From Escarpia spicata (lineage: Eukaryota; Annelida; Polychaeta; Sabellida; Siboglinidae), in assembly GCA_963995525.1 (NCBI GenBank), contig OZ023213.1:46065013-46129012 (forward strand): a stretch of 64,000 nucleotides of DNA, read 5' to 3'. The translations under genes were made by a program, and so were the position numbers. Shown piece by piece: positions 1 to 64,000 of this stretch. The notes under the pieces are model-generated. The model was not told the origin of the DNA and did not search any database. It was given only the letters and a program-made list of their open reading frames with translations. Every line of letters begins with the position of its first letter. Position 1 is the first letter of the stretch.

Positions 1-769
1 TTTACCCTAGAGTTTTATGAGCGTTTACATAGCAAGAGACACTGGTTGTCTGGTACACTGTGACTGCTGCATTGACTAAAGGGATTAAACTGGGCTTTCA
101 CTGCTTTGAAGTAAGTTCTGCCAAGTGACAAGTTGCCAACTACCCTTTTCAAGTAAGCCTATGGGTTTAGTGACTGCCTCCATGGTGCACACAATTCAGC
201 CTAACTACAGTGGGTGTGAAAAACATTCTGATCTATTTGTACTTGAGCCAATAATTAACTGTCCACCAAGCACCAAGCAGCAGTCGAGCAATGTGGTTTA
301 ATTAAACTGTATCCACCAAGTTATGTGGCATTAACTATTGCTTGAATTGTCTTTCATTCCAGTATGGTATTTAAACATAAAATGGTACATATATATTCTA
401 TCCTTAGTAGATTGTATATATGGTATATACTATACAGATATATTTTGTTGTAAATATTTATACATTTTTTATACTTTATAATACTTCCCTAATGATAATG
501 ATGAAAGTACTTGACATTCTCAAATATGATTTCAAATACTTTGGGCATGGGTATCAATAAATAGCAAGTTAGATTTTGTATTCACCTGTCTTGTTTAACT
601 TCTTGAGACTGTGAGTCAAACAATTGTACTTATTGTATTTATGCGTACAGTGCATTATACCATAAAATGATGTAAAATGTAGTAGTAATTGCCTCAAATA
701 TAATAGTAATAGGAAGGAAACAAAGTAATAGTAATATAGTACATTGCAATGTAATTGATTCCAGGCCTG
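1..769. other. AT-rich stretch without a recognisable gene
   Basis: No coding signal, RNA gene or repeat was recognised here. There is an AATAAA at 556-561, so it could be part of a 3' untranslated region of a plus-strand gene lying to the left, but nothing in the window confirms this. Confidence 0.4.
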
Positions 770-3142
770 GGGCTGACACCTTTCACACTTGTTTTACAAA
801 GAAGTGTGGGCTGGCACCTTTCACTGTTGTTTTACAGAGAAGTGTGGGCCGACATCTTTTACTTTGTTTTACAGAGAAGTGAGGGCTGACACCTTTGACT
901 CTTGTTTTACAGAGAAGTACAGGCTGACACCTTTGACTCTTTTTTTTTACAAAAAAGTGTGGGCTGACACCTTTGACTCTTTTTTTTACAAAGAAGTGTG
1001 GGCTGACACCTTTCACTCTTGTTTTACAGAGAAGTGCCAGCTGACACCTTTGACTCTTTTTTTACAAAGAAGTGAGGGCTGACACCTTTGACTCTTTTTT
1101 TTACAAAGAAGTGTGGGCTGACACCTTTCACTCTTTTTTTTACAAAGAAGTGTGGGCTGACACCTTTCACTCTTGTTTTACAGAGAAGTGCGGGCCAACA
1201 CCTTTGACTTTGTTTTACAGAGAAGTAAGGGCTGACACCTTTCACTCTCGTTTTACAGAGAAGTGAGGGCTGACACCTTTCACTCTTGTTTGACAAAGAA
1301 GTGCAGGCTGACACCTTTCACTCTTGTTTTACAGAAAAGTGAGGGCTGATACCTTTCACTCTTGTTTTACAAAGAAGTGCGGGCTGATACCTTTCACTCT
1401 TGTTTTACAGAGAAGTGAGGGCTGACACCTTTCACTCTTGTTTTACAGAGAAATGCGGGCTGACATCTTTCACTCTTGTTTTACAGAGAAGTGAGGGCTG
1501 ACACCTTTCACTCTTGTTTTACAGAAAAATGAGGGCTGACACCTTTCACTCTTGTTTTACAAAGGAGTGAGGGCTGACACCTTTCACTCTTGTTTTACAA
1601 AGAAGTGCGGGCTGATACCTTTCACTCTTGTTTTACAGAGAAGTGAGGGCTGACACCTTTCACTCTTGTTTTACAGAGAAGTGCGGGCTGACATCTTTCA
1701 CTCTTGTTTTACAGAGAAGTGAGGGCTGACACCTTTCACTCTTGTTTTACAGAGAAGTGCAGGCTGACACCTTTCACTCTTGTTTTACAGAGAAGTGCAG
1801 GCCGGCACCTTTCACTCTTATTTTATAGAGAAGTGAGGGCTGACACCTTTCACTCTTGTTTTCCAAAGAAGTGAGGGCTGACACCTTTCACTCTTGTTTT
1901 ACAAAGAAGTGCAGGCTGACACCTTTCACTCTTGTTTTACAAAAAAGTGAGGGCTGACACCTTTCACTCTTGTTTTACAAAGACGTGAGGGCTGACACCG
2001 TTCACTCTTGTTTTACAAAGAAGTGCGGGCTGACACCTTTCACTCTTGTTTTACAGAGAAGTGAGGGCTGACACCTTTCCCTCTTGTTTTACAGAGAAGT
2101 GCGGGCTGACATCTTTCACTCTTGTTTTACAGAGAAGTGAGGGCTGACACCTTTCACTCTTGTTTTACAGAGAAGTGCAGGCTGACACCTTTCACTCTTG
2201 TTTTACAGAGAAGTGAGGGCTGACACCTTTCACTCTTGTTTTACAAAGAAGTGCAGGCCGACACCTTTCACTCTTGTTTTACAAAGAAGTGCAGACCGAC
2301 ACCTTTCACTCTTGTTTTACAGAGAAGTGAGGGCTGACACCTTTCCCTCTTGTTTTACAGAGAAGTGCGGGCTGACATCTTTCACTCTTGTTTTACAGAG
2401 AAGTGAGGGCTGACACCTTTCACTCTTGTTTTACAGAGAAGTGCAGGCTGACACCTTTCACTCTTGTTTTACAGAGAAGTGAGGGCTGACACCTTTCACT
2501 CTTGTTTTACAAAGAAGTGCAGGCCGACACCTTTCACTCTTGTTTTACAAAGAAGTGCAGACCGACACCTTTCACTCTTGTTTTACAAAGAAGTGAGGGC
2601 TGACACCTTTCACTCTTGTTTTACAAAGAAGTGAGGGCCGACACCTTTCACTCTTGTTTTACAAAGAAGTGCGGGCTGACACCTTTCACTCTTGTTTTAC
2701 AAAGAAGTGCAGGCTGACACCTTTCACTCTTGTTTTACAGAGAAGTGAGTGCTGACACCTTTCACTCTTGTTTTACAGAGAAGTGCGGGCTGACATCTTT
2801 CACTCTTGTTTTACAGAGAAGTGAGGGCTGACACCTTTCACTCTTGTTTTACAGAGAAGTGCAGGCCGACACCTTTCGCTCTTGTTTTACAGAGAAGTGA
2901 GGGCTGACACCTTTCACTCTTGTTTAACAGAGAAATGCGGGCTGACACCTTTCACTCTTGCTTTACAGAGAAATGCGGGCTGACACCTTTGACTCTTTGT
3001 TTTACAGAGAAGTACGGGCCGATACCTCTGATTCTTTGTTTTATAGAGAAGTACGGGCCGACACCTTTGACTCTTTATTTTATACAGAAGTGTGGGCTGA
3101 CACCTTTGACTCTTGCTTTACAGAGAAGTGCGGGCTAACACC
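770..3142. repeat. 38-bp minisatellite array, about 62 units
   Basis: The unit reads GGGCTGACAC CTTTCACTCT TGTTTTACAG AGAAGTGA with minor variants. In the core (about 1240-2900) most steps are exactly 38 bp; at the left end the T run is longer and some steps are 39-40 bp (for example 961 to 1000); at the right end units have TTTGACTC in place of TTTCACTC. Since 38 is not a multiple of three, reading frames rotate through the array, and the short ORFs seen on both strands are by-products of the repeat. Each plus-strand unit contains a pyrimidine-rich tract ending in ACAG, like a 3' splice site. The last unit fades out at about 3142 into unrelated sequence. Confidence 0.95.
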
Positions 3143-5460
3143 AAGTACACAGGCCGTAGAAGACCAACAAGTTTCTGAGACGTCCTCTGGCATCAATCCG
3201 ACTCTCTCCCCCTCGCAGCCTGTTGGGGTCGATGCCTGTGACAGTGTCTACCAGTCACCACAGAATTACACAGTACAGGGCGTGTGTCCCCCTGTATGGA
3301 ACCCGTATCATCCACACAGGGCATGTATGACACCAGGCATGTGTTACCGCATACAAAGTGTTCCACCGACAAGGCCCTGATAAAATGTATAAGAAGCCAT
3401 GTGATACCCTGGAGAATGTACTGTCATTTGGGACAGGCCGTGCGTGATATGAAACACAAGGATGACAGTGTATACGGTGCGATTATCACAAACGCTGGAA
3501 TGTGGTCGTTTCAGACAGGTTAAGATAATTAAGACTGGCAGAGCTAACATAATCTGTTATTGTGGAGTTATCTACATGGTTGATGATTAGGTGTCGGTGA
3601 ACAAGTGACATTTCTTTTGAGGCAGAATTTAAAATACCAAGCAACGTTTTCTTATTTAATTGTAGTGTTTCAAAGAGATTTTCTCTCACTATGTGTTATT
3701 GTAAAATAGCTATAAAATGTAATATTACCTTACAGACACTTGGTTGTATTATTTCAGGACAAGGGATTTTCTCAAAAACAAGGAACACTCATGCTGTATT
3801 CTTCATATATCAGCTCAATTTTAATATCTTAAAAAAATCAACTTCAAACCATACAAAGATGAACACACATCAGACATGCGTAGTCAAATTGCACCAAACA
3901 GATAAATAATCATCATAAATATCTTTATACACTGTACAACTCCAGACAAATTGTATGTACAAATTGATATCTTGGGTAAACAATACACGTAAATTTTGCA
4001 TAAAAAACAGGGTTTACAAATACAATCCCCTGAGGTCAAATATTTTGTAATTGTGTGTAGTTCTTTGTTACTGAAATGTGTTCCTAATAATGACTTCACC
4101 GAAAGACTGTTACTTGTGTATAAATGCTGTGAATTTCTACAATCCACAATTCAAATAAAACAGATATACCCAGAAAGAAATTGCTAAGAAGGTAGGCTAT
4201 CTACAATCTGATTGGAAAACAATTTAAAGATTCATCCTCAATTATATTTGTTTGCTCATTTCAGACAGGATCTGGTAAAATTCAGCGAAAAAAGCAAAAG
4301 TGGCCAGGTTCTATATAACATTAGGCTGTTTCATTTGATCTAATGATCAACATTATTTTGATAATTTAACAAGTATGCACTGTTCTATATTCTTTGACAC
4401 ATATTATGCAATTCACTTCAACAACTCACGCACAGAGATTTGGACATCAACAATTGTGATGGGCTGAACTTACAAAGGAGCAGAGGAGGAAGGGTTAACC
4501 TGTTGGGTTGTTTCTGCGAGTGTCTCCTGCCTCACCATGACATCATATTCTACGTGGATTCATGTTAAAATCATAACAACTCAAAACACAACCACGGCTC
4601 TAGGATAACTGACATTTTGAACACGATATGACCAAATCTCGATGCATAGTTACATTTCATAAATCAACCTGCTTATTACAGTTTATCACAGTGAATAAAA
4701 TGCATTCTGATCTAAGTACACAACTCATAATGTCAGACATTTGATTCTCGTGACCAACTTGCATTATTATTGCATAGTACATTAACAAAATATAAAAATA
4801 GTAAATGCAAGCACCTGGTATCGCATAAAATGCTATAAATACTTGGTGTACTCACTGTACAAACTAGTCATCGCCGACTGCAAGAATGTCGTCAAAGTGG
4901 ACTACTAGCCATGCATAGACGCTGAATCATGAGTGTGGGTGATTAAATGTTCCCAGAGTAAAATGACATGCGAGGAGGTAACATGCACAAGATATGCATT
5001 GAAGGCATGAAGCGTATCTAGCAGCCTTTCGACCACTTCAATTCCCTGTCTTCCACACATCCCGGTACACTCACAAACAGAACACGGCACGCACTTCACT
5101 CTCGTACACAACCCTTTGTTAGCCTACGTGACTGAAGACTTTCTACACCCAAAGTGAATCATAATATGAATTTTAAATTGTGTTCATAATATAGCAAACA
5201 TTTTTGGGTGAAAACGAAACACTACTAGCTGTGAGGCGGCTGTATTACCAAATTTTTGGAGAGCGAGACCTTGAACACCCAAAGTGAACCATGATAAAAA
5301 TTGTAAATCATGATCACAGTACAACAACAAAATTTGGTGTTAGAAATAAGATAGGTGGATGGTGGCTATTTTACAAAATTTTTGGCAATGTATATGAAAA
5401 AAACAGCATTCACTTCGTTTGTCTTACACCAGGGGAAAATTGTGATTATTGTTTGGTGTA
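3143..5460. other. Non-coding interval downstream of the zinc-finger gene
   Basis: No convincing gene. It lies just 3' of the minus-strand zinc-finger gene, so its right part is probably that gene's 3' untranslated region; I found no clear minus-strand AATAAA near the stop codon. A degenerate direct duplication of about 126-130 bp is visible: ACACCCAAAGTGAA at 5145 and 5275, followed in both copies by a GGCGGCTGTATTACCAAATTTTTGG-like stretch ending near 5258 and 5385. Confidence 0.4.
5145..5395. repeat. Degenerate tandem duplication, about 128 bp x 2
   Basis: Two diverged copies begin with ACACCCAAAGTGAA (5145 and 5275) and end with AAATTTTTGG (5250 and 5376). The copies differ at many positions, so the duplication is old. 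It lies immediately 3' of the zinc-finger stop codon. Confidence 0.55.
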
Positions 5461-8400
5461 TCAGTTATTGAGTAGAACTGCTGCCCCTTGGGTTGGGCCA
5501 TACGCAGTGCGTCCATCGACCGTCACCTGCTTATACAGCTGATGCTTGGACTTCATATGCCAGTTCATTGAGTTCCGCTGTCGGCAGGAATATTCACACA
5601 GGTGACACTTCAGCGGGCGTTCGTCAGTGTGTTGCATGAGGTGCACACGCAGATGCTTCGACTCGCGGAACGACTTGTCGCAACCAGGAAAGTCACACAT
5701 GAGCGGCCGATCGTCGGAGTGCACCACCTGGTGAGCCCGCAGCGCCGAGGTCGTGTCAAAGCGACGACAACAGCCGCCTTGGGGGCACTGCCAGCGCGGC
5801 TGAATCTTGAGGTGCAGGCGACGCACGTGGTTCTTGAGCGCCCCCTTGCTGTGGAGTCTGGCGACGCACCCCGAGTGTGGACAGATGAACTTGGGCGGTC
5901 CGTCCTCGCTGTGTGTCAGTAGGTGGTTGTTGAGCCCAGTGCGAGACGAGTATCCCTTGCCGCAGACGAAACACAGGTAGTCCTTGAACTCTCCGACCTC
6001 CTTGCCATGGGTCGCCATCATGTGACTTTGCAGATCGAACTTGCTGTTTGCCTCCAGGCCGCAGTGGTCACAGAAGAACTGGCTGTGTTCGTGAACACTC
6101 ACACGATGCTCCCACATCAGTTCCGCCGTCTCGAACAACTGCCGACACAACTTACACGTGTAGTACTTGCTCTCATATGCCGTCTGACTCGCTCCGTCGT
6201 CATGGTTACCATTGCCATGGCTGCCGTCGTCAGGGGCGATATGTTGGCTCTTTGGGTTTGTGTAGCGGAACTTCATGACGGACATATAGAACTCTGGTCC
6301 TGCAGATTCCTGCATTGTCTCCAGCTGGCGACTGGGTGTGTTGTGTTGTGTGTCGATATGTTCGACTGCGTTAACCCCCTGGTGGTCATTCAGCATACTA
6401 TCATTACACTCAACATCAGTGTCCTCTGGTGGTCCAAGTAGTGTCACAAGAAATTTGCTCTGCTCGTTCGAACAAAGAGTTTTCATTGACAAGTCGATCG
6501 GACCTTCGTCTTCAGTGATGATCTGTGAGGAAACCTCCTTAACGATGTCTTCACCGTCAAGTTTTGCCATGCACTGTTCGGTGTGTGGTGGCACTACTTT
6601 TGTAGCAATGTGGTCGACCGCGCTGCCATCGATGATGTTTCCATCGCTGTCGACATACACGGTGCGGTTGCCGTTTGTCTTGGTCTTTGCGAGACCGTGT
6701 TTGCTCTTCATGTGCCAGTTCATTGAGCTGCGATGACGGCAAGAGTATGAGCACAGGCCACAGGCAAGAGGCTTCTCTCCAGTGTGGATGGTTCGGTGGC
6801 GTTTCAAGTGTCGCCAGTCACGAAATGTCTTCATGCATCCAGGGTAATCACAGTTGACAATCTGGATTTCTCCGCTTGTGTGTTCCTTCGAGCTGCCCTC
6901 ATGAGTGTTGGCGGGCGACTGCAGCAGCTGGTGACAGCGGACATGTTGCATGAGGTCTGTATGAGACGTGTACTGGGCCACACAGCCTCGATAGACGCAC
7001 GCAAACTTCCCCGAGTCCACCCCAGGATTGGATTCACGCTTGCTGGCTGCCGCAGCAATGGCCTTGAGACGCTGCAGCATGGTGTACCTGTAGTTGGAGA
7101 GGGTTGACTTCCCACGCTTGCGACACTCGTTATGTGTCATCACATGCTCCCACATCTTCTCGGCGCTGTCGAACAACTGCCGACAGAACTTGCACGTGTG
7201 GAACTTTATGGTGCAGTAATCCTGTTTCTGTCTCCTTTTTTTCTTTGGCAATGACATTGACGTTGCTGCTGGGATGGTGTCCAAGGCAGCGCACACCATA
7301 GGTTCCGTGCTGATCTCGTGTCGGTGTTCACATTCAATGCTCACTGTTGGTTCTACTTCTCCGAGACCGTCTGTCGGTTCTGTCGTTGTGTGTTCCACTG
7401 CATCGTGCTTCATGTCCGGATTCTTCATTTTTGTCTTCCACAGACGCTCGACCATCTGGTTGAGGTCTGTGCGGGGGGGTTTGCGGTGTCGGCACAGGTG
7501 GTGTGCCAACTCACGCGTGCACTGACCCTGGAAGCTGCATAGTTCACACTTGAATACGTCCATCCGCAGGCGGTGCGTCTGCAAGTTGGTGTTTGACTCT
7601 GAGTAGTCGCGGTCCAGCGGAGAATCGACTGGGTGTGACGGGGATGCACCATGCCCATCTGTTGCAGGTGCACTGTTGTATAGATCCGCTTTAGAGGCGC
7701 TGTCGCTGGTGGTGTCTTCAGCAGGAGTCGGCAACACGGAGATGTCAACGACATGATCACTGGATAGTGTCGTACTCCACTGCAGGTCCTGATTGGTGTC
7801 AGGAGACATCTCTCCTTGTGGCTCCTGCTTCATGGTGGGTAGTAGGTATTCATCTTTCACCCTGAATGTGTCACTGCCCTCCTTTGATTGCCCATCACAG
7901 TGTCCAGTGTCCGTAGAATGGACATCTGAACACAGAGGGTCACAAACAGGTAACTTCATTGACATGTTGAAAGGAGACATGGTTCGGGGTATACCGCTGT
8001 TACTTGTGATAAATCTCGGAAATGTCTTGTTATGACCTCCACGGCGAATCTCACCGGGTTCAAGGTCATCGTCGTCCGTGTATTGATATCCTGACAGGTC
8101 GGCCGCCAGAGCTGGCAGTGGTAGTGTTTCTTCTGGCTCACTTTTCACGGTTGCCACAGGTGACGGTGCATGTGCATCTGCACCGCGCGGTGCTATGTCA
8201 GTGACATCACCGCCACGTGTCATGACATCGGTAAGCAAGTCCGGACAGCGATCGTGTTCGCAGTCATTCGGCGATATGAACACGGGCATGTTGATGCAGA
8301 CGAACTGCGATGGCATGCTGGTTGGCACTGGCGGCATGCTGGTTGGCACCGGTGAAATGCTAGTCGGCACCGGCGGAGCAGGCGGTGTCGCAACATAGGG

Positions 8401-8760
8401 TGGCGCAACATCCGGTACTGGTATGTTGCCGCCGGTCCTCGGCCACAGCGGGGGGAGTTTATTGCATGTGTACACGACCTGACATTGGCCGTTGACGGCG
8501 TCGTGACTGTGAGCGATGTGCTCCTTCAGCAACGACTGCTTGGGGAACGTCACATGACACACGCTGCAGCGGTACGCGTTGTGGATGAGTTTGTGGGCGA
8601 GCAGCAGCGGCCGGGTGTCGAAGAGGTTCCCGCACACCTTGCACTTGAAGAGCGTGTTGTACGAGTAGTTCCGACGCTCGGCTTTCTTGCGCTTCGAAGG
8701 CGTCAGGCCCTTCTTGACGTCGATGCGGAAGTCGAAGCGACACGACTCAAAATCTCCCAT
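5461..8760 (-). CDS. C2H2 zinc-finger protein, 14 fingers, 1099 aa
   Basis: Probable nuclear DNA-binding regulator. Fingers by approximate residue: 40-60, 65-86, 405-425, 523-543, 588-610, 637-659, 667-688, 869-890, 897-918, 930-950, 960-983, 992-1014, 1022-1044, 1052-1073. Several use CX4C spacing, and a TGEKP linker follows finger 6. The blocks 523-688 and 869-1073 look like an internal duplication: CKFCRQLFDSAEKMWEH matches CKLCRQLFETAELMWEH, and both blocks end in SSMNWHMKSKH or NSMNWHMKSKH. Between fingers: basic NLS-like KRKKAERR (23-30) and PKKKRRQK (505-512), SUMO-type VKSE and VKDE, PVPTS repeats (130-150), and PIDLS (754-758), a CtBP-binding consensus. The ATG at 8760 has G at -3 and +4; the codon before it is GTG, and an in-frame TGA lies at 8772-8770. 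The whole coding region is one exon and much richer in GC than its flanks. I cannot assign an orthologue. Confidence 0.9.
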   Translation of the reverse strand: MGDFESCRFDFRIDVKKGLTPSKRKKAERRNYSYNTLFKCKVCGNLFDTRPLLLAHKLIHNAYRCSVCHVTFPKQSLLKEHIAHSHDAVNGQCQVVYTCNKLPPLWPRTGGNIPVPDVAPPYVATPPAPPVPTSISPVPTSMPPVPTSMPSQFVCINMPVFISPNDCEHDRCPDLLTDVMTRGGDVTDIAPRGADAHAPSPVATVKSEPEETLPLPALAADLSGYQYTDDDDLEPGEIRRGGHNKTFPRFITSNSGIPRTMSPFNMSMKLPVCDPLCSDVHSTDTGHCDGQSKEGSDTFRVKDEYLLPTMKQEPQGEMSPDTNQDLQWSTTLSSDHVVDISVLPTPAEDTTSDSASKADLYNSAPATDGHGASPSHPVDSPLDRDYSESNTNLQTHRLRMDVFKCELCSFQGQCTRELAHHLCRHRKPPRTDLNQMVERLWKTKMKNPDMKHDAVEHTTTEPTDGLGEVEPTVSIECEHRHEISTEPMVCAALDTIPAATSMSLPKKKRRQKQDYCTIKFHTCKFCRQLFDSAEKMWEHVMTHNECRKRGKSTLSNYRYTMLQRLKAIAAAASKRESNPGVDSGKFACVYRGCVAQYTSHTDLMQHVRCHQLLQSPANTHEGSSKEHTSGEIQIVNCDYPGCMKTFRDWRHLKRHRTIHTGEKPLACGLCSYSCRHRSSMNWHMKSKHGLAKTKTNGNRTVYVDSDGNIIDGSAVDHIATKVVPPHTEQCMAKLDGEDIVKEVSSQIITEDEGPIDLSMKTLCSNEQSKFLVTLLGPPEDTDVECNDSMLNDHQGVNAVEHIDTQHNTPSRQLETMQESAGPEFYMSVMKFRYTNPKSQHIAPDDGSHGNGNHDDGASQTAYESKYYTCKLCRQLFETAELMWEHRVSVHEHSQFFCDHCGLEANSKFDLQSHMMATHGKEVGEFKDYLCFVCGKGYSSRTGLNNHLLTHSEDGPPKFICPHSGCVARLHSKGALKNHVRRLHLKIQPRWQCPQGGCCRRFDTTSALRAHQVVHSDDRPLMCDFPGCDKSFRESKHLRVHLMQHTDERPLKCHLCEYSCRQRNSMNWHMKSKHQLYKQVTVDGRTAYGPTQGAAVLLNN

Positions 8761-8835
8761 CACGATGCGTCACCGACACTCACCGACGTCACTGACACTT
8801 GTCATTAACATCAACAGTGTGAGCATCTACAGCAC
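8761..8835 (-). other. 5' UTR end and splice acceptor of the zinc-finger gene
   Basis: On the minus strand a long pyrimidine tract (CCTTTTTTGTTTACTTGTAG) ends in AG at 8837-8836, a strong 3' splice site. The 75 bases from there to the ATG contain an in-frame stop (8772-8770), so this is untranslated exon. The gene therefore probably has at least one further non-coding exon and its promoter at higher coordinates; I did not identify them. Confidence 0.6.
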
Positions 8836-8867
8836 CTACAAGTAAACAAAAAAGGTAAATGTAAAAA

Positions 8868-9190
8868 GGGAAGTTCTTGTATAGTGCATTATCCAGTCCT
8901 TAGGACTGCTCAAAGCAATTTACATTTTACTTCCTGACAAAACTGTTCAATCGAACACCATCTCAACTTTTTTGGGAAGCATGCAACCACACTGTAATTA
9001 ATGCGCAAAGACTACAAGTGCACAAATATCAACCACTGTCTACAGCCAGGTACTCAGTCATGTAGCTGAGTGAACTGGAGCAACATAGAGTGAACGAACT
9101 TGCCCAAGGTTTGATGTGGCACACATGATTTGAACCCAGGTTCTCACGATTGAGAGTTCAATGCTCTAACCACTGTGCCACTGCACTCCC
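8868..9190 (-). mobile_element. SINE family 1, copy 1 (tRNA-derived)
   Basis: Read on the minus strand, the head near 9187 looks like a tRNA gene (box A-like GGCACAGTGGTTAGAGC, box B-like GGGTTCAAATC), followed by a body shared with four other copies in the window, and a tail with AGTCCTAAGGACT and GCACTATACAAG. Tail first on the plus strand means the element lies in minus orientation. Probably nearly full length. Confidence 0.8.
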
Positions 9191-10399
9191 CAACAATAAC
9201 GCACTTTCAGAGATATTAATTACATTGTGTAAAGTGGTGGTATCTGTCATACAAAGGGAATGTGGATGTTGCTTCAAACTGGCCACTAAATCAATTGAGT
9301 CTATAGTATAGTGTTGATCAAAAATAATATTTATCAGATACAATCATTATTTAAATATTTCTTACATTCTAAATAACTGTATACCTATTCTAAAATAATT
9401 AGTATAAAATAATTTGGTGGTTTTATAGATTCTTATGAATATTCTAACATTAATAATCAAACATTGTTATCATAGTTGCACTGCTCAAAGTAGAGGAATG
9501 AAGAGAAACAAAAGAATGTGCTTAATTGATAAACAAATGCAGAATTTCACCAGGAAATCTATCTTGAAGGGGATTCTCAGTGCCAAAATACAGAAATGCA
9601 GCTTGCAAGAATAAAAAATGTCCAGATGAAATGATAATAGAATGATGTACAGTGAAAGAGGTACATGTGACACAACTTCACTGAAGGTAGATGGCAGCAC
9701 TGTTGTCAACCTGCCTTAATGTTTGTTTGTATATACGATGCAGTGTTTATTCTGTCGCAGTATCATCTGCACAGTTTTAGAATTCAATTTAATTCTCCAG
9801 GTACATGCAACAATTGCAGCCACCTCTTAAAATATCTTCTGAAATCCAAACACCAGGTACGTCAATTAATTTATTCTTTCACTACACCTGAGCACTTAAA
9901 AAAGTAATAACATTCTGCAATTTCTCTCCATAAGTTCAACATACAAAATAAACTCCCCTGAAAAATATGATCTAAGACTCATTGGCAGTGCATCTGTCCA
10001 CTAGAAATTTCAATCAGGGAAAGTCTAAAACTGACTCACTATTCATATTGTATGCAGTGAACCCAGAAGTACAGTAGTGGTCTGACCCCACATAAACCAT
10101 CTATAAGCACACCTGGTGATGTCATCCAGTGATTACTGGGCAAACTTGGTTTAAAAATACCAATGGCTGATAAACCAAAAGGAACCATCCTTCTTATTAG
10201 ACCCAGCTGCATGTATGTATGTACACAATCTGAAACCACAGCTAGCAAGAGTGGTTAAGGAGTTGTCTTTTCCCCATACATGGATCAACTGCATCCATGA
10301 TGAAACTATTTTGCAGCAGAACCCATAAGAACTTGCACACAACTGAAGACAAACACAGCATTATGAGAAGATAGCAATGCCATAGAACATAACACAATA
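9191..10399. other. AT-rich interval, no gene recognised
   Basis: Only short ORFs without family features; the peptide near 9160-9190 is a translation of the SINE head. Nothing else was recognised. Confidence 0.4.
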
Positions 10400-10660
10400 A
10401 AGTAAAGGTCAGTCCTTAGAACTGCTCAGTGTAGCTTACAGTTTACTTCCTGGCAGAGCCACGCTGCGATTAATGTGCGAAGACTATTTGTACACAAATA
10501 TCCACCACTGTCTATAGCCAGGTACTCATTCATCCAGCTGAGTGAACTAGAGCAACATAGAGTGAACAAATATGGCCAAGGTTCAAAATGGCGGCGCAGG
10601 ATTCAAACCTGGGTTCACTCGATTGAGTCCGATGCTTTATCCACTGTGCACCACATCAAA
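10400..10660 (-). mobile_element. SINE family 1, copy 2
   Basis: Matches copy 1 through most of its length: CAGTCCTTAGAACTGCTC near the tail, CACCACTGTCTATAGCCAGG in the body, and a tRNA-like head with GAACCCAGGTTTGAATCC-type box B on the minus strand. The tail and middle carry deletions. Confidence 0.8.
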
Positions 10661-11639
10661 ATACTCTCAAAACGTGGATGAACTCGTAACATTGATCACA
10701 AGATGGATTAGTAGAACCACTGAGGCCTGGGGATCATTTCACTAACATTCTATGAGCTTATAAGTAATGACCCCAACGTTGCTCTTTAAAATCAAATTCA
10801 TTCCTTAGCAGTGAAACAGTCAGTCCTTGTACACTGAAGTGTCAACACCAAAACGTGTCACCAGGACACTTTCGCTTGTGTCACGAAAATAGTGTCCTTT
10901 GTGATACGGCGGCGGCTTTTGCATTTTGAAAACACTCCATAAATTAAAAACAGATTAGAATTGTATAATGAGGGATTTTTCTTATCATCTCATTATCCTA
11001 ATGAAACAGTTTCCCGGGCATCTTACTGCTGGTCCTGGTAACAACACTACAGGTGAACATCTCATGTTACCAGGTAAACATTAAATAGCCTTGTTTATTT
11101 GTGTTACTGCAAAACGAGACTCCAAATCCAATCACCAACAAATACTAAGTAACCAAAAAACAATATGTGTTCAGCGTGACCCATATTGCTGGAAACTATT
11201 TATTCTCTCTGACTGGAAGGAAGTAGCCTGCCACAAGGTCCAAACTGACCTACCAAGCCAGATGTTCCCTCTCAACTTAAGTGTCCAGCAATCAGTCATA
11301 CCAGACACACAGACCCACCATGGTTATAACCAAACTGCTGCAACATACCAGATCTACGGTCTGCTCCCAATTCCAGGTCTACTCCCAATTCCATTCAGCT
11401 CTCTCTAAACATAATAATCGTACCAATTGACAGCTATGTAGAAAAACAAGGATACATGCGTAATTCCAGATTTATTGACAATACCTAACTTCTGTTCTTC
11501 CCTTTGTCTCTGTGAGACTGGCCTGATACTGATCCTTGATGTCTATTTCTTCACCTTCCACCACTGGTCCTCACTGCCTTCTCCATCACCCATTTCCACC
11601 CCCTTCCATCCACTCTCTCCTTATGGCCAGCTCATCACT
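10661..11639. other. Interval without recognised gene
   Basis: No domain, RNA gene or known repeat was recognised. Open frames are short and lack conserved features. Confidence 0.35.
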
Positions 11640-11649
11640 CTGTGTTAGC

Positions 11650-11945
11650 GACATGTATGTTGCTAGAGTACTGTCGAGCTTTGTTTTCAGAGTAGTCTTC
11701 TTCTAGAGTTAGGGTGCCCACAGCACATTATACATCTACCCCATGCACGGGACCTTTTATTTCCCTTGCATTCACACCAGACATAAGAGTCAAACTGCTT
11801 AAATAGTGTTCTTCCGAAAGACACAGGCAACATGAGGTGAACGGAATTGCCCAAGTTTCTAAATGGCAGTCGGTACCAGGATTTGAAACCCAGTTGCTTT
11901 GACCAACAGTCCAGCCTCTTCGTCCACTCCCTTCCATTTGTTCCA
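11650..11945 (-). mobile_element. Possible second tRNA-like SINE (diverged)
   Basis: On the minus strand a tRNA-like head near 11940 (GGTTTCAAATCC as a box B with one inserted base) is followed by TTCGGAAGAACAC and GGTCCCGTGCATGGGGTAG, resembling the body of tRNA-derived SINEs. Its body differs from family 1. The call rests on this single diverged copy. Confidence 0.4.
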
Positions 11946-12179
11946 CATGTCCAGCCCACTCTATCCAACTCCTCAGTCAGCTTTTTCTTCAAGCACGTCA
12001 TTAAACAGTCTAAGAGAAGAGTGTCGATGTATAGAGGATGCGTTCCCAGCAAACTGTCTGTAGTGTGTAGACCTCCCTGTGCTGACCATATAAAGGTCCA
12101 CTTCTACAACACACAACTCTACCTGGCTGTGTCTAGCCCTGACCAGTGAGTCAATATCCAGGCCTAATATGGCAGTCAC

Positions 12180-13745
12180 ACAAGAGTTACATTACCACTG
12201 CCAGGCTGCTAGTCAATGCATCAGGGCTCATGATACAGTTAGACTTCCTGTTTCATTACAGATGAAAAAAGTGCAGTGTATGTTTTAGAAGTGTTTTTTT
12301 TAAACAAAATTCACCTGTTCTGACATAAGTGCATTTGAGTAGGCAGATTTTCAGGTATGATTGTAGGTGTTGACTAAAAAATGGTGGATTTCTAGATGAT
12401 TTTAATAAGCGGAAGGATATTTGGCAGCAATTTGCCTGTTTGACCCTTTGGTGGAGTAATGCTTGCTGGCATTCGTAAATGTTGACGGGTGTCACACATA
12501 CAGGCATTTTAAGAGCTAGAAATATTAGATTTTGACTAAACTCGACCAGCATGTCAATGAGATGATGATACAGTAACAGCTGGTGAGAAGTTTAAGAAAT
12601 TTTGTAAGTCACATTTTCTTATAATCAGACAAAACGTTAACATGGTCGCCAATGAAAAAAATAACTGTATCGTAAGTCCATCAGGGTCAAACATATTCAT
12701 ATGATCACTATCAACTACCCACTGAGTTTTATCACTCCAGATAACTTGTAGGCTAAGGGCCTTTCACTGCCCATTAAAAGTCAATTACTTTCCAGACAGC
12801 TCATCAGCTTCGACAGGATGTCAAGATCCATACCTGACTTCTTTATGTAATAATAATAATTCCGTTTTTGAATATAGCGCTTTTTAAGTAGGTAAATACT
12901 AATCAAAGCGCTTCACATACTAAAATGATGTGTTGGCTAAATGTTAAAATATAAATTAATTAAATAAATAAGCTAAGATAAAAAAAATATTTATGTAGTT
13001 TGACATACACATGTATATATACTTTATATTGATCTGGTTTACTAACTATGCTGTATATAACTTATAATTGCAAATTCCTATAATGATTATTTTATACTAG
13101 TGTATTATTAGTACAGTACACTATCTATGTTGTAGTTGGCATTTTGGCATGGTTAATTTGGGTAATTTGTAAGAAATGTCTTAAAAACACTGATCCTATC
13201 TATGGGTCATGTTGTAATGGTAGAGTCAATGAATCTACAAGTCGTGTTTTAAAATAATTTAATATGTGTGTACTGGTACACATAACCTATTTAGATTATG
13301 TATTTGGGTTGTCTATCATTGAATGTAATGCACAAGTTAATATACTGCAAGGTACTCTGTACTCTTGTTGTTTCCAAATGTTAGTAATGTGTCCCATCTG
13401 GAAAGTATATTTGAAAATCAGACACATTTAGATGGCTTTTGCTATTATAAAGTACCATCTGTACTTTATAATAAAGATAAAACATGTTTTATTAGCAACT
13501 TTCACCTTATTCAGTCGATAAAAGAATACAATTAATACGGTGAAACATTACACATTAGTAATACAATTTTCTTTTTGCCATTTAATGTTTATTGCCAGTT
13601 GTATATCCCCCGTGGTATTAAAGAGTTACGATGTCTGTTCATTCGGTTTCTTGACAATGAGTAGATATTGCTCCCTCTTATATCATAATTGGTGTGTCTT
13701 TTTTCAGGTAGCAGATGATTTAATTTGTGTGTTAATTTTCATCTT
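12180..13745. other. Interval with only a LINE/SINE tail fragment
   Basis: No gene recognised. At 12849-12925, read on the minus strand, AAGCGCTTTGATT followed by AAAAAGCGCTATATTC and a (TTA)n run resembles the 3' tail of CR1/L2-type LINEs and the SINEs they mobilise. The rest is AT-rich. Confidence 0.4.
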
Positions 13746-13749
13746 GTTT

Positions 13750-14515
13750 TTCTTTTAAAGTCTGTAGGCCAACATAACTAAGTACCTCAGCATAACTTGT
13801 ACCAGGGAAAATGCATTTTAGTGCTCTTTTCTGTATCATTTCAATATTGTCTGACAAATATTGATGTAAATTAATGTCACACGGAGCATACAAATTCAAG
13901 TACCTGTCTCACAACACTGACATCTACAGTCACCAGGTCAGTCTGGCTAATTCCAGCTTGTTTTAATTGATACATATATAAACATTTCCCAGCCTTATTC
14001 TCCACCTGTTTATTCCATGTATGATTATGTGAAATTGTAACACCTAGAAGTTTGGTATGGTCTACTTGATCTACACCCATTCCATTGATCTTTAATTTGG
14101 GTATGGTATTTCAAAAATTACCATCTTGTCCAAAACTGATGGTCATCTCTTTTGATTTTCCTGAATTAATTTTCATGTCATTCTGTTCTGTCCACCTGGC
14201 GGCAATGTCAACCGATTCTTGCATAGCAGATTCACCTTTTCTATCGCATACTTCGAATAATGAACTGTCGTCTACATACTTATACAACGGAACAGGTGTT
14301 TCTAAATTGTTTATGTAGACTAGGAAACAGTTAGGTCCAGATATGGTTCCCTGTGGTACTCCCCCATTTGGGTGACCAGAATGCGAATATACATTTCCTA
14401 TTTTTACTTGTTGAGGTCTGTCTAGTAAAATGTTGCCATCCATCTTATAATGTGTGGGGGAGGGCAAATCATACAATTGTAGCTTTTCTTTAAGATCTGG
14501 TGTATGAATTCACAT
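13750..14515 (-). mobile_element. CR1-like LINE fragment (reverse transcriptase)
   Basis: Minus-strand translation at 14476-14111 gives the middle of a non-LTR reverse transcriptase, including GGVPQGTISGP and the catalytic YVDD motif. After frame changes the sequence continues (14080-13760) with KLLGVTISHNHTWNKQ and a typical LINE C-terminal segment. Several frameshifts and stops are present, so it is dead. The 5' part is missing: the fragment stops at about 14515, directly against an opposite-strand LINE. Confidence 0.85.
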
Positions 14516-14519
14516 TTTA

Positions 14520-15745
14520 AAAGTTGCATGCTGAGTTAAATGTGGACTTTCCCTGTGACCAGCCACTTACAATGGCCACTGATCGAATATCCCGTTGTAC
14601 CTCCGATGTGAAAGCGTGGATGTCTTTCCACAATCTCCTGCTTAACGAGAACAAAACCGAGGTGATCGTCATATCTGCAGTGAACAATTGGAAACTTCTT
14701 CACCCGCCTGTTGACCAAGTCATTGATGTATGTGGCTGTGCTGTTTTGCCGAAGCCGGTTATCCGCGACATCGGCGTCGTGTTTGTCAGGTGGCATATTG
14801 TCACCTCCGAAGCATCGCGTTAATTCGGAAATGTCTTACCACTAATGCCTGCAGAACCATTGTGAGCGCCTTAGTCATGTCACGTATCGATTACGGCAAC
14901 GCAGTGTTATATGGTCTGCCGGAGACGCACTTGCAATGGTACAGAATTCTGCAGCGCGTCTCATTACTGGGATAAGGAGACGAGAACACATAACACCTGT
15001 TCAGTACCGTCTGCACTGGTTGCCTATACGCCAGCGGATCGAATTCAAGCTGTTACTGCTGGTATATCGTGCAGTGCACCATCTCAGCCCTGCGTACATT
15101 TCATCGCTCGTGACATCCTACACGCCGACCAGATCACTTAGATCGGCCGAACAAGATCTGCCGACTGTTCCGAGATATCACTTGGAACATTATGGCCGTC
15201 GTTCCTTCTCCGTGGCTGGCCCGATCCTGTGGAATGCCCTGCCTCATGCAGTCAGGTATGCAAACTGCGTTGCCACTTTCAAAATCACTCTTAAAGACAC
15301 ACTTATTTCGACAGGCCTTCAAAGAACTTTGCAGTCCGCATCAGTGACATTTGTGCAATGTTGACATTTGGTTATGCACTTAGGTTGCAGTTACTTATTT
15401 ATTATTTTTTTAAATTAGCATATTATATGTATTTATTTATTTTATTTAAGCACATTATTTATTTTAGGTATTTAAACGGCTAATTCATTTACCCGATAAT
15501 TTATGTATAATATATACACTTGTAAATATATATATTTATTTTTATTGAGGTTTATCTAACTGACATTATGTAATTTTTATATGCTACTTTTAAATATATT
15601 CGTTTACCTTTCTATTTAATATTTCTATTTAGTTTTAGGTCATTTAATGTATTTTACTTATACTCTACGATTGTCAGCGCCTTTGAGCAGATTTGTTATC
15701 CGGACACACGGCGCTCTATAAATGCTTTATAATAATAAATAAATA
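14520..15745 (+). mobile_element. L2/CR1-like LINE 3' end
   Basis: Three frames together encode the C-terminal part of a non-LTR retrotransposon polyprotein. The clearest piece (14936-15320) has RLHWLPIRQRIEFKLLLLVY, then SLRSA and WNALPHAVR, hallmarks of this LINE group. An AT-rich 3' UTR follows, ending in GGCGCTCTATAAATGC and an AATAAATAA-type tail at about 15745. It is truncated at the 5' side and frameshifted near 14820 and 14970. Confidence 0.85.
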
Positions 15746-18170
15746 ACCATTTTAACTGTGTTTTAGGAAAGTGTATTCAGAACTTAATCTCTATTTACTT
15801 ATTTGATCATACTTGATATATTGTATATAAACAAATTATGTTACTTTGGCATTTGATATTCTATAAATTATGCTTTTGAAAAATTATGTATCCTCAGGTC
15901 CTGCCAACAGAATAAAAAATTGTATTTCACGTGGATAGAATTTTTCTACTTTTTTTAGTTTTATCTTAAAATTGCACATTATGTGAAACGATGTTATGAT
16001 GTTTATAATAATATTCCGATGGAGTTGAGGAAATTGATGTATAATGTCATGTTGATTCACGCTCACAGGATATTTGTATTTCAAAGATGGATGATCTCAA
16101 TGCAATTTTCTACTTGCAAATCTAACAATTGTAACAAAAATGTGAGTTAGGATTCATGTTTTGTGTAGCTCTGTCGGTTAAAAAATTCCAACCTTGCAGC
16201 AGTATGCTATTCACAAGTGTTTTGTTTCAATAATAAAAATATATTAAAACATTATTTTACATAGTAATTACATAACTTTATAATATTCTTGTTCACAACT
16301 TATTTGACCAGCACATAAGGTTAAGAAAACCTGATTTGCTTTGCAAATAAAAAAAAAAAAAATTATTACAGCTACTTAAAAAACCATAAACTATAATAAT
16401 ATATATAACTACTATGCTTGCTGACCTAGAAATAATCTGATTTATTACTATTATAGCATTATATGACAATGTATCTATTGTATATAACTAAGTTAGTACT
16501 TGTGTTAATGTAGAGAGACTACAAAGTTAACACTCATGTTTTCTGTCACAGGTAGGAAATTCTAGGTAAGTGACAGCATGTTCTCAAGAATGTAGGCCTG
16601 TGTTTTATATGTCTGTCATGAAATGCAGCGAAATTATGCCTCAGCAAATCAATATTTACTAGAGCAAGTAATGAATGTTCAATTTACAAGAAATGTTGAG
16701 AAAATCCATGCACATTAAAAAGAGCCAGAAGTGCTTTAAATGAGTCATCATTTTCTGTTATCTGGATGGCAGAGTAATTAAAACAGGACTTCATTTTTGA
16801 AAATTAGGTCACTGATTCGCTAGCCTGAACAAGGGAAAACTACAGAAACCATAATTTCACTTGGCTTGGAGACTTTTGATAATATGGAAAACAATGTGGT
16901 AATAATCCAACAAGTAGACTGGACAGCAGATAAAACTGCACATAACTTAAGTGGTGTATACTAGTGATACAAATAAAGGTATAATCTTGAAAGCTACATA
17001 ATTACCCATAAGTCTGCCATAAACTTTACTAGTGGCACAAATACTGTGCTTAGATAAAAAATCTAACCCCAAATCAAATGGGACGGCATGACCCAATGTC
17101 CCCTAAAGCATCACAGCCATATTCAGATGTACTTACAAAATAGCCAACTGCCAGGAAGTGTGCTGTCTTCATCGCAAATATGACCAATGGATGCATCCAA
17201 ATATAAATAGCCACTTTGTGAATACACAGTCACAACGATGCCACAACTATATTAAAACTCACTCAGCCCACTTCTCAGCTGTAGACCTACAATCCAATCC
17301 ATAGTCCTCCTACAAAGTAAGACAAAACCACTTCCAGGAAGTCAACTTACTGGTCGAATTCCCGGTGTCCAATAGATCAGCTGGATCCACTTGTGTTGTA
17401 CAACGGGCAGCGAGGTAAAAGTTTTGCGCAGTTAGACCAACAATAACTTGTAACTGGCCTGTTGCCTGCCCTCTTAGACTGGTGTGTGGCTACATATCCA
17501 TCAGAGAATCACCAGCCTACAACGCCACAATCAGTAGATATCTGTTTAGGGAAATATGAAGCAGGCCTGGTGAGCCACATGTGGCTGGGATCAGTCCATA
17601 TAAGGAATGAGAGGACTCTGCCCAGGTCTGGTTATGTACGCTACCAGGCTCACTGGCACTATCAAATTTCTACATGAGTACCATTAGCTTTAAAACAGCC
17701 CACCGCTGCCACCACCCCAACCCCCTCCACTAGTACTACAGCCTTCTCTGCTACACCAGTGATAAAACAGCACCTGCCAGTTGTGCTATAGTCGTTTTCA
17801 GAAGTCATATAACTCCTTACTTCCTAGAATAGTGCCCTGCGGCATAGGGAACTTGTGTGGCAGCAAATGCGGCCCTGCTGACTATTTATGTCATGGTATC
17901 ATTGCAGTATGAGCTTATTTATATAGCTGACTGAAAAATATTTCCTTCACGTTTCATGCTTTCAGAGCTGGAACCCTGTCAATCCCAAAAAGTTGAACCC
18001 AGGTAAGCTCATATATATATATATATATATACATATATATAGTACAGCGAATTTTAGGAAGACTTTATTTAATTTAATGCTATATACAGAGTAAACGTAT
18101 TCTCATACAATGCCTGTTAAAAAATTTTTAAATATTAATTTCACGGTGATGCTCAGGATACAAGATTTGC
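15746..18170. other. AT-rich interval without recognised gene
   Basis: No coding feature recognised. An (AT)n microsatellite runs from about 18011 to 18030. Confidence 0.4.
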
Positions 18171-18174
18171 CAGC

Positions 18175-18725
18175 ACTGATCAACTTCCGAGTGTCCAGAA
18201 TTGTGTAGCAAGGGTAGTTACAAGATCTCCGTTTTTTCGCTCTGTACGACTTTTGAAGTTTTTGCATTGGCTTCCTGTACGATATCGTACGATATTTAAG
18301 ATCTGTACCATTACATACCAGGCAACCATCTTATTTCCATTCACTGCTTACTCCTGTAAGAAAACATATCCAGCTTCATTGTTCATCTGTCTAGTTCTGA
18401 CCTATATTTTGTTCCTAGAGTCAACACTAACATTGGAACTAGGGTTTTTTCTGTTGCTGCACCAACTCTTTGAAATATGCTCCATCTTAGTCTTAGTGTT
18501 AGATCAGTTGAAAATATTACAAAATTCTGTTGTCATTTAAAAACTTATCTTTACAACCTTGCTTATCCACCATAGCTCTCTTGAGCCTTGACCCATCTGC
18601 TGACAACTGGAATACTGCTTATGGCTTTTGAGATTGACCAATCCTTTTGTTTTGATGCGCCTCTGAGCTTGGTTTCCAAGGATTTAGGTGCAATAGAAGT
18701 TATCTTATGATTATTATTATTAACT
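18175..18725 (+). mobile_element. LINE 3' fragment, heavily decayed
   Basis: The frame from 18253 starts with FLHWLPVRYRTIFKI, homologous to the LHWLPIRQRIEFK segment of the LINE at 14520-15745. Stops and frame changes follow. The fragment ends with GCGCCTCTGAG and a (ATT)n run at about 18722, a typical tail for this group. Confidence 0.7.
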
Positions 18726-20389
18726 GTTTTTATTTGTTTAAATGTTTACTTGTATAGACATAGTATATTTCCATTCAAGTTTTAATGTCACACTACATCA
18801 ATTGACGGGTTATATATATGTATTAGTTATAAACCTCCTATGTCAAGATGTCTCATCCTTCAAGTACATTTTATGAAGATATAAGTATTGGACAACTGAG
18901 TCCCAACTTTGCTTAAGTGTAGTAAACAATAGTGAAGTGGGGAGATAGGCTTACCTATATTATCAATGGAATGCTACTGAGGGGTAACTCGCAAAATGCA
19001 CATTACATGATAGTAAATAAAATGCATAATTTTTGGTTCTGTCTTTGAGCCCTGTAATGGTACAAGCAGGCTTAAAATTATTTAAGATAGCACTTACTAT
19101 TATTTTCAAATTCTGGGCCTCTCTCTATGAGTCTCTAAAACTGGATGTTCTTTGGCACTTTATGCCACAGGAACTTTTCCTTGTGCACGTTCTTTAAACT
19201 TGTGTTGATCTCTCTTTTGGGTCTCTAACACTGGATTATTTACCATTATTACGTAAAAAAAATGGGCCAAGAGGCCCAGAAGTCCTTTGGAGTTTGGGGG
19301 GCCCTGGGGGTTAGAATGATTCAATCAAATACAGATTTCTCGTGTATAGTGGCACATGAAATGCAAAATCAGAGAAAAAGTTATAACCAAAGTTACAAGA
19401 ATTTAAACAGGACACCCGTCAATAATTAGTTATGGAGAAAAGTCAATTTTAAAGTCGAGAGTCATTATTCAGTATTCACATGAAAACAAAATTCAACATG
19501 GTATAACAAAATATCCATTGACACATCATTAATCTGGCCAATGCCATGGCATGCACCATGTCTAGTGTCTACTAGGGTTGCAGTTCTTAAGTCTTTTAAC
19601 AACCAGTCCAATGTGTGACACTGACAAAAACACTACCCGGTACACTACATAACATCTCATTTTGAGGTGCCCTTACAATGATTCAATCAAATACACATTT
19701 CTTGTGTATAGTGGCACTACCACATGAAAAGTCTATGCAAAATTTGAGAAAAAGTTACTGAAAGAGTTTTTGAAAAAAAACAGGCAAAATGTGAAAATTT
19801 ACCAGTTTGGGCTACCCTGGGGGGTTAGAATGATTCAATCAAATACAGATTTCTCATACATAGTGGCAGTACCCTAAGATATGTCTATGCAAAATTAGAG
19901 AAAAAGTTGCTGAACGGTTTCTGAGATATGGCAGCAGACGATGCACGGTGGATGTTGTAATGGTTATTCTGGTTTCAGGTCCAGAACAGTTTTAGTTTTG
20001 ACAATTTTCCCTGACTCAAGGTGATCAGGGAAAGGAAACCCATTCACAAAAAGTCAGATGAAAACCAAACATTACATAGCTCAATAAAATTTGTCTTAAT
20101 GTCCACATATCAAATTTTATCTTCCAGGTGTTCATATTTTATAATATATATATATTTTTATATTTATATATATATTTTTCAATTTTGTGCTTGTCTTCTG
20201 CTCTGTCAAAACAACACATTTCCTCATTTTGAAAACATGATATCTCAAAAACTATCATTCACATCCATCTCATATTTTGTGTACTAATTGTCTATGTTGT
20301 TGTCATTGGACAGGTGTAATATTATGAGATTCAAGATATTAATTAAAAAGTTGTATTAGGTCCAAAATGGCATTTTTATCACAAAAGCT
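18726..20389. other. Non-coding interval with internal repeats
   Basis: No gene recognised. A block repeated three times (near 19312, 19674 and 19825) is listed separately. Short AT microsatellite runs lie near 20140-20185. Confidence 0.4.
19305..19925 (+). repeat. Three direct copies of an approximately 100-bp block
   Basis: AATGATTCAATCAAATACA starts near 19316, 19678 and 19829, each followed by TTTCT, ATAGTGGCA and, about 60 bases on, CAAAATTNGAGAAAAAGTT. Copies 2 and 3 are about 150 bp apart, copies 1 and 2 about 362 bp apart. Copies 1 and 3 are also preceded by CCTGGGGGTTAG or similar. Confidence 0.75.
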
Positions 20390-21058
20390 TGTCCAATCCT
20401 ATCTTAATGTAGAGTATAGGTTTGAATCATCTTGTTGCCTCCACATAGGACATGCGAATGAAGATGTACAATATACAATGGGGGAACTGTACTAAGTACT
20501 ACTGTAAACAAAAAGGACTTAGGGTTAACAATTAGTGCTATCCTTGAATAAATTAGACAAAATATAGCGTATAAGGAAAAAGAACTAATACCCCTGTACA
20601 AAACACTAGTTAGGCCTCATTTAGAATATTGTATACAAGTGTGGAGGCCATGTCGTAAGAAGGACATAGATATGCTAGAAAGAGTACAGAGGAGAGCGAC
20701 TAAAATGATACAAAAACTGAGAGATCTCAGTTACGAAATACGCCTAAAAGAATGTGGTTTGACAACAGTAGAGACCAGGAGATTGAGAGGAGATCAGATA
20801 GAAGTTTTTAAAATACTGAATGGTTATAAAAATACTGATAGAAATATATTGTTCTCAGTTAAGAAGGATAGAAGGACTATGGGACATGAAGTTACATTAG
20901 TAAAGGAGCAGTGTAGATTAATTAAATATAAGAAAGTTCTCATTTCCTGGACTGTAAATGATTACAACAGATTATTTGCTGACTGCGTGGGTGCTAGTAG
21001 CGTGAATATGTTTAAAAATAAAATTGACACATACTTCAGAAGGGCGGTATTCACATAA
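20390..21058 (+). mobile_element. CR1/Rex1-like LINE C-terminal fragment
   Basis: The upstream part encodes LVRPHLEYCIQVWRP-like sequence, and the open frame at 20639-21058 continues with LERVQRRATKMIQKLRDLSY and RRLRGDQIEVFKILNGY, the conserved C-terminal end of CR1/Rex1-type reverse transcriptases. The stop at 21056-21058 is probably the natural end, so this is a 5'-truncated copy with a fairly well kept end. It may belong to the same family as the LINE at 25731-28523, whose C-terminus is missing. Confidence 0.85.
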
Positions 21059-22839
21059 ATAAAAAGGGTTGGACACTCAATAAGACAAAACGCTTCCTTG
21101 TCAACCTGCCATCTAGGGTTAATTCTCTAATCTTGTTACATCTTGTTTCAAACCGTGGGAAAGTTTGTTCACTCAGCTGTATGAATCTGGCTAATGTTAT
21201 AGATGACAGACATGGACTTGGTTGATATTGTGTACAATCAGTCTTTGCACAGCAATCATACTAGAGTGATTACATACAGCAGTGTTTCCCCTGGTATATG
21301 ACAAGCGAGTTGGGCCGCCTCGCCGTTTTTCTATGCCGCCACGCCCAAAATGTGGAGAAATTGCCGCCTCGTAGCTATTTCATGCGCCCATTTTTTCGTT
21401 CTTTCGCGATATATTCAGCATCGGTGAGCGGCGCGAAATGACACTACAAAGTCACTTATACTCCTGAAAAATTGCAGATTTGTAGCAACATCATTTAGTC
21501 GTCTTAACATCGCTCAGGGCCGGTTAGGATTTACCTCTTAGAATAAATTCCATTGCACAACGTGAATGACATCACTTGTCAGTTGTCCAATCTCGAAATT
21601 GTCCCGCGGGATCCCCGGTGTCTCCAATGGTGACACCTTGTGGAGTTTCGACATAATAGAAATCTAGTCATTCATGTAATATGGCGCCCAAACGGTAACT
21701 GCGTTTGCGAATTTATATTTCACACAACGTTAGTCGGCCATGTTGATTAATTATTTTAATGAGCTCACGGCTCCATTCGTCATCGAGCTGGCCCTGCCCC
21801 ACGGTCACTTTGTTGTTAAGATAGGTAGGCCCCGTGGGTCTAGAGGACAAAAGCAGGAAGAAGACCCTGGCATTTTTGCTGGAAGGAAAGGATCAGCCAA
21901 ATTAGGCCATAATTTATCTGAAAGCATAAAGGAAGCTCGTCTGAATGCAGCTTGAAACATTGTTTTACCAATGTACCTGAAGCCTCTAGTCCCTGATCTG
22001 AAAATTTTCTGGTGCATCCATTTCTTCAGATAATTTAATATATAATTTATCTTCATTGGTAATCTGTTAGTGTTTACTATATGTATATGTTCATTGATTT
22101 AATACAGAATTGACTTCATATTTTATATCAGAATTAATGCTTGTATGTAGGTGTAAAACTATGTAATACAAAGTTAATATTGAACACGGAAACATATTGT
22201 GAGGCTTTTTGTGGATCCCAGATTTTTTTCTCAGTAGTTTGTTTTACATGTTTATATTTGTATTATTATTACATTACGTTTATATTTTGCGGACGGCAAA
22301 ATTAAAACGCCCACAACAATTTTCCGGGTTCCACTATTTTATACTAGTATGCGAACATGTAGCCTACCTCCATGGTTCATTTGAAACCGAACAAAAGAAC
22401 AGCAATAAATTGTTGCCTGGTGGCTCGTCAAAGGAAAAAAGAATTGAAAAAATTTGGGAATAGGCAAAATACTTCCCTCCCCTTTTCAGAACAAAACGTT
22501 TCCTTTATTGATTCAATTAGGCCCACGTGGATTATTGTTTATAAACACGATTAGCCATGTGCTTTCCCTAATTATGTATTCAACGAATCTAATAATAGAT
22601 TGTAATTTATTCAATATGGCCAACTAACCTGGTGGGAAATATAAAATCGCACTGCGTTTGGGAGACATGTGGAACTCGGAGAAAAAATAAATAAAACGGT
22701 AACTGAACTAAGATGTCTTTTGCGCTCAATTTTACTATTATAGTATGTGCCCACATTAAATTAAAATTTTGGTGTAACTGGGATTGAATTTCTGGTTTAT
22801 GACAGTGGTGGGAGTAAAAACGTGCAAGCTGATGGCACT

Positions 22840-22965
22840 ACATCACTAGTTGACACTCTAATCCGGACCCTTTGAAGCCCAAATAAAAACCGTGCATCCT
22901 ATTCACTAGTCGGCACTTGCATCGAATCCGGACCATTTTGAAACCCAAATAGCGTGACCCGGTTT
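22840..22965 (+). repeat. Short tandem duplication, about 63 bp x 2
   Basis: CACTAGTTGACACT...AATCCGGACC...GAAGCCCAAATA and CACTAGTCGGCACT...AATCCGGACC...GAAACCCAAATA follow each other inside the hAT-like element. The copies are diverged. Confidence 0.6.
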
Positions 22966-23279
22966 GTGCTAGTCTGCGCCGCTGTGGCCGTGCGTTACCG
23001 CACAGAGCGCGTAAAATGAACGATATAGCAATGTATGTTGATACACACCGGGGCGCTATTTACGCCTCAAATGTGCGTAAGACGCAATATTCTTAAAGGT
23101 AAATATGCCTAGGATAATGTTGAATGATGGAACTATCTCACTGAAATTGAGGTGGGTCCAGATTCAACACAAGTGCCCACAAATCTATTCAACTAATGTT
23201 CTATGGACTATATATGCCGGTTTCTTTAGCAAAATAAGTAATGTGATTTGTAAGATATGTTTGTGCTACATATACAATA

Positions 23280-23365
23280 TATATATATCGACAAAGTTGT
23301 GCAAACAAACTTTTGGAAAAGTTGATTTGAGTGAAGTACTTAGGAATATAAATCACCAAAGTTCA
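23280..23365 (+). repeat. Dispersed repeat shared with 39595-39680
   Basis: GTGCAAACAAACTTTTGGAA followed by AAGTTGATTTGAGTGAAGTACTTA resembles GTGCAAACAGACTGTTATAA and AAGTTATTTTGAGTGAAGTACTTA near 39617-39660. Nature unknown. Confidence 0.45.
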
Positions 23366-23661
23366 CGTTTCATAAAAGACGCCTATTGCCGCAAACCGTG
23401 TGTATTAATGGGTTATTAATAACTTGGGCTAGACAACGATATGTTTGCACAGAAATTGGATATACTAAACAAAGGACACAATTTGATAAATATTCTTGCG
23501 ATGAATATAAACTTTTGTGGCATTCCAGAAAAGACTTAAATTTATTGCATAGCATGCTAGCAACAAATGAAATATAATGTTCGGAACATAAACCAGCAAT
23601 TTATCATAAAATTATAATCTTTTAAAGCTGGTGATGAAAGAGTCTTCAGATGATACCACTA

Positions 23662-23800
23662 GATGCTTCCCAGAGAAGTCGAGATGGTGTTCGACTGAAC
23701 AAGTCAGCCAGGGAGTAAAGTGTAAAGCCCTTTGAGCAGTCCTTAGGACTGGATACTGCGCTATATAAGGACTTATCTTTTACTTTTTTACTGACTCTGT
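23662..23800 (+). mobile_element. SINE family 1, copy 3 (5'-truncated)
   Basis: Plus-strand orientation: GATGCTTCCCAGAGAAGTCG, then TTTGAGCAGTCCTTAGGACT, GGATACTGCGCTATATAAGG and a T-rich end. Only the 3' half is present. It lies inside the hAT-like element and so was inserted after it, or was carried along. Confidence 0.8.
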
Positions 23801-24178
23801 CAGCATGATAACAAGGCCTAGGGTTAGGGCAAGAAACATATCACCATAACGAAGTACCAGTGGTAAAGTGGAAACCACACCTCAACTGAGTAACAGTGGT
23901 CAAGTGGAAACCACACCTCAACACGATGAAACAATCATGATTACTGACTTTTATTAATCGTGATTACTACATTTACAAATAGTGTCTGTTATTTTATATC
24001 TTCTCCTGTACATTCAAGAGTACAGGTAAAAACAGACATCAGAATGCACCATTTTTAAGCGTTAAAAAAAATCTTCGGGGGAGCATGTCACCAGACCCCC
24101 TAGCAATATTCGTGTCTGCGGCACTCGCAAACCCCACCCCTACAACCTTGCCCATCATTTTACCCAGGGGGAACACTG

Positions 24179-25730
24179 TACAGCCACAGGCACAGCACAG
24201 GAGGCATTCTACAACTACAACTTACTAGCCTGGCATAATCATTTAAAGTATACGTATACCCACGTTTTTTACTAGAAGAAATAAAGTTATCAACCTACTT
24301 TAACTGTGTTTGACATGGCTGTGTAGACTACAGTAAAATGTGCAAATGACTCGAAGTTGAGTAACTTGATTTTTGGACCGATTTTTGTGTGTCGTGACAG
24401 CTGTCAGCGTCACGCCGCCAGTGTCACCGCGCGCGTTCAAATTCAGTCGATTCAATGACAATGACAATCAATGACAATTGGGCCGAGAAACCATTACTCT
24501 GACGCTTCGTTTTGGATGCACCAATAAAGGGTTCCGACTAAAGATCTCACTTACTACTGCGGGTGTGGCCGACCTAAGTCAGTTTATTTTCGGGACTCAC
24601 CTGGCTGAACTGCTACCGCTTTCTTTGGAAGGCAGTCGCATCCATATTTGGATGGTAACAGAGCGAATCCGCAACTACGCACACTAAGTTCACTAACACT
24701 TTTCGTCGACATAACATTTTATACCCATTACCACACAACACAGTACGTGAAAGGTGTGTGCAAGTTGTTTCCTAGAATGTCCGCTTTTATCTGGTACAAG
24801 AATATATTGGACGACACACACGATGAAACACACGAATCAAGTTACAAAACAACATCCCAGATCGCCGCCATCGGTAATTTGTAAATACACGGGACCGTTT
24901 ATTATTTCAATGCAGCTATTTCGCCAGATCGTCTCTTTCTGACTTATCAGGGAGCATAAAAAAGGGAATGGACAGTATCGACGCTTACAAATTGTGGTAA
25001 TGTTGTGGTAAAAGTAAGCCGCCCTTCCAGATGTCTTGCAAACGGGACCTCGGGTAATGATCAGAAGACACATTCAATTATGTTCGAATTGTTGAGTTAG
25101 ACTTCCAGTTGAGGCGGTTCGGCAGCGGTTTCTTTATGTCAGACGCTCCGTATAACGTAGTCATTTTTCTTGGTTTTTGTCCAGCTAAGAAAGAGTATTT
25201 CACCCCCAGCAGTAATGCATTGCATATTAATTGACCCCTACATGTTGTTATGTTTAAATTACTAATTGATCAGAGTAAATCGCACCTTTAAATTGTAAAG
25301 CAGCAACTAGTATTTTCCCGCCAATTTCTAGACCCTCTCATATCCTGCAGAAAACATAAACAAATACTCTAAGTCAATATACTTAGATCTGCACTACCCG
25401 CTTCTGTATAATATTACTATTAACAGGCTCATTTCACCAAGGCGTCTATGATACCCAGAGTAGCCCTGGGTTGGAGCAGTTACATTTAAGTCTTTTTTCC
25501 CCATCGACTGCACAAACGCTTTGGTTTGGAACCCTCAGCACGTACGCACTGTACAACAGCACGGTAAGAATACCTTTTGAGTTTTTGTGATAGGTAGATC
25601 TAAATGGGAACAAGCTCGAAATTGTACTGTTAAGAAGTTAGAGTTTATTACCATAGGGTTAGATTTAAATTATTGCATATATAGATTAAATTAATGAACA
25701 ATAGACCAAGACTATAACAATCAGGAACTA
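24179..25730. other. Interval without recognised gene
   Basis: A locally CpG-rich patch (about 24390-24450) precedes an open frame at 24478-24687 whose product I do not recognise. It could be part of a 5' exon, but no splice or start evidence is decisive. Confidence 0.3.
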
Positions 25731-25794
25731 TGCCTAAGCAGTAGCCACGAAGCTCACGAATAACAATAAGGGTGCCAGGAGGGGTAGCAAAAAC

Positions 25795-26640
25795 TCAGAA
25801 TCAGGTGAGGCATGGAAATGTGAGGATTGTGGAAAAATCTTCAAAAGTGAAAAAGACAAAGTACTGGAGTGTGAGTGCTGTGAACAGCATTACTGCATCA
25901 GATGGTTAACATTCAAAGCAGGAGAGTATGAAGCCATGAGAAAACCTGGATGTATGTGGTTTTGTATCGGATGCAAACCAAAAATTGAAAAAAACATAGT
26001 AAATGAGAAATTAATCCAGGAAAAATGTGACCTGTACCTTGAAACAATAAATGCAAGACTAGAGACTGTAGAAAAAAAACTACAGGACAAATGCGACGAA
26101 CAAGAAGTGAAAGAAATTGTAACGAAGGAATTGATTGCAAATCAACCAACCGACAATGCCATCCATACTCATACCACCGACAGAATTAATAACGAAGTGT
26201 TACAGTTAAAAAAATAGCTGAAAGAAAATCCAGAGAAGCAAACTTCATTATCTTCAATGCACCAGAACCAGAAACCAATCTAAAAGATCAAAGAATCAAG
26301 ATAGACATGGAGTTAGTTGAGGGGCTATTCAATGAGGTATGCCACCAAAATCTAGATGTGCATACAGAGGTAGTGAAAGTGATCAGGTTAGGGTAAAAAC
26401 AACTGGAGAGAGTAACAACAAACCAATACCACCTAAGGTAATTATGAAAGACACAGACAAAAAGATGAAGTTATTCCGAAACCTTTCAAACCTTAAGGAG
26501 GCTGACCCAAAATATAAATGCCTCAGCATTCAACATGACCAAATGCATAAAGAGAGAGAGAGGGGGGGGGGGAGGAAAAAACTACTAGAGGAGGCAAGGG
26601 CGAAGGAGAGTAGAGACTTGGGGAAATGAATATACAGAGT
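25795..26640 (+). pseudogene. LINE ORF1: PHD-like finger, coiled coil, RRM-like part
   Basis: The frame around 25820-26217 encodes WKCEDCGKIF, CECCEQHYC and WFCIGCKP, a PHD-type cysteine/histidine pattern as found in ORF1 of CR1-group LINEs, then a charged segment likely to form a coiled coil. After a stop and frame changes, REANFIIFNAPEPE and KLFRNLSNLKEADPKYK (26216-26629) match the RRM-like and C-terminal parts of such ORF1 proteins. ORF1 proteins bind the element's RNA. Broken by at least two frame changes. Confidence 0.75.
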
Positions 26641-26858
26641 GAGAGGCCCACCATGGGCCAGGAAAATCAAGCCCTCAAAGGGTGAGGAGGAAAGACACTA
26701 AGAACGACAAAACAGAAAACTAATGTAAACAACAACACCAGCGGCACCTACAAAGGGCAGCCAGTCAACACCTCCCAGAAGAAACAGACAATCAAGAACG
26801 GCTCCCACCAGGAGGGGCAGCCAGTCCACAGAACCAGCAAAAAAGTACCAGCACTAGT

Positions 26859-27260
26859 ATGTATATAAACACTAACAGCAAAAACCTGCACAAAATTGGT
26901 GAAGGGAATACAAAAGAAATAGGGAGCACAGACCATATTACTGTAAATAAACTCGAAGCCGTATCTGTGAATGCCAGAAGCCTCTTAAATAAGCTGGATG
27001 AAATGCAGTATGTTGCAACTGAGGAGAACCCAGACTTGATATGTGTAACCGAAACGTGGGCTCACAAAGATGTATCTGACACAGAGCTTAACCTAGAGGG
27101 AAACAGTTTGATCAGAAATGATAGAGAGGGAAAGAAAAGAGGAGGCTGCATTATATATGTAAGAAACAATATAAACTACGTCAAATGTGAGGAGCTTACC
27201 CAAACACACAACACGGAATCAGTATGGTGTCGCTTAACAACAACAGACTCCCTACTTTAG
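26859..27260 (+). pseudogene. LINE endonuclease, N-terminal half
   Basis: It starts at an ATG and reads SVNARSLLNKLDEMQ, then PDLICVTETW (the catalytic glutamate motif of apurinic-type endonucleases), and GGCIIYVRNN. Translation runs out at a TAG (27258-27260) where unrelated sequence begins, so the second half with the histidine and aspartate residues is missing. In the intact element this enzyme nicks target DNA to prime reverse transcription. Confidence 0.85.
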
Positions 27261-27739
27261 CTGTGAGTACTTAAAGTTGCTGCGCTCTAGTAGAATAAAT
27301 ACTGGGTATAACTGCAAAACATTTTGCACAGCAGTGCCTAACGAGTATATCTATTGCATGAATTAAAAGAAATCATAATATATTTAATGGTTTCTGAATT
27401 ATAGGCGTTAAATATGTGAAAAAATTACACAAAATAGTTTTTTTCGACACAAAATCTTTTTTCACGTAAACAACACAACATATCTGATTTCTGTGATATT
27501 CATGCAGTAGATGTGTATAACAGTAATCCCTGTGCTAAATTACAAGCTTGTAACTTGAATACGTTTTTGGTTAGAGCGCGGCAAAAAATACCTAATTTTC
27601 CCTATTATGGCGGCCATATTGGATACCTAATTTGCGAAACATGAAAAAACCCTTAACTATGTTGGTATGTATCTGCATACCAAATATGGTTGATCAGTGT
27701 TGAAAACTAAAGATTTTTGGTGGAATCCATACTACCTAC
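27261..27739. other. Unrelated 480-bp segment replacing LINE sequence
   Basis: LINE coding sequence stops at 27260 and resumes at about 27740 with FEKRLADNIKKDPKSF. Some 230 codons expected between the two are absent, and an AT-rich non-coding stretch stands there instead. I saw no clear inverted or direct repeats at its edges. Confidence 0.55.
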
Positions 27740-28523
27740 CTTAAGGCTAAACGAAATTTTGAGAAAAGACTTGCCGACAACATAAAAAAAGACCCGAAGT
27801 CTTTTTATTGATATATTAGGACGAAAACTAAGACAAAGGACACTGTCGGCCCACTTTTGGATAGCAATGGGGATGTGATCATAGACTCGGTCGAAACAGT
27901 AAATGTACTAAACGACTATTTCGCCTCAGTGTTCACTGACGAGGTAACAGAAAATCTTCCTGACGCTGTGAACTTTTTCACCAAGACAATTGAGGAGTCA
28001 CTCCAGCATATTGAGATAACTACAGCAATAGTACTGGAAAAGCTGTTGCAACTTAAACCATACAAAGCCCCTGGAATAGACGAATTAAACTCGACAATGC
28101 TCCGAGAAGTGGCCGCGGCCATTGCACCACTGCTAAGCGAAATCTTTGCAGACAGCATGGAAACGGGAGAAGTTCCACTAGACTGGAAAAGTGCAAATGT
28201 TACCCCCATATATAAGAAAGGTATCAAATCACAACCCAGTAACTACAGACCTGTAAGTCTAACATCACAGATATCTAAAGTAATGGAAGCCATCATCAAG
28301 GATAAAGTCGTGGGCCATCTTCAAAATCATGTTTTGATTAAACCGTCGCAACATGGGTTTTGGAAGGGACGTTCATGCCTGACGAACCTTTTAGTGTACC
28401 TGGATAAGGTTACATCCTATATCGATAAAGGGTTCCAGTGGACTCTATTTATCTAGATTTTAGTAAAGCTTTCGATCGAGTCCCACACTGCAGGCCGGCG
28501 ACGAAACTAAATGCACATGGGAT
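27740..28523 (+). pseudogene. LINE reverse transcriptase, N-terminal and middle part
   Basis: The segment before 27857 carries one in-frame TGA (FY*YIR); the open frame 27857-28456 then encodes KAPGIDELNSTMLRE, NYRPVSLTSQISKVMEAIIK and QHGFWKGRSC, standard non-LTR reverse transcriptase blocks. After a frame change the catalytic-aspartate block DFSKAFDRVPH appears, and soon after the coding sequence is cut off by the LTR at 28526. The YxDD block is missing. Confidence 0.85.
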
Positions 28524-28525
28524 AG

Positions 28526-28669
28526 TGTAATGAACATAACACCGTCTGATGCTGCCACCTGTCGTATAGTTTATATTGATTTAAACATGTTGGAACTCTC
28601 CTGTAGTTACGAGAATAAAGAAGTTAGTTCTGTCACCGAAGCCACGATGTACGTGTCACTATTTTATAT
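28526..28669 (+). repeat. 5' LTR of Ty3/gypsy element A
   Basis: TGTAATGAACATAACACCG begins where the LINE ends, and about 144 bp later TGGCGACGAG (28671-28680), a common gypsy primer-binding-site start, follows. The segment contains AATAAA near 28613. The exact 3' edge is uncertain by a few bases. No second LTR of this element was found in the window. Confidence 0.65.
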
Positions 28670-29013
28670 TTGGCGACGAGAGATGCGCGAAACAGAACCA
28701 AAAGACAAGTGTGTGAGTAATGTCGTCTACCACAGAGCACAGAGACGTGTGTAAAATGCGCATATGAAGAAACGGTTAGTGTTAAGTCCGTTATGAACGT
28801 GTTGTTCAATTTTAATCCGTTGGCCGTGTTGTCAGCCACGAGAACCATACCACAGACAGTGCTGTGTGCAAAAATGAGCGGGACCCACGCATACTGAGAA
28901 CATGTGACATTCGTATCAAGTCGGTTGTTTACTGTGTAAAACTAGTAAACAAGCTAGCAGTCGTGATTCAGTAGACTGTATCTGCATGGAGTAGATTTGT
29001 GTAGGATGCAGTC

Positions 29014-30162
29014 ATGACAACGTCATTAAATGTGCCGTGCATACAGCCTTTTGAAAGCGAACTTTCCGATAGTGACGCCTCGTTAGGTCCCAAATGGGAT
29101 AAGTGGCTACTCAGATTCGAGAACTATCTGTCCGCCATCGCAGTAAATGACGAAGGACAGAAGAGAGCACTGTTGTTGCATGCAGTTGGCAGTACAATAT
29201 TCGATATTTTTGTCAACCTGCCGAACAGAGGGACAACTTATGAACAGGCCAAAACAGCGCTAACAGCACACTTCAAGCCGAAGGTTAATCGTGAGTATGA
29301 ACGTGCCGTGTTTAGACGCATGCGTCAAGAGAGTGGCGAAAAAATTGACGCTTACCATACCCGTCTCCGCCAGGCAGCGGCCAGTTGCGAGTTCAACGAC
29401 ATTAACGGTGAAATTAAATCACACGTGATACAGACAACCACAGACTCAAAACTGCGTAAACAAGGACTGACAAACGATGCGTTGACGCTAGGCGACATAA
29501 TCGAAGCGGGTCGAAATAACGAGCTAGCGCAAGCCCAAAGTTTGGACATTGAAAAATACTTGACAGGCATCCAACAAGATGCCAAGACAATCGGTCGCAC
29601 GTTCGGACAGTCGAAACGTAGAAAACCACAACATGGTGTAACAAAATGTAGATACTGTGGGAAAGGTTGTCCGCATGTAGGAGGCAAGGAAACTTGCCCG
29701 GCATTTGGTAAACAGTGTTTTGTGTGTTATGGACGAAACCATTTTGCTAATTATTGTCCTAAGAAAGGTCAGAAAAATACCACAAACAAACAGTTTGTGA
29801 GGAAATCAGTTCGTGCAGTTAGTGATGAGGTTGAGGATTACGTATTTACAGTAGGGACTGTAACTGATGAAAGCACGGAGAGTGATGGTTGTGAAAATAG
29901 TATAAATGATGTTTCCGCAAACACTGAGGGTGATGTTTGTGAAAGTAGTATACATGGTGTTTACAATAGCACTTTTGTAGTAAAACCGCCGAAGTTCAAA
30001 ATCGAGTTTGAAAAGTGTTCAGTGATGATGACAGCTGATAGTGGTGCATCGTGTAGTCTAATTGATGAGAGAACGTATCAGAACAAATTCAAGAGTGTTC
30101 GTCTTGAAACATATCATGACAAACTGAATGCATATGGTGGTACACGTATAGTAACCATTTGA
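29014..30162 (+). pseudogene. Element A gag and protease
   Basis: It opens at an ATG 345 bp after the LTR. The N-terminal half has gag-like LGPKWDKWLLRFENYL; two cysteine/histidine knuckles follow (CRYCGKGCPHVGG, then CFVCYGRNHFANYC), then an acidic linker, and the aspartic protease motif TADSGASCSLID near residue 345. The frame ends in TGA at 30160-30162 inside the protease, and coding-like sequence continues in the same frame to 30375, so the TGA is a nonsense mutation. Gag packages the element RNA; the protease cuts the polyprotein. Confidence 0.85.
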
Positions 30163-31206
30163 AAGTTTCATAGTACTATTGTGTGTGGTAAGAAAACTGC
30201 TAGTGATGTTTTCTATGAAGTGAAAGGAAACTGTGGATGTTTGCTCAGTGTAAATATGAGTCAAAAACTCAGACTCATTCAGGTTGCAGATCATGTGGTG
30301 CATAATGTCGGAAATACTGAGTGCCTAGAAGTGAAGAAATTCCCGAAGGTATTTGAGGGTATTAAAGAACTTTGAGGTAAAGCTTCACATCAATGAAGCT
30401 ATCCCCCCTGTTGCTCAGCGCCACAGAAGAATCCCTTTTCATGAACGTCAAAAGGTTACAAAGGAACTGTTTGAGTTGAAAAGGAATTATGTGATCGAAA
30501 GGGTAGAGGGTCCAACTCCCTGGGTGTCCCCAATAGTGGTGGTACCGAAACCCAAAAGGCCCGGTGAGGTTCGTATCTGTGTCGATATGCGACAGGCGAA
30601 CAAAGCAATCATGAGAGAGCGACACCCGTCGCCTGCAGTTGATTACATTGTTCAAAAACTGAACAATGCGCGTGTGATCAACAAGATTGATCTAAGATCA
30701 GGCTATCATCAGTTGATGCTTGCAGAGGAGTCTCGCTATATCACCACATTCTCCACTCATGATGGTTTGTGGCGATACAAACGCCTTAATTTTGGTATTT
30801 CGAGTGCGAGCGAAGTGTTTCAGAATGTTGTTGAAATGTCATTGATGGAAATGACGGTTCTTTCAATATGTCCGACGACATATTTGTGTTCGGTAAGGGC
30901 AAAACCAACGAGGAAGCGTATGCCGAACATGACAAGAGTTTGGATCAGGTGCTGAAGAGGCTCGATGAGAATGGACTCACAGCAAATCTTGCCAAGTGTG
31001 AGTTTCGAAAGCCAAAGATGGAATTTTACGGTATGATGTTCTCAAAGAACGGAATCGAACCAGATCCGAAGAAAGTAGAAGCACTCCTAGAAATGGAGCC
31101 GCCTGTCGATGTGGGAGAAGTGCAGAGTTTGTTGGGAATGACAAACTACCTCGCAAGGTTTATTCTCAATTACTCGACAGTAACAGCACCACTGCGGAAG
31201 CTCACA
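30163..31206 (+). pseudogene. Element A reverse transcriptase, truncated
   Basis: The frame shifts at about 30370; the N-terminal part (30353-30850) has VPKPKRPGEVRICVDMRQAN and DLRSGYHQL. A second shift near 30850 precedes the SDDIFVFG catalytic block and NYLARFILNYSTVTAPLRKL (to about 31200). RNase H and integrase are missing because the element is cut at about 31206, where the minus-strand element B begins. The product resembles the mag-type (K02A2.6-like) lineage of Ty3/gypsy. Confidence 0.85.
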
Positions 31207-34200
31207 TGCAAGAAACAAGTTGACGACGGTTGCGACGGTAGCGCGCGCCGTTCACCTCAACCTCGTAGGATCTGTGTCCCAACACACGGCGACAAAGCCC
31301 CAGTGACCAGCGTCGATCACCTGGCAACCTCATTCGGATGTTGTCACCAGCGTGTAGCTCCTTGAGCTTCTTCGTGCCTCGGTTGTAGTGTTTTGTCTGA
31401 GCTTCATTCTGTGAGGCCAGCTTCTCTTCTGTTGTAGGTGGTATCGCTGGGCGTAATAGCTCCTCAGTTATCGGCTGGAGGGTCCTTGTACGCCTTCCCA
31501 TCAGCCGTTGGACCGGCGATGTTCCGATATACTCGCTCGGTGTGTTCCTCCAGTCTAGCAGCGCTAGCAGTGGGTCTTTGTGGTCTTCTCGTGCTTTCTT
31601 GAAGAGTGCTTTACACGTCTTCACTGCGTTTTCCGCTTTGCCGTTCGATTGTGGAAACCTCGGGCTAGAAGTGATGTGCTTGATCTTCCATAGTTTCACA
31701 AATTCCGTGAAGTCTTCACTTGCGAATTCCGGTCCGTTGTCTGTCATCATAACAGAAGGTATTCCATGTCGAGCGAATTGCGCTTTTAACTGGTTTATGA
31801 CAGACCGTGACGTTTTCTTGTGTAACTCCGCTACCTCGAAGTATTTGGACCAGTAATCGACTATGATGATGAACGACTTTGCGTTGAACTCGAACAGATC
31901 TCCTCCTAACTTCTCCCACGGACGAGATGGCAGTTCGTGTGGATGTAGGGGCTCACGACACTGCTGTGGCGTGAATGTCTGACAAGTGCTGTATCTGGAC
32001 ACATAGTATCTGACGTCAGCACTCATCCCCGGCCAGTACAGCACTTCTCTGGCTCGTCGAACGCATCCTCCCGTTCCAATGTGGCTGCTGTGTATCTGCT
32101 GCAGCATATCCTTTCTCAGTGACCTCGGAACGACCAGCTGCTCGCCTCGGAACAATAGTCCTTCAGCTTCAACCAGGCTGCTGCGCTCGTCACAATATGG
32201 CGATGCTGCTTACGGACATTCTCTTCTCGCAGGCCATCCCTGTCGTATGGTCTTGATCAGCGCCTGAGTTTCTTCGTCTGCGGCCACTTTCTCCCTGAAC
32301 TCGTCTTGTTTCGTCTTGGTTACCGAGATGTTCTCGTGGCTCACTGATTCTAGTGCGCAAATCTCACAGTTCTCATGCTGGCCGCCCTCTGTTGTGTCTC
32401 TGTAGGCGCGGCTGAGCGTGTCGGCGATATACATTAGTGGACCTCGCTTGTACTGTACGTCTAGGTTGTACTTATGTAGAACGAGACACATGCGCTGTAG
32501 CCTCTTCGGTGACTTGTGAATCTCTTTCTTGAATACTGTCTTCAGCGGTTCGTGATCTGATTCAATGGTGACCACGTCTCGCCCATAGATGTACTGATCG
32601 AACTTGTCACACGACCACACGATTGCTAAAAGTTCTTTCTCTATTTGGGCATAACGTGTCTCTGTGTCGGTCAGAGCCCGCGAAGCGTACGAGACTGGCT
32701 GTCCGTTCTGCATTAACACGGCTCACAGACCACGTTCGCTCGAATCAAACTGGATCGTGACCGGTTGCTTGACGTCATAGTAGCGCAATACTGGTGCTTT
32801 GGTGACAAGCTGCTTAATGGCATCCATCGCTGCCGTGTGCGAGTTTGTCCAGTTGAACTCTCCGTCTTTGTCATCAAGTCTCCTAAGAGGTTCAGTCATC
32901 TCCGAGAGTCGTGACAGGTACTTAGACAAGTAGTTCACCATGCCTAGAAATCTCTTCAGAGCGTTTACATCGGCTGGCTCCGGCATCTCTCTGATTACCG
33001 ATATCTTCGTTGGATCGGGCTTCAGGCCGTCCGGCGTCAGTATGTGACCCATGAAGGGGACGCTTGCTTGTCCTCGCTTCACTTTGCTGCGGTTCAGCTT
33101 CCATGCTCGGCACTTCTCGAAGAATGCGCGCTCATTGTCTTCTAGGCTCTGATTTACCTCTTGCTCCTTCTTGCCGAATCGCGCTATTAGAAAATCGTCT
33201 GCGATGACCTCTGTTCCGTCAAGGCCTTCAACGAATTCGTGCATCGTTCTCTGCCAGACTTCCGGCGCTGAGCTTATTCCGAAGGGCGTGCGTGTCCAAC
33301 GAAACCTTCCAAAGGGCGAGTTGGAAGTCGTTTTGAAGCTCGACTCCTCGTCCAGACGCTTCTGCCACAATCCCTCCTTGGCATCGAATACGCTGAACTT
33401 CTTTGCATCAGTCAGACGTGTCGCGACTTCCTCGATTGTCGGCATCTGGTAGTGCTCGCGACAGATCGCTCGGTTTAAATCTCTTGGGTCGATACAGATC
33501 CTCAACTTATCGGGCTTGACGACAACACGCATGCTCGACACCCAAGCTGTAGGCTCGGTGTCTGGCTTGATGATTCCTCGCTGCACCATCTCATCAAGTT
33601 TCTCCTTGATTCTCGCTCTCAATGGCACTGGCACACGACGAGGTGGGTGTATCACAGGTGCAACACTCTCGTCTGTGACGATGTGGTATTCGCCAGGCAG
33701 CTCGCCCAGACCTTCAAAGACATCTTTAAATTCTGTGAGTAAATCGTCTTTTTCTTTCACTGCCGCTCGCACCGCTTTCCTCAGCGATGATCGTGGGGCT
33801 GGATGTGGACTGTCACTGTAGCCTGACGACACGCGCGTTCCTGACGTGTCGCTCACTGCGTGCACGTTTCTGTCACTGTCGTTGATCGTCACGAAACCCA
33901 TCTCTGTGCAGGTCTTCAATGACAACAGTGGCATAAAGTCATCGTTCGTGATGTTGAAGGTCAAATTGCTTTGTTTGCCTTGTCGCCATACCGGAAGTGT
34001 CACCCAACCAAATATCTGGTACTTTTCTCCAGTGTACGTCCTGATGTACTTGTGGGTACAGTGTTGCAGCTTCTTCATTTGGCGGTCCCTTGTCGCTCTG
34101 CAGTACGTCTCTCGTGGAAGCACGTTGCATTCTGCTCCAGTGTCCATTTGGAACAGAACCCGGCTACTCGGAGATCCAACTTCTACTGTGATGACTGCCT

Positions 34201-35104
34201 TCGACGCTCTGTCTTCAACAAAACCAACGAAGAAGATTTCCTTTGTCGTGCGGACGGCTGACGCCGTCGCCCTGCACTTGAGCTGGAAATGGTTCTTCTT
34301 TCCGCACTTACGGCACGTTTGGCCGTATGCGGGACACTCTCTTTTAGCATGGCGGCGTCCACAGTACTTGCAGTCTTGTTGATGCTGCTCCGTTGGTGCT
34401 CTTGGCTTCGATGTGGTGAACCTTTGCTGTGTGCGGTTGTGTGGTGTGCTGGCTGCTTGTCGCGTCTGCCGTTTCCTGACGAAGCTCTCATCCTGCGTGG
34501 CACCGTGCATAACCTGCAGCTGAGCACTCGTTTGCTCGGCTGCCTTGCAGATGTCGATGGCTTTCTCCCGGGTAAGGTCATTCATGCGCAACAGCCGCTC
34601 ACGCATCTTGTCGTCACGCAAACCCAACACGAGCCGATCGCGGATGATCTCGTCTGGTGTGATGTCTTCATGTGCACAGTTCTTCGCGATGGTTCGTAGA
34701 TCCGTGACGTAAGCTGATATCGTTTCGTCGACCGACTGGTTCCGGTTGTTAAACCGATACCGTTCGTAGATCACTTGTGTGCGTGGCTCACAATATCTAT
34801 CAAACTGCGTTAGCACATCGGTTACACACTGTTCATTTTGACTGTCCACCCAAGTGTCATACACTTTCGCCGCATCCTCTCCTATCACAGACAAAAGTGT
34901 GGCGACGCGAATTAAGCCTTCTTGCTTATATATGCCAGTAGCTATTTCATAGCGCTGCCATATTTTACGCCATTGCTTCGAGTTTGTGGCCAGATTATTG
35001 TCCATGATCAATGGTCGCGTGGGGTGGTATGTTTGCGGGGGTATCAACATCGCCGTTGCACTTGCCCCACACCCGGTAGTGTCGGCTGTGTTTGACTCGG
35101 CCAT
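31207..35104 (-). pseudogene. Element B gag-pol, one frame with two stops
   Basis: Start ATG at 35104. In order: gag, two zinc knuckles (CKYCGRRHAKREC, CRKCGKKNHFQLKC), aspartic protease (QMDTGAECNVLP), reverse transcriptase with VIADDFLI, RNase H, and integrase with the HHCC part (HSSHIGTGGC, CQTF) and DDE residues (IIIVDYW, MMTDNGPEF, NGKAENAV). All blocks are in the same frame. It is broken by TGA (32725-32723) just before the RNase H region and TAA (32212-32210) between RNase H and integrase. It ends inside the last integrase residues at about 31207, where element A sequence begins. Gag and pol in one frame without a shift signal is unusual but known in some lineages. A different family from element A. 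Confidence 0.9.
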
Positions 35105-35335
35105 GTTGTACAATCTGTGTTGTAGTAGAGTCAAAAGGTCACGTACCTTTGGTTGTCGCACGAGTCACAACAACGCTCGACAAGCCTACCGCGATGTCTG
35201 CATTGCGCTGTCAGTCGGCGTGATGTCACAGTCACGGCGAAAATGTTCAAAGTTCACTTTTGCAAGCTGCATGCTTCAATGCAAAGTTCGTCAATAACAC
35301 ATACTGATCCTGGTTCGTTAACCGACGATATGACG

Positions 35336-35350
35336 GGACATCTGACACCA
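35336..35350 (-). promoter_or_regulatory. Element B primer-binding site
   Basis: On the minus strand TGGTGTCAGATGTCC follows immediately after the LTR end (TTACA). It is a gypsy-type primer-binding site; I cannot say which tRNA primes it. Confidence 0.65.
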
Positions 35351-35543
35351 TGTAACGTTTTGTTGTTATAACGTAAAGTAATTTCGGACGCGTGTTTTAT
35401 AAAGACGACTGGTTTATTTGAACATCTCCATGCAGACCCGCTACACGAGGCTAGGTCAAGGACTGCTGAAATCACGTGATGGTGTCACCTGTCTAAACTA
35501 TGCCAAGTTAGTGGGAACATAGAAATACAGTAGCGCTACCTAC
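35351..35543 (-). repeat. 5' LTR of Ty3/gypsy element B
   Basis: On the minus strand it begins TGTAGGTAGCGC (35543) and ends AACGTTACA (35351), giving TGTA...TACA ends and 193 bp. The primer-binding site and gag follow at the usual spacing. AATAAA is present on the minus strand near 35415. No 3' LTR for this element exists in the window. Confidence 0.75.
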
Positions 35544-35930
35544 ATACTAAATTATTCTACTAAATTTAAATGACATATCGCCACAATGCTCACTGACTCA
35601 AACGGAATACGTACGGCTCATTTAAACACTGGAAACGGCGGTTTGATATACCATCTTGATAAGATAACAATAAAACGTTTGTTGTCAAACTTTTCACTGG
35701 ATGTATAGTGTATTACTATTAAGCTTAGGCTAGCTATATATCGGAGACGTGGATAGATTGTTCTCAGGATTTAATTAATTTATGTATCTGTATGTTACGT
35801 TGACCGATCAATCTTGAAAATTAAACAACGGTTCGCTTATTGTTGGAGGAAACAAAAATATATATATATACAAAAGAACAAAGGTATGAGAGAGAACAAA
35901 TTTAATTGTCATTGTCTTTTTTAGGTATCA
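35544..35930. other. Short interval without recognised gene
   Basis: AT-rich, with a short (AT)n run at about 35858-35870. Nothing else recognised. Confidence 0.35.
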
Positions 35931-35934
35931 GGTC

Positions 35935-36255
35935 TAGGCCAATTCGGCAACCGTAGCGGTCCCCGGAGATAAACCCCTGCCAACACAGCACTAGTCCCTC
36001 ATTTATCCAAGGACAAAGACAAATAAATCAGAAGGAAAGCTGGGCAAGCTCCCGTTGGAAAATACCAAAAATGGGAGCCTCACCAACACGTGCTGACAAG
36101 GAGTTCCACACAGGAACAACTCCCACTGTAGATGGTCTAGCATGAATGTTACACTGCTGGTGTTATGATATATGTTGGTGACATATCTCGAGGCTTTCCT
36201 TTGCACAGCTTCAACTTTATTTACTTGGTCCTGATGGTGAGGATTCCAGATGGCA
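35935..36255 (-). mobile_element. LINE C-terminal fragment
   Basis: The minus-strand frame encodes VEAVQRKASRYVTNIYHNTS and SVTFMLDHLQWE, matching the C-terminal part of L2/CR1-type LINE proteins (RAARFVT...SSVT...LGW pattern). Frame breaks follow. The plus-strand CGGTCCCCGGAGATAAACCC at 35956 on belongs to its 3' UTR. Confidence 0.75.
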
Positions 36256-36424
36256 CTTCAATGTTAAATGTGGGGTCTTACCAACTTATATAACTTTGAC
36301 TGATTGTTTGTCCTGTTGTTATCCCATGTACTATGATCATGTAGCCCTACACAGCCAAGTGGCATGTGCAAATGTCATGTAGATGGATACCACCTGGAAC
36401 ATTATGACAATAATGGATTATTTT

Positions 36425-36783
36425 AAGGTAAACAAGGAGTTGCTATGTACATCAGCAACAAACTCTCATACAAAGTTAGACCCGATCTCGATCCCAATGG
36501 CAATGATTTAATCATTCTTGTCGCTTACCATTCAACTGACCATCCCTCATCATCAACCTGTGCTTGTGTCTGTTGTCGAACCTGGATTCTGTCATCACCG
36601 GAAACTAACTCGGATTACACCAACCTGAATACACCAGGTTCGTTAGCTAAATGTGTAAACAACATAGTATCATCCTACAACTTCAAACAAGTAATATTAC
36701 AACCTACCCGGATAACTGAACACTTCAGTACGATCATTGATCTTACATTCACTAATATCGTGATCTCCATCCCTCCAACCTAA
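36425..36783 (+). mobile_element. LINE endonuclease fragment
   Basis: The plus-strand frame gives GVAMYISNKLSYKVR at its start and QVILQPTRITEHFSTIIDLT at its end, blocks of a jockey/CR1-type endonuclease. The stretch between is altered (a serine/cysteine-rich, probably shifted segment). It stops at TAA (36781-36783). It lies head to head with the minus-strand LINE fragment at 35935-36255. Confidence 0.75.
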
Positions 36784-38230
36784 TATCCAACTCTTCACTA
36801 TGCTGTCCAAATCACTTAATTTCTTCATGGTCTTATAGGATACTTCTCGAAAAACTTCCGAGCTACTCATTTAGTGCACGGGGGGGTGGGGTGGGGGCGT
36901 ACCTATAGGGTGACATATATTCCGCACACGTAATCTTAATGACATAGTTTGTGCTACTCTTCCTGCTGATTTACTCCGTCGGTTTGATGAACAGTTACGG
37001 ACTAAGCGCATTTCCTGCCATCAACCGATGTTAATCTGAAGCCCGTCCGACGTCCCAGGTCTGCTACTACTATTTACGTTGTTCTTTCGTAATATGTTCT
37101 ACCATCCTGACACGCGTTTCGTGCCCTCTCGCCAGAATAAGTGTTGCCACAACCTTTCCTGTTGGGACTGTGTCATTATAAGCCTTTGAAATGGCCACAG
37201 AATGTATCATTTTTGATCACAAAAACCGAATCGTTAACGAAAATGTTGCTTTCGCTAGTTGGCTAACGAGGGCATCATCTAGGGGAAAGAGTCATTATTT
37301 TATGAGCATTTGGGAAGTTCTACATTTGACGTCCTCCTCCTTATACAAAGGTTGGCGTTCTTCATATCGTTGATGGTGTAGTCACGACAGGTTAATTTTC
37401 ACGTGAGAACGTCCTTCTTCTTCGGACGATCTCGATCGCTTTTGTCCTGGTTGAACACCACCTACAGGTGTGTCTTCCACTTCGTTGTAATTTGCGTCAA
37501 CTGCTGTAGGTCCTATTAAATTAATTTAATACTCTCTATCATAGGCGGAGCCAAGGAGGCCTGGGTGGCATGTGTTCCCAAGACCTTTGAACGGGCCCAC
37601 GTGCACGTGCCCCGCAGACCCTTGGAAGTGTGCCCCCGTTTCAGGTTACAATAAGCTGAAGTTATGCGGCGACAAATTTTCAACAGCCAGCGGCCAGCGA
37701 AAAATTGTATACCTTTAGTTCGGACGCCAGTGGAAGTTTTTGTGTCCCCCTAGAATTTATACCCTCTCTGAATCCGCCCCTAACTATCGATGTTCCCATG
37801 AGGGACCAAGTAAATAGGCGCGTAAGACTACGTGGACGTTATAGACCGGACTACGATATCTGGCGGGTCAATCAACTAAATAATGTAACACGGGAAGAGG
37901 ACGTGGCCGAGAAATAGCCCTATTTTTGTGACATCAGCTGTGGATGACGTCTGACTTTCGAAAACGACTTATTGTGTACAGTTGTAGACATTTTTATACA
38001 AGACTAAAGACACGTTACACGTTACGTAATCCATGGTCCCACCATATATATAACTATGGATCCCGGGAAATGTACAGCATTCCCTGGCGGACAGTTTAGG
38101 AGAATCATTAATTATCCAACAGGTGGCGCTATCGGTCGAAAATGCGAAAAGTGCCTCTTTTTTAAATTGCTGCACAATTAATAAATAAAAATTTCGTTGT
38201 TTGTTCATTTCGAAACTTGGACAGTACTAA
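36784..38230. other. Interval with MITE-like block, otherwise no gene
   Basis: No gene recognised. A G-rich run lies at 36879-36898. A candidate MITE (37541-37785) is listed separately. Confidence 0.35.
37541..37785. mobile_element. Possible MITE with GGCGGATYCA-type ends
   Basis: The left end reads TAGGCGGAGCCAAGGAGG and the right end, on the minus strand, TTAGGGGCGGATTCAGAGAGG, so the ends are imperfect inverted repeats about 245 bp apart. Similar AGGGGYGGATCCAG ends occur on many non-autonomous DNA transposons. A single related end (AGGGGTGGATCCAGAAATTG) occurs at 47963. No coding capacity. Weak call. Confidence 0.35.
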
Positions 38231-38231
38231 A

Positions 38232-38265
38232 ATGAAGATGTTGCAACGGTACATTCGAGCGATGA
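38232..38265 (+). CDS. Candidate first coding exon (11 codons)
   Basis: ATG at 38232 in AAAATGA context encodes MKMLQRYIRAM and one base more, then a perfect donor GTAAGT at 38266. The peptide is short, basic and without acidic residues, as in the start of mitochondrial targeting sequences. I cannot show which downstream exon it joins; the exon set at 43.3-46.2 kb on the same strand is a possible partner. Such a short exon could arise by chance. Confidence 0.25.
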
Positions 38266-39135
38266 GTAAGTAAGTGCACTATTCGAGTTTTATTCCATTG
38301 CCCTGGGGTCTTGCATGCAGTATGGGCATGGGTAGGGATCCTGGGGACGGGGCTGGGTAGGGATCCTGGGGACGGGGCTGGGCCTTGCCCCTGGCTTCGA
38401 AATTCGATGCCGCCATTTTGACATTGTCGAAGTTAGAAATTACGTCATAACACGTCGCTTTTTTGCCGGTAGCCAGAGACCTCAATTTCTTCTTGGTTGT
38501 GCTTCAGTCCAGGAGCAAAAGAGCGCCGTTAGAGAAATTCAGACAAGCATTAATACACGACTAATAACCTAGCGTGCGCACCCAACCCTGACCGTATGAC
38601 TCCTAAGGAGTGTTGGCCAGTACTCAACCAAGACCAAGACCAAGACGGATTCACGGTTCCGACGCCATCTTGACCTAGATCAGAGTTGCGGGTAAATAAA
38701 CGCACGTGGTTACGATAACAAAGCAAAACAAACTTATTTAAGATGGCGGATGCCAATATATGGTAGAACCGTGAATCCGTGTATTTCTTTAGCCCTCTCG
38801 CCGATGCTGCCACCTCACGGCGCCTGGATAATCGAGGCTACTCAGATAACAAAACAGAAACACAAAGAAAATATATGTCTTGCCGGTTTTCGATCAGTTT
38901 ACATATAACGTTGAATATCAGTTCAAGTATTATTAAAGTTAAGCAATTACAAAGTTATTACAATAAAATAGTTCAATCAGACGTACTTCACTTCCTTCAC
39001 TCCTTTGTCGAAAGAATTGTCGTAGCAACCTTTTACTACGAGTTTCTGGGAAGCTCAGCTCAGCCACAGGTATTTTGAACTTTGATTGGCGATCAAATAT
39101 TTTTCACTGTTACTCAGTGTTAGTGTTAGGCTATT
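38266..39135. other. Interval without recognised gene
   Basis: It contains a short direct repeat of GGGTAGGGATCCTGGGGACG (38330 and 38356, period about 26 bp). Nothing else recognised. Confidence 0.35.
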
Positions 39136-39139
39136 AAAA

Positions 39140-39456
39140 AAGAAGGTAAGTTCTTATATAGCGCAGTATCCAGTCCTCAGGACTACTCAAAGCACTTACT
39201 CCCTGGCCGACCTGTCCAATCGAACACCATCTCAACTTCTCTGGGAAGCATCCAGCCACGCTGCAATTAATGCGTGAAGACTATTCGTACACAAATATCC
39301 ACCACTGTCTATTGCCAGGTACTCATTTATACAGCTGAGTGAACTGGAGCAATGCATAATTAACGAACTTGCCCAAGGTTCGACACTGCCGCACAGTATT
39401 CGAACCCGGGTTCTCTCGGTTGAGAGTCCGAAGATTTAGCCACTGCACCATGGCGC
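39140..39456 (-). mobile_element. SINE family 1, copy 4 (best-kept tRNA head)
   Basis: On the minus strand the head reads ATGGTGCAGTGGCTAAATC (box A) and CCGGGTTCGAATACTG (box B), so a tRNA origin is clear. Body and tail match copies 1-3, ending in AGTCCTGAGGACTGGATACT and GCGCTATATAAGAACTT at about 39150. Essentially full length, about 310 bp. Confidence 0.88.
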
Positions 39457-40269
39457 TACACATATTACCGGTACCTGACAGCCTGGTGGTGTACTGGTGG
39501 GCACGCAAATCGTGCGTCCTAATGTTTTATGGCATTTTTACAAAACCTGATCAAATTCTTCTCCAAGATATATCCATGTGATAAATATCTACTCTGGTAC
39601 ATATGCTGTCAAATTTGTGCAAACAGACTGTTATAAAAGTTATTTTGAGTGAAGTACTTACAAAAATAGACTGGTGGAATCCAAATCTTGTAAGACGTTG
39701 ATTAAAAACTGTGCGTCCTATCTGCGCTGTGTAAATAGCTTTATGGCCAGAGCGTGTAACGTGAATCATTGTGAAGTCGGGCATTAAAATGTTATTTAAA
39801 TAGGCTAAGAACATTAAGAATGCGAGATTTCAGTGACACAGTTTTTGACTTGGCATAAATTTTCCGGTCATGAGTATACTGGTTAAAGGAGGGTAACGAA
39901 TCCGATGATGTCACGAGGGCATAGGCGTAGATTCTTGGACCAGTGAGTGTTCTCAATGTATAGATACATTTTAAGTCACTGTTCATATATTACTGGCTTT
40001 CTGGCACATGTCATCTCGGTCTTGGAATTCATTTAATGTAGTAGGTGTTGGGCATGTGGGGTCTTTTCTGTTACTATGATATACTAATGCCTTGTTCCGC
40101 AATTATGTGCTGCTGTATGCAGGTAAATTACTTTGTGTCCTTCAATTATCATGAGCATAATTTGATACTGAGAGCAGATAAATTCAATTCGCAGTAGTGG
40201 GTGGGTAGGTACGAATAACAAAAGCATGTTTTTTATTATTAATTGATAATTCTGTTTTCTTTGTTTCAG

Positions 40270-40505
40270 CCGCACAACAAAAAAGAGAAACAAGGTAAAC
40301 AGATGTTCGTCGACCTGCCACATGTGGGACATTATTATGAGGACATGTCTCCCAACTGGTGCATTCTCCCATGTTACCCACATATGAAATGAACTCAGGA
40401 GTATCTCTGGTTAAAGAATAAGTACATGATGAATTCTTGGTGACATTCTGGGGCCGTTTTGGTCGGAGATATTGTACCACGAAATACACAGTTAAAACGG
40501 TTAGT
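40270..40505 (+). pseudogene. Possible decayed exon
   Basis: A strong acceptor (TTCTGTTTTCTTTGTTTCAG) ends at 40269. One frame after it stays protein-like for about 75 codons: KQMFVDLPHVGHYYEDMSP, then TGA, TQEYLWLKNKYMMNSW, TGA, HSGAVLVGDIVPRNTQ. I do not recognise the product. Either a pseudo-exon, a mobile-element scrap, or chance. Confidence 0.25.
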
Positions 40506-40712
40506 GTGAGTCATTGTTTACGGATAAGTTATAGGCAACCAACATAACCCCAAGGTATCATCAAGAATTCTTGGTGCACCTATTCCTACAGATCTATACA
40601 GTTCATATATGGGTGGCATGACACCCTTAGTTGGGAGAAATGTCCCAATTGGGTCTTTGGACTATGCCTACATTCAGGCCAATAGGCAAAGATGGTCTAT
40701 ACCTCAGAATAG

Positions 40713-41480
40713 GTACAGTCATTTGTCAAGTTATCATTTGCCCAGCAGTCATTCGCCCAGTGGTCATTTACCCAGATTCCAAGTGTGAAAAGGGTTATTT
40801 GCTCACTTGTGAAAATATAAAATAAATTAATTGAAAGTTGCAAGCTATATATAATTATTGTTTATTCCAACTTTAATATATATTAAAAAAAAAATTATTT
40901 TATTTTATTTTAACATTAGAGAAATAGAAGATATATATAATATTGATAATTGCCCAGCGTAAACGTAACATAACAAGAGCATTAAGTAACTTGTACATGT
41001 GCAACTTAGGAGTCGTACACCTGCACGAATGGATCTAATTCAGATGAATGCAATGCCCAATGCCATTCAGAAACTCCTCAACAGTTGTACGCCTTTCAGC
41101 TACGTCTCTGCATAGGTTGAATACTCACTCCTGGAATGTCTGTATATATATATATATATATATTCTGAAAGGCATTTGGCATTGCATTAATCTGAATTAG
41201 ATCCATTCGTGCAGGTGCACGACTCCTAAGTTCTACATGTATAAGTTACTTGTTGGTCTTGTCATGTTACACTTACGCTGGGCAATCATCTTAACATTAT
41301 ATATATTGTGAATTGTTTGTAAATACTCACTTACCAAATAAACGAAAGATAGGTTTGCAACTTTCACGTCATTTATTATTAATTTTTTACAACCGGGCAA
41401 ATGACCGTTTTGACACTTGGGAGCTGGGCTAACGACCACTGGACAATTCCAAATGACCTAGACCACAAATTACCTACATC
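40713..41480. repeat. Fold-back palindrome (arms about 330-360 bp)
   Basis: The left arm (40713-41075) and the minus strand of the right arm (41150-41480) share, in order, CATTTGCCCAG-type motifs, CCAAGTGTNAAAA, GAAAGTTGCAA, ATTGCCCAGCGTAA, GTAACTT, ACTTAGGAGTCGT and GCACGAATGGATCTAATTCAG. About 75 bp lie between the arms, including a (TA)n run at 41141-41163. Near the outer ends a 14-15-bp motif (GTCATTTGCCCAGT) recurs. It has no coding capacity; probably a fold-back transposon or palindromic MITE. Confidence 0.8.
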
Positions 41481-42613
41481 GCACAGAAGATGCACCCAGC
41501 TCTGTGCATAACGAACTCGGCATGGATTCAGTACCGCCCATGTTATTTTTTTGATGTCAACGACTGAGATACGGTTTCTTCCCGACACTGGTAAGCTCTG
41601 GCAACAGTTTCTCGTGAACTTGATCGATGTGTTCCAATATTTGTTACATTTGCGTAGACATACTGGTGTTACATGAATTGGTCATAGTTAACGGAATATG
41701 TCATTTTGCAAAGAAACCGGATCAAATCGTTATCAAATGTAACAATATTCTAAATCACTAGCCGTTATTTAATCAATGCAATGCAATGCTTACAATTTTG
41801 TAAAAAACAACACTGACAACCAAAGCTATCTCACAAATTGGTCATGGCGGCTATAAATAGCCTCGTTCTACAGTAATACTTAACACATTAATAAACTGCA
41901 CAGAGCCGTTCGTTAACTTTCCTGTAGTATTTAAATAATTGCATGTATTAAAAAAAAACGTCAAACATGAAGTATGTTTCTATCACCATCATAATTTTTT
42001 ACGAATTCTTATGTGCTAGTGCTGCCACATTGTGCACAAAGTACTAAAAACGTCTCATTAACTTTACGTAATTTTTTTGAAAATTTAAAATTATTTGAGA
42101 GCCACTGAATTATACTCAATGAAAAATATATCCAACTAATACCAGTAAGAATTCAAGGCATATGCTAAGGGTGACCAATTTGTGATAGTGACCAAACCAT
42201 ATAAAGTCATAGTTTTGGCTAAGAAAATAAGTCACAGGAAATAAAGCCACAACATAATTTCATTCAAAGACTCTACACTAAGTACAAAGTTTTGCAATTA
42301 TTCACTGATAATTCAGCAAAATAAAGTTTGATTATTCTGAAGAAATTCTGCCATAATCTTGCATATTCTCACAGATAAATGAACACAACAATGTTTGATG
42401 TGCGATTACAAAGAGCATTTCTGAAGAAATTGTGACAGTCTTTACATTTTCATTGATATTTGAGCACAAGTGAGATTTATCGGTGACGTTTTTTCTCAGA
42501 CTTAAGCACTGAAGATGTTGTTATCTTTTTAAGTTTAAGTTAATTTTGATTATTTAAACGAATATGTAATATTTCCACTCATATTAAATACAGAGAACTC
42601 TAAATATAAAATA
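41481..42613. other. AT-rich interval, no gene recognised
   Basis: No domain, repeat or RNA gene was recognised. Confidence 0.35.
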
Positions 42614-42645
42614 GTGAATTTATTTTGGTTCTTTCTCGGACGGCA

Positions 42646-42883
42646 GTATCCGTGTGGAAATGGATTATGTCCAGAAAAATTCCAGACTCGAGATCGATAT
42701 ACTAGTATTGTATGCCCTTGGATGGGTACTAATGCTGCATTCCAGTGGGCTCGTTTATATTATAAACACCACTTGGTGAACTCAAAATTTCAGGAGCAGC
42801 CCGAGTTTATGACTGGTAAATTTATGCAAGTAGGTCAAGTAGGCATTGGGAAGTTATACTCAAGATTTACAAGAGCTCATTAG
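42646..42883 (+). CDS. Unidentified ORF or exon next to the 6.5-kb element
   Basis: The frame (open from 42614) encodes YPCGNGLCPEKFQTRDRYTS, WMGTNAAFQWARLYYKHHLV and EQPEFMTGKFMQ, which looks protein-coding in composition. A possible acceptor (GGACGGCAG) precedes 42646 and possible donors (GTAGGT) lie at about 42835-42845. The frame ends at TAG, whose last bases form the CATTAG direct repeat bordering the element at 42884. I do not recognise the family. It could be an upstream exon of the gene at 43.3-46.2 kb or a remnant of another element. Confidence 0.35.
42878..42883 (+). repeat. Left copy of 6-bp target-site duplication CATTAG
   Basis: CATTAG stands immediately before the left inverted-repeat end TATGGAACG (42884) and again immediately after the right end (49368-49373). 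Confidence 0.7.
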
Positions 42884-43378
42884 TATGGAACGATATTAGG
42901 GCCATAATTCAACAATGCTACATTGTTGATTTCTGACTTTCGTTTATCCATTTACGCCGAGATTGTCGAATTCTGACTTTCGATTATCCCTTTACGCTGT
43001 CATTGTGCAAGATTTTGGTCAAATAATTCACTAGAATGGCGTTTGGTCAAATATTTCTCCAAAAGATTTTCTCCAAAATATTTTCTCGAAAAGAAGTTCT
43101 CGAAAAGATTATCTGGCACAAATTGCACTCAGTGACCTAAGGTAAGCTAAGCTGTGCTGCCCCCTAGCGAACTACACCAACTTGCAAATACTGAAGTATC
43201 CCTTGCAAGTCAGGCCAAAGCAATTATATAATTGCTTTGGTCAGGCCTTGCGCTGTCGTAATGTACATACTACTTATATCGAGCATTTTTCACCCACGTT
43301 ATGAGCTGTTTTATCAAAGTTGGAGTTTAGAAGAACTCAAAGTCGATGAACGGAAGAAACGAAGTGCCAAGCAGTCTG
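42884..43378 (+). repeat. Left terminal inverted repeat of the 6.5-kb element
   Basis: It contains a 40-bp direct repeat (TTCTGACTTTCG at 42931 and 42971), a run of TTTTCTCCAAAA and TTCTCGAAAAG motifs (about 43055-43110), a 26-bp perfect palindrome at 43215-43240, and the first part of the exon-like frame SWSLEELKVDERKK. Homology with the right arm ends after CCAAGCAGTC. Confidence 0.85.
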
Positions 43379-43407
43379 CCAGAAAACGCGAATTGTTTGT
43401 CAGGAAG
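43320..43407 (+). CDS. Unidentified spliced gene, third-last exon
   Basis: It encodes WSLEELKVDERKKRSAKQSA and RKRELFVRK, a highly basic, probably helical segment. The donor is AAG/GTTGGT at 43408; the acceptor (TTTTATCAAAG at 43319) is weak, so the start is uncertain. The donor phase fits the next exon exactly, giving an open frame across the junction. The first 59 bases lie in the left inverted repeat, and the right arm carries the same coding segment on the other strand with one in-frame stop. Confidence 0.4.
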
Positions 43408-43789
43408 GTTGGTACTGTGTGTGAGCGATAATTCATGATGTTTCGAAAACTGTCAATCATAATATTTATTCGTACTATAACGTGTACAATTCAGTGAAAG
43501 CAACGTATACATCAATCTAATATGTATATAAAACGGTCAGTGCAGCCAGTCTCGTCTATGAAGCATGAGCGTCTATGCCATGAATGGGGGAGGCTGTTTT
43601 TAAGTGAATATTATTAAACTTTAAAGATAAAAACAGTGTGGAGTCTCCCATCACAAAGTGATTTGTTTTGTATTTTGTTGACATTATGTAAATTGTTATT
43701 GTAAAATTTGTATCTGAGTATTTGTTTTCATATTTGGTAGTTCTAGTTGTTTCCAGCGCTTGGCAATGTTCTATTAACTGACTAGTCTG

Positions 43790-44078
43790 TATTATTGTGG
43801 TTACAATGTAATGGTCTTATGAGGTCTCATTCTTTATATGCTGGCACTGAGGGTGGTCACTACCAGGATGCTTGTCGTCCTCAATGGTTCTTTTACGTCC
43901 CAAATTGAGACGGGACCTACATTAATGTGATCAACGAGCCACGAGGGATACACAGTCCCCAATTTTGAGTCAGATTTTTACACCAAATATCATACCTGCT
44001 CGGTCCAAGTTTTCGAACTCAGAGCACTGGCATGCCAGGCGGATGTGCTAACCACTACACCAGCCACACTCTCTGTAT
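43790..44078 (-). mobile_element. SINE of a second tRNA-derived family
   Basis: On the minus strand the head reads GGCTGGTGTAGTGGTTAGC (box A) and GAGTTCGAAAAC (box B); the body continues with ATTTGGTGTAAAAATCTGAC, GGTCCCGTCTCAATTTGGG and ACGTAAAAGAACC. It differs from family 1. It lies in an intron of the exon set inside the 6.5-kb element. Confidence 0.75.
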
Positions 44079-44338
44079 AATTTGTTTCTGCTGTTGGGAT
44101 AAATTAAATGCATCCTTACCTTACCTAAGATGGGAGGGTGTGTTTCTATATTTCATAAAAACCAGCACAAACCCTTGGAGTAACATACACTATCGAGAGG
44201 AATGCGGGGGTACCAGCCCAGCCTGATCACAGTGCTTTCTTCTATATCATGAGCAGTCTTACTCCAAAACCACTATACTTTATCTTAGTCACATATTGAA
44301 CATAAGTTGGGATAATGTCATTGTTTTTCATTTTACAG

Positions 44339-44505
44339 GTTAATGAAGAGGAGCTCAGCATGAAACTGCCGCAGAATAACATGTATAGGGACGTACATGG
44401 TGGTATGCACCAACTACCCAAATTTACACTGGGGAGTCTAGAGGAATACTTATCCCAGTACGGAAAGAAGCTGGAGGAAAAGAGCAAGTCTCTATACAAA
44501 GAAAG
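44339..44505 (+). CDS. Unidentified spliced gene, second-last exon
   Basis: Clear exon: acceptor TTGTTTTTCATTTTACAG ends at 44338 and a consensus donor AAAG/GTGAGT starts at 44506. The 55 codons plus 2 bases encode VNEEELSMKLPQNNMYRDV, GGMHQLPKFTLGSLEEYLSQ and YGKKLEEKSKSLYKE. The C-terminal half is charged and probably helical or coiled. It joins the flanking exons in phase. I do not recognise the protein family; it has no transposase feature. It lies inside the 6.5-kb inverted-repeat element. Confidence 0.6.
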
Positions 44506-44879
44506 GTGAGTTATCTGAACATTAAACTAAAAGGACTGTAGGATTAAAGGTAAATGCGAATAACCATATGAGCTTAGTAGTTTGTACGTCCCTGTCAAAT
44601 ATGATACTGCCTTGATGAAATAATAGTTTTCTTTGTCAATGGATACCAGCAGGCTTATTTGTAAGAGGTTTGGCAAATTTCTATGTGTTAAATGTAAGAA
44701 CAAACATTCAAAACCTAACAATAAATTATTCAGGACCAGTATTCAGGAATACCCTGCCTCATAAACTTAGAATACTCCTGACCATTAACCAGTTTAAAAG
44801 AAACCTAACAGCTCCTTACTCGTGAATTATTATTGATATTACATTATATACGTGTCTGGGTAAATATATATATAGGTGA

Positions 44880-46180
44880 AGCACAATACTGGGCCAAAAA
44901 AAGAGGACTGGACAGCAAAAACAAAGTCTTAGATGGTAACCAAAATAAATCTACACCTAAAATTAAAGATAAGATATTTTTACTCACTGTTATGTGGCAC
45001 AATGCCAAGTGAAGTTCACGATGAAAGTTACATGGTGTCTTTTAACAAAAATATGAGAATGTGAAACACTTCAGAAATCAAAATTTGCTTGACTGATGTA
45101 TGCTAGTACCTCATCAGAATCCAACCAAGACTTTTAAAATGTTAAGAATGATCAGAGCACTCTGGACGTGAAATGGTGGACACTGTAACTTACGTTATCC
45201 ACCAAATTGTCCACAACCAACATTTGTTTAAACAACAATAAACAGGCAGGATGCCTTTTTTGTGTCTCTTCTTTCTTCATGGGCCTAAGATACAGCACAA
45301 ATGTTATCAACAGGAACTGTCCACAAAGAAGCTTGTTATGGAGTAAATATAGCATATTTTAATATGCACATTTAAATATACATTTGTTTTCATACACATT
45401 TTAATAATAACATCTTGGACATGAAAAACTCGGTTAACTTCTGCACTTGTATATTATACCCAGCGTATCAACAAAGACATATTAATACACTTTTAAAAAG
45501 TGTTTAGCATATGGCGATGACTCTAAAATAAATTTATAAAATAAATGATTCATTCTTGAAGAAGGTAGACATACATATTATGAACCTTTGAATACTTGAC
45601 GAGGAAAATACACTGTTAGAAAATACACCTCATCTTGTCATTTCCAACATACACTTTGATCATTAAACCTCAGGCTTAAAATGTCAAACATGAATATGTG
45701 TAGTAGTTACACATGGCAGACAGTTACATGAATTTATATACTGAAAAAAAAAAAATATATAAATGCACTTTATTGATTAGCAGAATTTAAATCAGTTAAT
45801 AATACTGACTAAGATCAAGCGTCACTGTAATGAAATTGAACAATTTAAAATTGCTGTAATGACAATAAACACCTAGTAAAGAAAAATAGTTAACATACAC
45901 CGTTTTGAAAAATAGCATAATCCACTAATGTCTGCATGCTGTATCAACCCACCCCCTTTCTCCACCCGGTAAACACTGACTGTTCCCAAGAAGTAAGATA
46001 TCAAGATGTATAGATGCAGCTGTAGTAGAACATTTCTTGCTGCCTTTTTCTTGTGAAATGCTGCAGATCATACATGAAACATTATTTTATATTTACTGAT
46101 TATGACAATGAACAACTCCATAATTATTTCCTCCCAACGCTACTATGATGCCTGTTTTTGTTTACTGAATATATGTTTTT
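44880..46180. other. Intron-like AT-rich interval
   Basis: It lies between the second-last and last candidate exons. Nothing with coding features was recognised. Confidence 0.4.
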
Positions 46181-46188
46181 CTTTACAG

Positions 46189-46201
46189 GAGATTGAACTA
46201 G
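46189..46201 (+). CDS. Unidentified spliced gene, last coding codons
   Basis: Acceptor TATGTTTTTCTTTACAG ends at 46188. The next 13 bases complete the split arginine codon of the previous exon and read R-L-N then TAG, so the predicted protein ends YKERRLN. The phase match and the good acceptor support it, but it is very short. Confidence 0.5.
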
Positions 46202-47860
46202 TGTGCTTAGTACTACTAGCTCTCCAAGTTAATATGGCTGGGCAGTTGTAAGTCCAGGATTTTGGACAAGATTCTACAGCCATGCAATACGCTGCATATT
46301 AACAGTTTGTCATGTGAATGTCCACCGAGTGATTCCAGTTGTGTCGTGAGTTGCATCCATGATAGATTCTCCAGTGCCAAGGGGTGTACACTGGCTTCCA
46401 GATCAGTCAGTTAGCTTGACTGACTGGAAACCAATGTAGAATGCAGGTTGACATAAGAATGTAGTGACGCCTGACTAGCTCTACAATTGGTGATGGAACG
46501 GTGGGTGCCAGGTCTGGCAGTTATGGCATGAGTCTTCGGGCAACAACTTTCAACGCTGTGAGAGAGGTTCAGTGTTGAGCATTCTTCGGTGAACTACATC
46601 GGTTTGGATATCGATGACATCACTGTATGTTTTCGCTATCTTTGATGGTACTGCATACCAGCTTCCCGACTTTTTGCTGTACATCTGCATCTACCTATAC
46701 CGAAGAAAAAGTGACAATTAGCATGGCTCTGACATGTATGATATTTTTATACGTGACGACACATTTATCAAAAGTCAATAATACAAGGTATTTGTATTCA
46801 ATTCAACTATAACTTTTACCAGTGTCCTTGAAAAAATACGTGAATTATCCAGCATTGTTATAGTGTTAGGGTTTCATTGTCTTTGTGTTGCTGATAGTCA
46901 GTGGCAGCCAGCTGAGTTCGTGCAACATACACCAGGCACTTGTTATGTACAACACAAGTTTGTGATGAAGTAATGGTATTGAAAGCCTTTTTACATTTTT
47001 CTGCAACAGTATGTTGATACACTGGCAGCAGCATTTTACTTGTTTAAATTATGTATGAATCATGAGGACTGTTATATATTTTTCATGCCATGTATCATCT
47101 TTCTAAATTATTCTTTTTTATCACTATTTTATATTTTCACAAATAATTTACATTACATTTCACATGATAATTAAACAACACCTAAGTAAGGTTAGTTCTG
47201 ATATTGTGTACTATCCAGTCCTCAGGATTGCTCAAAACACCATCTTGACTTACGTGGGAAGCATTAAGCTGAAATTAATATGCGAAGACTATCCACCACT
47301 GTCTGTAGCAGGTACTCTTCATACAGCTGAGTAAACTGGAGCAATGTCGCATGTAGTGATTGTATATGTAATTCTCAGTCACATAGGGATGACCCTGTCT
47401 AGTCTAGTCACTATTTTAAGTTCAACTAAACATCTTTCTAAGTAATTTTTTCTCATTGGTTTACATTTTATGGGTATTAAATATTAAAAATTGTTGTTAA
47501 ATACACATAATTTTTTAGTCACTAATTTTGTGAGTTGTAAACATATAAGGTATGTATAAACTACAACTAGCATTTGATATCACATGTACTAACTAGTGTT
47601 GTTTTTTTGCAACAAAGAATCGTGATAAAAGTAATATTTTTTTTTTTTATATGTACCTGACATTTTTTCAACCTCTTCCTAATTTTTGTTTCTATTGTTG
47701 CTTTGCATATTATGTGCATGTGATGTGTATGTGATATTAAAAATTATTACATTATGCATATCAAGTGCAGTGATTGTACCTGTAGTTGTATTGTGCTTTT
47801 CATAATTTTGTAGTCAATCTTATCAAATAGTTTTAATAAAATGTTTGTACTTTAAATTGT
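46202..47860 (+). other. Probable 3' untranslated region with poly(A) signal
   Basis: No coding signal follows the stop. AATAAA at 47835-47840, followed by a T-rich stretch, is a plausible poly(A) site. A SINE family 1 copy (47190-47350) has inserted in this region. Confidence 0.4.
47190..47350 (-). mobile_element. SINE family 1, copy 5 (truncated)
   Basis: It matches the other copies in CCAGTCCTCAGGATTGCTCA, CACCACTGTCTGTAGCAGG and ACAGCTGAGTAAACTGGAGC. The tRNA head and part of the middle are missing. Confidence 0.75.
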
Positions 47861-47959
47861 CTTTACTTTAATTCACATGCATTTCTAACAACAATATGCA
47901 ATTTAACGAGGACACCCATTACTGCAAAATCCTCATGCAGACAAACAAAACATTCACAT

Positions 47960-48850
47960 ACAGGGGTGGATCCAGAAATTGAGCCTAGCCGAACCAAATA
48001 ATTTTGGCGCTACCGAGCCGCCATAACTATAACTTCAGCCGCTTGGCTGGAGTGGTGATATCGGAAGACAGGGGGGTGGGTGCTAATGAAACATACTTGC
48101 ACTGTATATACGAATTTATGTTTGCAACAGAAATATTCCAAATTAAATAAATAGACCATTAAGTTCATAAATTGAACTGCAAATTAAATGTAGAATGCAA
48201 TTGAAAGTTTCATAAAAGCCTTATCAACCAAAGATGGTGTAACTACCCTAAGATTGGTCAGAATAAAACATAATTGTTAAAACCGTTTTTTGCTGAGTCG
48301 GTGGCATAAGTCCGGGAACATCCCATCGCCGGCGTAAATGCCATAAAATAAGAACGTGTTGTATAAACACTTGCGAACACTGTACAATCAACAAAAATGG
48401 CTTGATCGAGGCACCAATCTTGAGGGTCAGAGGTCAGTCTTGCCCAAATTCGCGAACACAATATTATTATATGAAGTTTCCACTTCCAGATGCATGTCCA
48501 AGTAAGTGTTGCTAGTTTTGACTCCTTCGACTCGAAACCAAATTCAAAATAGTTCGCAGTTTGTTTATTAATTTCAACAAAACGAAGTAGCACAAGTGCA
48601 CCAATGAACTAGGGTATTATAGTGGATACTTGATAGCATTGCTTTTTTGGGAAATTAGTCAGAAAAGCAAGGAGCATAAAAATCGAACTGATATTGCAGC
48701 TTTAAGCTATATAGTTGTATTATCACCAGTTAGTCTGATATTAATTGCAATACAACAAACCCCCTCTTTGTTTCAAGTTTTAACTTTGTTTTATTTTAGT
48801 TTCAAATGAAATGCTCAGAGCTGCATTGCACAGTGGTTTGTAAGTTGACT
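47960..48850. other. Internal part of the 6.5-kb element, no gene recognised
   Basis: AGGGGTGGATCCAGAAATTG at 47963 resembles the end of a hAT-type MITE, but I found no partner end. A minus-strand open frame at 48593-48258 (111 codons) shows no known feature. Confidence 0.3.
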
Positions 48851-48852
48851 GC

Positions 48853-49367
48853 TTGGCACTTCGTTTCTTCCGTTCATCGACTATGAGTTCTTCTAAACTC
48901 CAACTTTGTTAAAACAGCTCATAACGTGGGTGAAAAATGCTCGATATAAGTAGTATGTACATTACGACAGCGCAAGGCCTGACCAAAGCAATTATATAAT
49001 TGCTTTGGCCTGACTTGCAAGGGATACTTCAGTATTTGCAAGTTGGTGTAGTTCGCTAGGGGGCAGCACAGCTTAGCTTACCTTAGGTCACTGAGTGCAA
49101 TTTGTGCCAGATAATCTTTTCGAGAACTTCTTTTCGAGAACTTCGTTTCGAGAAAATATTTAGGAGAACATTTTTTGGAGAAAATCTTTTGGAGAAATAT
49201 TTGACCAAACGCTATTCTAGTGAATTATTTGACAAAAATCTTGCACAATGACAGCGTAAAGGGATAATCGAAAGTCAGAATTCGACAATCTCGGCGTAAA
49301 TGGATAATTGAAAGTCAGAAATCAACAATGTAGCATTGTGGAATTATGGCCCTAATATCGTTTCATA
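48853..49367 (-). repeat. Right terminal inverted repeat of the 6.5-kb element
   Basis: Inverted match to 42884-43378, including the 26-bp palindrome (48983-49008) and the exon-like segment. It differs by scattered substitutions and some length differences in the TTCTCGAAAAG-type run. The coding-like segment here has TAA where the left arm has TAT. Confidence 0.85.
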
Positions 49368-49373
49368 CATTAG
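49368..49373 (+). repeat. Right copy of target-site duplication CATTAG
   Basis: Directly after the right inverted-repeat end (TTTCATA); identical to 42878-42883. Confidence 0.7.
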
Positions 49374-51960
49374 AACACAGCATAAAAGCTAGTTCAGTCA
49401 GTACTCTTACATAATACAGCTGTAGCATAGGTGCCACAGTTAGGTGGCATACTCGGGTGTCAAGTTGGTACACTCACTGTACCAGCTTAGTCATTGACTG
49501 AACATTGAGACTGCTCAAACAACTGTCTGAATCTTAGAGTAACTCTCTTTGATATTGGTTGGATGAACTTGTGTCACTGGTGGCTTAGATGTGGACTTTG
49601 ATCATCAATGCTAACCTTAACTGTTGCCAGCGGTTCAGTGACACTTGCCACTGTACTGCATACAATAATACACAATAAAACTAAGTTGATTGAAAATTCA
49701 TTTATATTTTGTCAATTAAATTATATTAATATCTTTCATGAAATTAAATTAAATTAATTTGTGTTTTGGGAGAACATTATTCAAATTAAGTTAATTGAGT
49801 TCATTGAATTAACAGATTAACAATTTAAATTGATCATCAGAACCACATCCAATATTTGTGCCTGTTTTTCAAGTGTCTATAACAAGAAGTTTACAAGTTA
49901 TATACCTAAAATATGCTGAATATGTGGACATATTGGTACAGATATTCCATTCAAAATTCAAGTATGATATGGATAAGGACGATGTGTATACAAGGCGCAT
50001 GGAAATGGAAAAAGAACAGACTTAGTTATTTCAGAAAATTATTCATGCAACCAGTATTTCAATGTTATAGTAAAATTTCCAAATTGCTATAAGGGATAGT
50101 GGCAGTAATCCTTTAGTTTGGTAGATATCTACTTAGACTTTCAGAATAAGTCAGTATATTTATAAACGGAAATACTATGTTAACTGGCCTAAGATAAGAT
50201 TGCTAAGTTTCATCATAGTGTACACTTCGACTGGTGCACTTGACCACGCACGGCACGGCTGGCGCTTGATAGGACTCGCCCCAAGCGTCGAAGGACGAAT
50301 CAATGCACAGCGTTGCACTTGCCGAAAGAATTACGCGTCATTATACACTGGAGGCAGACCGGTCTAGCGGCAGTGCGCTCAAGTCGTGCTCTCGGTGTAT
50401 TTTACATTGGGTTTCTTTACGTAATGTATACATTCTGTATTATGCATATATACATGATGTAAACGGAGAGGAGGACGTGAGCGCACATGGTGCGAACGAC
50501 GACGGGCCAAATATGTTGTTGACCCATCGAAACGTCAAGCCAACGGGGAGACGCTCGGCAACACCAGCTACAATGTCAATGCTGGAGCCTGGGTACATGG
50601 CAGGATCCACAGACTCATTTGCTCTCAGCAGTAGGTAGGTCTACTAATATTTACCACGGACATTTTCTGTTACGATATTGTTGACCTTGTTTGTATAGTG
50701 ACACGGTGGGGGAGGATATATTAATTGTTGTGGGGACGCACGATAGCACCAGCTGGTCCCGCGCGACGAGAATGTGCCAGCATATGTTTACGACAGGGAA
50801 TACCGTAGCTGCAAAGCCGTAGATGCATGCCTGTCGCAACCTTTGTTGGACAGTGAACCCGCCGTGCCTCTCGTAAATAGTGCACCTACTAAACACACAA
50901 AGCGCCCGGATGCCATTGACGCAAGATTTGTAATGGCATAATGCACACCGGCACCGCGGCTGTGGCTACACAGACTGCGAGTTTGTACACGCGTGCTGTG
51001 GGGCTGTGGATTAGGTCTAAATTAGGGATGTCAATAGACGGCGCCGCTAATTCAATCGGATGAGAATCCGTTAAGATTTTATTGACTTTAAAGCGAATCG
51101 TATCCGCACACGAATCGGATAGGAAATTCCCAATAGTTACGTCACTACAAATTAAGGTATTCCCCATTCCGCTTGGGTTTCCGTACGCGTTTCCGTACAT
51201 ATGGAATCGTAGCTTTACATGATGATCAGCACCATATCACGGGGTTTTTACGTTTACGGTGTAGCGCTTACATTTATCCGGTCGTTAAATTTTATCCGGG
51301 TAATGTTTATGTGCATATGTAAGGCATACTATTTGGCACCAGTAGATCACGTAGTGATAAATAATATCCAGTAGTTAAATATGTTTCGTTTGTTATCGTA
51401 ATTCGAGCGTTATAAGAGTACATAATTATAATTTGCTGTTTCAGATTTGTGACCAAGTATAAGAGTAAGTCACGTGATGTGTGCGTGGAGAGGAAACTGT
51501 TTTACGACAGAAATTGTTTATGTATGTGGGAAGCAAACATTTTTTTATTTATATATATATATGTAATTATATATATATATATATATATACACATATAAAC
51601 ATACATAACGCCCAGATTAATGAAAACACGACAGTCGTAGCTGGTGCTAAATACATTCCCCTAGATACGCGCATGCGCAGAAACGTCATCCGGATATTAT
51701 AACGGGTACCCATTTCCCCAAACAATTTTACGTGAGACCAACATCCCACACACTTTTGTTACATATAAGTTAAAGCTTAATATATTTATTACATCCTGAA
51801 TTGCATTGCTGGCAGTTTCTTGTAACGTTATGAAATAATATAATAAATGTTCTGTTTTAGCTGGATAATTTATACAGGTACACTGGTATAGTAGACCTGT
51901 ACTACAATTTATCGTCTTTAAATCATAATACATATACTCAGTATTCTTGCCACAGCGTAC
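49374..51960. other. Interval without confident gene
   Basis: An open frame at 50303-50638 (111 codons) has no recognised domain. GC-richer patches at 50240-50640 and 50700-51190 may be remnants of DNA transposons; the latter contains repeated GAATCSGAT-type motifs. An (AT)n microsatellite is at 51549-51590. Confidence 0.35.
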
Positions 51961-51966
51961 GATTCT

Positions 51967-52994
51967 ATTAATTTAAAATGTTATTGTTGAGCTTAGAACA
52001 AAAGGCATGGCATCACGATTGAAGCCATATTTGATGCGCCCTAAGCTAGTGGCAATCGGCGTGCGTATCGACAAAGCGGGATGCCTTTTCATAAATCGAC
52101 TTAGCCAATCACGACTCGCCATGCCAATTGTCTTGTTGAACAGATTCTCTATTCTCATCCTTTCTGCCACAGTGTATGCCAACCTACGTACATAAAACGT
52201 AGGCAGACCATACAGCTCTCTTTCCATGCGTTGAATGGTTGTCACGGTTGTCATGGTTAACATCTCATTCTCCAGTTCTCCAGTTTATCACTGAAGACTG
52301 GTCGTTTTCGTCCCAGATGGGATACTCCAGGTCGAGCTACGTCGCCCCGACAATGCCTCATCAGAGTTTGTGTCGGTATGCCATTATCTGCGACCGCCCC
52401 TCTAGTAGTTCTTCCACCTTTTACAGGCGCCATTGCATCTCATAGCTGCCGGTCAGAATAGGAAGCCATTGCTGTTTTGCGTTTGTATTTCCGAGCCATG
52501 TCTGTAAGTTACCAACGTTAACCGTGACATAATATTGTTATATCATGTTGTAATCATCAATACATAAGCCTGTATGTTACAGCGGCACTTTGTCCCACAT
52601 TGGAGGGGTGCACTTTGCCCCACATTCGTTGCATAATCAAAATCAAACAATTGACCTATATGGCATTATCGCCCGCAAGAACGCGTTGCGTCATTTATAC
52701 TTAAACTTATAGTACACGATAGCGTATTTTGATATAGCTATTTCACACAATTGGTTACTTAACGTACATAGCCGCTGAGTACGACCAAAACTGTTCAATT
52801 TGTTACAATAATATGGACGAAAAACGCATATTTGTATAACTTACTTCTAATTCTGTTTTCGCTGAAAATGATTGCCGCCAAAATGGTTTAGCAGCATGGT
52901 GCTTCCATTAATAGGTAGATGACACCACTGAAACGTATATCTTTTGAGTTAGGTGGAGGTGCGCTATGCCCCTTGGGGTGCTATTTGCCCCCTC
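51967..52994 (-). mobile_element. pogo-like transposon fragment P2 (5' part)
   Basis: The left limit is uncertain. The right end has TA (52995-52996) next to an end reading GAGGGGGCAAATAGCACC on the minus strand, followed by motifs close to GGTGCGCTATGCCCC, similar to the subterminal motifs of the complete element P1. The minus strand encodes the DNA-binding N-terminus of a pogo transposase. The catalytic part is absent. Confidence 0.7.
51973..52499 (-). pseudogene. pogo-type transposase N-terminus
   Basis: Starting at ATG 52499, MARKYKRKTAMASYSDRQL is followed by TGA and then a psq-type helix-turn-helix region (GAVADNGIPTQTL). At 52285-52270 an 8-bp tandem duplication of ACTGGAGA shifts the frame; beyond it (52263 down) the CENP-B-type domain continues with RRLAYTVAERMRIENLFNKT and MASRDWLSRFMKRHPALSIR. 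The sequence stops before the DDE nuclease. These domains normally bind the transposon ends. Confidence 0.8.
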
Positions 52995-53312
52995 TACACT
53001 ATTTGTCTTGTATGGCATCATCTCTCCATAAGGCAATTACAGATTTTATCACCACGACACCAAAGCACAAGGCAAGACATAGTGGAAACAACAATTGACC
53101 GAAATATTATACCAACGTGATATTTGTACAATCTTGTAGGGCTGCTGATCGGAGGTGAGAACCAGAATATCCTGGTTTGAGTCTCGGGTGACTTCGAATC
53201 CCCTAGTTATTGAGGTGAGAATGGTAATTGGATCGCCTGGCTTCATGTTGATAGATAGAAGAAATGTGAACTATGCAAGAAACTTGATATGAGTCACAGT
53301 TGGCATTATTGC

Positions 53313-56300
53313 ATATATATATATATAATACTTACTTGTGCCCATCGTCCCTCCTGGGGCATAGGCCGTCGACAACAGCTCTCCAGAGTCCTCTGTCCTG
53401 GGCTCTTGTTTCAAGCTGTCTCCAAGTGTGTCCTGTCTTCTTGGTGTCTGCATGGAGGTACCTTCGCCACGTGTTCTTTGGACGACCTCTTTTTCTCCTG
53501 CCTTGTGGGTTCCATGTCAGAGCCTGTCTGGTGATAGTTGATGCTGGTTTCCGGAGCGTGTGACCAATCCATTCCCATCGTCTTCTTCTTATTTCATCTT
53601 CGGCAGACAGTTGGTGTGTCCTCCTCCACAAGTCAATGGTGCTGATGGTGTCTGGCTAGCGGATCTGGAGGATTCTTCTTAGGCAGTTGTTGATGAAGGT
53701 CTGTACTTTCTTGGTGGTGGTGTTAGTTGTCCTCCATGTCTCTGCTCCATACAGTAGGACTGACTTCACGTTGGAGTTAAACAGTCGGATCTTCGTGTGT
53801 AATGACAACAATTTGGAGCTCCAGATGTTCTTGAGCTGTATAAATGCTCCTCTCACCTTGCTAATCCTTGCTCTAACATCCACGTCTGTGCCACCCTGCT
53901 TGTCGATGATGCTACCCAGGTATGTGAAGGCCTCTACCTCTTCAAGTGCACTCCCTTCCAGTGTGACTGGCTCAGTGCTGGCTGTATTAACCTTGAGGAC
54001 CGTTGTCTTTCCTTTATGTATGTTGAGACCCACTTGTGAGGAGATGGCTGCCAGTTCAGTGGTCTTCTCCTGCATCTGCTGGTGGCTGTGGGACAACAGT
54101 GCCAGATCGTCGGCAAAGTCCAAGTCCCCCAGTTGCGTCCACAGTGTCCACTGGATTCCATTTCTTCTCTGGGTTGTGCATGTCTTCAGTATCCAATCGA
54201 TGGCCAGGAGAAAGAGGAACGGGGACAGCAGGCAGCCTTGTCTAACTCCAGTCTTCACTTCGAAGCGGTTCGTTTGCTGTCCTCCATGGATTACTCTGCA
54301 GCCTGTTCCTTCATAGCTGTTCTTAATCAAGTTGACCAGTTTGGTTGGTATGCCATAATGTCGTAGTAGTTTTCACAGAGTCTCCCTGTCTACGCTGTCA
54401 AACGCCTTTTCGTAGTCAACGAAGTTGATGTAGAGCGAGGAGTTCCACTCCAAGGATTGCTCTACTAAGATGCGCAGTGTTGTGATCTGATCTACGCATG
54501 ATCTGTTCGGGCGGAATCCAGCTTGCTGATCTCTCAGCAGTGGGTCGACTGCATCTTTCATTCTCTCCAAGATGATTCTGTTGAACACTTTCCCTGGCAC
54601 TGACAGAAGTGTGATTCCTCTGTAGTTGGAACAGTTGCTGAGGTCTCCTTTCTTGGGGAGTTTTATGAGGTATCCCTCTCTCCAGTCTGGTGGCACCTCT
54701 TTTTTTTTCCAGATCTTTCCAAAGAGAGGGTACACTAGTTCCACAGAGATGTCTGTATCTGCCTTGAGTGCTTCTGCAGGAATCTCATCCGGTCCTGCTG
54801 CTTTGTTATTCTTCAGCTGTTTTATGACCCTCCTGATTTCTTCCTTGGTAGGCTTGTCACACTTGATGGGTAGGTCCGCTTCTGCTGGCTGTATGTCTGG
54901 GGGGTCCGGTGGGACAGGTCTGTTCAAAAGTTCTTCAAAATGTTCAGCCCATCTGTTGAGCTGTTTCTCAGTTCCTGTGATGATCTTTCCTTCCTTGTTT
55001 TTAACTGGTCGTTCCGGTTTGCTCTGCTTGCCTGATAGTTTCCTGGTGGTGTCGTACAGCTGTCTCATATTTCCGCTGCCTGCAGCTTGCTCTGCCTCTT
55101 CTGCCAGGCAGTCAATGTAGTTGCGCTTGTCTGTTTTTACACTCTTCTTTACTTCTCTGTTGGCTTCTGTCTGCTCTTCCTGTGCCTTTGCCTTTGCTGC
55201 TCTTCTTCGACTGTTGTTTACTGCTGATTTCTTCTCCTTCCGCACTTGGATCCTGCGCAAGGTTTCTGCTGTGATCCAATCTTTCTGTTGCTGTTTCTTC
55301 AGGCCAACCACTTCTTGGAAAGTTGATGTCAGTGTCTTTTTGGTGTTCTGCCACTGGCTGTTCAGGTCAGATTCTTCATCATGCAGCTCTTGTAGTACTT
55401 GGAATTTGTTAGCAAGGTTCAGCTTGTATTCCTCTCTTGTCTGTGGATCTTTCAGGAGGCCGACATTGTACTTTCGTCTCTTTGTTGCTGTCTCCATCCA
55501 ATTTTTCTTTAGCTTGAGCTCCAGTCTAGCAACCAGCAGATGATGGTCAGATGCAACGTCAGCTCCCCTCTTCACTCTTACATCTTGAAGTGACCTCCTG
55601 AATATCTTGCCTATGCAGTTGTGATCTATCTGGTTCTCTGTAATGTGGTCGGGTGACACCCATGTAGTCTTGTGTATCCTTTTGTGTGTGAAACTGCTGC
55701 CTCCGATGACCACCTTGTTCAGTGCACATGTGTCCGCAAATCTCTCTCCATTCTCGTTCATCTCTCCAACACCCTGGGTTCCCACCACTTCTTCATATCC
55801 GTTGTTGTCCATTCCAATCTTCGCGTTGAAATCTCCCATAAGGATGTTCACATCCTTTTCTCGGCACTTGTCCAAGATGCTTTGTAGGCTGCTGTAGAAC
55901 TGGTCTTTGGTTTCTTCATCACTATCGTTCATTGGTGCGTAGCACTGGATGACATTCATCTTGATTTTCTTTTTCTTTGTTCTGAAGGATGCTGTGATGA
56001 TTCTCGGTCCATGCGCTTCCCATCCTATCAACGCCCTCTGTGCCGATCTTGATAGCATGAGTGCTACACCTTCAGTGTGGGGGGAATCGTCTTCTTCATG
56101 TCCCGAGAAAAGTAACATCTCTCCTGTAGGTATTCTTCTCTGTCTTGACTGTGTCCATCTTGTCTCGCTGATTCCCAGCAGTGCAAGGTTGTAGTTTTTC
56201 ATTTCCGCTGCTACTTGTGCTGTCTTTCCTGTCTGGTACATGGTCCTCACGTTCCATGTTCCCATATTAATTTGCTTGGTCGAAAGAAGGGTGCTCGGCC

Positions 56301-56509
56301 TTGTGGCTTCCGTGGTCTCTCGGCTTTCACCACATGGCGTCATAGGTCCTCGAGATGAAGACCCTTCCTCTTCCAGGCACGTGTTCTCTGTAAATTCTGT
56401 TGTCGACGTTTCTGTAGCAAGTAGTTTTTTACGAGGTGGGGGTGCTAGCCCCACGCTCAACCCTCCTCCTTTCTCATCCGGGCTTGGGACCGGCCACGGC
56501 GGAGTTATT
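53313..56509 (-). mobile_element. RTE-type LINE, nearly complete
   Basis: One frame of more than 1000 codons runs from about 56500 to 53332. The 3' end is typical of RTE: the stop (TAA 53334-53332) is followed within a few bases by a (TA)n run (53313-53327). Another (TA)n run (56510-56526) abuts the 5' end, so the target-site duplication is likely a TA repeat. Only two stop codons break the frame. Confidence 0.85.
53332..56460 (-). pseudogene. RTE endonuclease/reverse transcriptase, two stops
   Basis: The first ATG is near residue 39 of the open segment; the frame is open further upstream (56460 is a TTG), so the true start is uncertain. In order: endonuclease (MGTWNVRTMYQTGKTA, LLGISETRW, GDFNAKIG, ASDHHLLVARL), a lysine-rich linker, reverse transcriptase (NYRGITLLSVPGKVFNRI, FVDYEKAFDSVD, GVRQGCLLSPFLFL, catalytic LDFADDLALL), then the C-terminal [14 protein letters not shown] and [10 protein letters not shown] blocks. 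The frame is interrupted by TGA at 54375-54373 and TAG at 53658-53656; in both places the family normally has tryptophan, so one G-to-A change explains each. The RTE enzyme nicks DNA and copies its RNA at the nick. Confidence 0.9.
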
Positions 56510-56529
56510 TATATATATATATATATAAT

Positions 56530-57160
56530 GTATGAAGTCATTTCATATTGTTGCGAGCCATGGTTCCTGCTGAAACAAACACGCGTGAATGCTGCGTCAT
56601 CAACGTGTATGACGCCGCATGTAGAGTCATGTCCACTGCAAATCGTCATTGTACTCTAGAAATATACTCGATCCGAAGAATCTATTAGCATGCTCTATTT
56701 TATCCGTCTGAACTAACTCGTACAGGAAACATGCGGCCATCGTGGAATTACATCACAGGATAGCCGCCAAATGGTAAAATAACATAAAATTCCTCGCCCT
56801 CGGATCAGAATCATAGTCCTAAACCGTTTAGCCGGCACACCTCGACAACGATCTGCTCGATTGCGACCGCGATCCATCTCCGAAGTAGGATTACATTTAT
56901 ATAGATGGCGGCCGTATGCCTTTTACACGGTACAAATTAAACGGATCGTAATCCGGATCGGAGAGTGTTACGCAAACGAGATATATTATAGACTGTTTAA
57001 AGCGATGCAGATAATTGGCTTGATAAATGAATATTTACTTTAATAATTTTCGTAGTGTTGTCACTGAGCCAATAGCGGCGACGAACACTCAATCCAGCAT
57101 CGACGAGAATACTGTAGTTAACGTAAATAATTGTTTTCAATTAAAAGCAGATGGAAATAA
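56530..57160. other. Interval without recognised gene
   Basis: No coding family recognised. Some GAT-CGG-rich motifs resemble 51050-51190, possibly ends of related DNA transposons. Confidence 0.3.
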
Positions 57161-57164
57161 TATA

Positions 57165-57663
57165 ACGTAGATCATGTACCGTGTCAGAAGAATACGATAT
57201 GTTTGTCATTTAGCAGTCGCTCCCTACGTGTCTGTACACTGCCCACACCCCACGACAACAGGGGTAGTGTAGTCGGTATTATCACAGTTATGGGGCGGAT
57301 TTATGGTCACATTAGCCAATCGATCTGTTCATATATATATATATACAGTGTAAATTACTAGGCGAGAGTGCATACATAGCCCGTGATTTCCCCTTCATTA
57401 TCGCACGGAAACGAGACAATTGCAAGCTAACAAATGCTGATATTTTGGCGAACGCTGCCATTATCAGTGGCAGGGTCGTCATAGAGAATGCATTCGGGAG
57501 GCTTAAATGCAGATTCCGTCGACTGAAAGAACTTCACTCGGTCAACTTGGAAATGACCATCCGAACTGTCATTGCTGCTTGTACGCTGCATAACATGGCA
57601 TCAGAATATGACTGTCTTGAACACCCTGATGGGTGTTCGGCAGAACATGATGACAACGAGTAG
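57165..57663 (+). mobile_element. Harbinger-like transposase fragment H1
   Basis: The frame from about 57370 to TAG at 57661-57663 reads ARDFPFIIARKRDNCK, ILANAAIISGRVVIENAFG and RLKCRFRRLKELHSVN, then AACTLHNM, the C-terminal DDE part of a PIF/Harbinger transposase with its conserved glutamate in VIENAFG. The stretch 57165-57330 is a duplicate of 59065-59250, and a (TA)n run (57331-57345) stands where the middle of the domain should be. Truncated and inactive. Confidence 0.8.
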
Positions 57664-58635
57664 CCATGCTGATATTCGGGCTCAGTAAGAACCCTCACGG
57701 CATCAAATATCGTTGTACACAAACGATCTAATTACTATACATAGGACGCAGAACGGACGGTGGTGCAATTTAAGTACAGGTCCAATATCGGTGTACTTCC
57801 CCTACACAGTTGCTTGACCAGATCGGTGCCTAGCCGACGTTTCTTCAAATTAAAATAGACTATCGACAAGTTTAATGTTCTGGTGTATTAGCAAACCACC
57901 AAGACACGTGGAATTGAAGTGTGTAGGACAATAATTCGTGTAAATCTAAAATACAAGAAAACGTGTAAGCATATCAAAATATGATTACTACATTTGCTAC
58001 AATGGTAACATAGGACCATTACACAAATAACATTAATTGCAATATTCCTTGCATAACATTGATATAAATAAATTACATGTAGATTATTTTAGATACCAAT
58101 AGTAAACTAGCACTTGTGGTATTTGTAACTAGACATCTAAACTGCAATACTCCCCAACGGACTTTGTAATAATAACACATGTTTATATTATTGTGGCTTT
58201 CCAAGTCGGCGCCACAAAATTACCTAATTTCCGTCTGACTTTGTTTCCCTCTTGACGCTATGCGTTTCTTTGCTGGAGGACAAGTAGTGTAATCGCTTAT
58301 GGGTGCCATTCCTTTCCATAATAAATACAATACAAATGTCATTGATGTGTTCACCTGAATATTAATACATTGACCGGACACAATTAAGTGTGCAACAAAA
58401 ATAGTCAGGCATCACCTAAATGGAACAATGTGATTTTATTTATTCAGAATTTTACTACTGCTGATTAGCAAATATTCATTGATTTGTTCTACATATATAT
58501 CCTTAATTATACTGTAGCTACTTAATACTATGATAGAACAGGTTTGGCACACATTGATATACATATTGATATAATTTTATTTCATAATCATACGTCTACA
58601 TTTTGACCTACAATTCCATCAGGCGTCCACTTTAG
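57664..58635. other. AT-rich interval, no gene recognised
   Basis: No coding or RNA feature was recognised. Confidence 0.35.
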
Positions 58636-58649
58636 TACCCTGTCATTGA

Positions 58650-58830
58650 AGATGCTAAAGGTGTCATGTGTTCACCTATAGAGGGCTCAGGTCATATGTG
58701 TCCTATGTACACCTATACAGAGGATTCAGGTCATATGAGTCCTGTGTACACTTATACAGAAGGTTCAGGTCATGTGTCTTGTGTACATTTACAGAGGACT
58801 CAGTTTATATGTGTCCTGTGTGCGTGCCTA
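58650..58830. repeat. 39-bp minisatellite, about 4.5 copies
   Basis: TCAGGTCATATGTGTCCTAT, GTACACCTATACAGAGGAT and variants repeat with CAGGTCAT at 58688, 58727 and 58766 (39-bp steps); a last, shorter step has CAGTTTAT at 58801. Confidence 0.85.
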
Positions 58831-58863
58831 CATGACTCGTGATAAACACACCCGCGCGCGCAT

Positions 58864-58864
<1 letters not shown>

Positions 58865-58923
<59 letters not shown>
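58865..58923. repeat. (CA)n microsatellite
   Basis: An uninterrupted CA run of about 29 repeats, directly preceded by a CGCG/CATG stretch. The open frame across it is meaningless. Confidence 0.97.
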
Positions 58924-58924
<1 letters not shown>

Positions 58925-59064
58925 AACGGTTAAACACACTAACGAGTATTCCCACCATGTCAATAGTAGGTAGGAACAGTTACAACCAGACATTCTAGTG
59001 AAGTGCTACGTATGAAAAATTCATCTTATGACACTATAATATATTGTTTATAATATATGTAAAT

Positions 59065-59335
59065 TGACGTAGGAGATCGCATACAGTGTCAGAAGAATTC
59101 AATATGCTTGTCATTTAGCAGTCACTCCCTTCGTGTCTATACACTGCTATCTTCCACAGAACACCCCAGTCGGACGACAACGGGGGGTAGTGAAGTCGGT
59201 ATTAACACAGTTATGGGGCGAATTTATGGTCACATTAGCCAATCGATCTGTTCAACTTGTGCTTGTGCATGTCGGGCCACCTGGTCGAGTACATGATGCC
59301 AGAATGTTGCGACATTCGAATATATACAACAATCG
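59065..59335 (+). mobile_element. Harbinger-like transposase fragment H2
   Basis: 59065-59250 repeats 57165-57330 (GTGTCAGAAGAAT, TTGTCATTTAGCAGTC, GTCGGTATTA, ACAGTTATGGGGCG, CAATCGATCTGTTCA). Unlike H1 it continues with VHVGPPGRVHDARMLRHSNI, the typical second-aspartate region of Harbinger transposases. It stops at about 59335, where pogo-type sequence of the other strand starts. Confidence 0.7.
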
Positions 59336-59960
59336 GGGGGATACATCCAAGTTGCATACACCTGCTCGTTTACTCTGCTGTCATATTTGGCCTCTCTCCG
59401 CCTGTATGCAGCACATTTCCTTGGTGTCAACGACCTCTCAATGCCCTTGAGAGCGACACGCGGGAGGCATGTCTGTGATGTGTCCTCTGCGAGGATCTCA
59501 ACATCCGCTGGCACCTGTAACAGAGACACCACGTCAAGATTAAACTCTGCGATAACGGTTCCCTGGCATTGGCTTCTCGTTCCACTTGCGGCGATTTCAC
59601 GAGCTCATGGCTAAATGTGTCTCTGGAGAATGGCACAATGCCACACTTCTTGAATGATCATATAATGAGGACGAGCGTGAACGTTTTTTCAAAAACCTCA
59701 CGAAGTATTGCTGGGATTTTACCTTTGTTTATCCACAACTCACCCCGCAACATTCTGGTCTGCTGCATGGTGTTCGATATGTTGGCCTTCATCGTCCTGT
59801 AGATGCCGACGTCGCACGGTTGTCACACCTAGAGCAAATCTTGGAGGCGCCCGACTAAATCGATCTCCACCTTCTGGAATGGACGACAGGTCTTGGTCGA
59901 CTGCAGCTCTGCAGCACAGTGTTCGACCTGACATTTTTGTAAACAATAATTATAATAATA
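59336..59960 (-). mobile_element. pogo-like transposase C-terminal fragment P3
   Basis: On the minus strand (about 59850 down) it reads QPCDVGIYRTMKANISNTMQ, then FKKCGIVPFSRDTFSHELVK, matching the end of the DDE_1 domain of pogo/Tigger transposases (LQPLDVG...GFRKCGIYPLN pattern). After frame changes a tail follows (SLTPRKCAAYRRREAKYDSR). Stops and shifts are present. The 5' half is absent, and it cannot be the missing half of P2, since it lies upstream of it on the same strand. Confidence 0.65.
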
Positions 59961-60065
59961 ATATTATAATAACATTTTATTATTATTTACGTATATCATA
60001 CTAGCTTGATGACTTCACTCTTTACAATTCGCCAGACGTAGTGTCTTGTGATGTTGTTGAGGTAG

Positions 60066-60090
60066 GGGAAAGTCCCAAAAGCGCACAGCC
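60066..60090 (+). repeat. P1 left terminal inverted repeat
   Basis: GGGGAAAGTCCCAAAAGCGCAC, matching the minus strand of the right end, GGGGAAAGTCCCTAACGCGCAC. Confidence 0.88.
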
Positions 60091-60506
60091 TAAGCTTTAT
60101 CTGCTATTATTTTGAAATGTATTTGTCACAAAATCGATTTATTTGCACTATTCGACGCGGGTACATTAATTCATCATTATATATACAGTAAACGTCATAA
60201 TTGTTATAAAAGAAAACAATATTGCATAAACTAATTTTTATTTAAATGGGGCGCTTTGTCCCCAAAGCGCCCCACCGCCTCTACCCAAAGCGCACCTCCT
60301 GTGTCATGGTTACCAAATGCTGTCAATCGCATAGGCAATCCAACTAAAATGTAGACTAAGCTAAACGTTTATTGTTGCATGCTGATGAAAACAATTACAG
60401 ATGACATTACGGAGTGGTAATTACTATTAGGCCTATAGTCTAGCCACCATCGACTCATTGTTGATTGTTAACCTACACTGATAGCGTACAGTCAACCATT
60501 CTGCGA

Positions 60507-62387
60507 CTACTGCATGCAAAGGTCGCATGCGGATTTCTCGTTTCCACACTTTTCATGGTACCACTGGCGGCACAATGGACATTGCAGACAATCTTCTGTT
60601 GGTGGCGTGGTATAGAGCTCACTGCAATAGATGCATCTGTATTCTTCATTCGTAGGGGTCGCACCAACTTTACGCACGTGCTTGACAGTGGTTCGTTCTT
60701 TGCCCTTGTGCAGTTCGCGCTTGTTGGATTTCTTGCATGTCTGCTTATTGGCTTGCCTCTCAAGCTTCTCGTTCAGTTGCTGATGCTTCTCTCGCAGATT
60801 ATCCTTGTATGGCGATGACGTGACATGTTCTGCAGACTGGGAGCGTCGTTTACCCAGCCGGGGCCCAGCCTTGGGGAGTGGTGATATGCCGTGAATGAAC
60901 GTGTTTATAGGCGTCATTGGTGTAGTGCGGCCAGTTGATGTGGAGGCAACTGCGTCAGGCAGTGTCGCGCATTCGGAGAGGCTAGTCGCTTCAACATGGG
61001 CGCTGCTCGGAAGAGGCTCAGACGCGACAATTTCATTAAGAGCAGTTACCGCCGGCGGGGCGCTGCTTGCTGGGGTTGCCTGTTCGCTGTCCGTCATCAA
61101 CGATGGCGCAACATCTGCATCTCTAAACACTGCAGGGTTGAATGGCAACAGTCCACAACTGGAGAACCCTGACACGGCTTTGTCTGTAGTACTCCTTGAG
61201 CGGTCCGAAGTAGCACTTGTCGAGCGGCTGGAGTCGATGAGTAATGTGCGGTGGAAAGGAGAGGAGCTCGACGCCATTCGCCTTGGCGAGTTCCACTGCT
61301 TCGAGCGAATTGTGGCTGATGTGTCCGTCAACAAAGAGTACCTTTTTGGCAGGCGTCGGTTTGACCGCATCGACAAAGTGATTCAACCACTGCACGAAGA
61401 CTGCTGTCTGTCCAGCCACTGCCTGTCACCTCTCCCAATGTACCAGGTGGACAGCCAACGAGCAAGTGCTCGTTCATTTTCTTCCTGGGGTAGATCATAA
61501 ATGGTGCGAGATAACGCCCACTTGCACTCATGCTGCATATGATAGTGACCGTTTCCCCCTTTTCGCCACTCGTCACTTTTCCAACCTGTTTCTGACCCTT
61601 TTTCGCGACGATTCTCCCAGGTTTGTGCACAACCGTTAAGCCGCTCTCGTCCATGTTACAGATTCTGTCACCATTTATTGGCCCAATGCTCTCAAAAAGC
61701 GACCTCCATATCTCGAAAAAATTATCGACTTGTGCCTTATTGAATCCCACTGCCCGATTTATACTCGTGGCTTCCGGTTCCCTAATAGAGATTGTTCCGT
61801 TTCTGGCAAGAAATCCAGCTAGCCAGTGTCGACCAGCAATCTTTTTTGTTTTATCAAAGGGGTGTGCGACGCCTTTGTACTCAGCCACTTGGAAGGCCAT
61901 TTGTCGGAGTTCGGTAGTTGTTAACTCGTAGAACCTTTGCTGCATGTCCATTGCATGGTTGGCGATAATATCTTCAATGTTGGTTTCTAGGATCTGGCGA
62001 AATTTCCCTAGAAGTTGCCGACTTGGCGCTCTAACCTGTAGGACAGAGCCGAATTTGTATGGATAACTTCACATAAGCATTTTTATAAAATTTGAAACAA
62101 CACAGTAATACGGTAGTATCACACCATGGCAATTGAAATTAAGCTGGGTGGTGTTTTTTTAAAATAAATTACTTGTAATATTATTCGAACGCATAAAAAC
62201 ATTGACCGAGTTGCAACCCATTTTATTGCAATGGTAATAATTATTGTAATTATGACTACTGAATTATGAAAATCTAATTTTCAAAAAAAAGATAAATTAC
62301 CTAAAAATTACCTGGCCCTTAAAGAGCAACGAAGGCCTCCTGTAAATCTGCCTCTCCATATTTCCGCTGTTGTTGATCACGTCCCAT
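60507..62387 (-). pseudogene. P1 transposase (pogo/DDE_1), intron-containing, broken
   Basis: Exon 1: 62387-62312 (start MGRDQQQRKYGEADLQ, donor CCAG/GTAATT). Intron 62311-62036. Exon 2 from 62035 (acceptor TCCTACAG). Exon 2 encodes a CENP-B-type domain (LRQMAFQVAEYKGVAHPF, KIAGRHWLAGFLARNG), then DDE_1: CNMDESGL (first D), VLFVDGHISHNSLE (second D), HRLQPLDKCYFGPLKEYY. The C-terminus has SGFSSCGLLPFNPAVF and a PHD-like finger (CIYCSEL, CPLCRQWYHEKC, CDLC) as in many pogo proteins. Damage: exon 1 has lost about 25 codons of the psq helix-turn-helix, leaving a TAA; the frame shifts near 61420; and a deletion of roughly 50 codons with a second shift lies near 61180. The TGA-type ends are intact, so the element could be moved only by another copy's enzyme. 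Confidence 0.85.
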
Positions 62388-63086
62388 CTGAAATAAACAG
62401 TGGTTGCATAGTTTCAATTTCGGAAAATTACAATCAATCATCGCAATATGCTACCTGAATCCGCAAAAAAATTGTAAGTAAACTGGTTTAACATACGAAA
62501 ATTAATTAAAGTAGTCTATCCTAAATTGTGTCACATTTGCGGGTCCCCCAAAACGCACCGGTTGTGAACCGTGACTGTGGTACAGTGCGTATTAGTCCAA
62601 TTTGTTTCTAGAACGCGAGAAATACATTATATTTTCATAATAAATGAATTAATTTATGATATACACGAACAAGTTTGATGTCCCCAAACCGCATCTCCAA
62701 TTGTATGAGTTTTGCTGCGGTGCGCTTTGGGGACATGGGGGAGGTGCGCTTTGTGGAAAACTTAGTGACACTAAATCGGCCATTTGCAAAATTTTATTTA
62801 TAAATGAAATTCATAGTATTCGCGTATGGTTCGGTCATACAATTGGACTACTGACCGTGTCATCGTAAGCAGTAATCATTATTATTTGGCGCACTGACAA
62901 GCCTTCCACTAAATGCACAAAATAAGATAAAAGTGTCATAAAACTCACCGAACGTCGCGTCGTATCAAGGCGATCGCGAATGTGCAATGCGCATGCGTCA
63001 AATAGCGACATCTATCGAATGTGACAAGCATCGCCTGCATTGTGCTGGTTCAATCCGCTAGGGTAGGGATGGGGCGCTTTGGGGAG

Positions 63087-63111
63087 GGGGTGCGCGTTAG
63101 GGACTTTCCCC
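63087..63111 (-). repeat. P1 right terminal inverted repeat
   Basis: GTGCGCGTTAGGGACTTTCCCC, inverted match to the left end; TA follows directly. Confidence 0.88.
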
Positions 63112-63113
63112 TA

Positions 63114-64000
63114 ATGTTCAGACCAGGATGTTTGATGTGAGCTTCGGAAAACACCGCCCGCTTGCGATCGGCGTCAAGCAGAATCTATCTCTCCACTCCG
63201 TCCGATGCTGGTGGGAATCTGAAAATAGTGGAAAATTGCCAGTAGATAATCGAGTCCGAATATTAACTAGATTCTGAATGTGAAGATTTGCTGTTGATTC
63301 GGCATGTAAACAATCTGATACTGAATCAGTAGCTTCTTCCATGATGACAGTAGGAACGATATGTATATATAACGGACCTTTTCATGAATACTCGTTCGGG
63401 ACCGGTTATTATTTCATTTCAGATTTATAAATTTTTCTTCGTGGTTTCATATTTGCAAACATCACGCATAATCACACGTCACATATTTACACCCCAAATA
63501 CTCACATACATAACACATACTGGCTACATATGTGCAATGAAGATGCTATAATATCTAAGGGCTGAGGTAAGGTGGAATATAACTACTTTATAGAGCTGCT
63601 CTATAGTCCGTATCATGATTTTATACGAGAATATGAAAATTTCATATACATATTTTTTTAATATATAAAATAAAATTATTTCTTTGCCTAAAATAATTAT
63701 GAGTTGGAGGTGTTTAGCCGTGCTGAAAAGCCTCGCTGGCCAAAACCGCCATGGCTGATTGTTTGCGGCTTGCCATGGCGCCCTATAGTTTAACATGGGG
63801 CGAGGTATTGTGGTACTACGAGGTTTCCTGGCACGCACCACCGGCTTTGTTGACCGTTTCCTTCTCACTGCATTTCACGATCTGGTGCGGTCTATGCACG
63901 GTGACAGCCACAGCTGACGCTGTCACCGGAAATTCAATGTTATGCATTGACCCTATTCATTGTTTCATTTGTTCATAATTAACAAACTTGCTTGGACCTA
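63114..64000. other. Right end of window, no gene recognised
   Basis: Short open frames only; the minus-strand frame at 63868-63524 starts basic and arginine-rich but shows no recognised domain. Confidence 0.35.

Follow-up and report, generated by a model that had tools for sequence, protein, structure and literature searches.

The window analysed here is a stretch of 64,000 nucleotides from Escarpia spicata (assembly GCA_963995525.1, contig OZ023213.1). It contains a block of 6.5 kb with exact ends at 42884 and 49367, bounded by inverted-repeat arms and identical target-site duplications. The following features are assigned to the block and its borders.

42878..42883, left target-site duplication CATTAG, identical to the copy on the right; other family copies carry different 6-bp duplications
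42884..43376, plus strand, left inverted-repeat arm of 493 nt starting with TATGG, from the arm alignment
42884..43329, plus strand, arm proper, without a match in two arm-free relatives
42884..45356, plus strand, stretch forming the full terminal repeat of about 2.4 kb in longer copies, from copy comparison
43215..43240, perfect palindrome of 26 bp, with a second copy at 48983-49008
43330..43403, plus strand, relic of exon 1, from comparison with the donors of the arm-free relatives
44339..44505, plus strand, predicted exon 2 (VNEEELSMKLPQNNMYRDVHGGMHQLPKFTLGSLEEYLSQYGKKLEEKSKSLYKE...), recurring in family copies, from splice and codon scores
46189..46201, plus strand, predicted exon 3 of 13 nt, adding RLN and a stop; acceptor and sequence kept in 6/7 extracted copies
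47180..47350, plus strand, decayed copy of a dispersed repeat; related stretches lie at 39136-39360, 8860-9090 and 10330-10560
47835..47840, plus strand, AATAAA, kept in 7/7 extracted copies
48283..48285, deletion junction 1, contiguous in 0/23 other loci searched
48846..48847, deletion junction 2, contiguous in 0/23 other loci searched
48847..49367, minus strand, right arm of 521 nt, from the arm alignment, with TATGA at the outer end when read inward
49368..49373, right target-site duplication CATTAG, matching the left copy

The two arms align over 493 positions with 10 substitutions and one 28-nt indel. Together with the 6-bp duplications and the multicopy family described below, this alignment bears out the claim of an earlier note that inverted repeats of about 500 bp and the CATTAG flanks mark a transposed unit. 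The left arm contains tandem subrepeats of 40 bp (42920-43006) and 14 bp (43054-43114), and the palindrome at 43215-43240 holds the sole TATA[AT]A motif within 42884-43407. The block is also the sole qualifying terminal pair across the 64-kb window in a scan for TA[CT]G[GA]..[CT]C[AG]TA ends at a spacing of 80-20,000, with identical 6-bp flanks and at least 12/20 end bases matching. Unequal ageing of the arms inside and outside (7/198 vs 3/295, p=0.098) was considered and is not used. The left-flank frame 42539-42883, with its stop inside the target duplication, has a non-coding composition and no convincing relatives, and is treated as a chance frame.

Predicted exons of the block

The earlier note had read the block as three consecutive exons followed by a poly(A) signal. 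Within this reading, exon 2 and the acceptor of exon 3 hold, but the first exon as drawn does not. Exon 2 is the only strong internal exon in the 64 kb, under strict and relaxed thresholds alike. A splice-site matrix that was not trained on the host organism ranks its acceptor within the top 0.07% of AG sites and its donor within the top 0.02% of GT sites, and dinucleotide shuffles of the element equal it in 0/300 strict and 1/300 relaxed trials. Its codon score lies in the top 1.4% among 493 open windows, by a table trained mostly on retroelement frames from the window. The acceptor of exon 3 is in the top 0.2%. The first exon as drawn (43320-43407) has an acceptor at rank 51% and a donor in the top 5.8%, and another, stop-containing frame has a higher codon score. 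The AATAAA at 47835, proposed as the poly(A) signal, is present, among a total of 21 AATAAA/ATTAAA sites from exon 1 to the right end.

Two further readings of the exon-1 region were rejected. A first exon starting from ATG 43261 within the arm was projected across 22 copies, with insertions omitted; 17 of them have a valine codon at this position and 9 share a later stop. In a SAP-like reading of the exon-1 region of the C10 relative, the strong donor fits a different frame.

The search of the exon peptide suggested in the earlier note returned two matches in the protein database: P0001, which comes from the window itself, and P0002, which is identical to what exon 2 of copy L049 in the same genome encodes. 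No relative of note appeared in Pfam, NCBIfam, PHROGs or PDB. Looking for longer proteins in the protein database, or searching it with the left-flank peptide, gave nothing, nor did the viral, prokaryote-genome and plasmid collections.

Copies across the genome and the SWIM exon

The further arm copies that the earlier note had proposed to look for do exist: in the host genome (1.06 Gb) there are at least 42 arm matches (best 40 of 423 candidates scored), and exon 2 has at least 150 matches (best 150 of 257 candidates scored). Arm sequence lies no more than about 1.5 kb away in 17 of the 20 exon-2 loci fetched. The longer copies measure about 10-12 kb, and in 3/5 of those measured the terminal repeats are about 2.4 kb long and include both exon 1 and exon 2. 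These repeats are 2476/2430 nt in the C13 copy and 2540/2530 nt in the C2 copy, each in a single piece, and about 2.4 kb in two pieces in C3. The terminal repeat is 892 nt in C5, and 704 nt plus a separate piece in C14_7k.

The right arm of the window copy was apparently cut by deletion from about 2.4 kb to 521 nt, and the arm stops inside exon 1 because the rest of the right terminal repeat was removed. The overlap of the inverted repeat with the first exon, which the earlier note pointed out, is therefore real but is a deletion edge of this copy, seen at 0/23 other loci. Copy counts in this study are not independent, as some elements are represented by their two ends and L016/L017 form a palindromic pair. 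The copy counts for the junctions, exon 3, the AATAAA, ATG 43261 and the splice signals and substitutions of exons 2 and 3A exclude L001 and L005 (the window) as well as L003 and L007 (the places of L014 and L011), and those for the junctions, exon 3, the AATAAA and exon 3A also exclude L002 (the same place as L028).

Two loci without arms, L040 (C10) and L046 (C2), are, together with their neighbours, colinear with the family from exon 2 via exon 3A to region A. In these relatives, exon 1 ends at the equivalent of 43403 with a strong donor, CAG/GTAAGT or CAT/GTAAGT (scores 8.7 and 12.5). This donor is absent from the window copy, which reads CAG/GAAGGT with one base fewer directly before it and scores 1.5. 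It is gone from 24/29 family ends examined as well, while the GT is retained in 5/29. This survey of exon-1 and exon-2 donors left out L001, L002, L003, L005, L007, L029, L030, L033, L039, L044, L047, L048 and L059 onward, which either repeat other rows or were omitted by choice. The splice signals of exon 2 are mostly intact across the family. In the class of 74 codons, the exon-2 donor reads AC in L049 and L050 and GC in L052 and L053. GC is a rarer but usable splice donor, and since two ends carry it, the donor of this class is not counted as dead.

In longer copies, exon 2 is followed by a further predicted exon, 3A (L011 2709-2965), with an acceptor score of 9.5, a donor score of 11.1 and a phase that fits exon 2. 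Across copies, its AG is kept in 10/10 and its GTAAGA in 8/10, and 6/10 are stop-free. At least 151 matches to exon 3A were found in the genome (best 150 of 226 candidates scored), ranging from 100% to 42% identity. In the C2 arm-free relative, exon 3A matches the Pfam SWIM domain (E=1.4e-4, 21.8 bits vs a cut-off of 19.6, with X at the stop); a stop lies within this exon, yet the full SWIM motif is kept. Pfam SWIM gives no match in the C10 relative, which is short of one SWIM cysteine, or in exon 3A of the family itself, where 2 codons are missing. A divergent open homologue, L063, spans the exon junction with 40% identity over 108 aa (E=5e-24) and has no match in Pfam. By these exon predictions, exon 2 belongs to a gene with a SWIM zinc finger encoded in the next exon.

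The similarity of the arm-free relatives sets in at 43353 by blastn and near 43330 by eye, so a capture breakpoint is likely near 43330, as an approximate position. The arm-free loci share a limited block and are damaged, so that they may not represent an intact host gene; they could be old element copies without ends.

The carried exons change among the copies compared as is expected without selection. The N:S:stop counts are 30:11:0 for exon 2 against an expected 34.9:11.8:3.2, and 22:10:2 for exon 3A against 31.0:11.3:2.0. Exon 3A of C10 differs from the family at 17/256 positions and the flank at 23/358, and between C10 and C2, exon 2 differs at 4/167 and the introns at 25/546 (p=0.27); in neither comparison does this amount to a lower divergence of the exon. 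Past constraint appears only for exon 2, in the window copy vs C10 and vs C2 (p=0.024 and 0.0065). As the substitutions are unconstrained and the relatives' exon-1 donor is gone, the three-exon message is probably not a working gene. Splicing may occur in some family copies, because the exon-2 signals are mostly intact and 5/29 exon-1 donors keep their GT.

Superfamily and origin of the carried exons

The published signature of IS3EU comprises TA..TA ends, TAYGG..CCRTA, and 6-bp duplications (PMC10045372, PMC12730594). The family has such ends: among nine other copies, the left end is TATGG in 9/9 and the right end in 8/9, and TATGG also occurs in L052, L053 and L054; the right end of the window copy, TATGA, agrees with TAYGG in 4/5 letters. 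Target duplications were compared in 11 inverted pairs (the window copy, nine other copies and one further). Six are exact over 6 bp (CATTAG, TGCGTA, GGTTCG, AACATT, CAAAAC, GGAAAT), three match at 5/6, one has mutually reverse-complementary flanks and one is without a right end. No transposase domain was found in six frames of the window copy, in six frames of L011 2400-5489 or on the minus strand of L012 1-2400, and the assignment to IS3EU therefore draws on the ends and target duplications.

The family's ends, TATGG..(C/T)CATA, and its 6-bp duplications do not fit the AG..CT ends of Polintons or the 8-bp duplications of hAT, though hAT subgroups with 6-bp duplications reportedly exist. Long repeats and captured exons are reminiscent of a Mutator-like (MULE) family, as is the SWIM finger; both long repeats and gene capture are known for MULEs (PMC3310237). 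The C12 copy even contains a Pfam MULE transposase domain (E=6.9e-7, 30.1 bits vs a cut-off of 27.6). However, this frame sits in foreign sequence splitting intron 1, as a nested insertion seen in one copy only; blastn did not detect it at any other locus compared, and L052 and L053 are also without it. The duplications of 6 bp, against 9-11 bp for MULEs (PMC3310237), add to making MULE ownership, which we reject, very improbable.

The earlier note had left the origin as either capture of a host gene's 3' end or an own spliced gene. The captured part of a gene is favoured, but neither as a 3' end nor as a feature of a single copy, since the exons lie in the terminal repeats of a large family. 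That the window element alone captured a 3' end would fit exons 2-3 and the AATAAA lying inside the block. It is hardly credible when exon 2 occurs at 150 or more places, exon 3 and the AATAAA recur in nearly all extracted copies, and in longer copies the SWIM exon extends the gene beyond exon 2. Alternatively, the SWIM gene could have belonged to the family from the start, encoding an accessory or transposition protein and having its promoter in the terminal repeat, and the arm-free loci could be end-less remnants of old or related elements. The presence of exons 1-2 in each terminal repeat of the longer copies and the numerous relatives of exon 3A speak for such an origin. So do the accessory genes described for published IS3EU elements: the TET/JBP dioxygenase and alpha-kinase genes of fungal IS3EU (PMC12730594) and the two additional co-opted coding sequences of Styx (PMC10853768). 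Against it, the arm-free loci have the better exon-1 donor and one full SWIM motif, which makes them seem to predate the damage in the family. In addition, their shared block has a sharp start some 0.45 kb into the arm, and copies multiply though most lack the relatives' exon-1 donor and their substitutions are unconstrained. An ancestral gene of the family is thus considered unlikely.

The window block is rather likely a non-autonomous member, with internal deletions, of a multicopy IS3EU-like family carrying a captured piece of a SWIM gene. A founder would have taken up about 3.4 kb of a SWIM zinc-finger gene, either of the host or of another element, with the end of exon 1, exon 2, the SWIM exon and introns. 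The start of the captured piece, adjoining one end, would then have been copied to the opposite end, which would give terminal repeats of about 2.4 kb with exons 1-2 in both. A transposase from elsewhere would mobilise the copies, leaving 6-bp target duplications, and the carried exons would be passengers under no visible selection. Two internal deletions would have followed in the window copy, the second of them trimming the right repeat to 521 nt, so that the inverted repeat appears to stop mid-exon. We infer the direction from gene to element, the spread from end to end and the trans-acting IS3EU transposase.

The family shares with IS3EU/GingerRoot its ends, its 6-bp duplications and the existence of members with extra genes, and differs in showing no transposase in the parts scanned and in having terminal repeats of about 2.4 kb full of another gene's exons. 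Styx, an IS3EU-related fungal element, likewise has 6-bp duplications, co-opted coding sequences and degenerate copies moved by intact ones, but encodes an integrase-like transposase, and the available part of its description mentions no genes inside its repeats (PMC10853768). Animal Pack-TIRs are DNA transposons with gene pieces, some of them multicopy via transposition; hAT and TcMariner make up 87.2% of those published, the duplicated piece has a median length of 224 bp (PMC8277862), and the term IS3EU is absent from the main text of that paper. In contrast, the E. spicata piece spans about 3.4 kb and several exons, partly in both terminal repeats, with its exon 2 at 150 or more places. As for the source locus by which Pack-TIRs are recognised, the colinear loci without arms, one each on C10 and C2, are both damaged and may be either source or descendant. 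In plant Pack-MULEs, acquired sequence joins extended terminal repeats and non-autonomous copies bear gene fragments (PMC3310237, PMC8903248), in a different superfamily with 9-11 bp duplications. No case of a gene piece within terminal repeats was found reported for the IS3EU superfamily.

The prospect is close to even that this is a gene-capturing ('Pack') IS3EU in an animal, with SWIM exons in both long terminal repeats, which has seeded at least 150 exon copies and whose two facing 5' gene parts could splice to a SWIM tail and an RLN-stop tail. One genomic copy can mislead, as the odd overlap of inverted repeat and exon was a deletion edge. A gene piece can be built into a DNA transposon's terminal repeats and multiply with them, and should any copy still splice the exons, the family would serve to spread a single splice-ready exon.

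The element and its family in the host genome

The block that the earlier note had recognized by its inverted repeats and by CATTAG on both sides is an element with the exact span 42884-49367. When its arms (42884-43376 and 48847-49367) were aligned, as that note had suggested, 10 of 493 aligned positions differed and one 28-nt indel was present. Each arm contains a 26-bp perfect palindrome and short tandem subrepeats. The termini, read inward, are TATGG on the left and TATGA on the right, and the window holds no second pair of such ends with a 6-bp duplication. The stop codon of an open frame at 42539-42883 falls exactly in the left CATTAG; neither composition nor searches gave gene support for this frame. 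The genes and retroelements of the host suggest that it is an animal.

Other frames in the window
5464-8769 (-): uninterrupted C2H2 zinc-finger frame, 1102 aa
29005-35164 and 54376-56508: frames for LTR-type gag, reverse transcriptase and integrase, which occur on both strands, plus one more frame, for a reverse transcriptase/endonuclease

Further copies, which the earlier note had also proposed to seek, are abundant in the 1.06-Gb host genome, where the window corresponds to C10:46065013-46129012. The search with the arm returned at least 42 matches (40 of 423 candidates scored), and that with exon 2 (44339-44505) at least 150, all with at least 89% identity (150 of 257 candidates scored); these copy numbers are lower bounds. 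Many matches are arranged as inverted pairs, of which nine were extracted first, followed by further pieces. Exact 6-bp duplications, each of a different sequence, flank 6 of the 11 pairs examined, the window copy included, and the flanks of 3 more differ by one base. An example of a complete copy is C11:51033901-51045863, which measures 11,963 bp and has GGAAAT on both flanks (its outer parts were examined). The family is mobile and multicopy. No transposase was found in the scanned parts of the family or in the six frames of the window element, where the sole Pfam line up to E=1 is a chance-level match (E=0.13).

Two arrangements stand apart. At C14:48364013-48381268 (L016/L017), family sequence has outer flanks that are mutually reverse-complementary, through either a fold-back duplication or an assembly artefact. 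The short contig C686 (L032, L035, L036, L041-L043) carries three exon-2 pairs with equal scores, possibly a tandem array.

Longer copies and the shortened window copy

The terminal repeats of the longer copies extend to about the point matching window 45356 and contain both exon 1 and exon 2. The C13 copy has repeats of 2476/2430 nt and the C2 copy repeats of 2540/2530 nt; those of the C3 copy come to about 2.4 kb and are split in two, and those of the C5 and C14_7k copies are shorter. Between the repeats lie region A, which includes a further exon, a reversed piece matching window 48847-48283, region B, and a stretch matching window 48284-45356. Set against this layout, the window copy is a derivative with two deletions, and both junctions are contiguous in none of the 23 other loci searched, some of which do not reach the region. 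The second deletion shortened the right repeat to 521 nt, which is why the inverted repeat of the window copy stops 59 bases into "exon 1". A dispersed repeat of about 200-300 bp occurs at window 47180-47350, 39136-39360, 8860-9090 and 10330-10560, and also within longer family copies at a different place.

Exons of a SWIM-type gene

The earlier note had drawn three consecutive exons, which hold unequally under splice scores from a matrix that was not fitted to this organism. Exon 2 is the sole strong internal exon found within the window and has coding composition, and the 13-nt exon 3 (46189-46201) has a good acceptor; exon 1 as drawn there (43320-43407) has no good acceptor and its donor is weak. 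In the longer copies, exon 2 is followed in region A by exon 3A (2709-2965 of locus L011), with an acceptor of 9.5, a donor of 11.1 and a phase continuous with exon 2. Its AG is kept in 10/10 copies and GTAAGA in 8/10, and 6/10 are stop-free.

Arm sequence lies close to 17 of 20 exon-2 loci. One of the three without it, L031, is interrupted by other sequence. The remaining two, L040 (C10) and L046 (C2), taken together with their neighbors L055-L058, keep the order exon 2, exon 3A, region A; neither has an arm. Exon 3A of the C2 locus gives a Pfam SWIM match (E=1.4e-4), with a stop directly before the motif; that of the C10 locus gives no SWIM match and lacks one of the motif cysteines. L063 is a divergent relative whose frame is uninterrupted (801 bases extracted; 490 aa in the SWIM-exon genome search). 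Its alignment spans the junction of exon 2 and exon 3A, at 40% identity over 108 aa (E=5e-24); a Pfam search of L063 itself gave no match. The exon 2-exon 3A join is therefore ancestral, and the gene encodes a SWIM zinc-finger type of protein. In both L055 and L056, at the arm-free C10 and C2 loci, the shared block is followed downstream by an array of short-period repeats (matches spaced at about 91 and 31 bp).

The exon-1 donors of the arm-free loci are strong (CAT/GTAAGT, 8.7; CAG/GTAAGT, 12.5), compared with 1.5 for the window equivalent CAG/GAAGGT, and the window has one base fewer just upstream of this point. GT is absent here in 24/29 family ends and kept in 5/29.

Among 23 exon-2 rows, window included, 30 replacing, 11 silent and 0 stop changes were counted, against 34.9, 11.8 and 3.2 expected from neighboring introns; for exon 3A (10 rows), the counts are 22, 10 and 2 against 31.0, 11.3 and 2.0. 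The exon-2 acceptor AG is present in 16/20 rows and the donor GT in 19/20; of four ends examined in the 74-codon class, two have AC as the donor and two GC. Therefore, no protein-level selection is visible during amplification, and most exon-2 splice signals are still kept. When the window copy is compared with each of the arm-free loci, exon 2 is less divergent than the introns (3/167 vs 30/486, p=0.024; 1/167 vs 29/576, p=0.0065). It is not less divergent when the arm-free loci are compared with each other (4/167 vs 25/546, p=0.27). Nor is exon 3A, between C10 and the family, less divergent than its flank (17/256 vs 23/358).

Proposed capture and mobilization, and possible source of the gene

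The founder may have captured a gene piece, from the host or from another element, near the point matching 43330, the captured start would then have been copied to the opposite end of the element, and the copies were presumably mobilized in trans. The ends and 6-bp duplications of the family match the description of the IS3EU superfamily of DNA transposons in PMC10045372 and PMC12730594. PMC3310237 describes Mutator-like elements (MULEs) whose extended terminal repeats can take up gene pieces, and gene-carrying DNA transposons of animals are known, mostly hAT and TcMariner (PMC8277862). The literature searched, whose scope excluded most subscription papers and Repbase, gave no account of an IS3EU element whose repeats hold captured host exons. 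One family copy (L049:1-1043 with L051, C12:12013200-12025000) has a MULE transposase frame nested within its intron 1; frames near it recur inverted in L051, and a run of 200 bases reads N.

At C1:63.10-63.38 Mb, a cluster of SWIM-exon copies with 75-79% identity is intermediate, with the family on one side and the distant SWIM genes on the other. This cluster could reveal the source of the captured gene.
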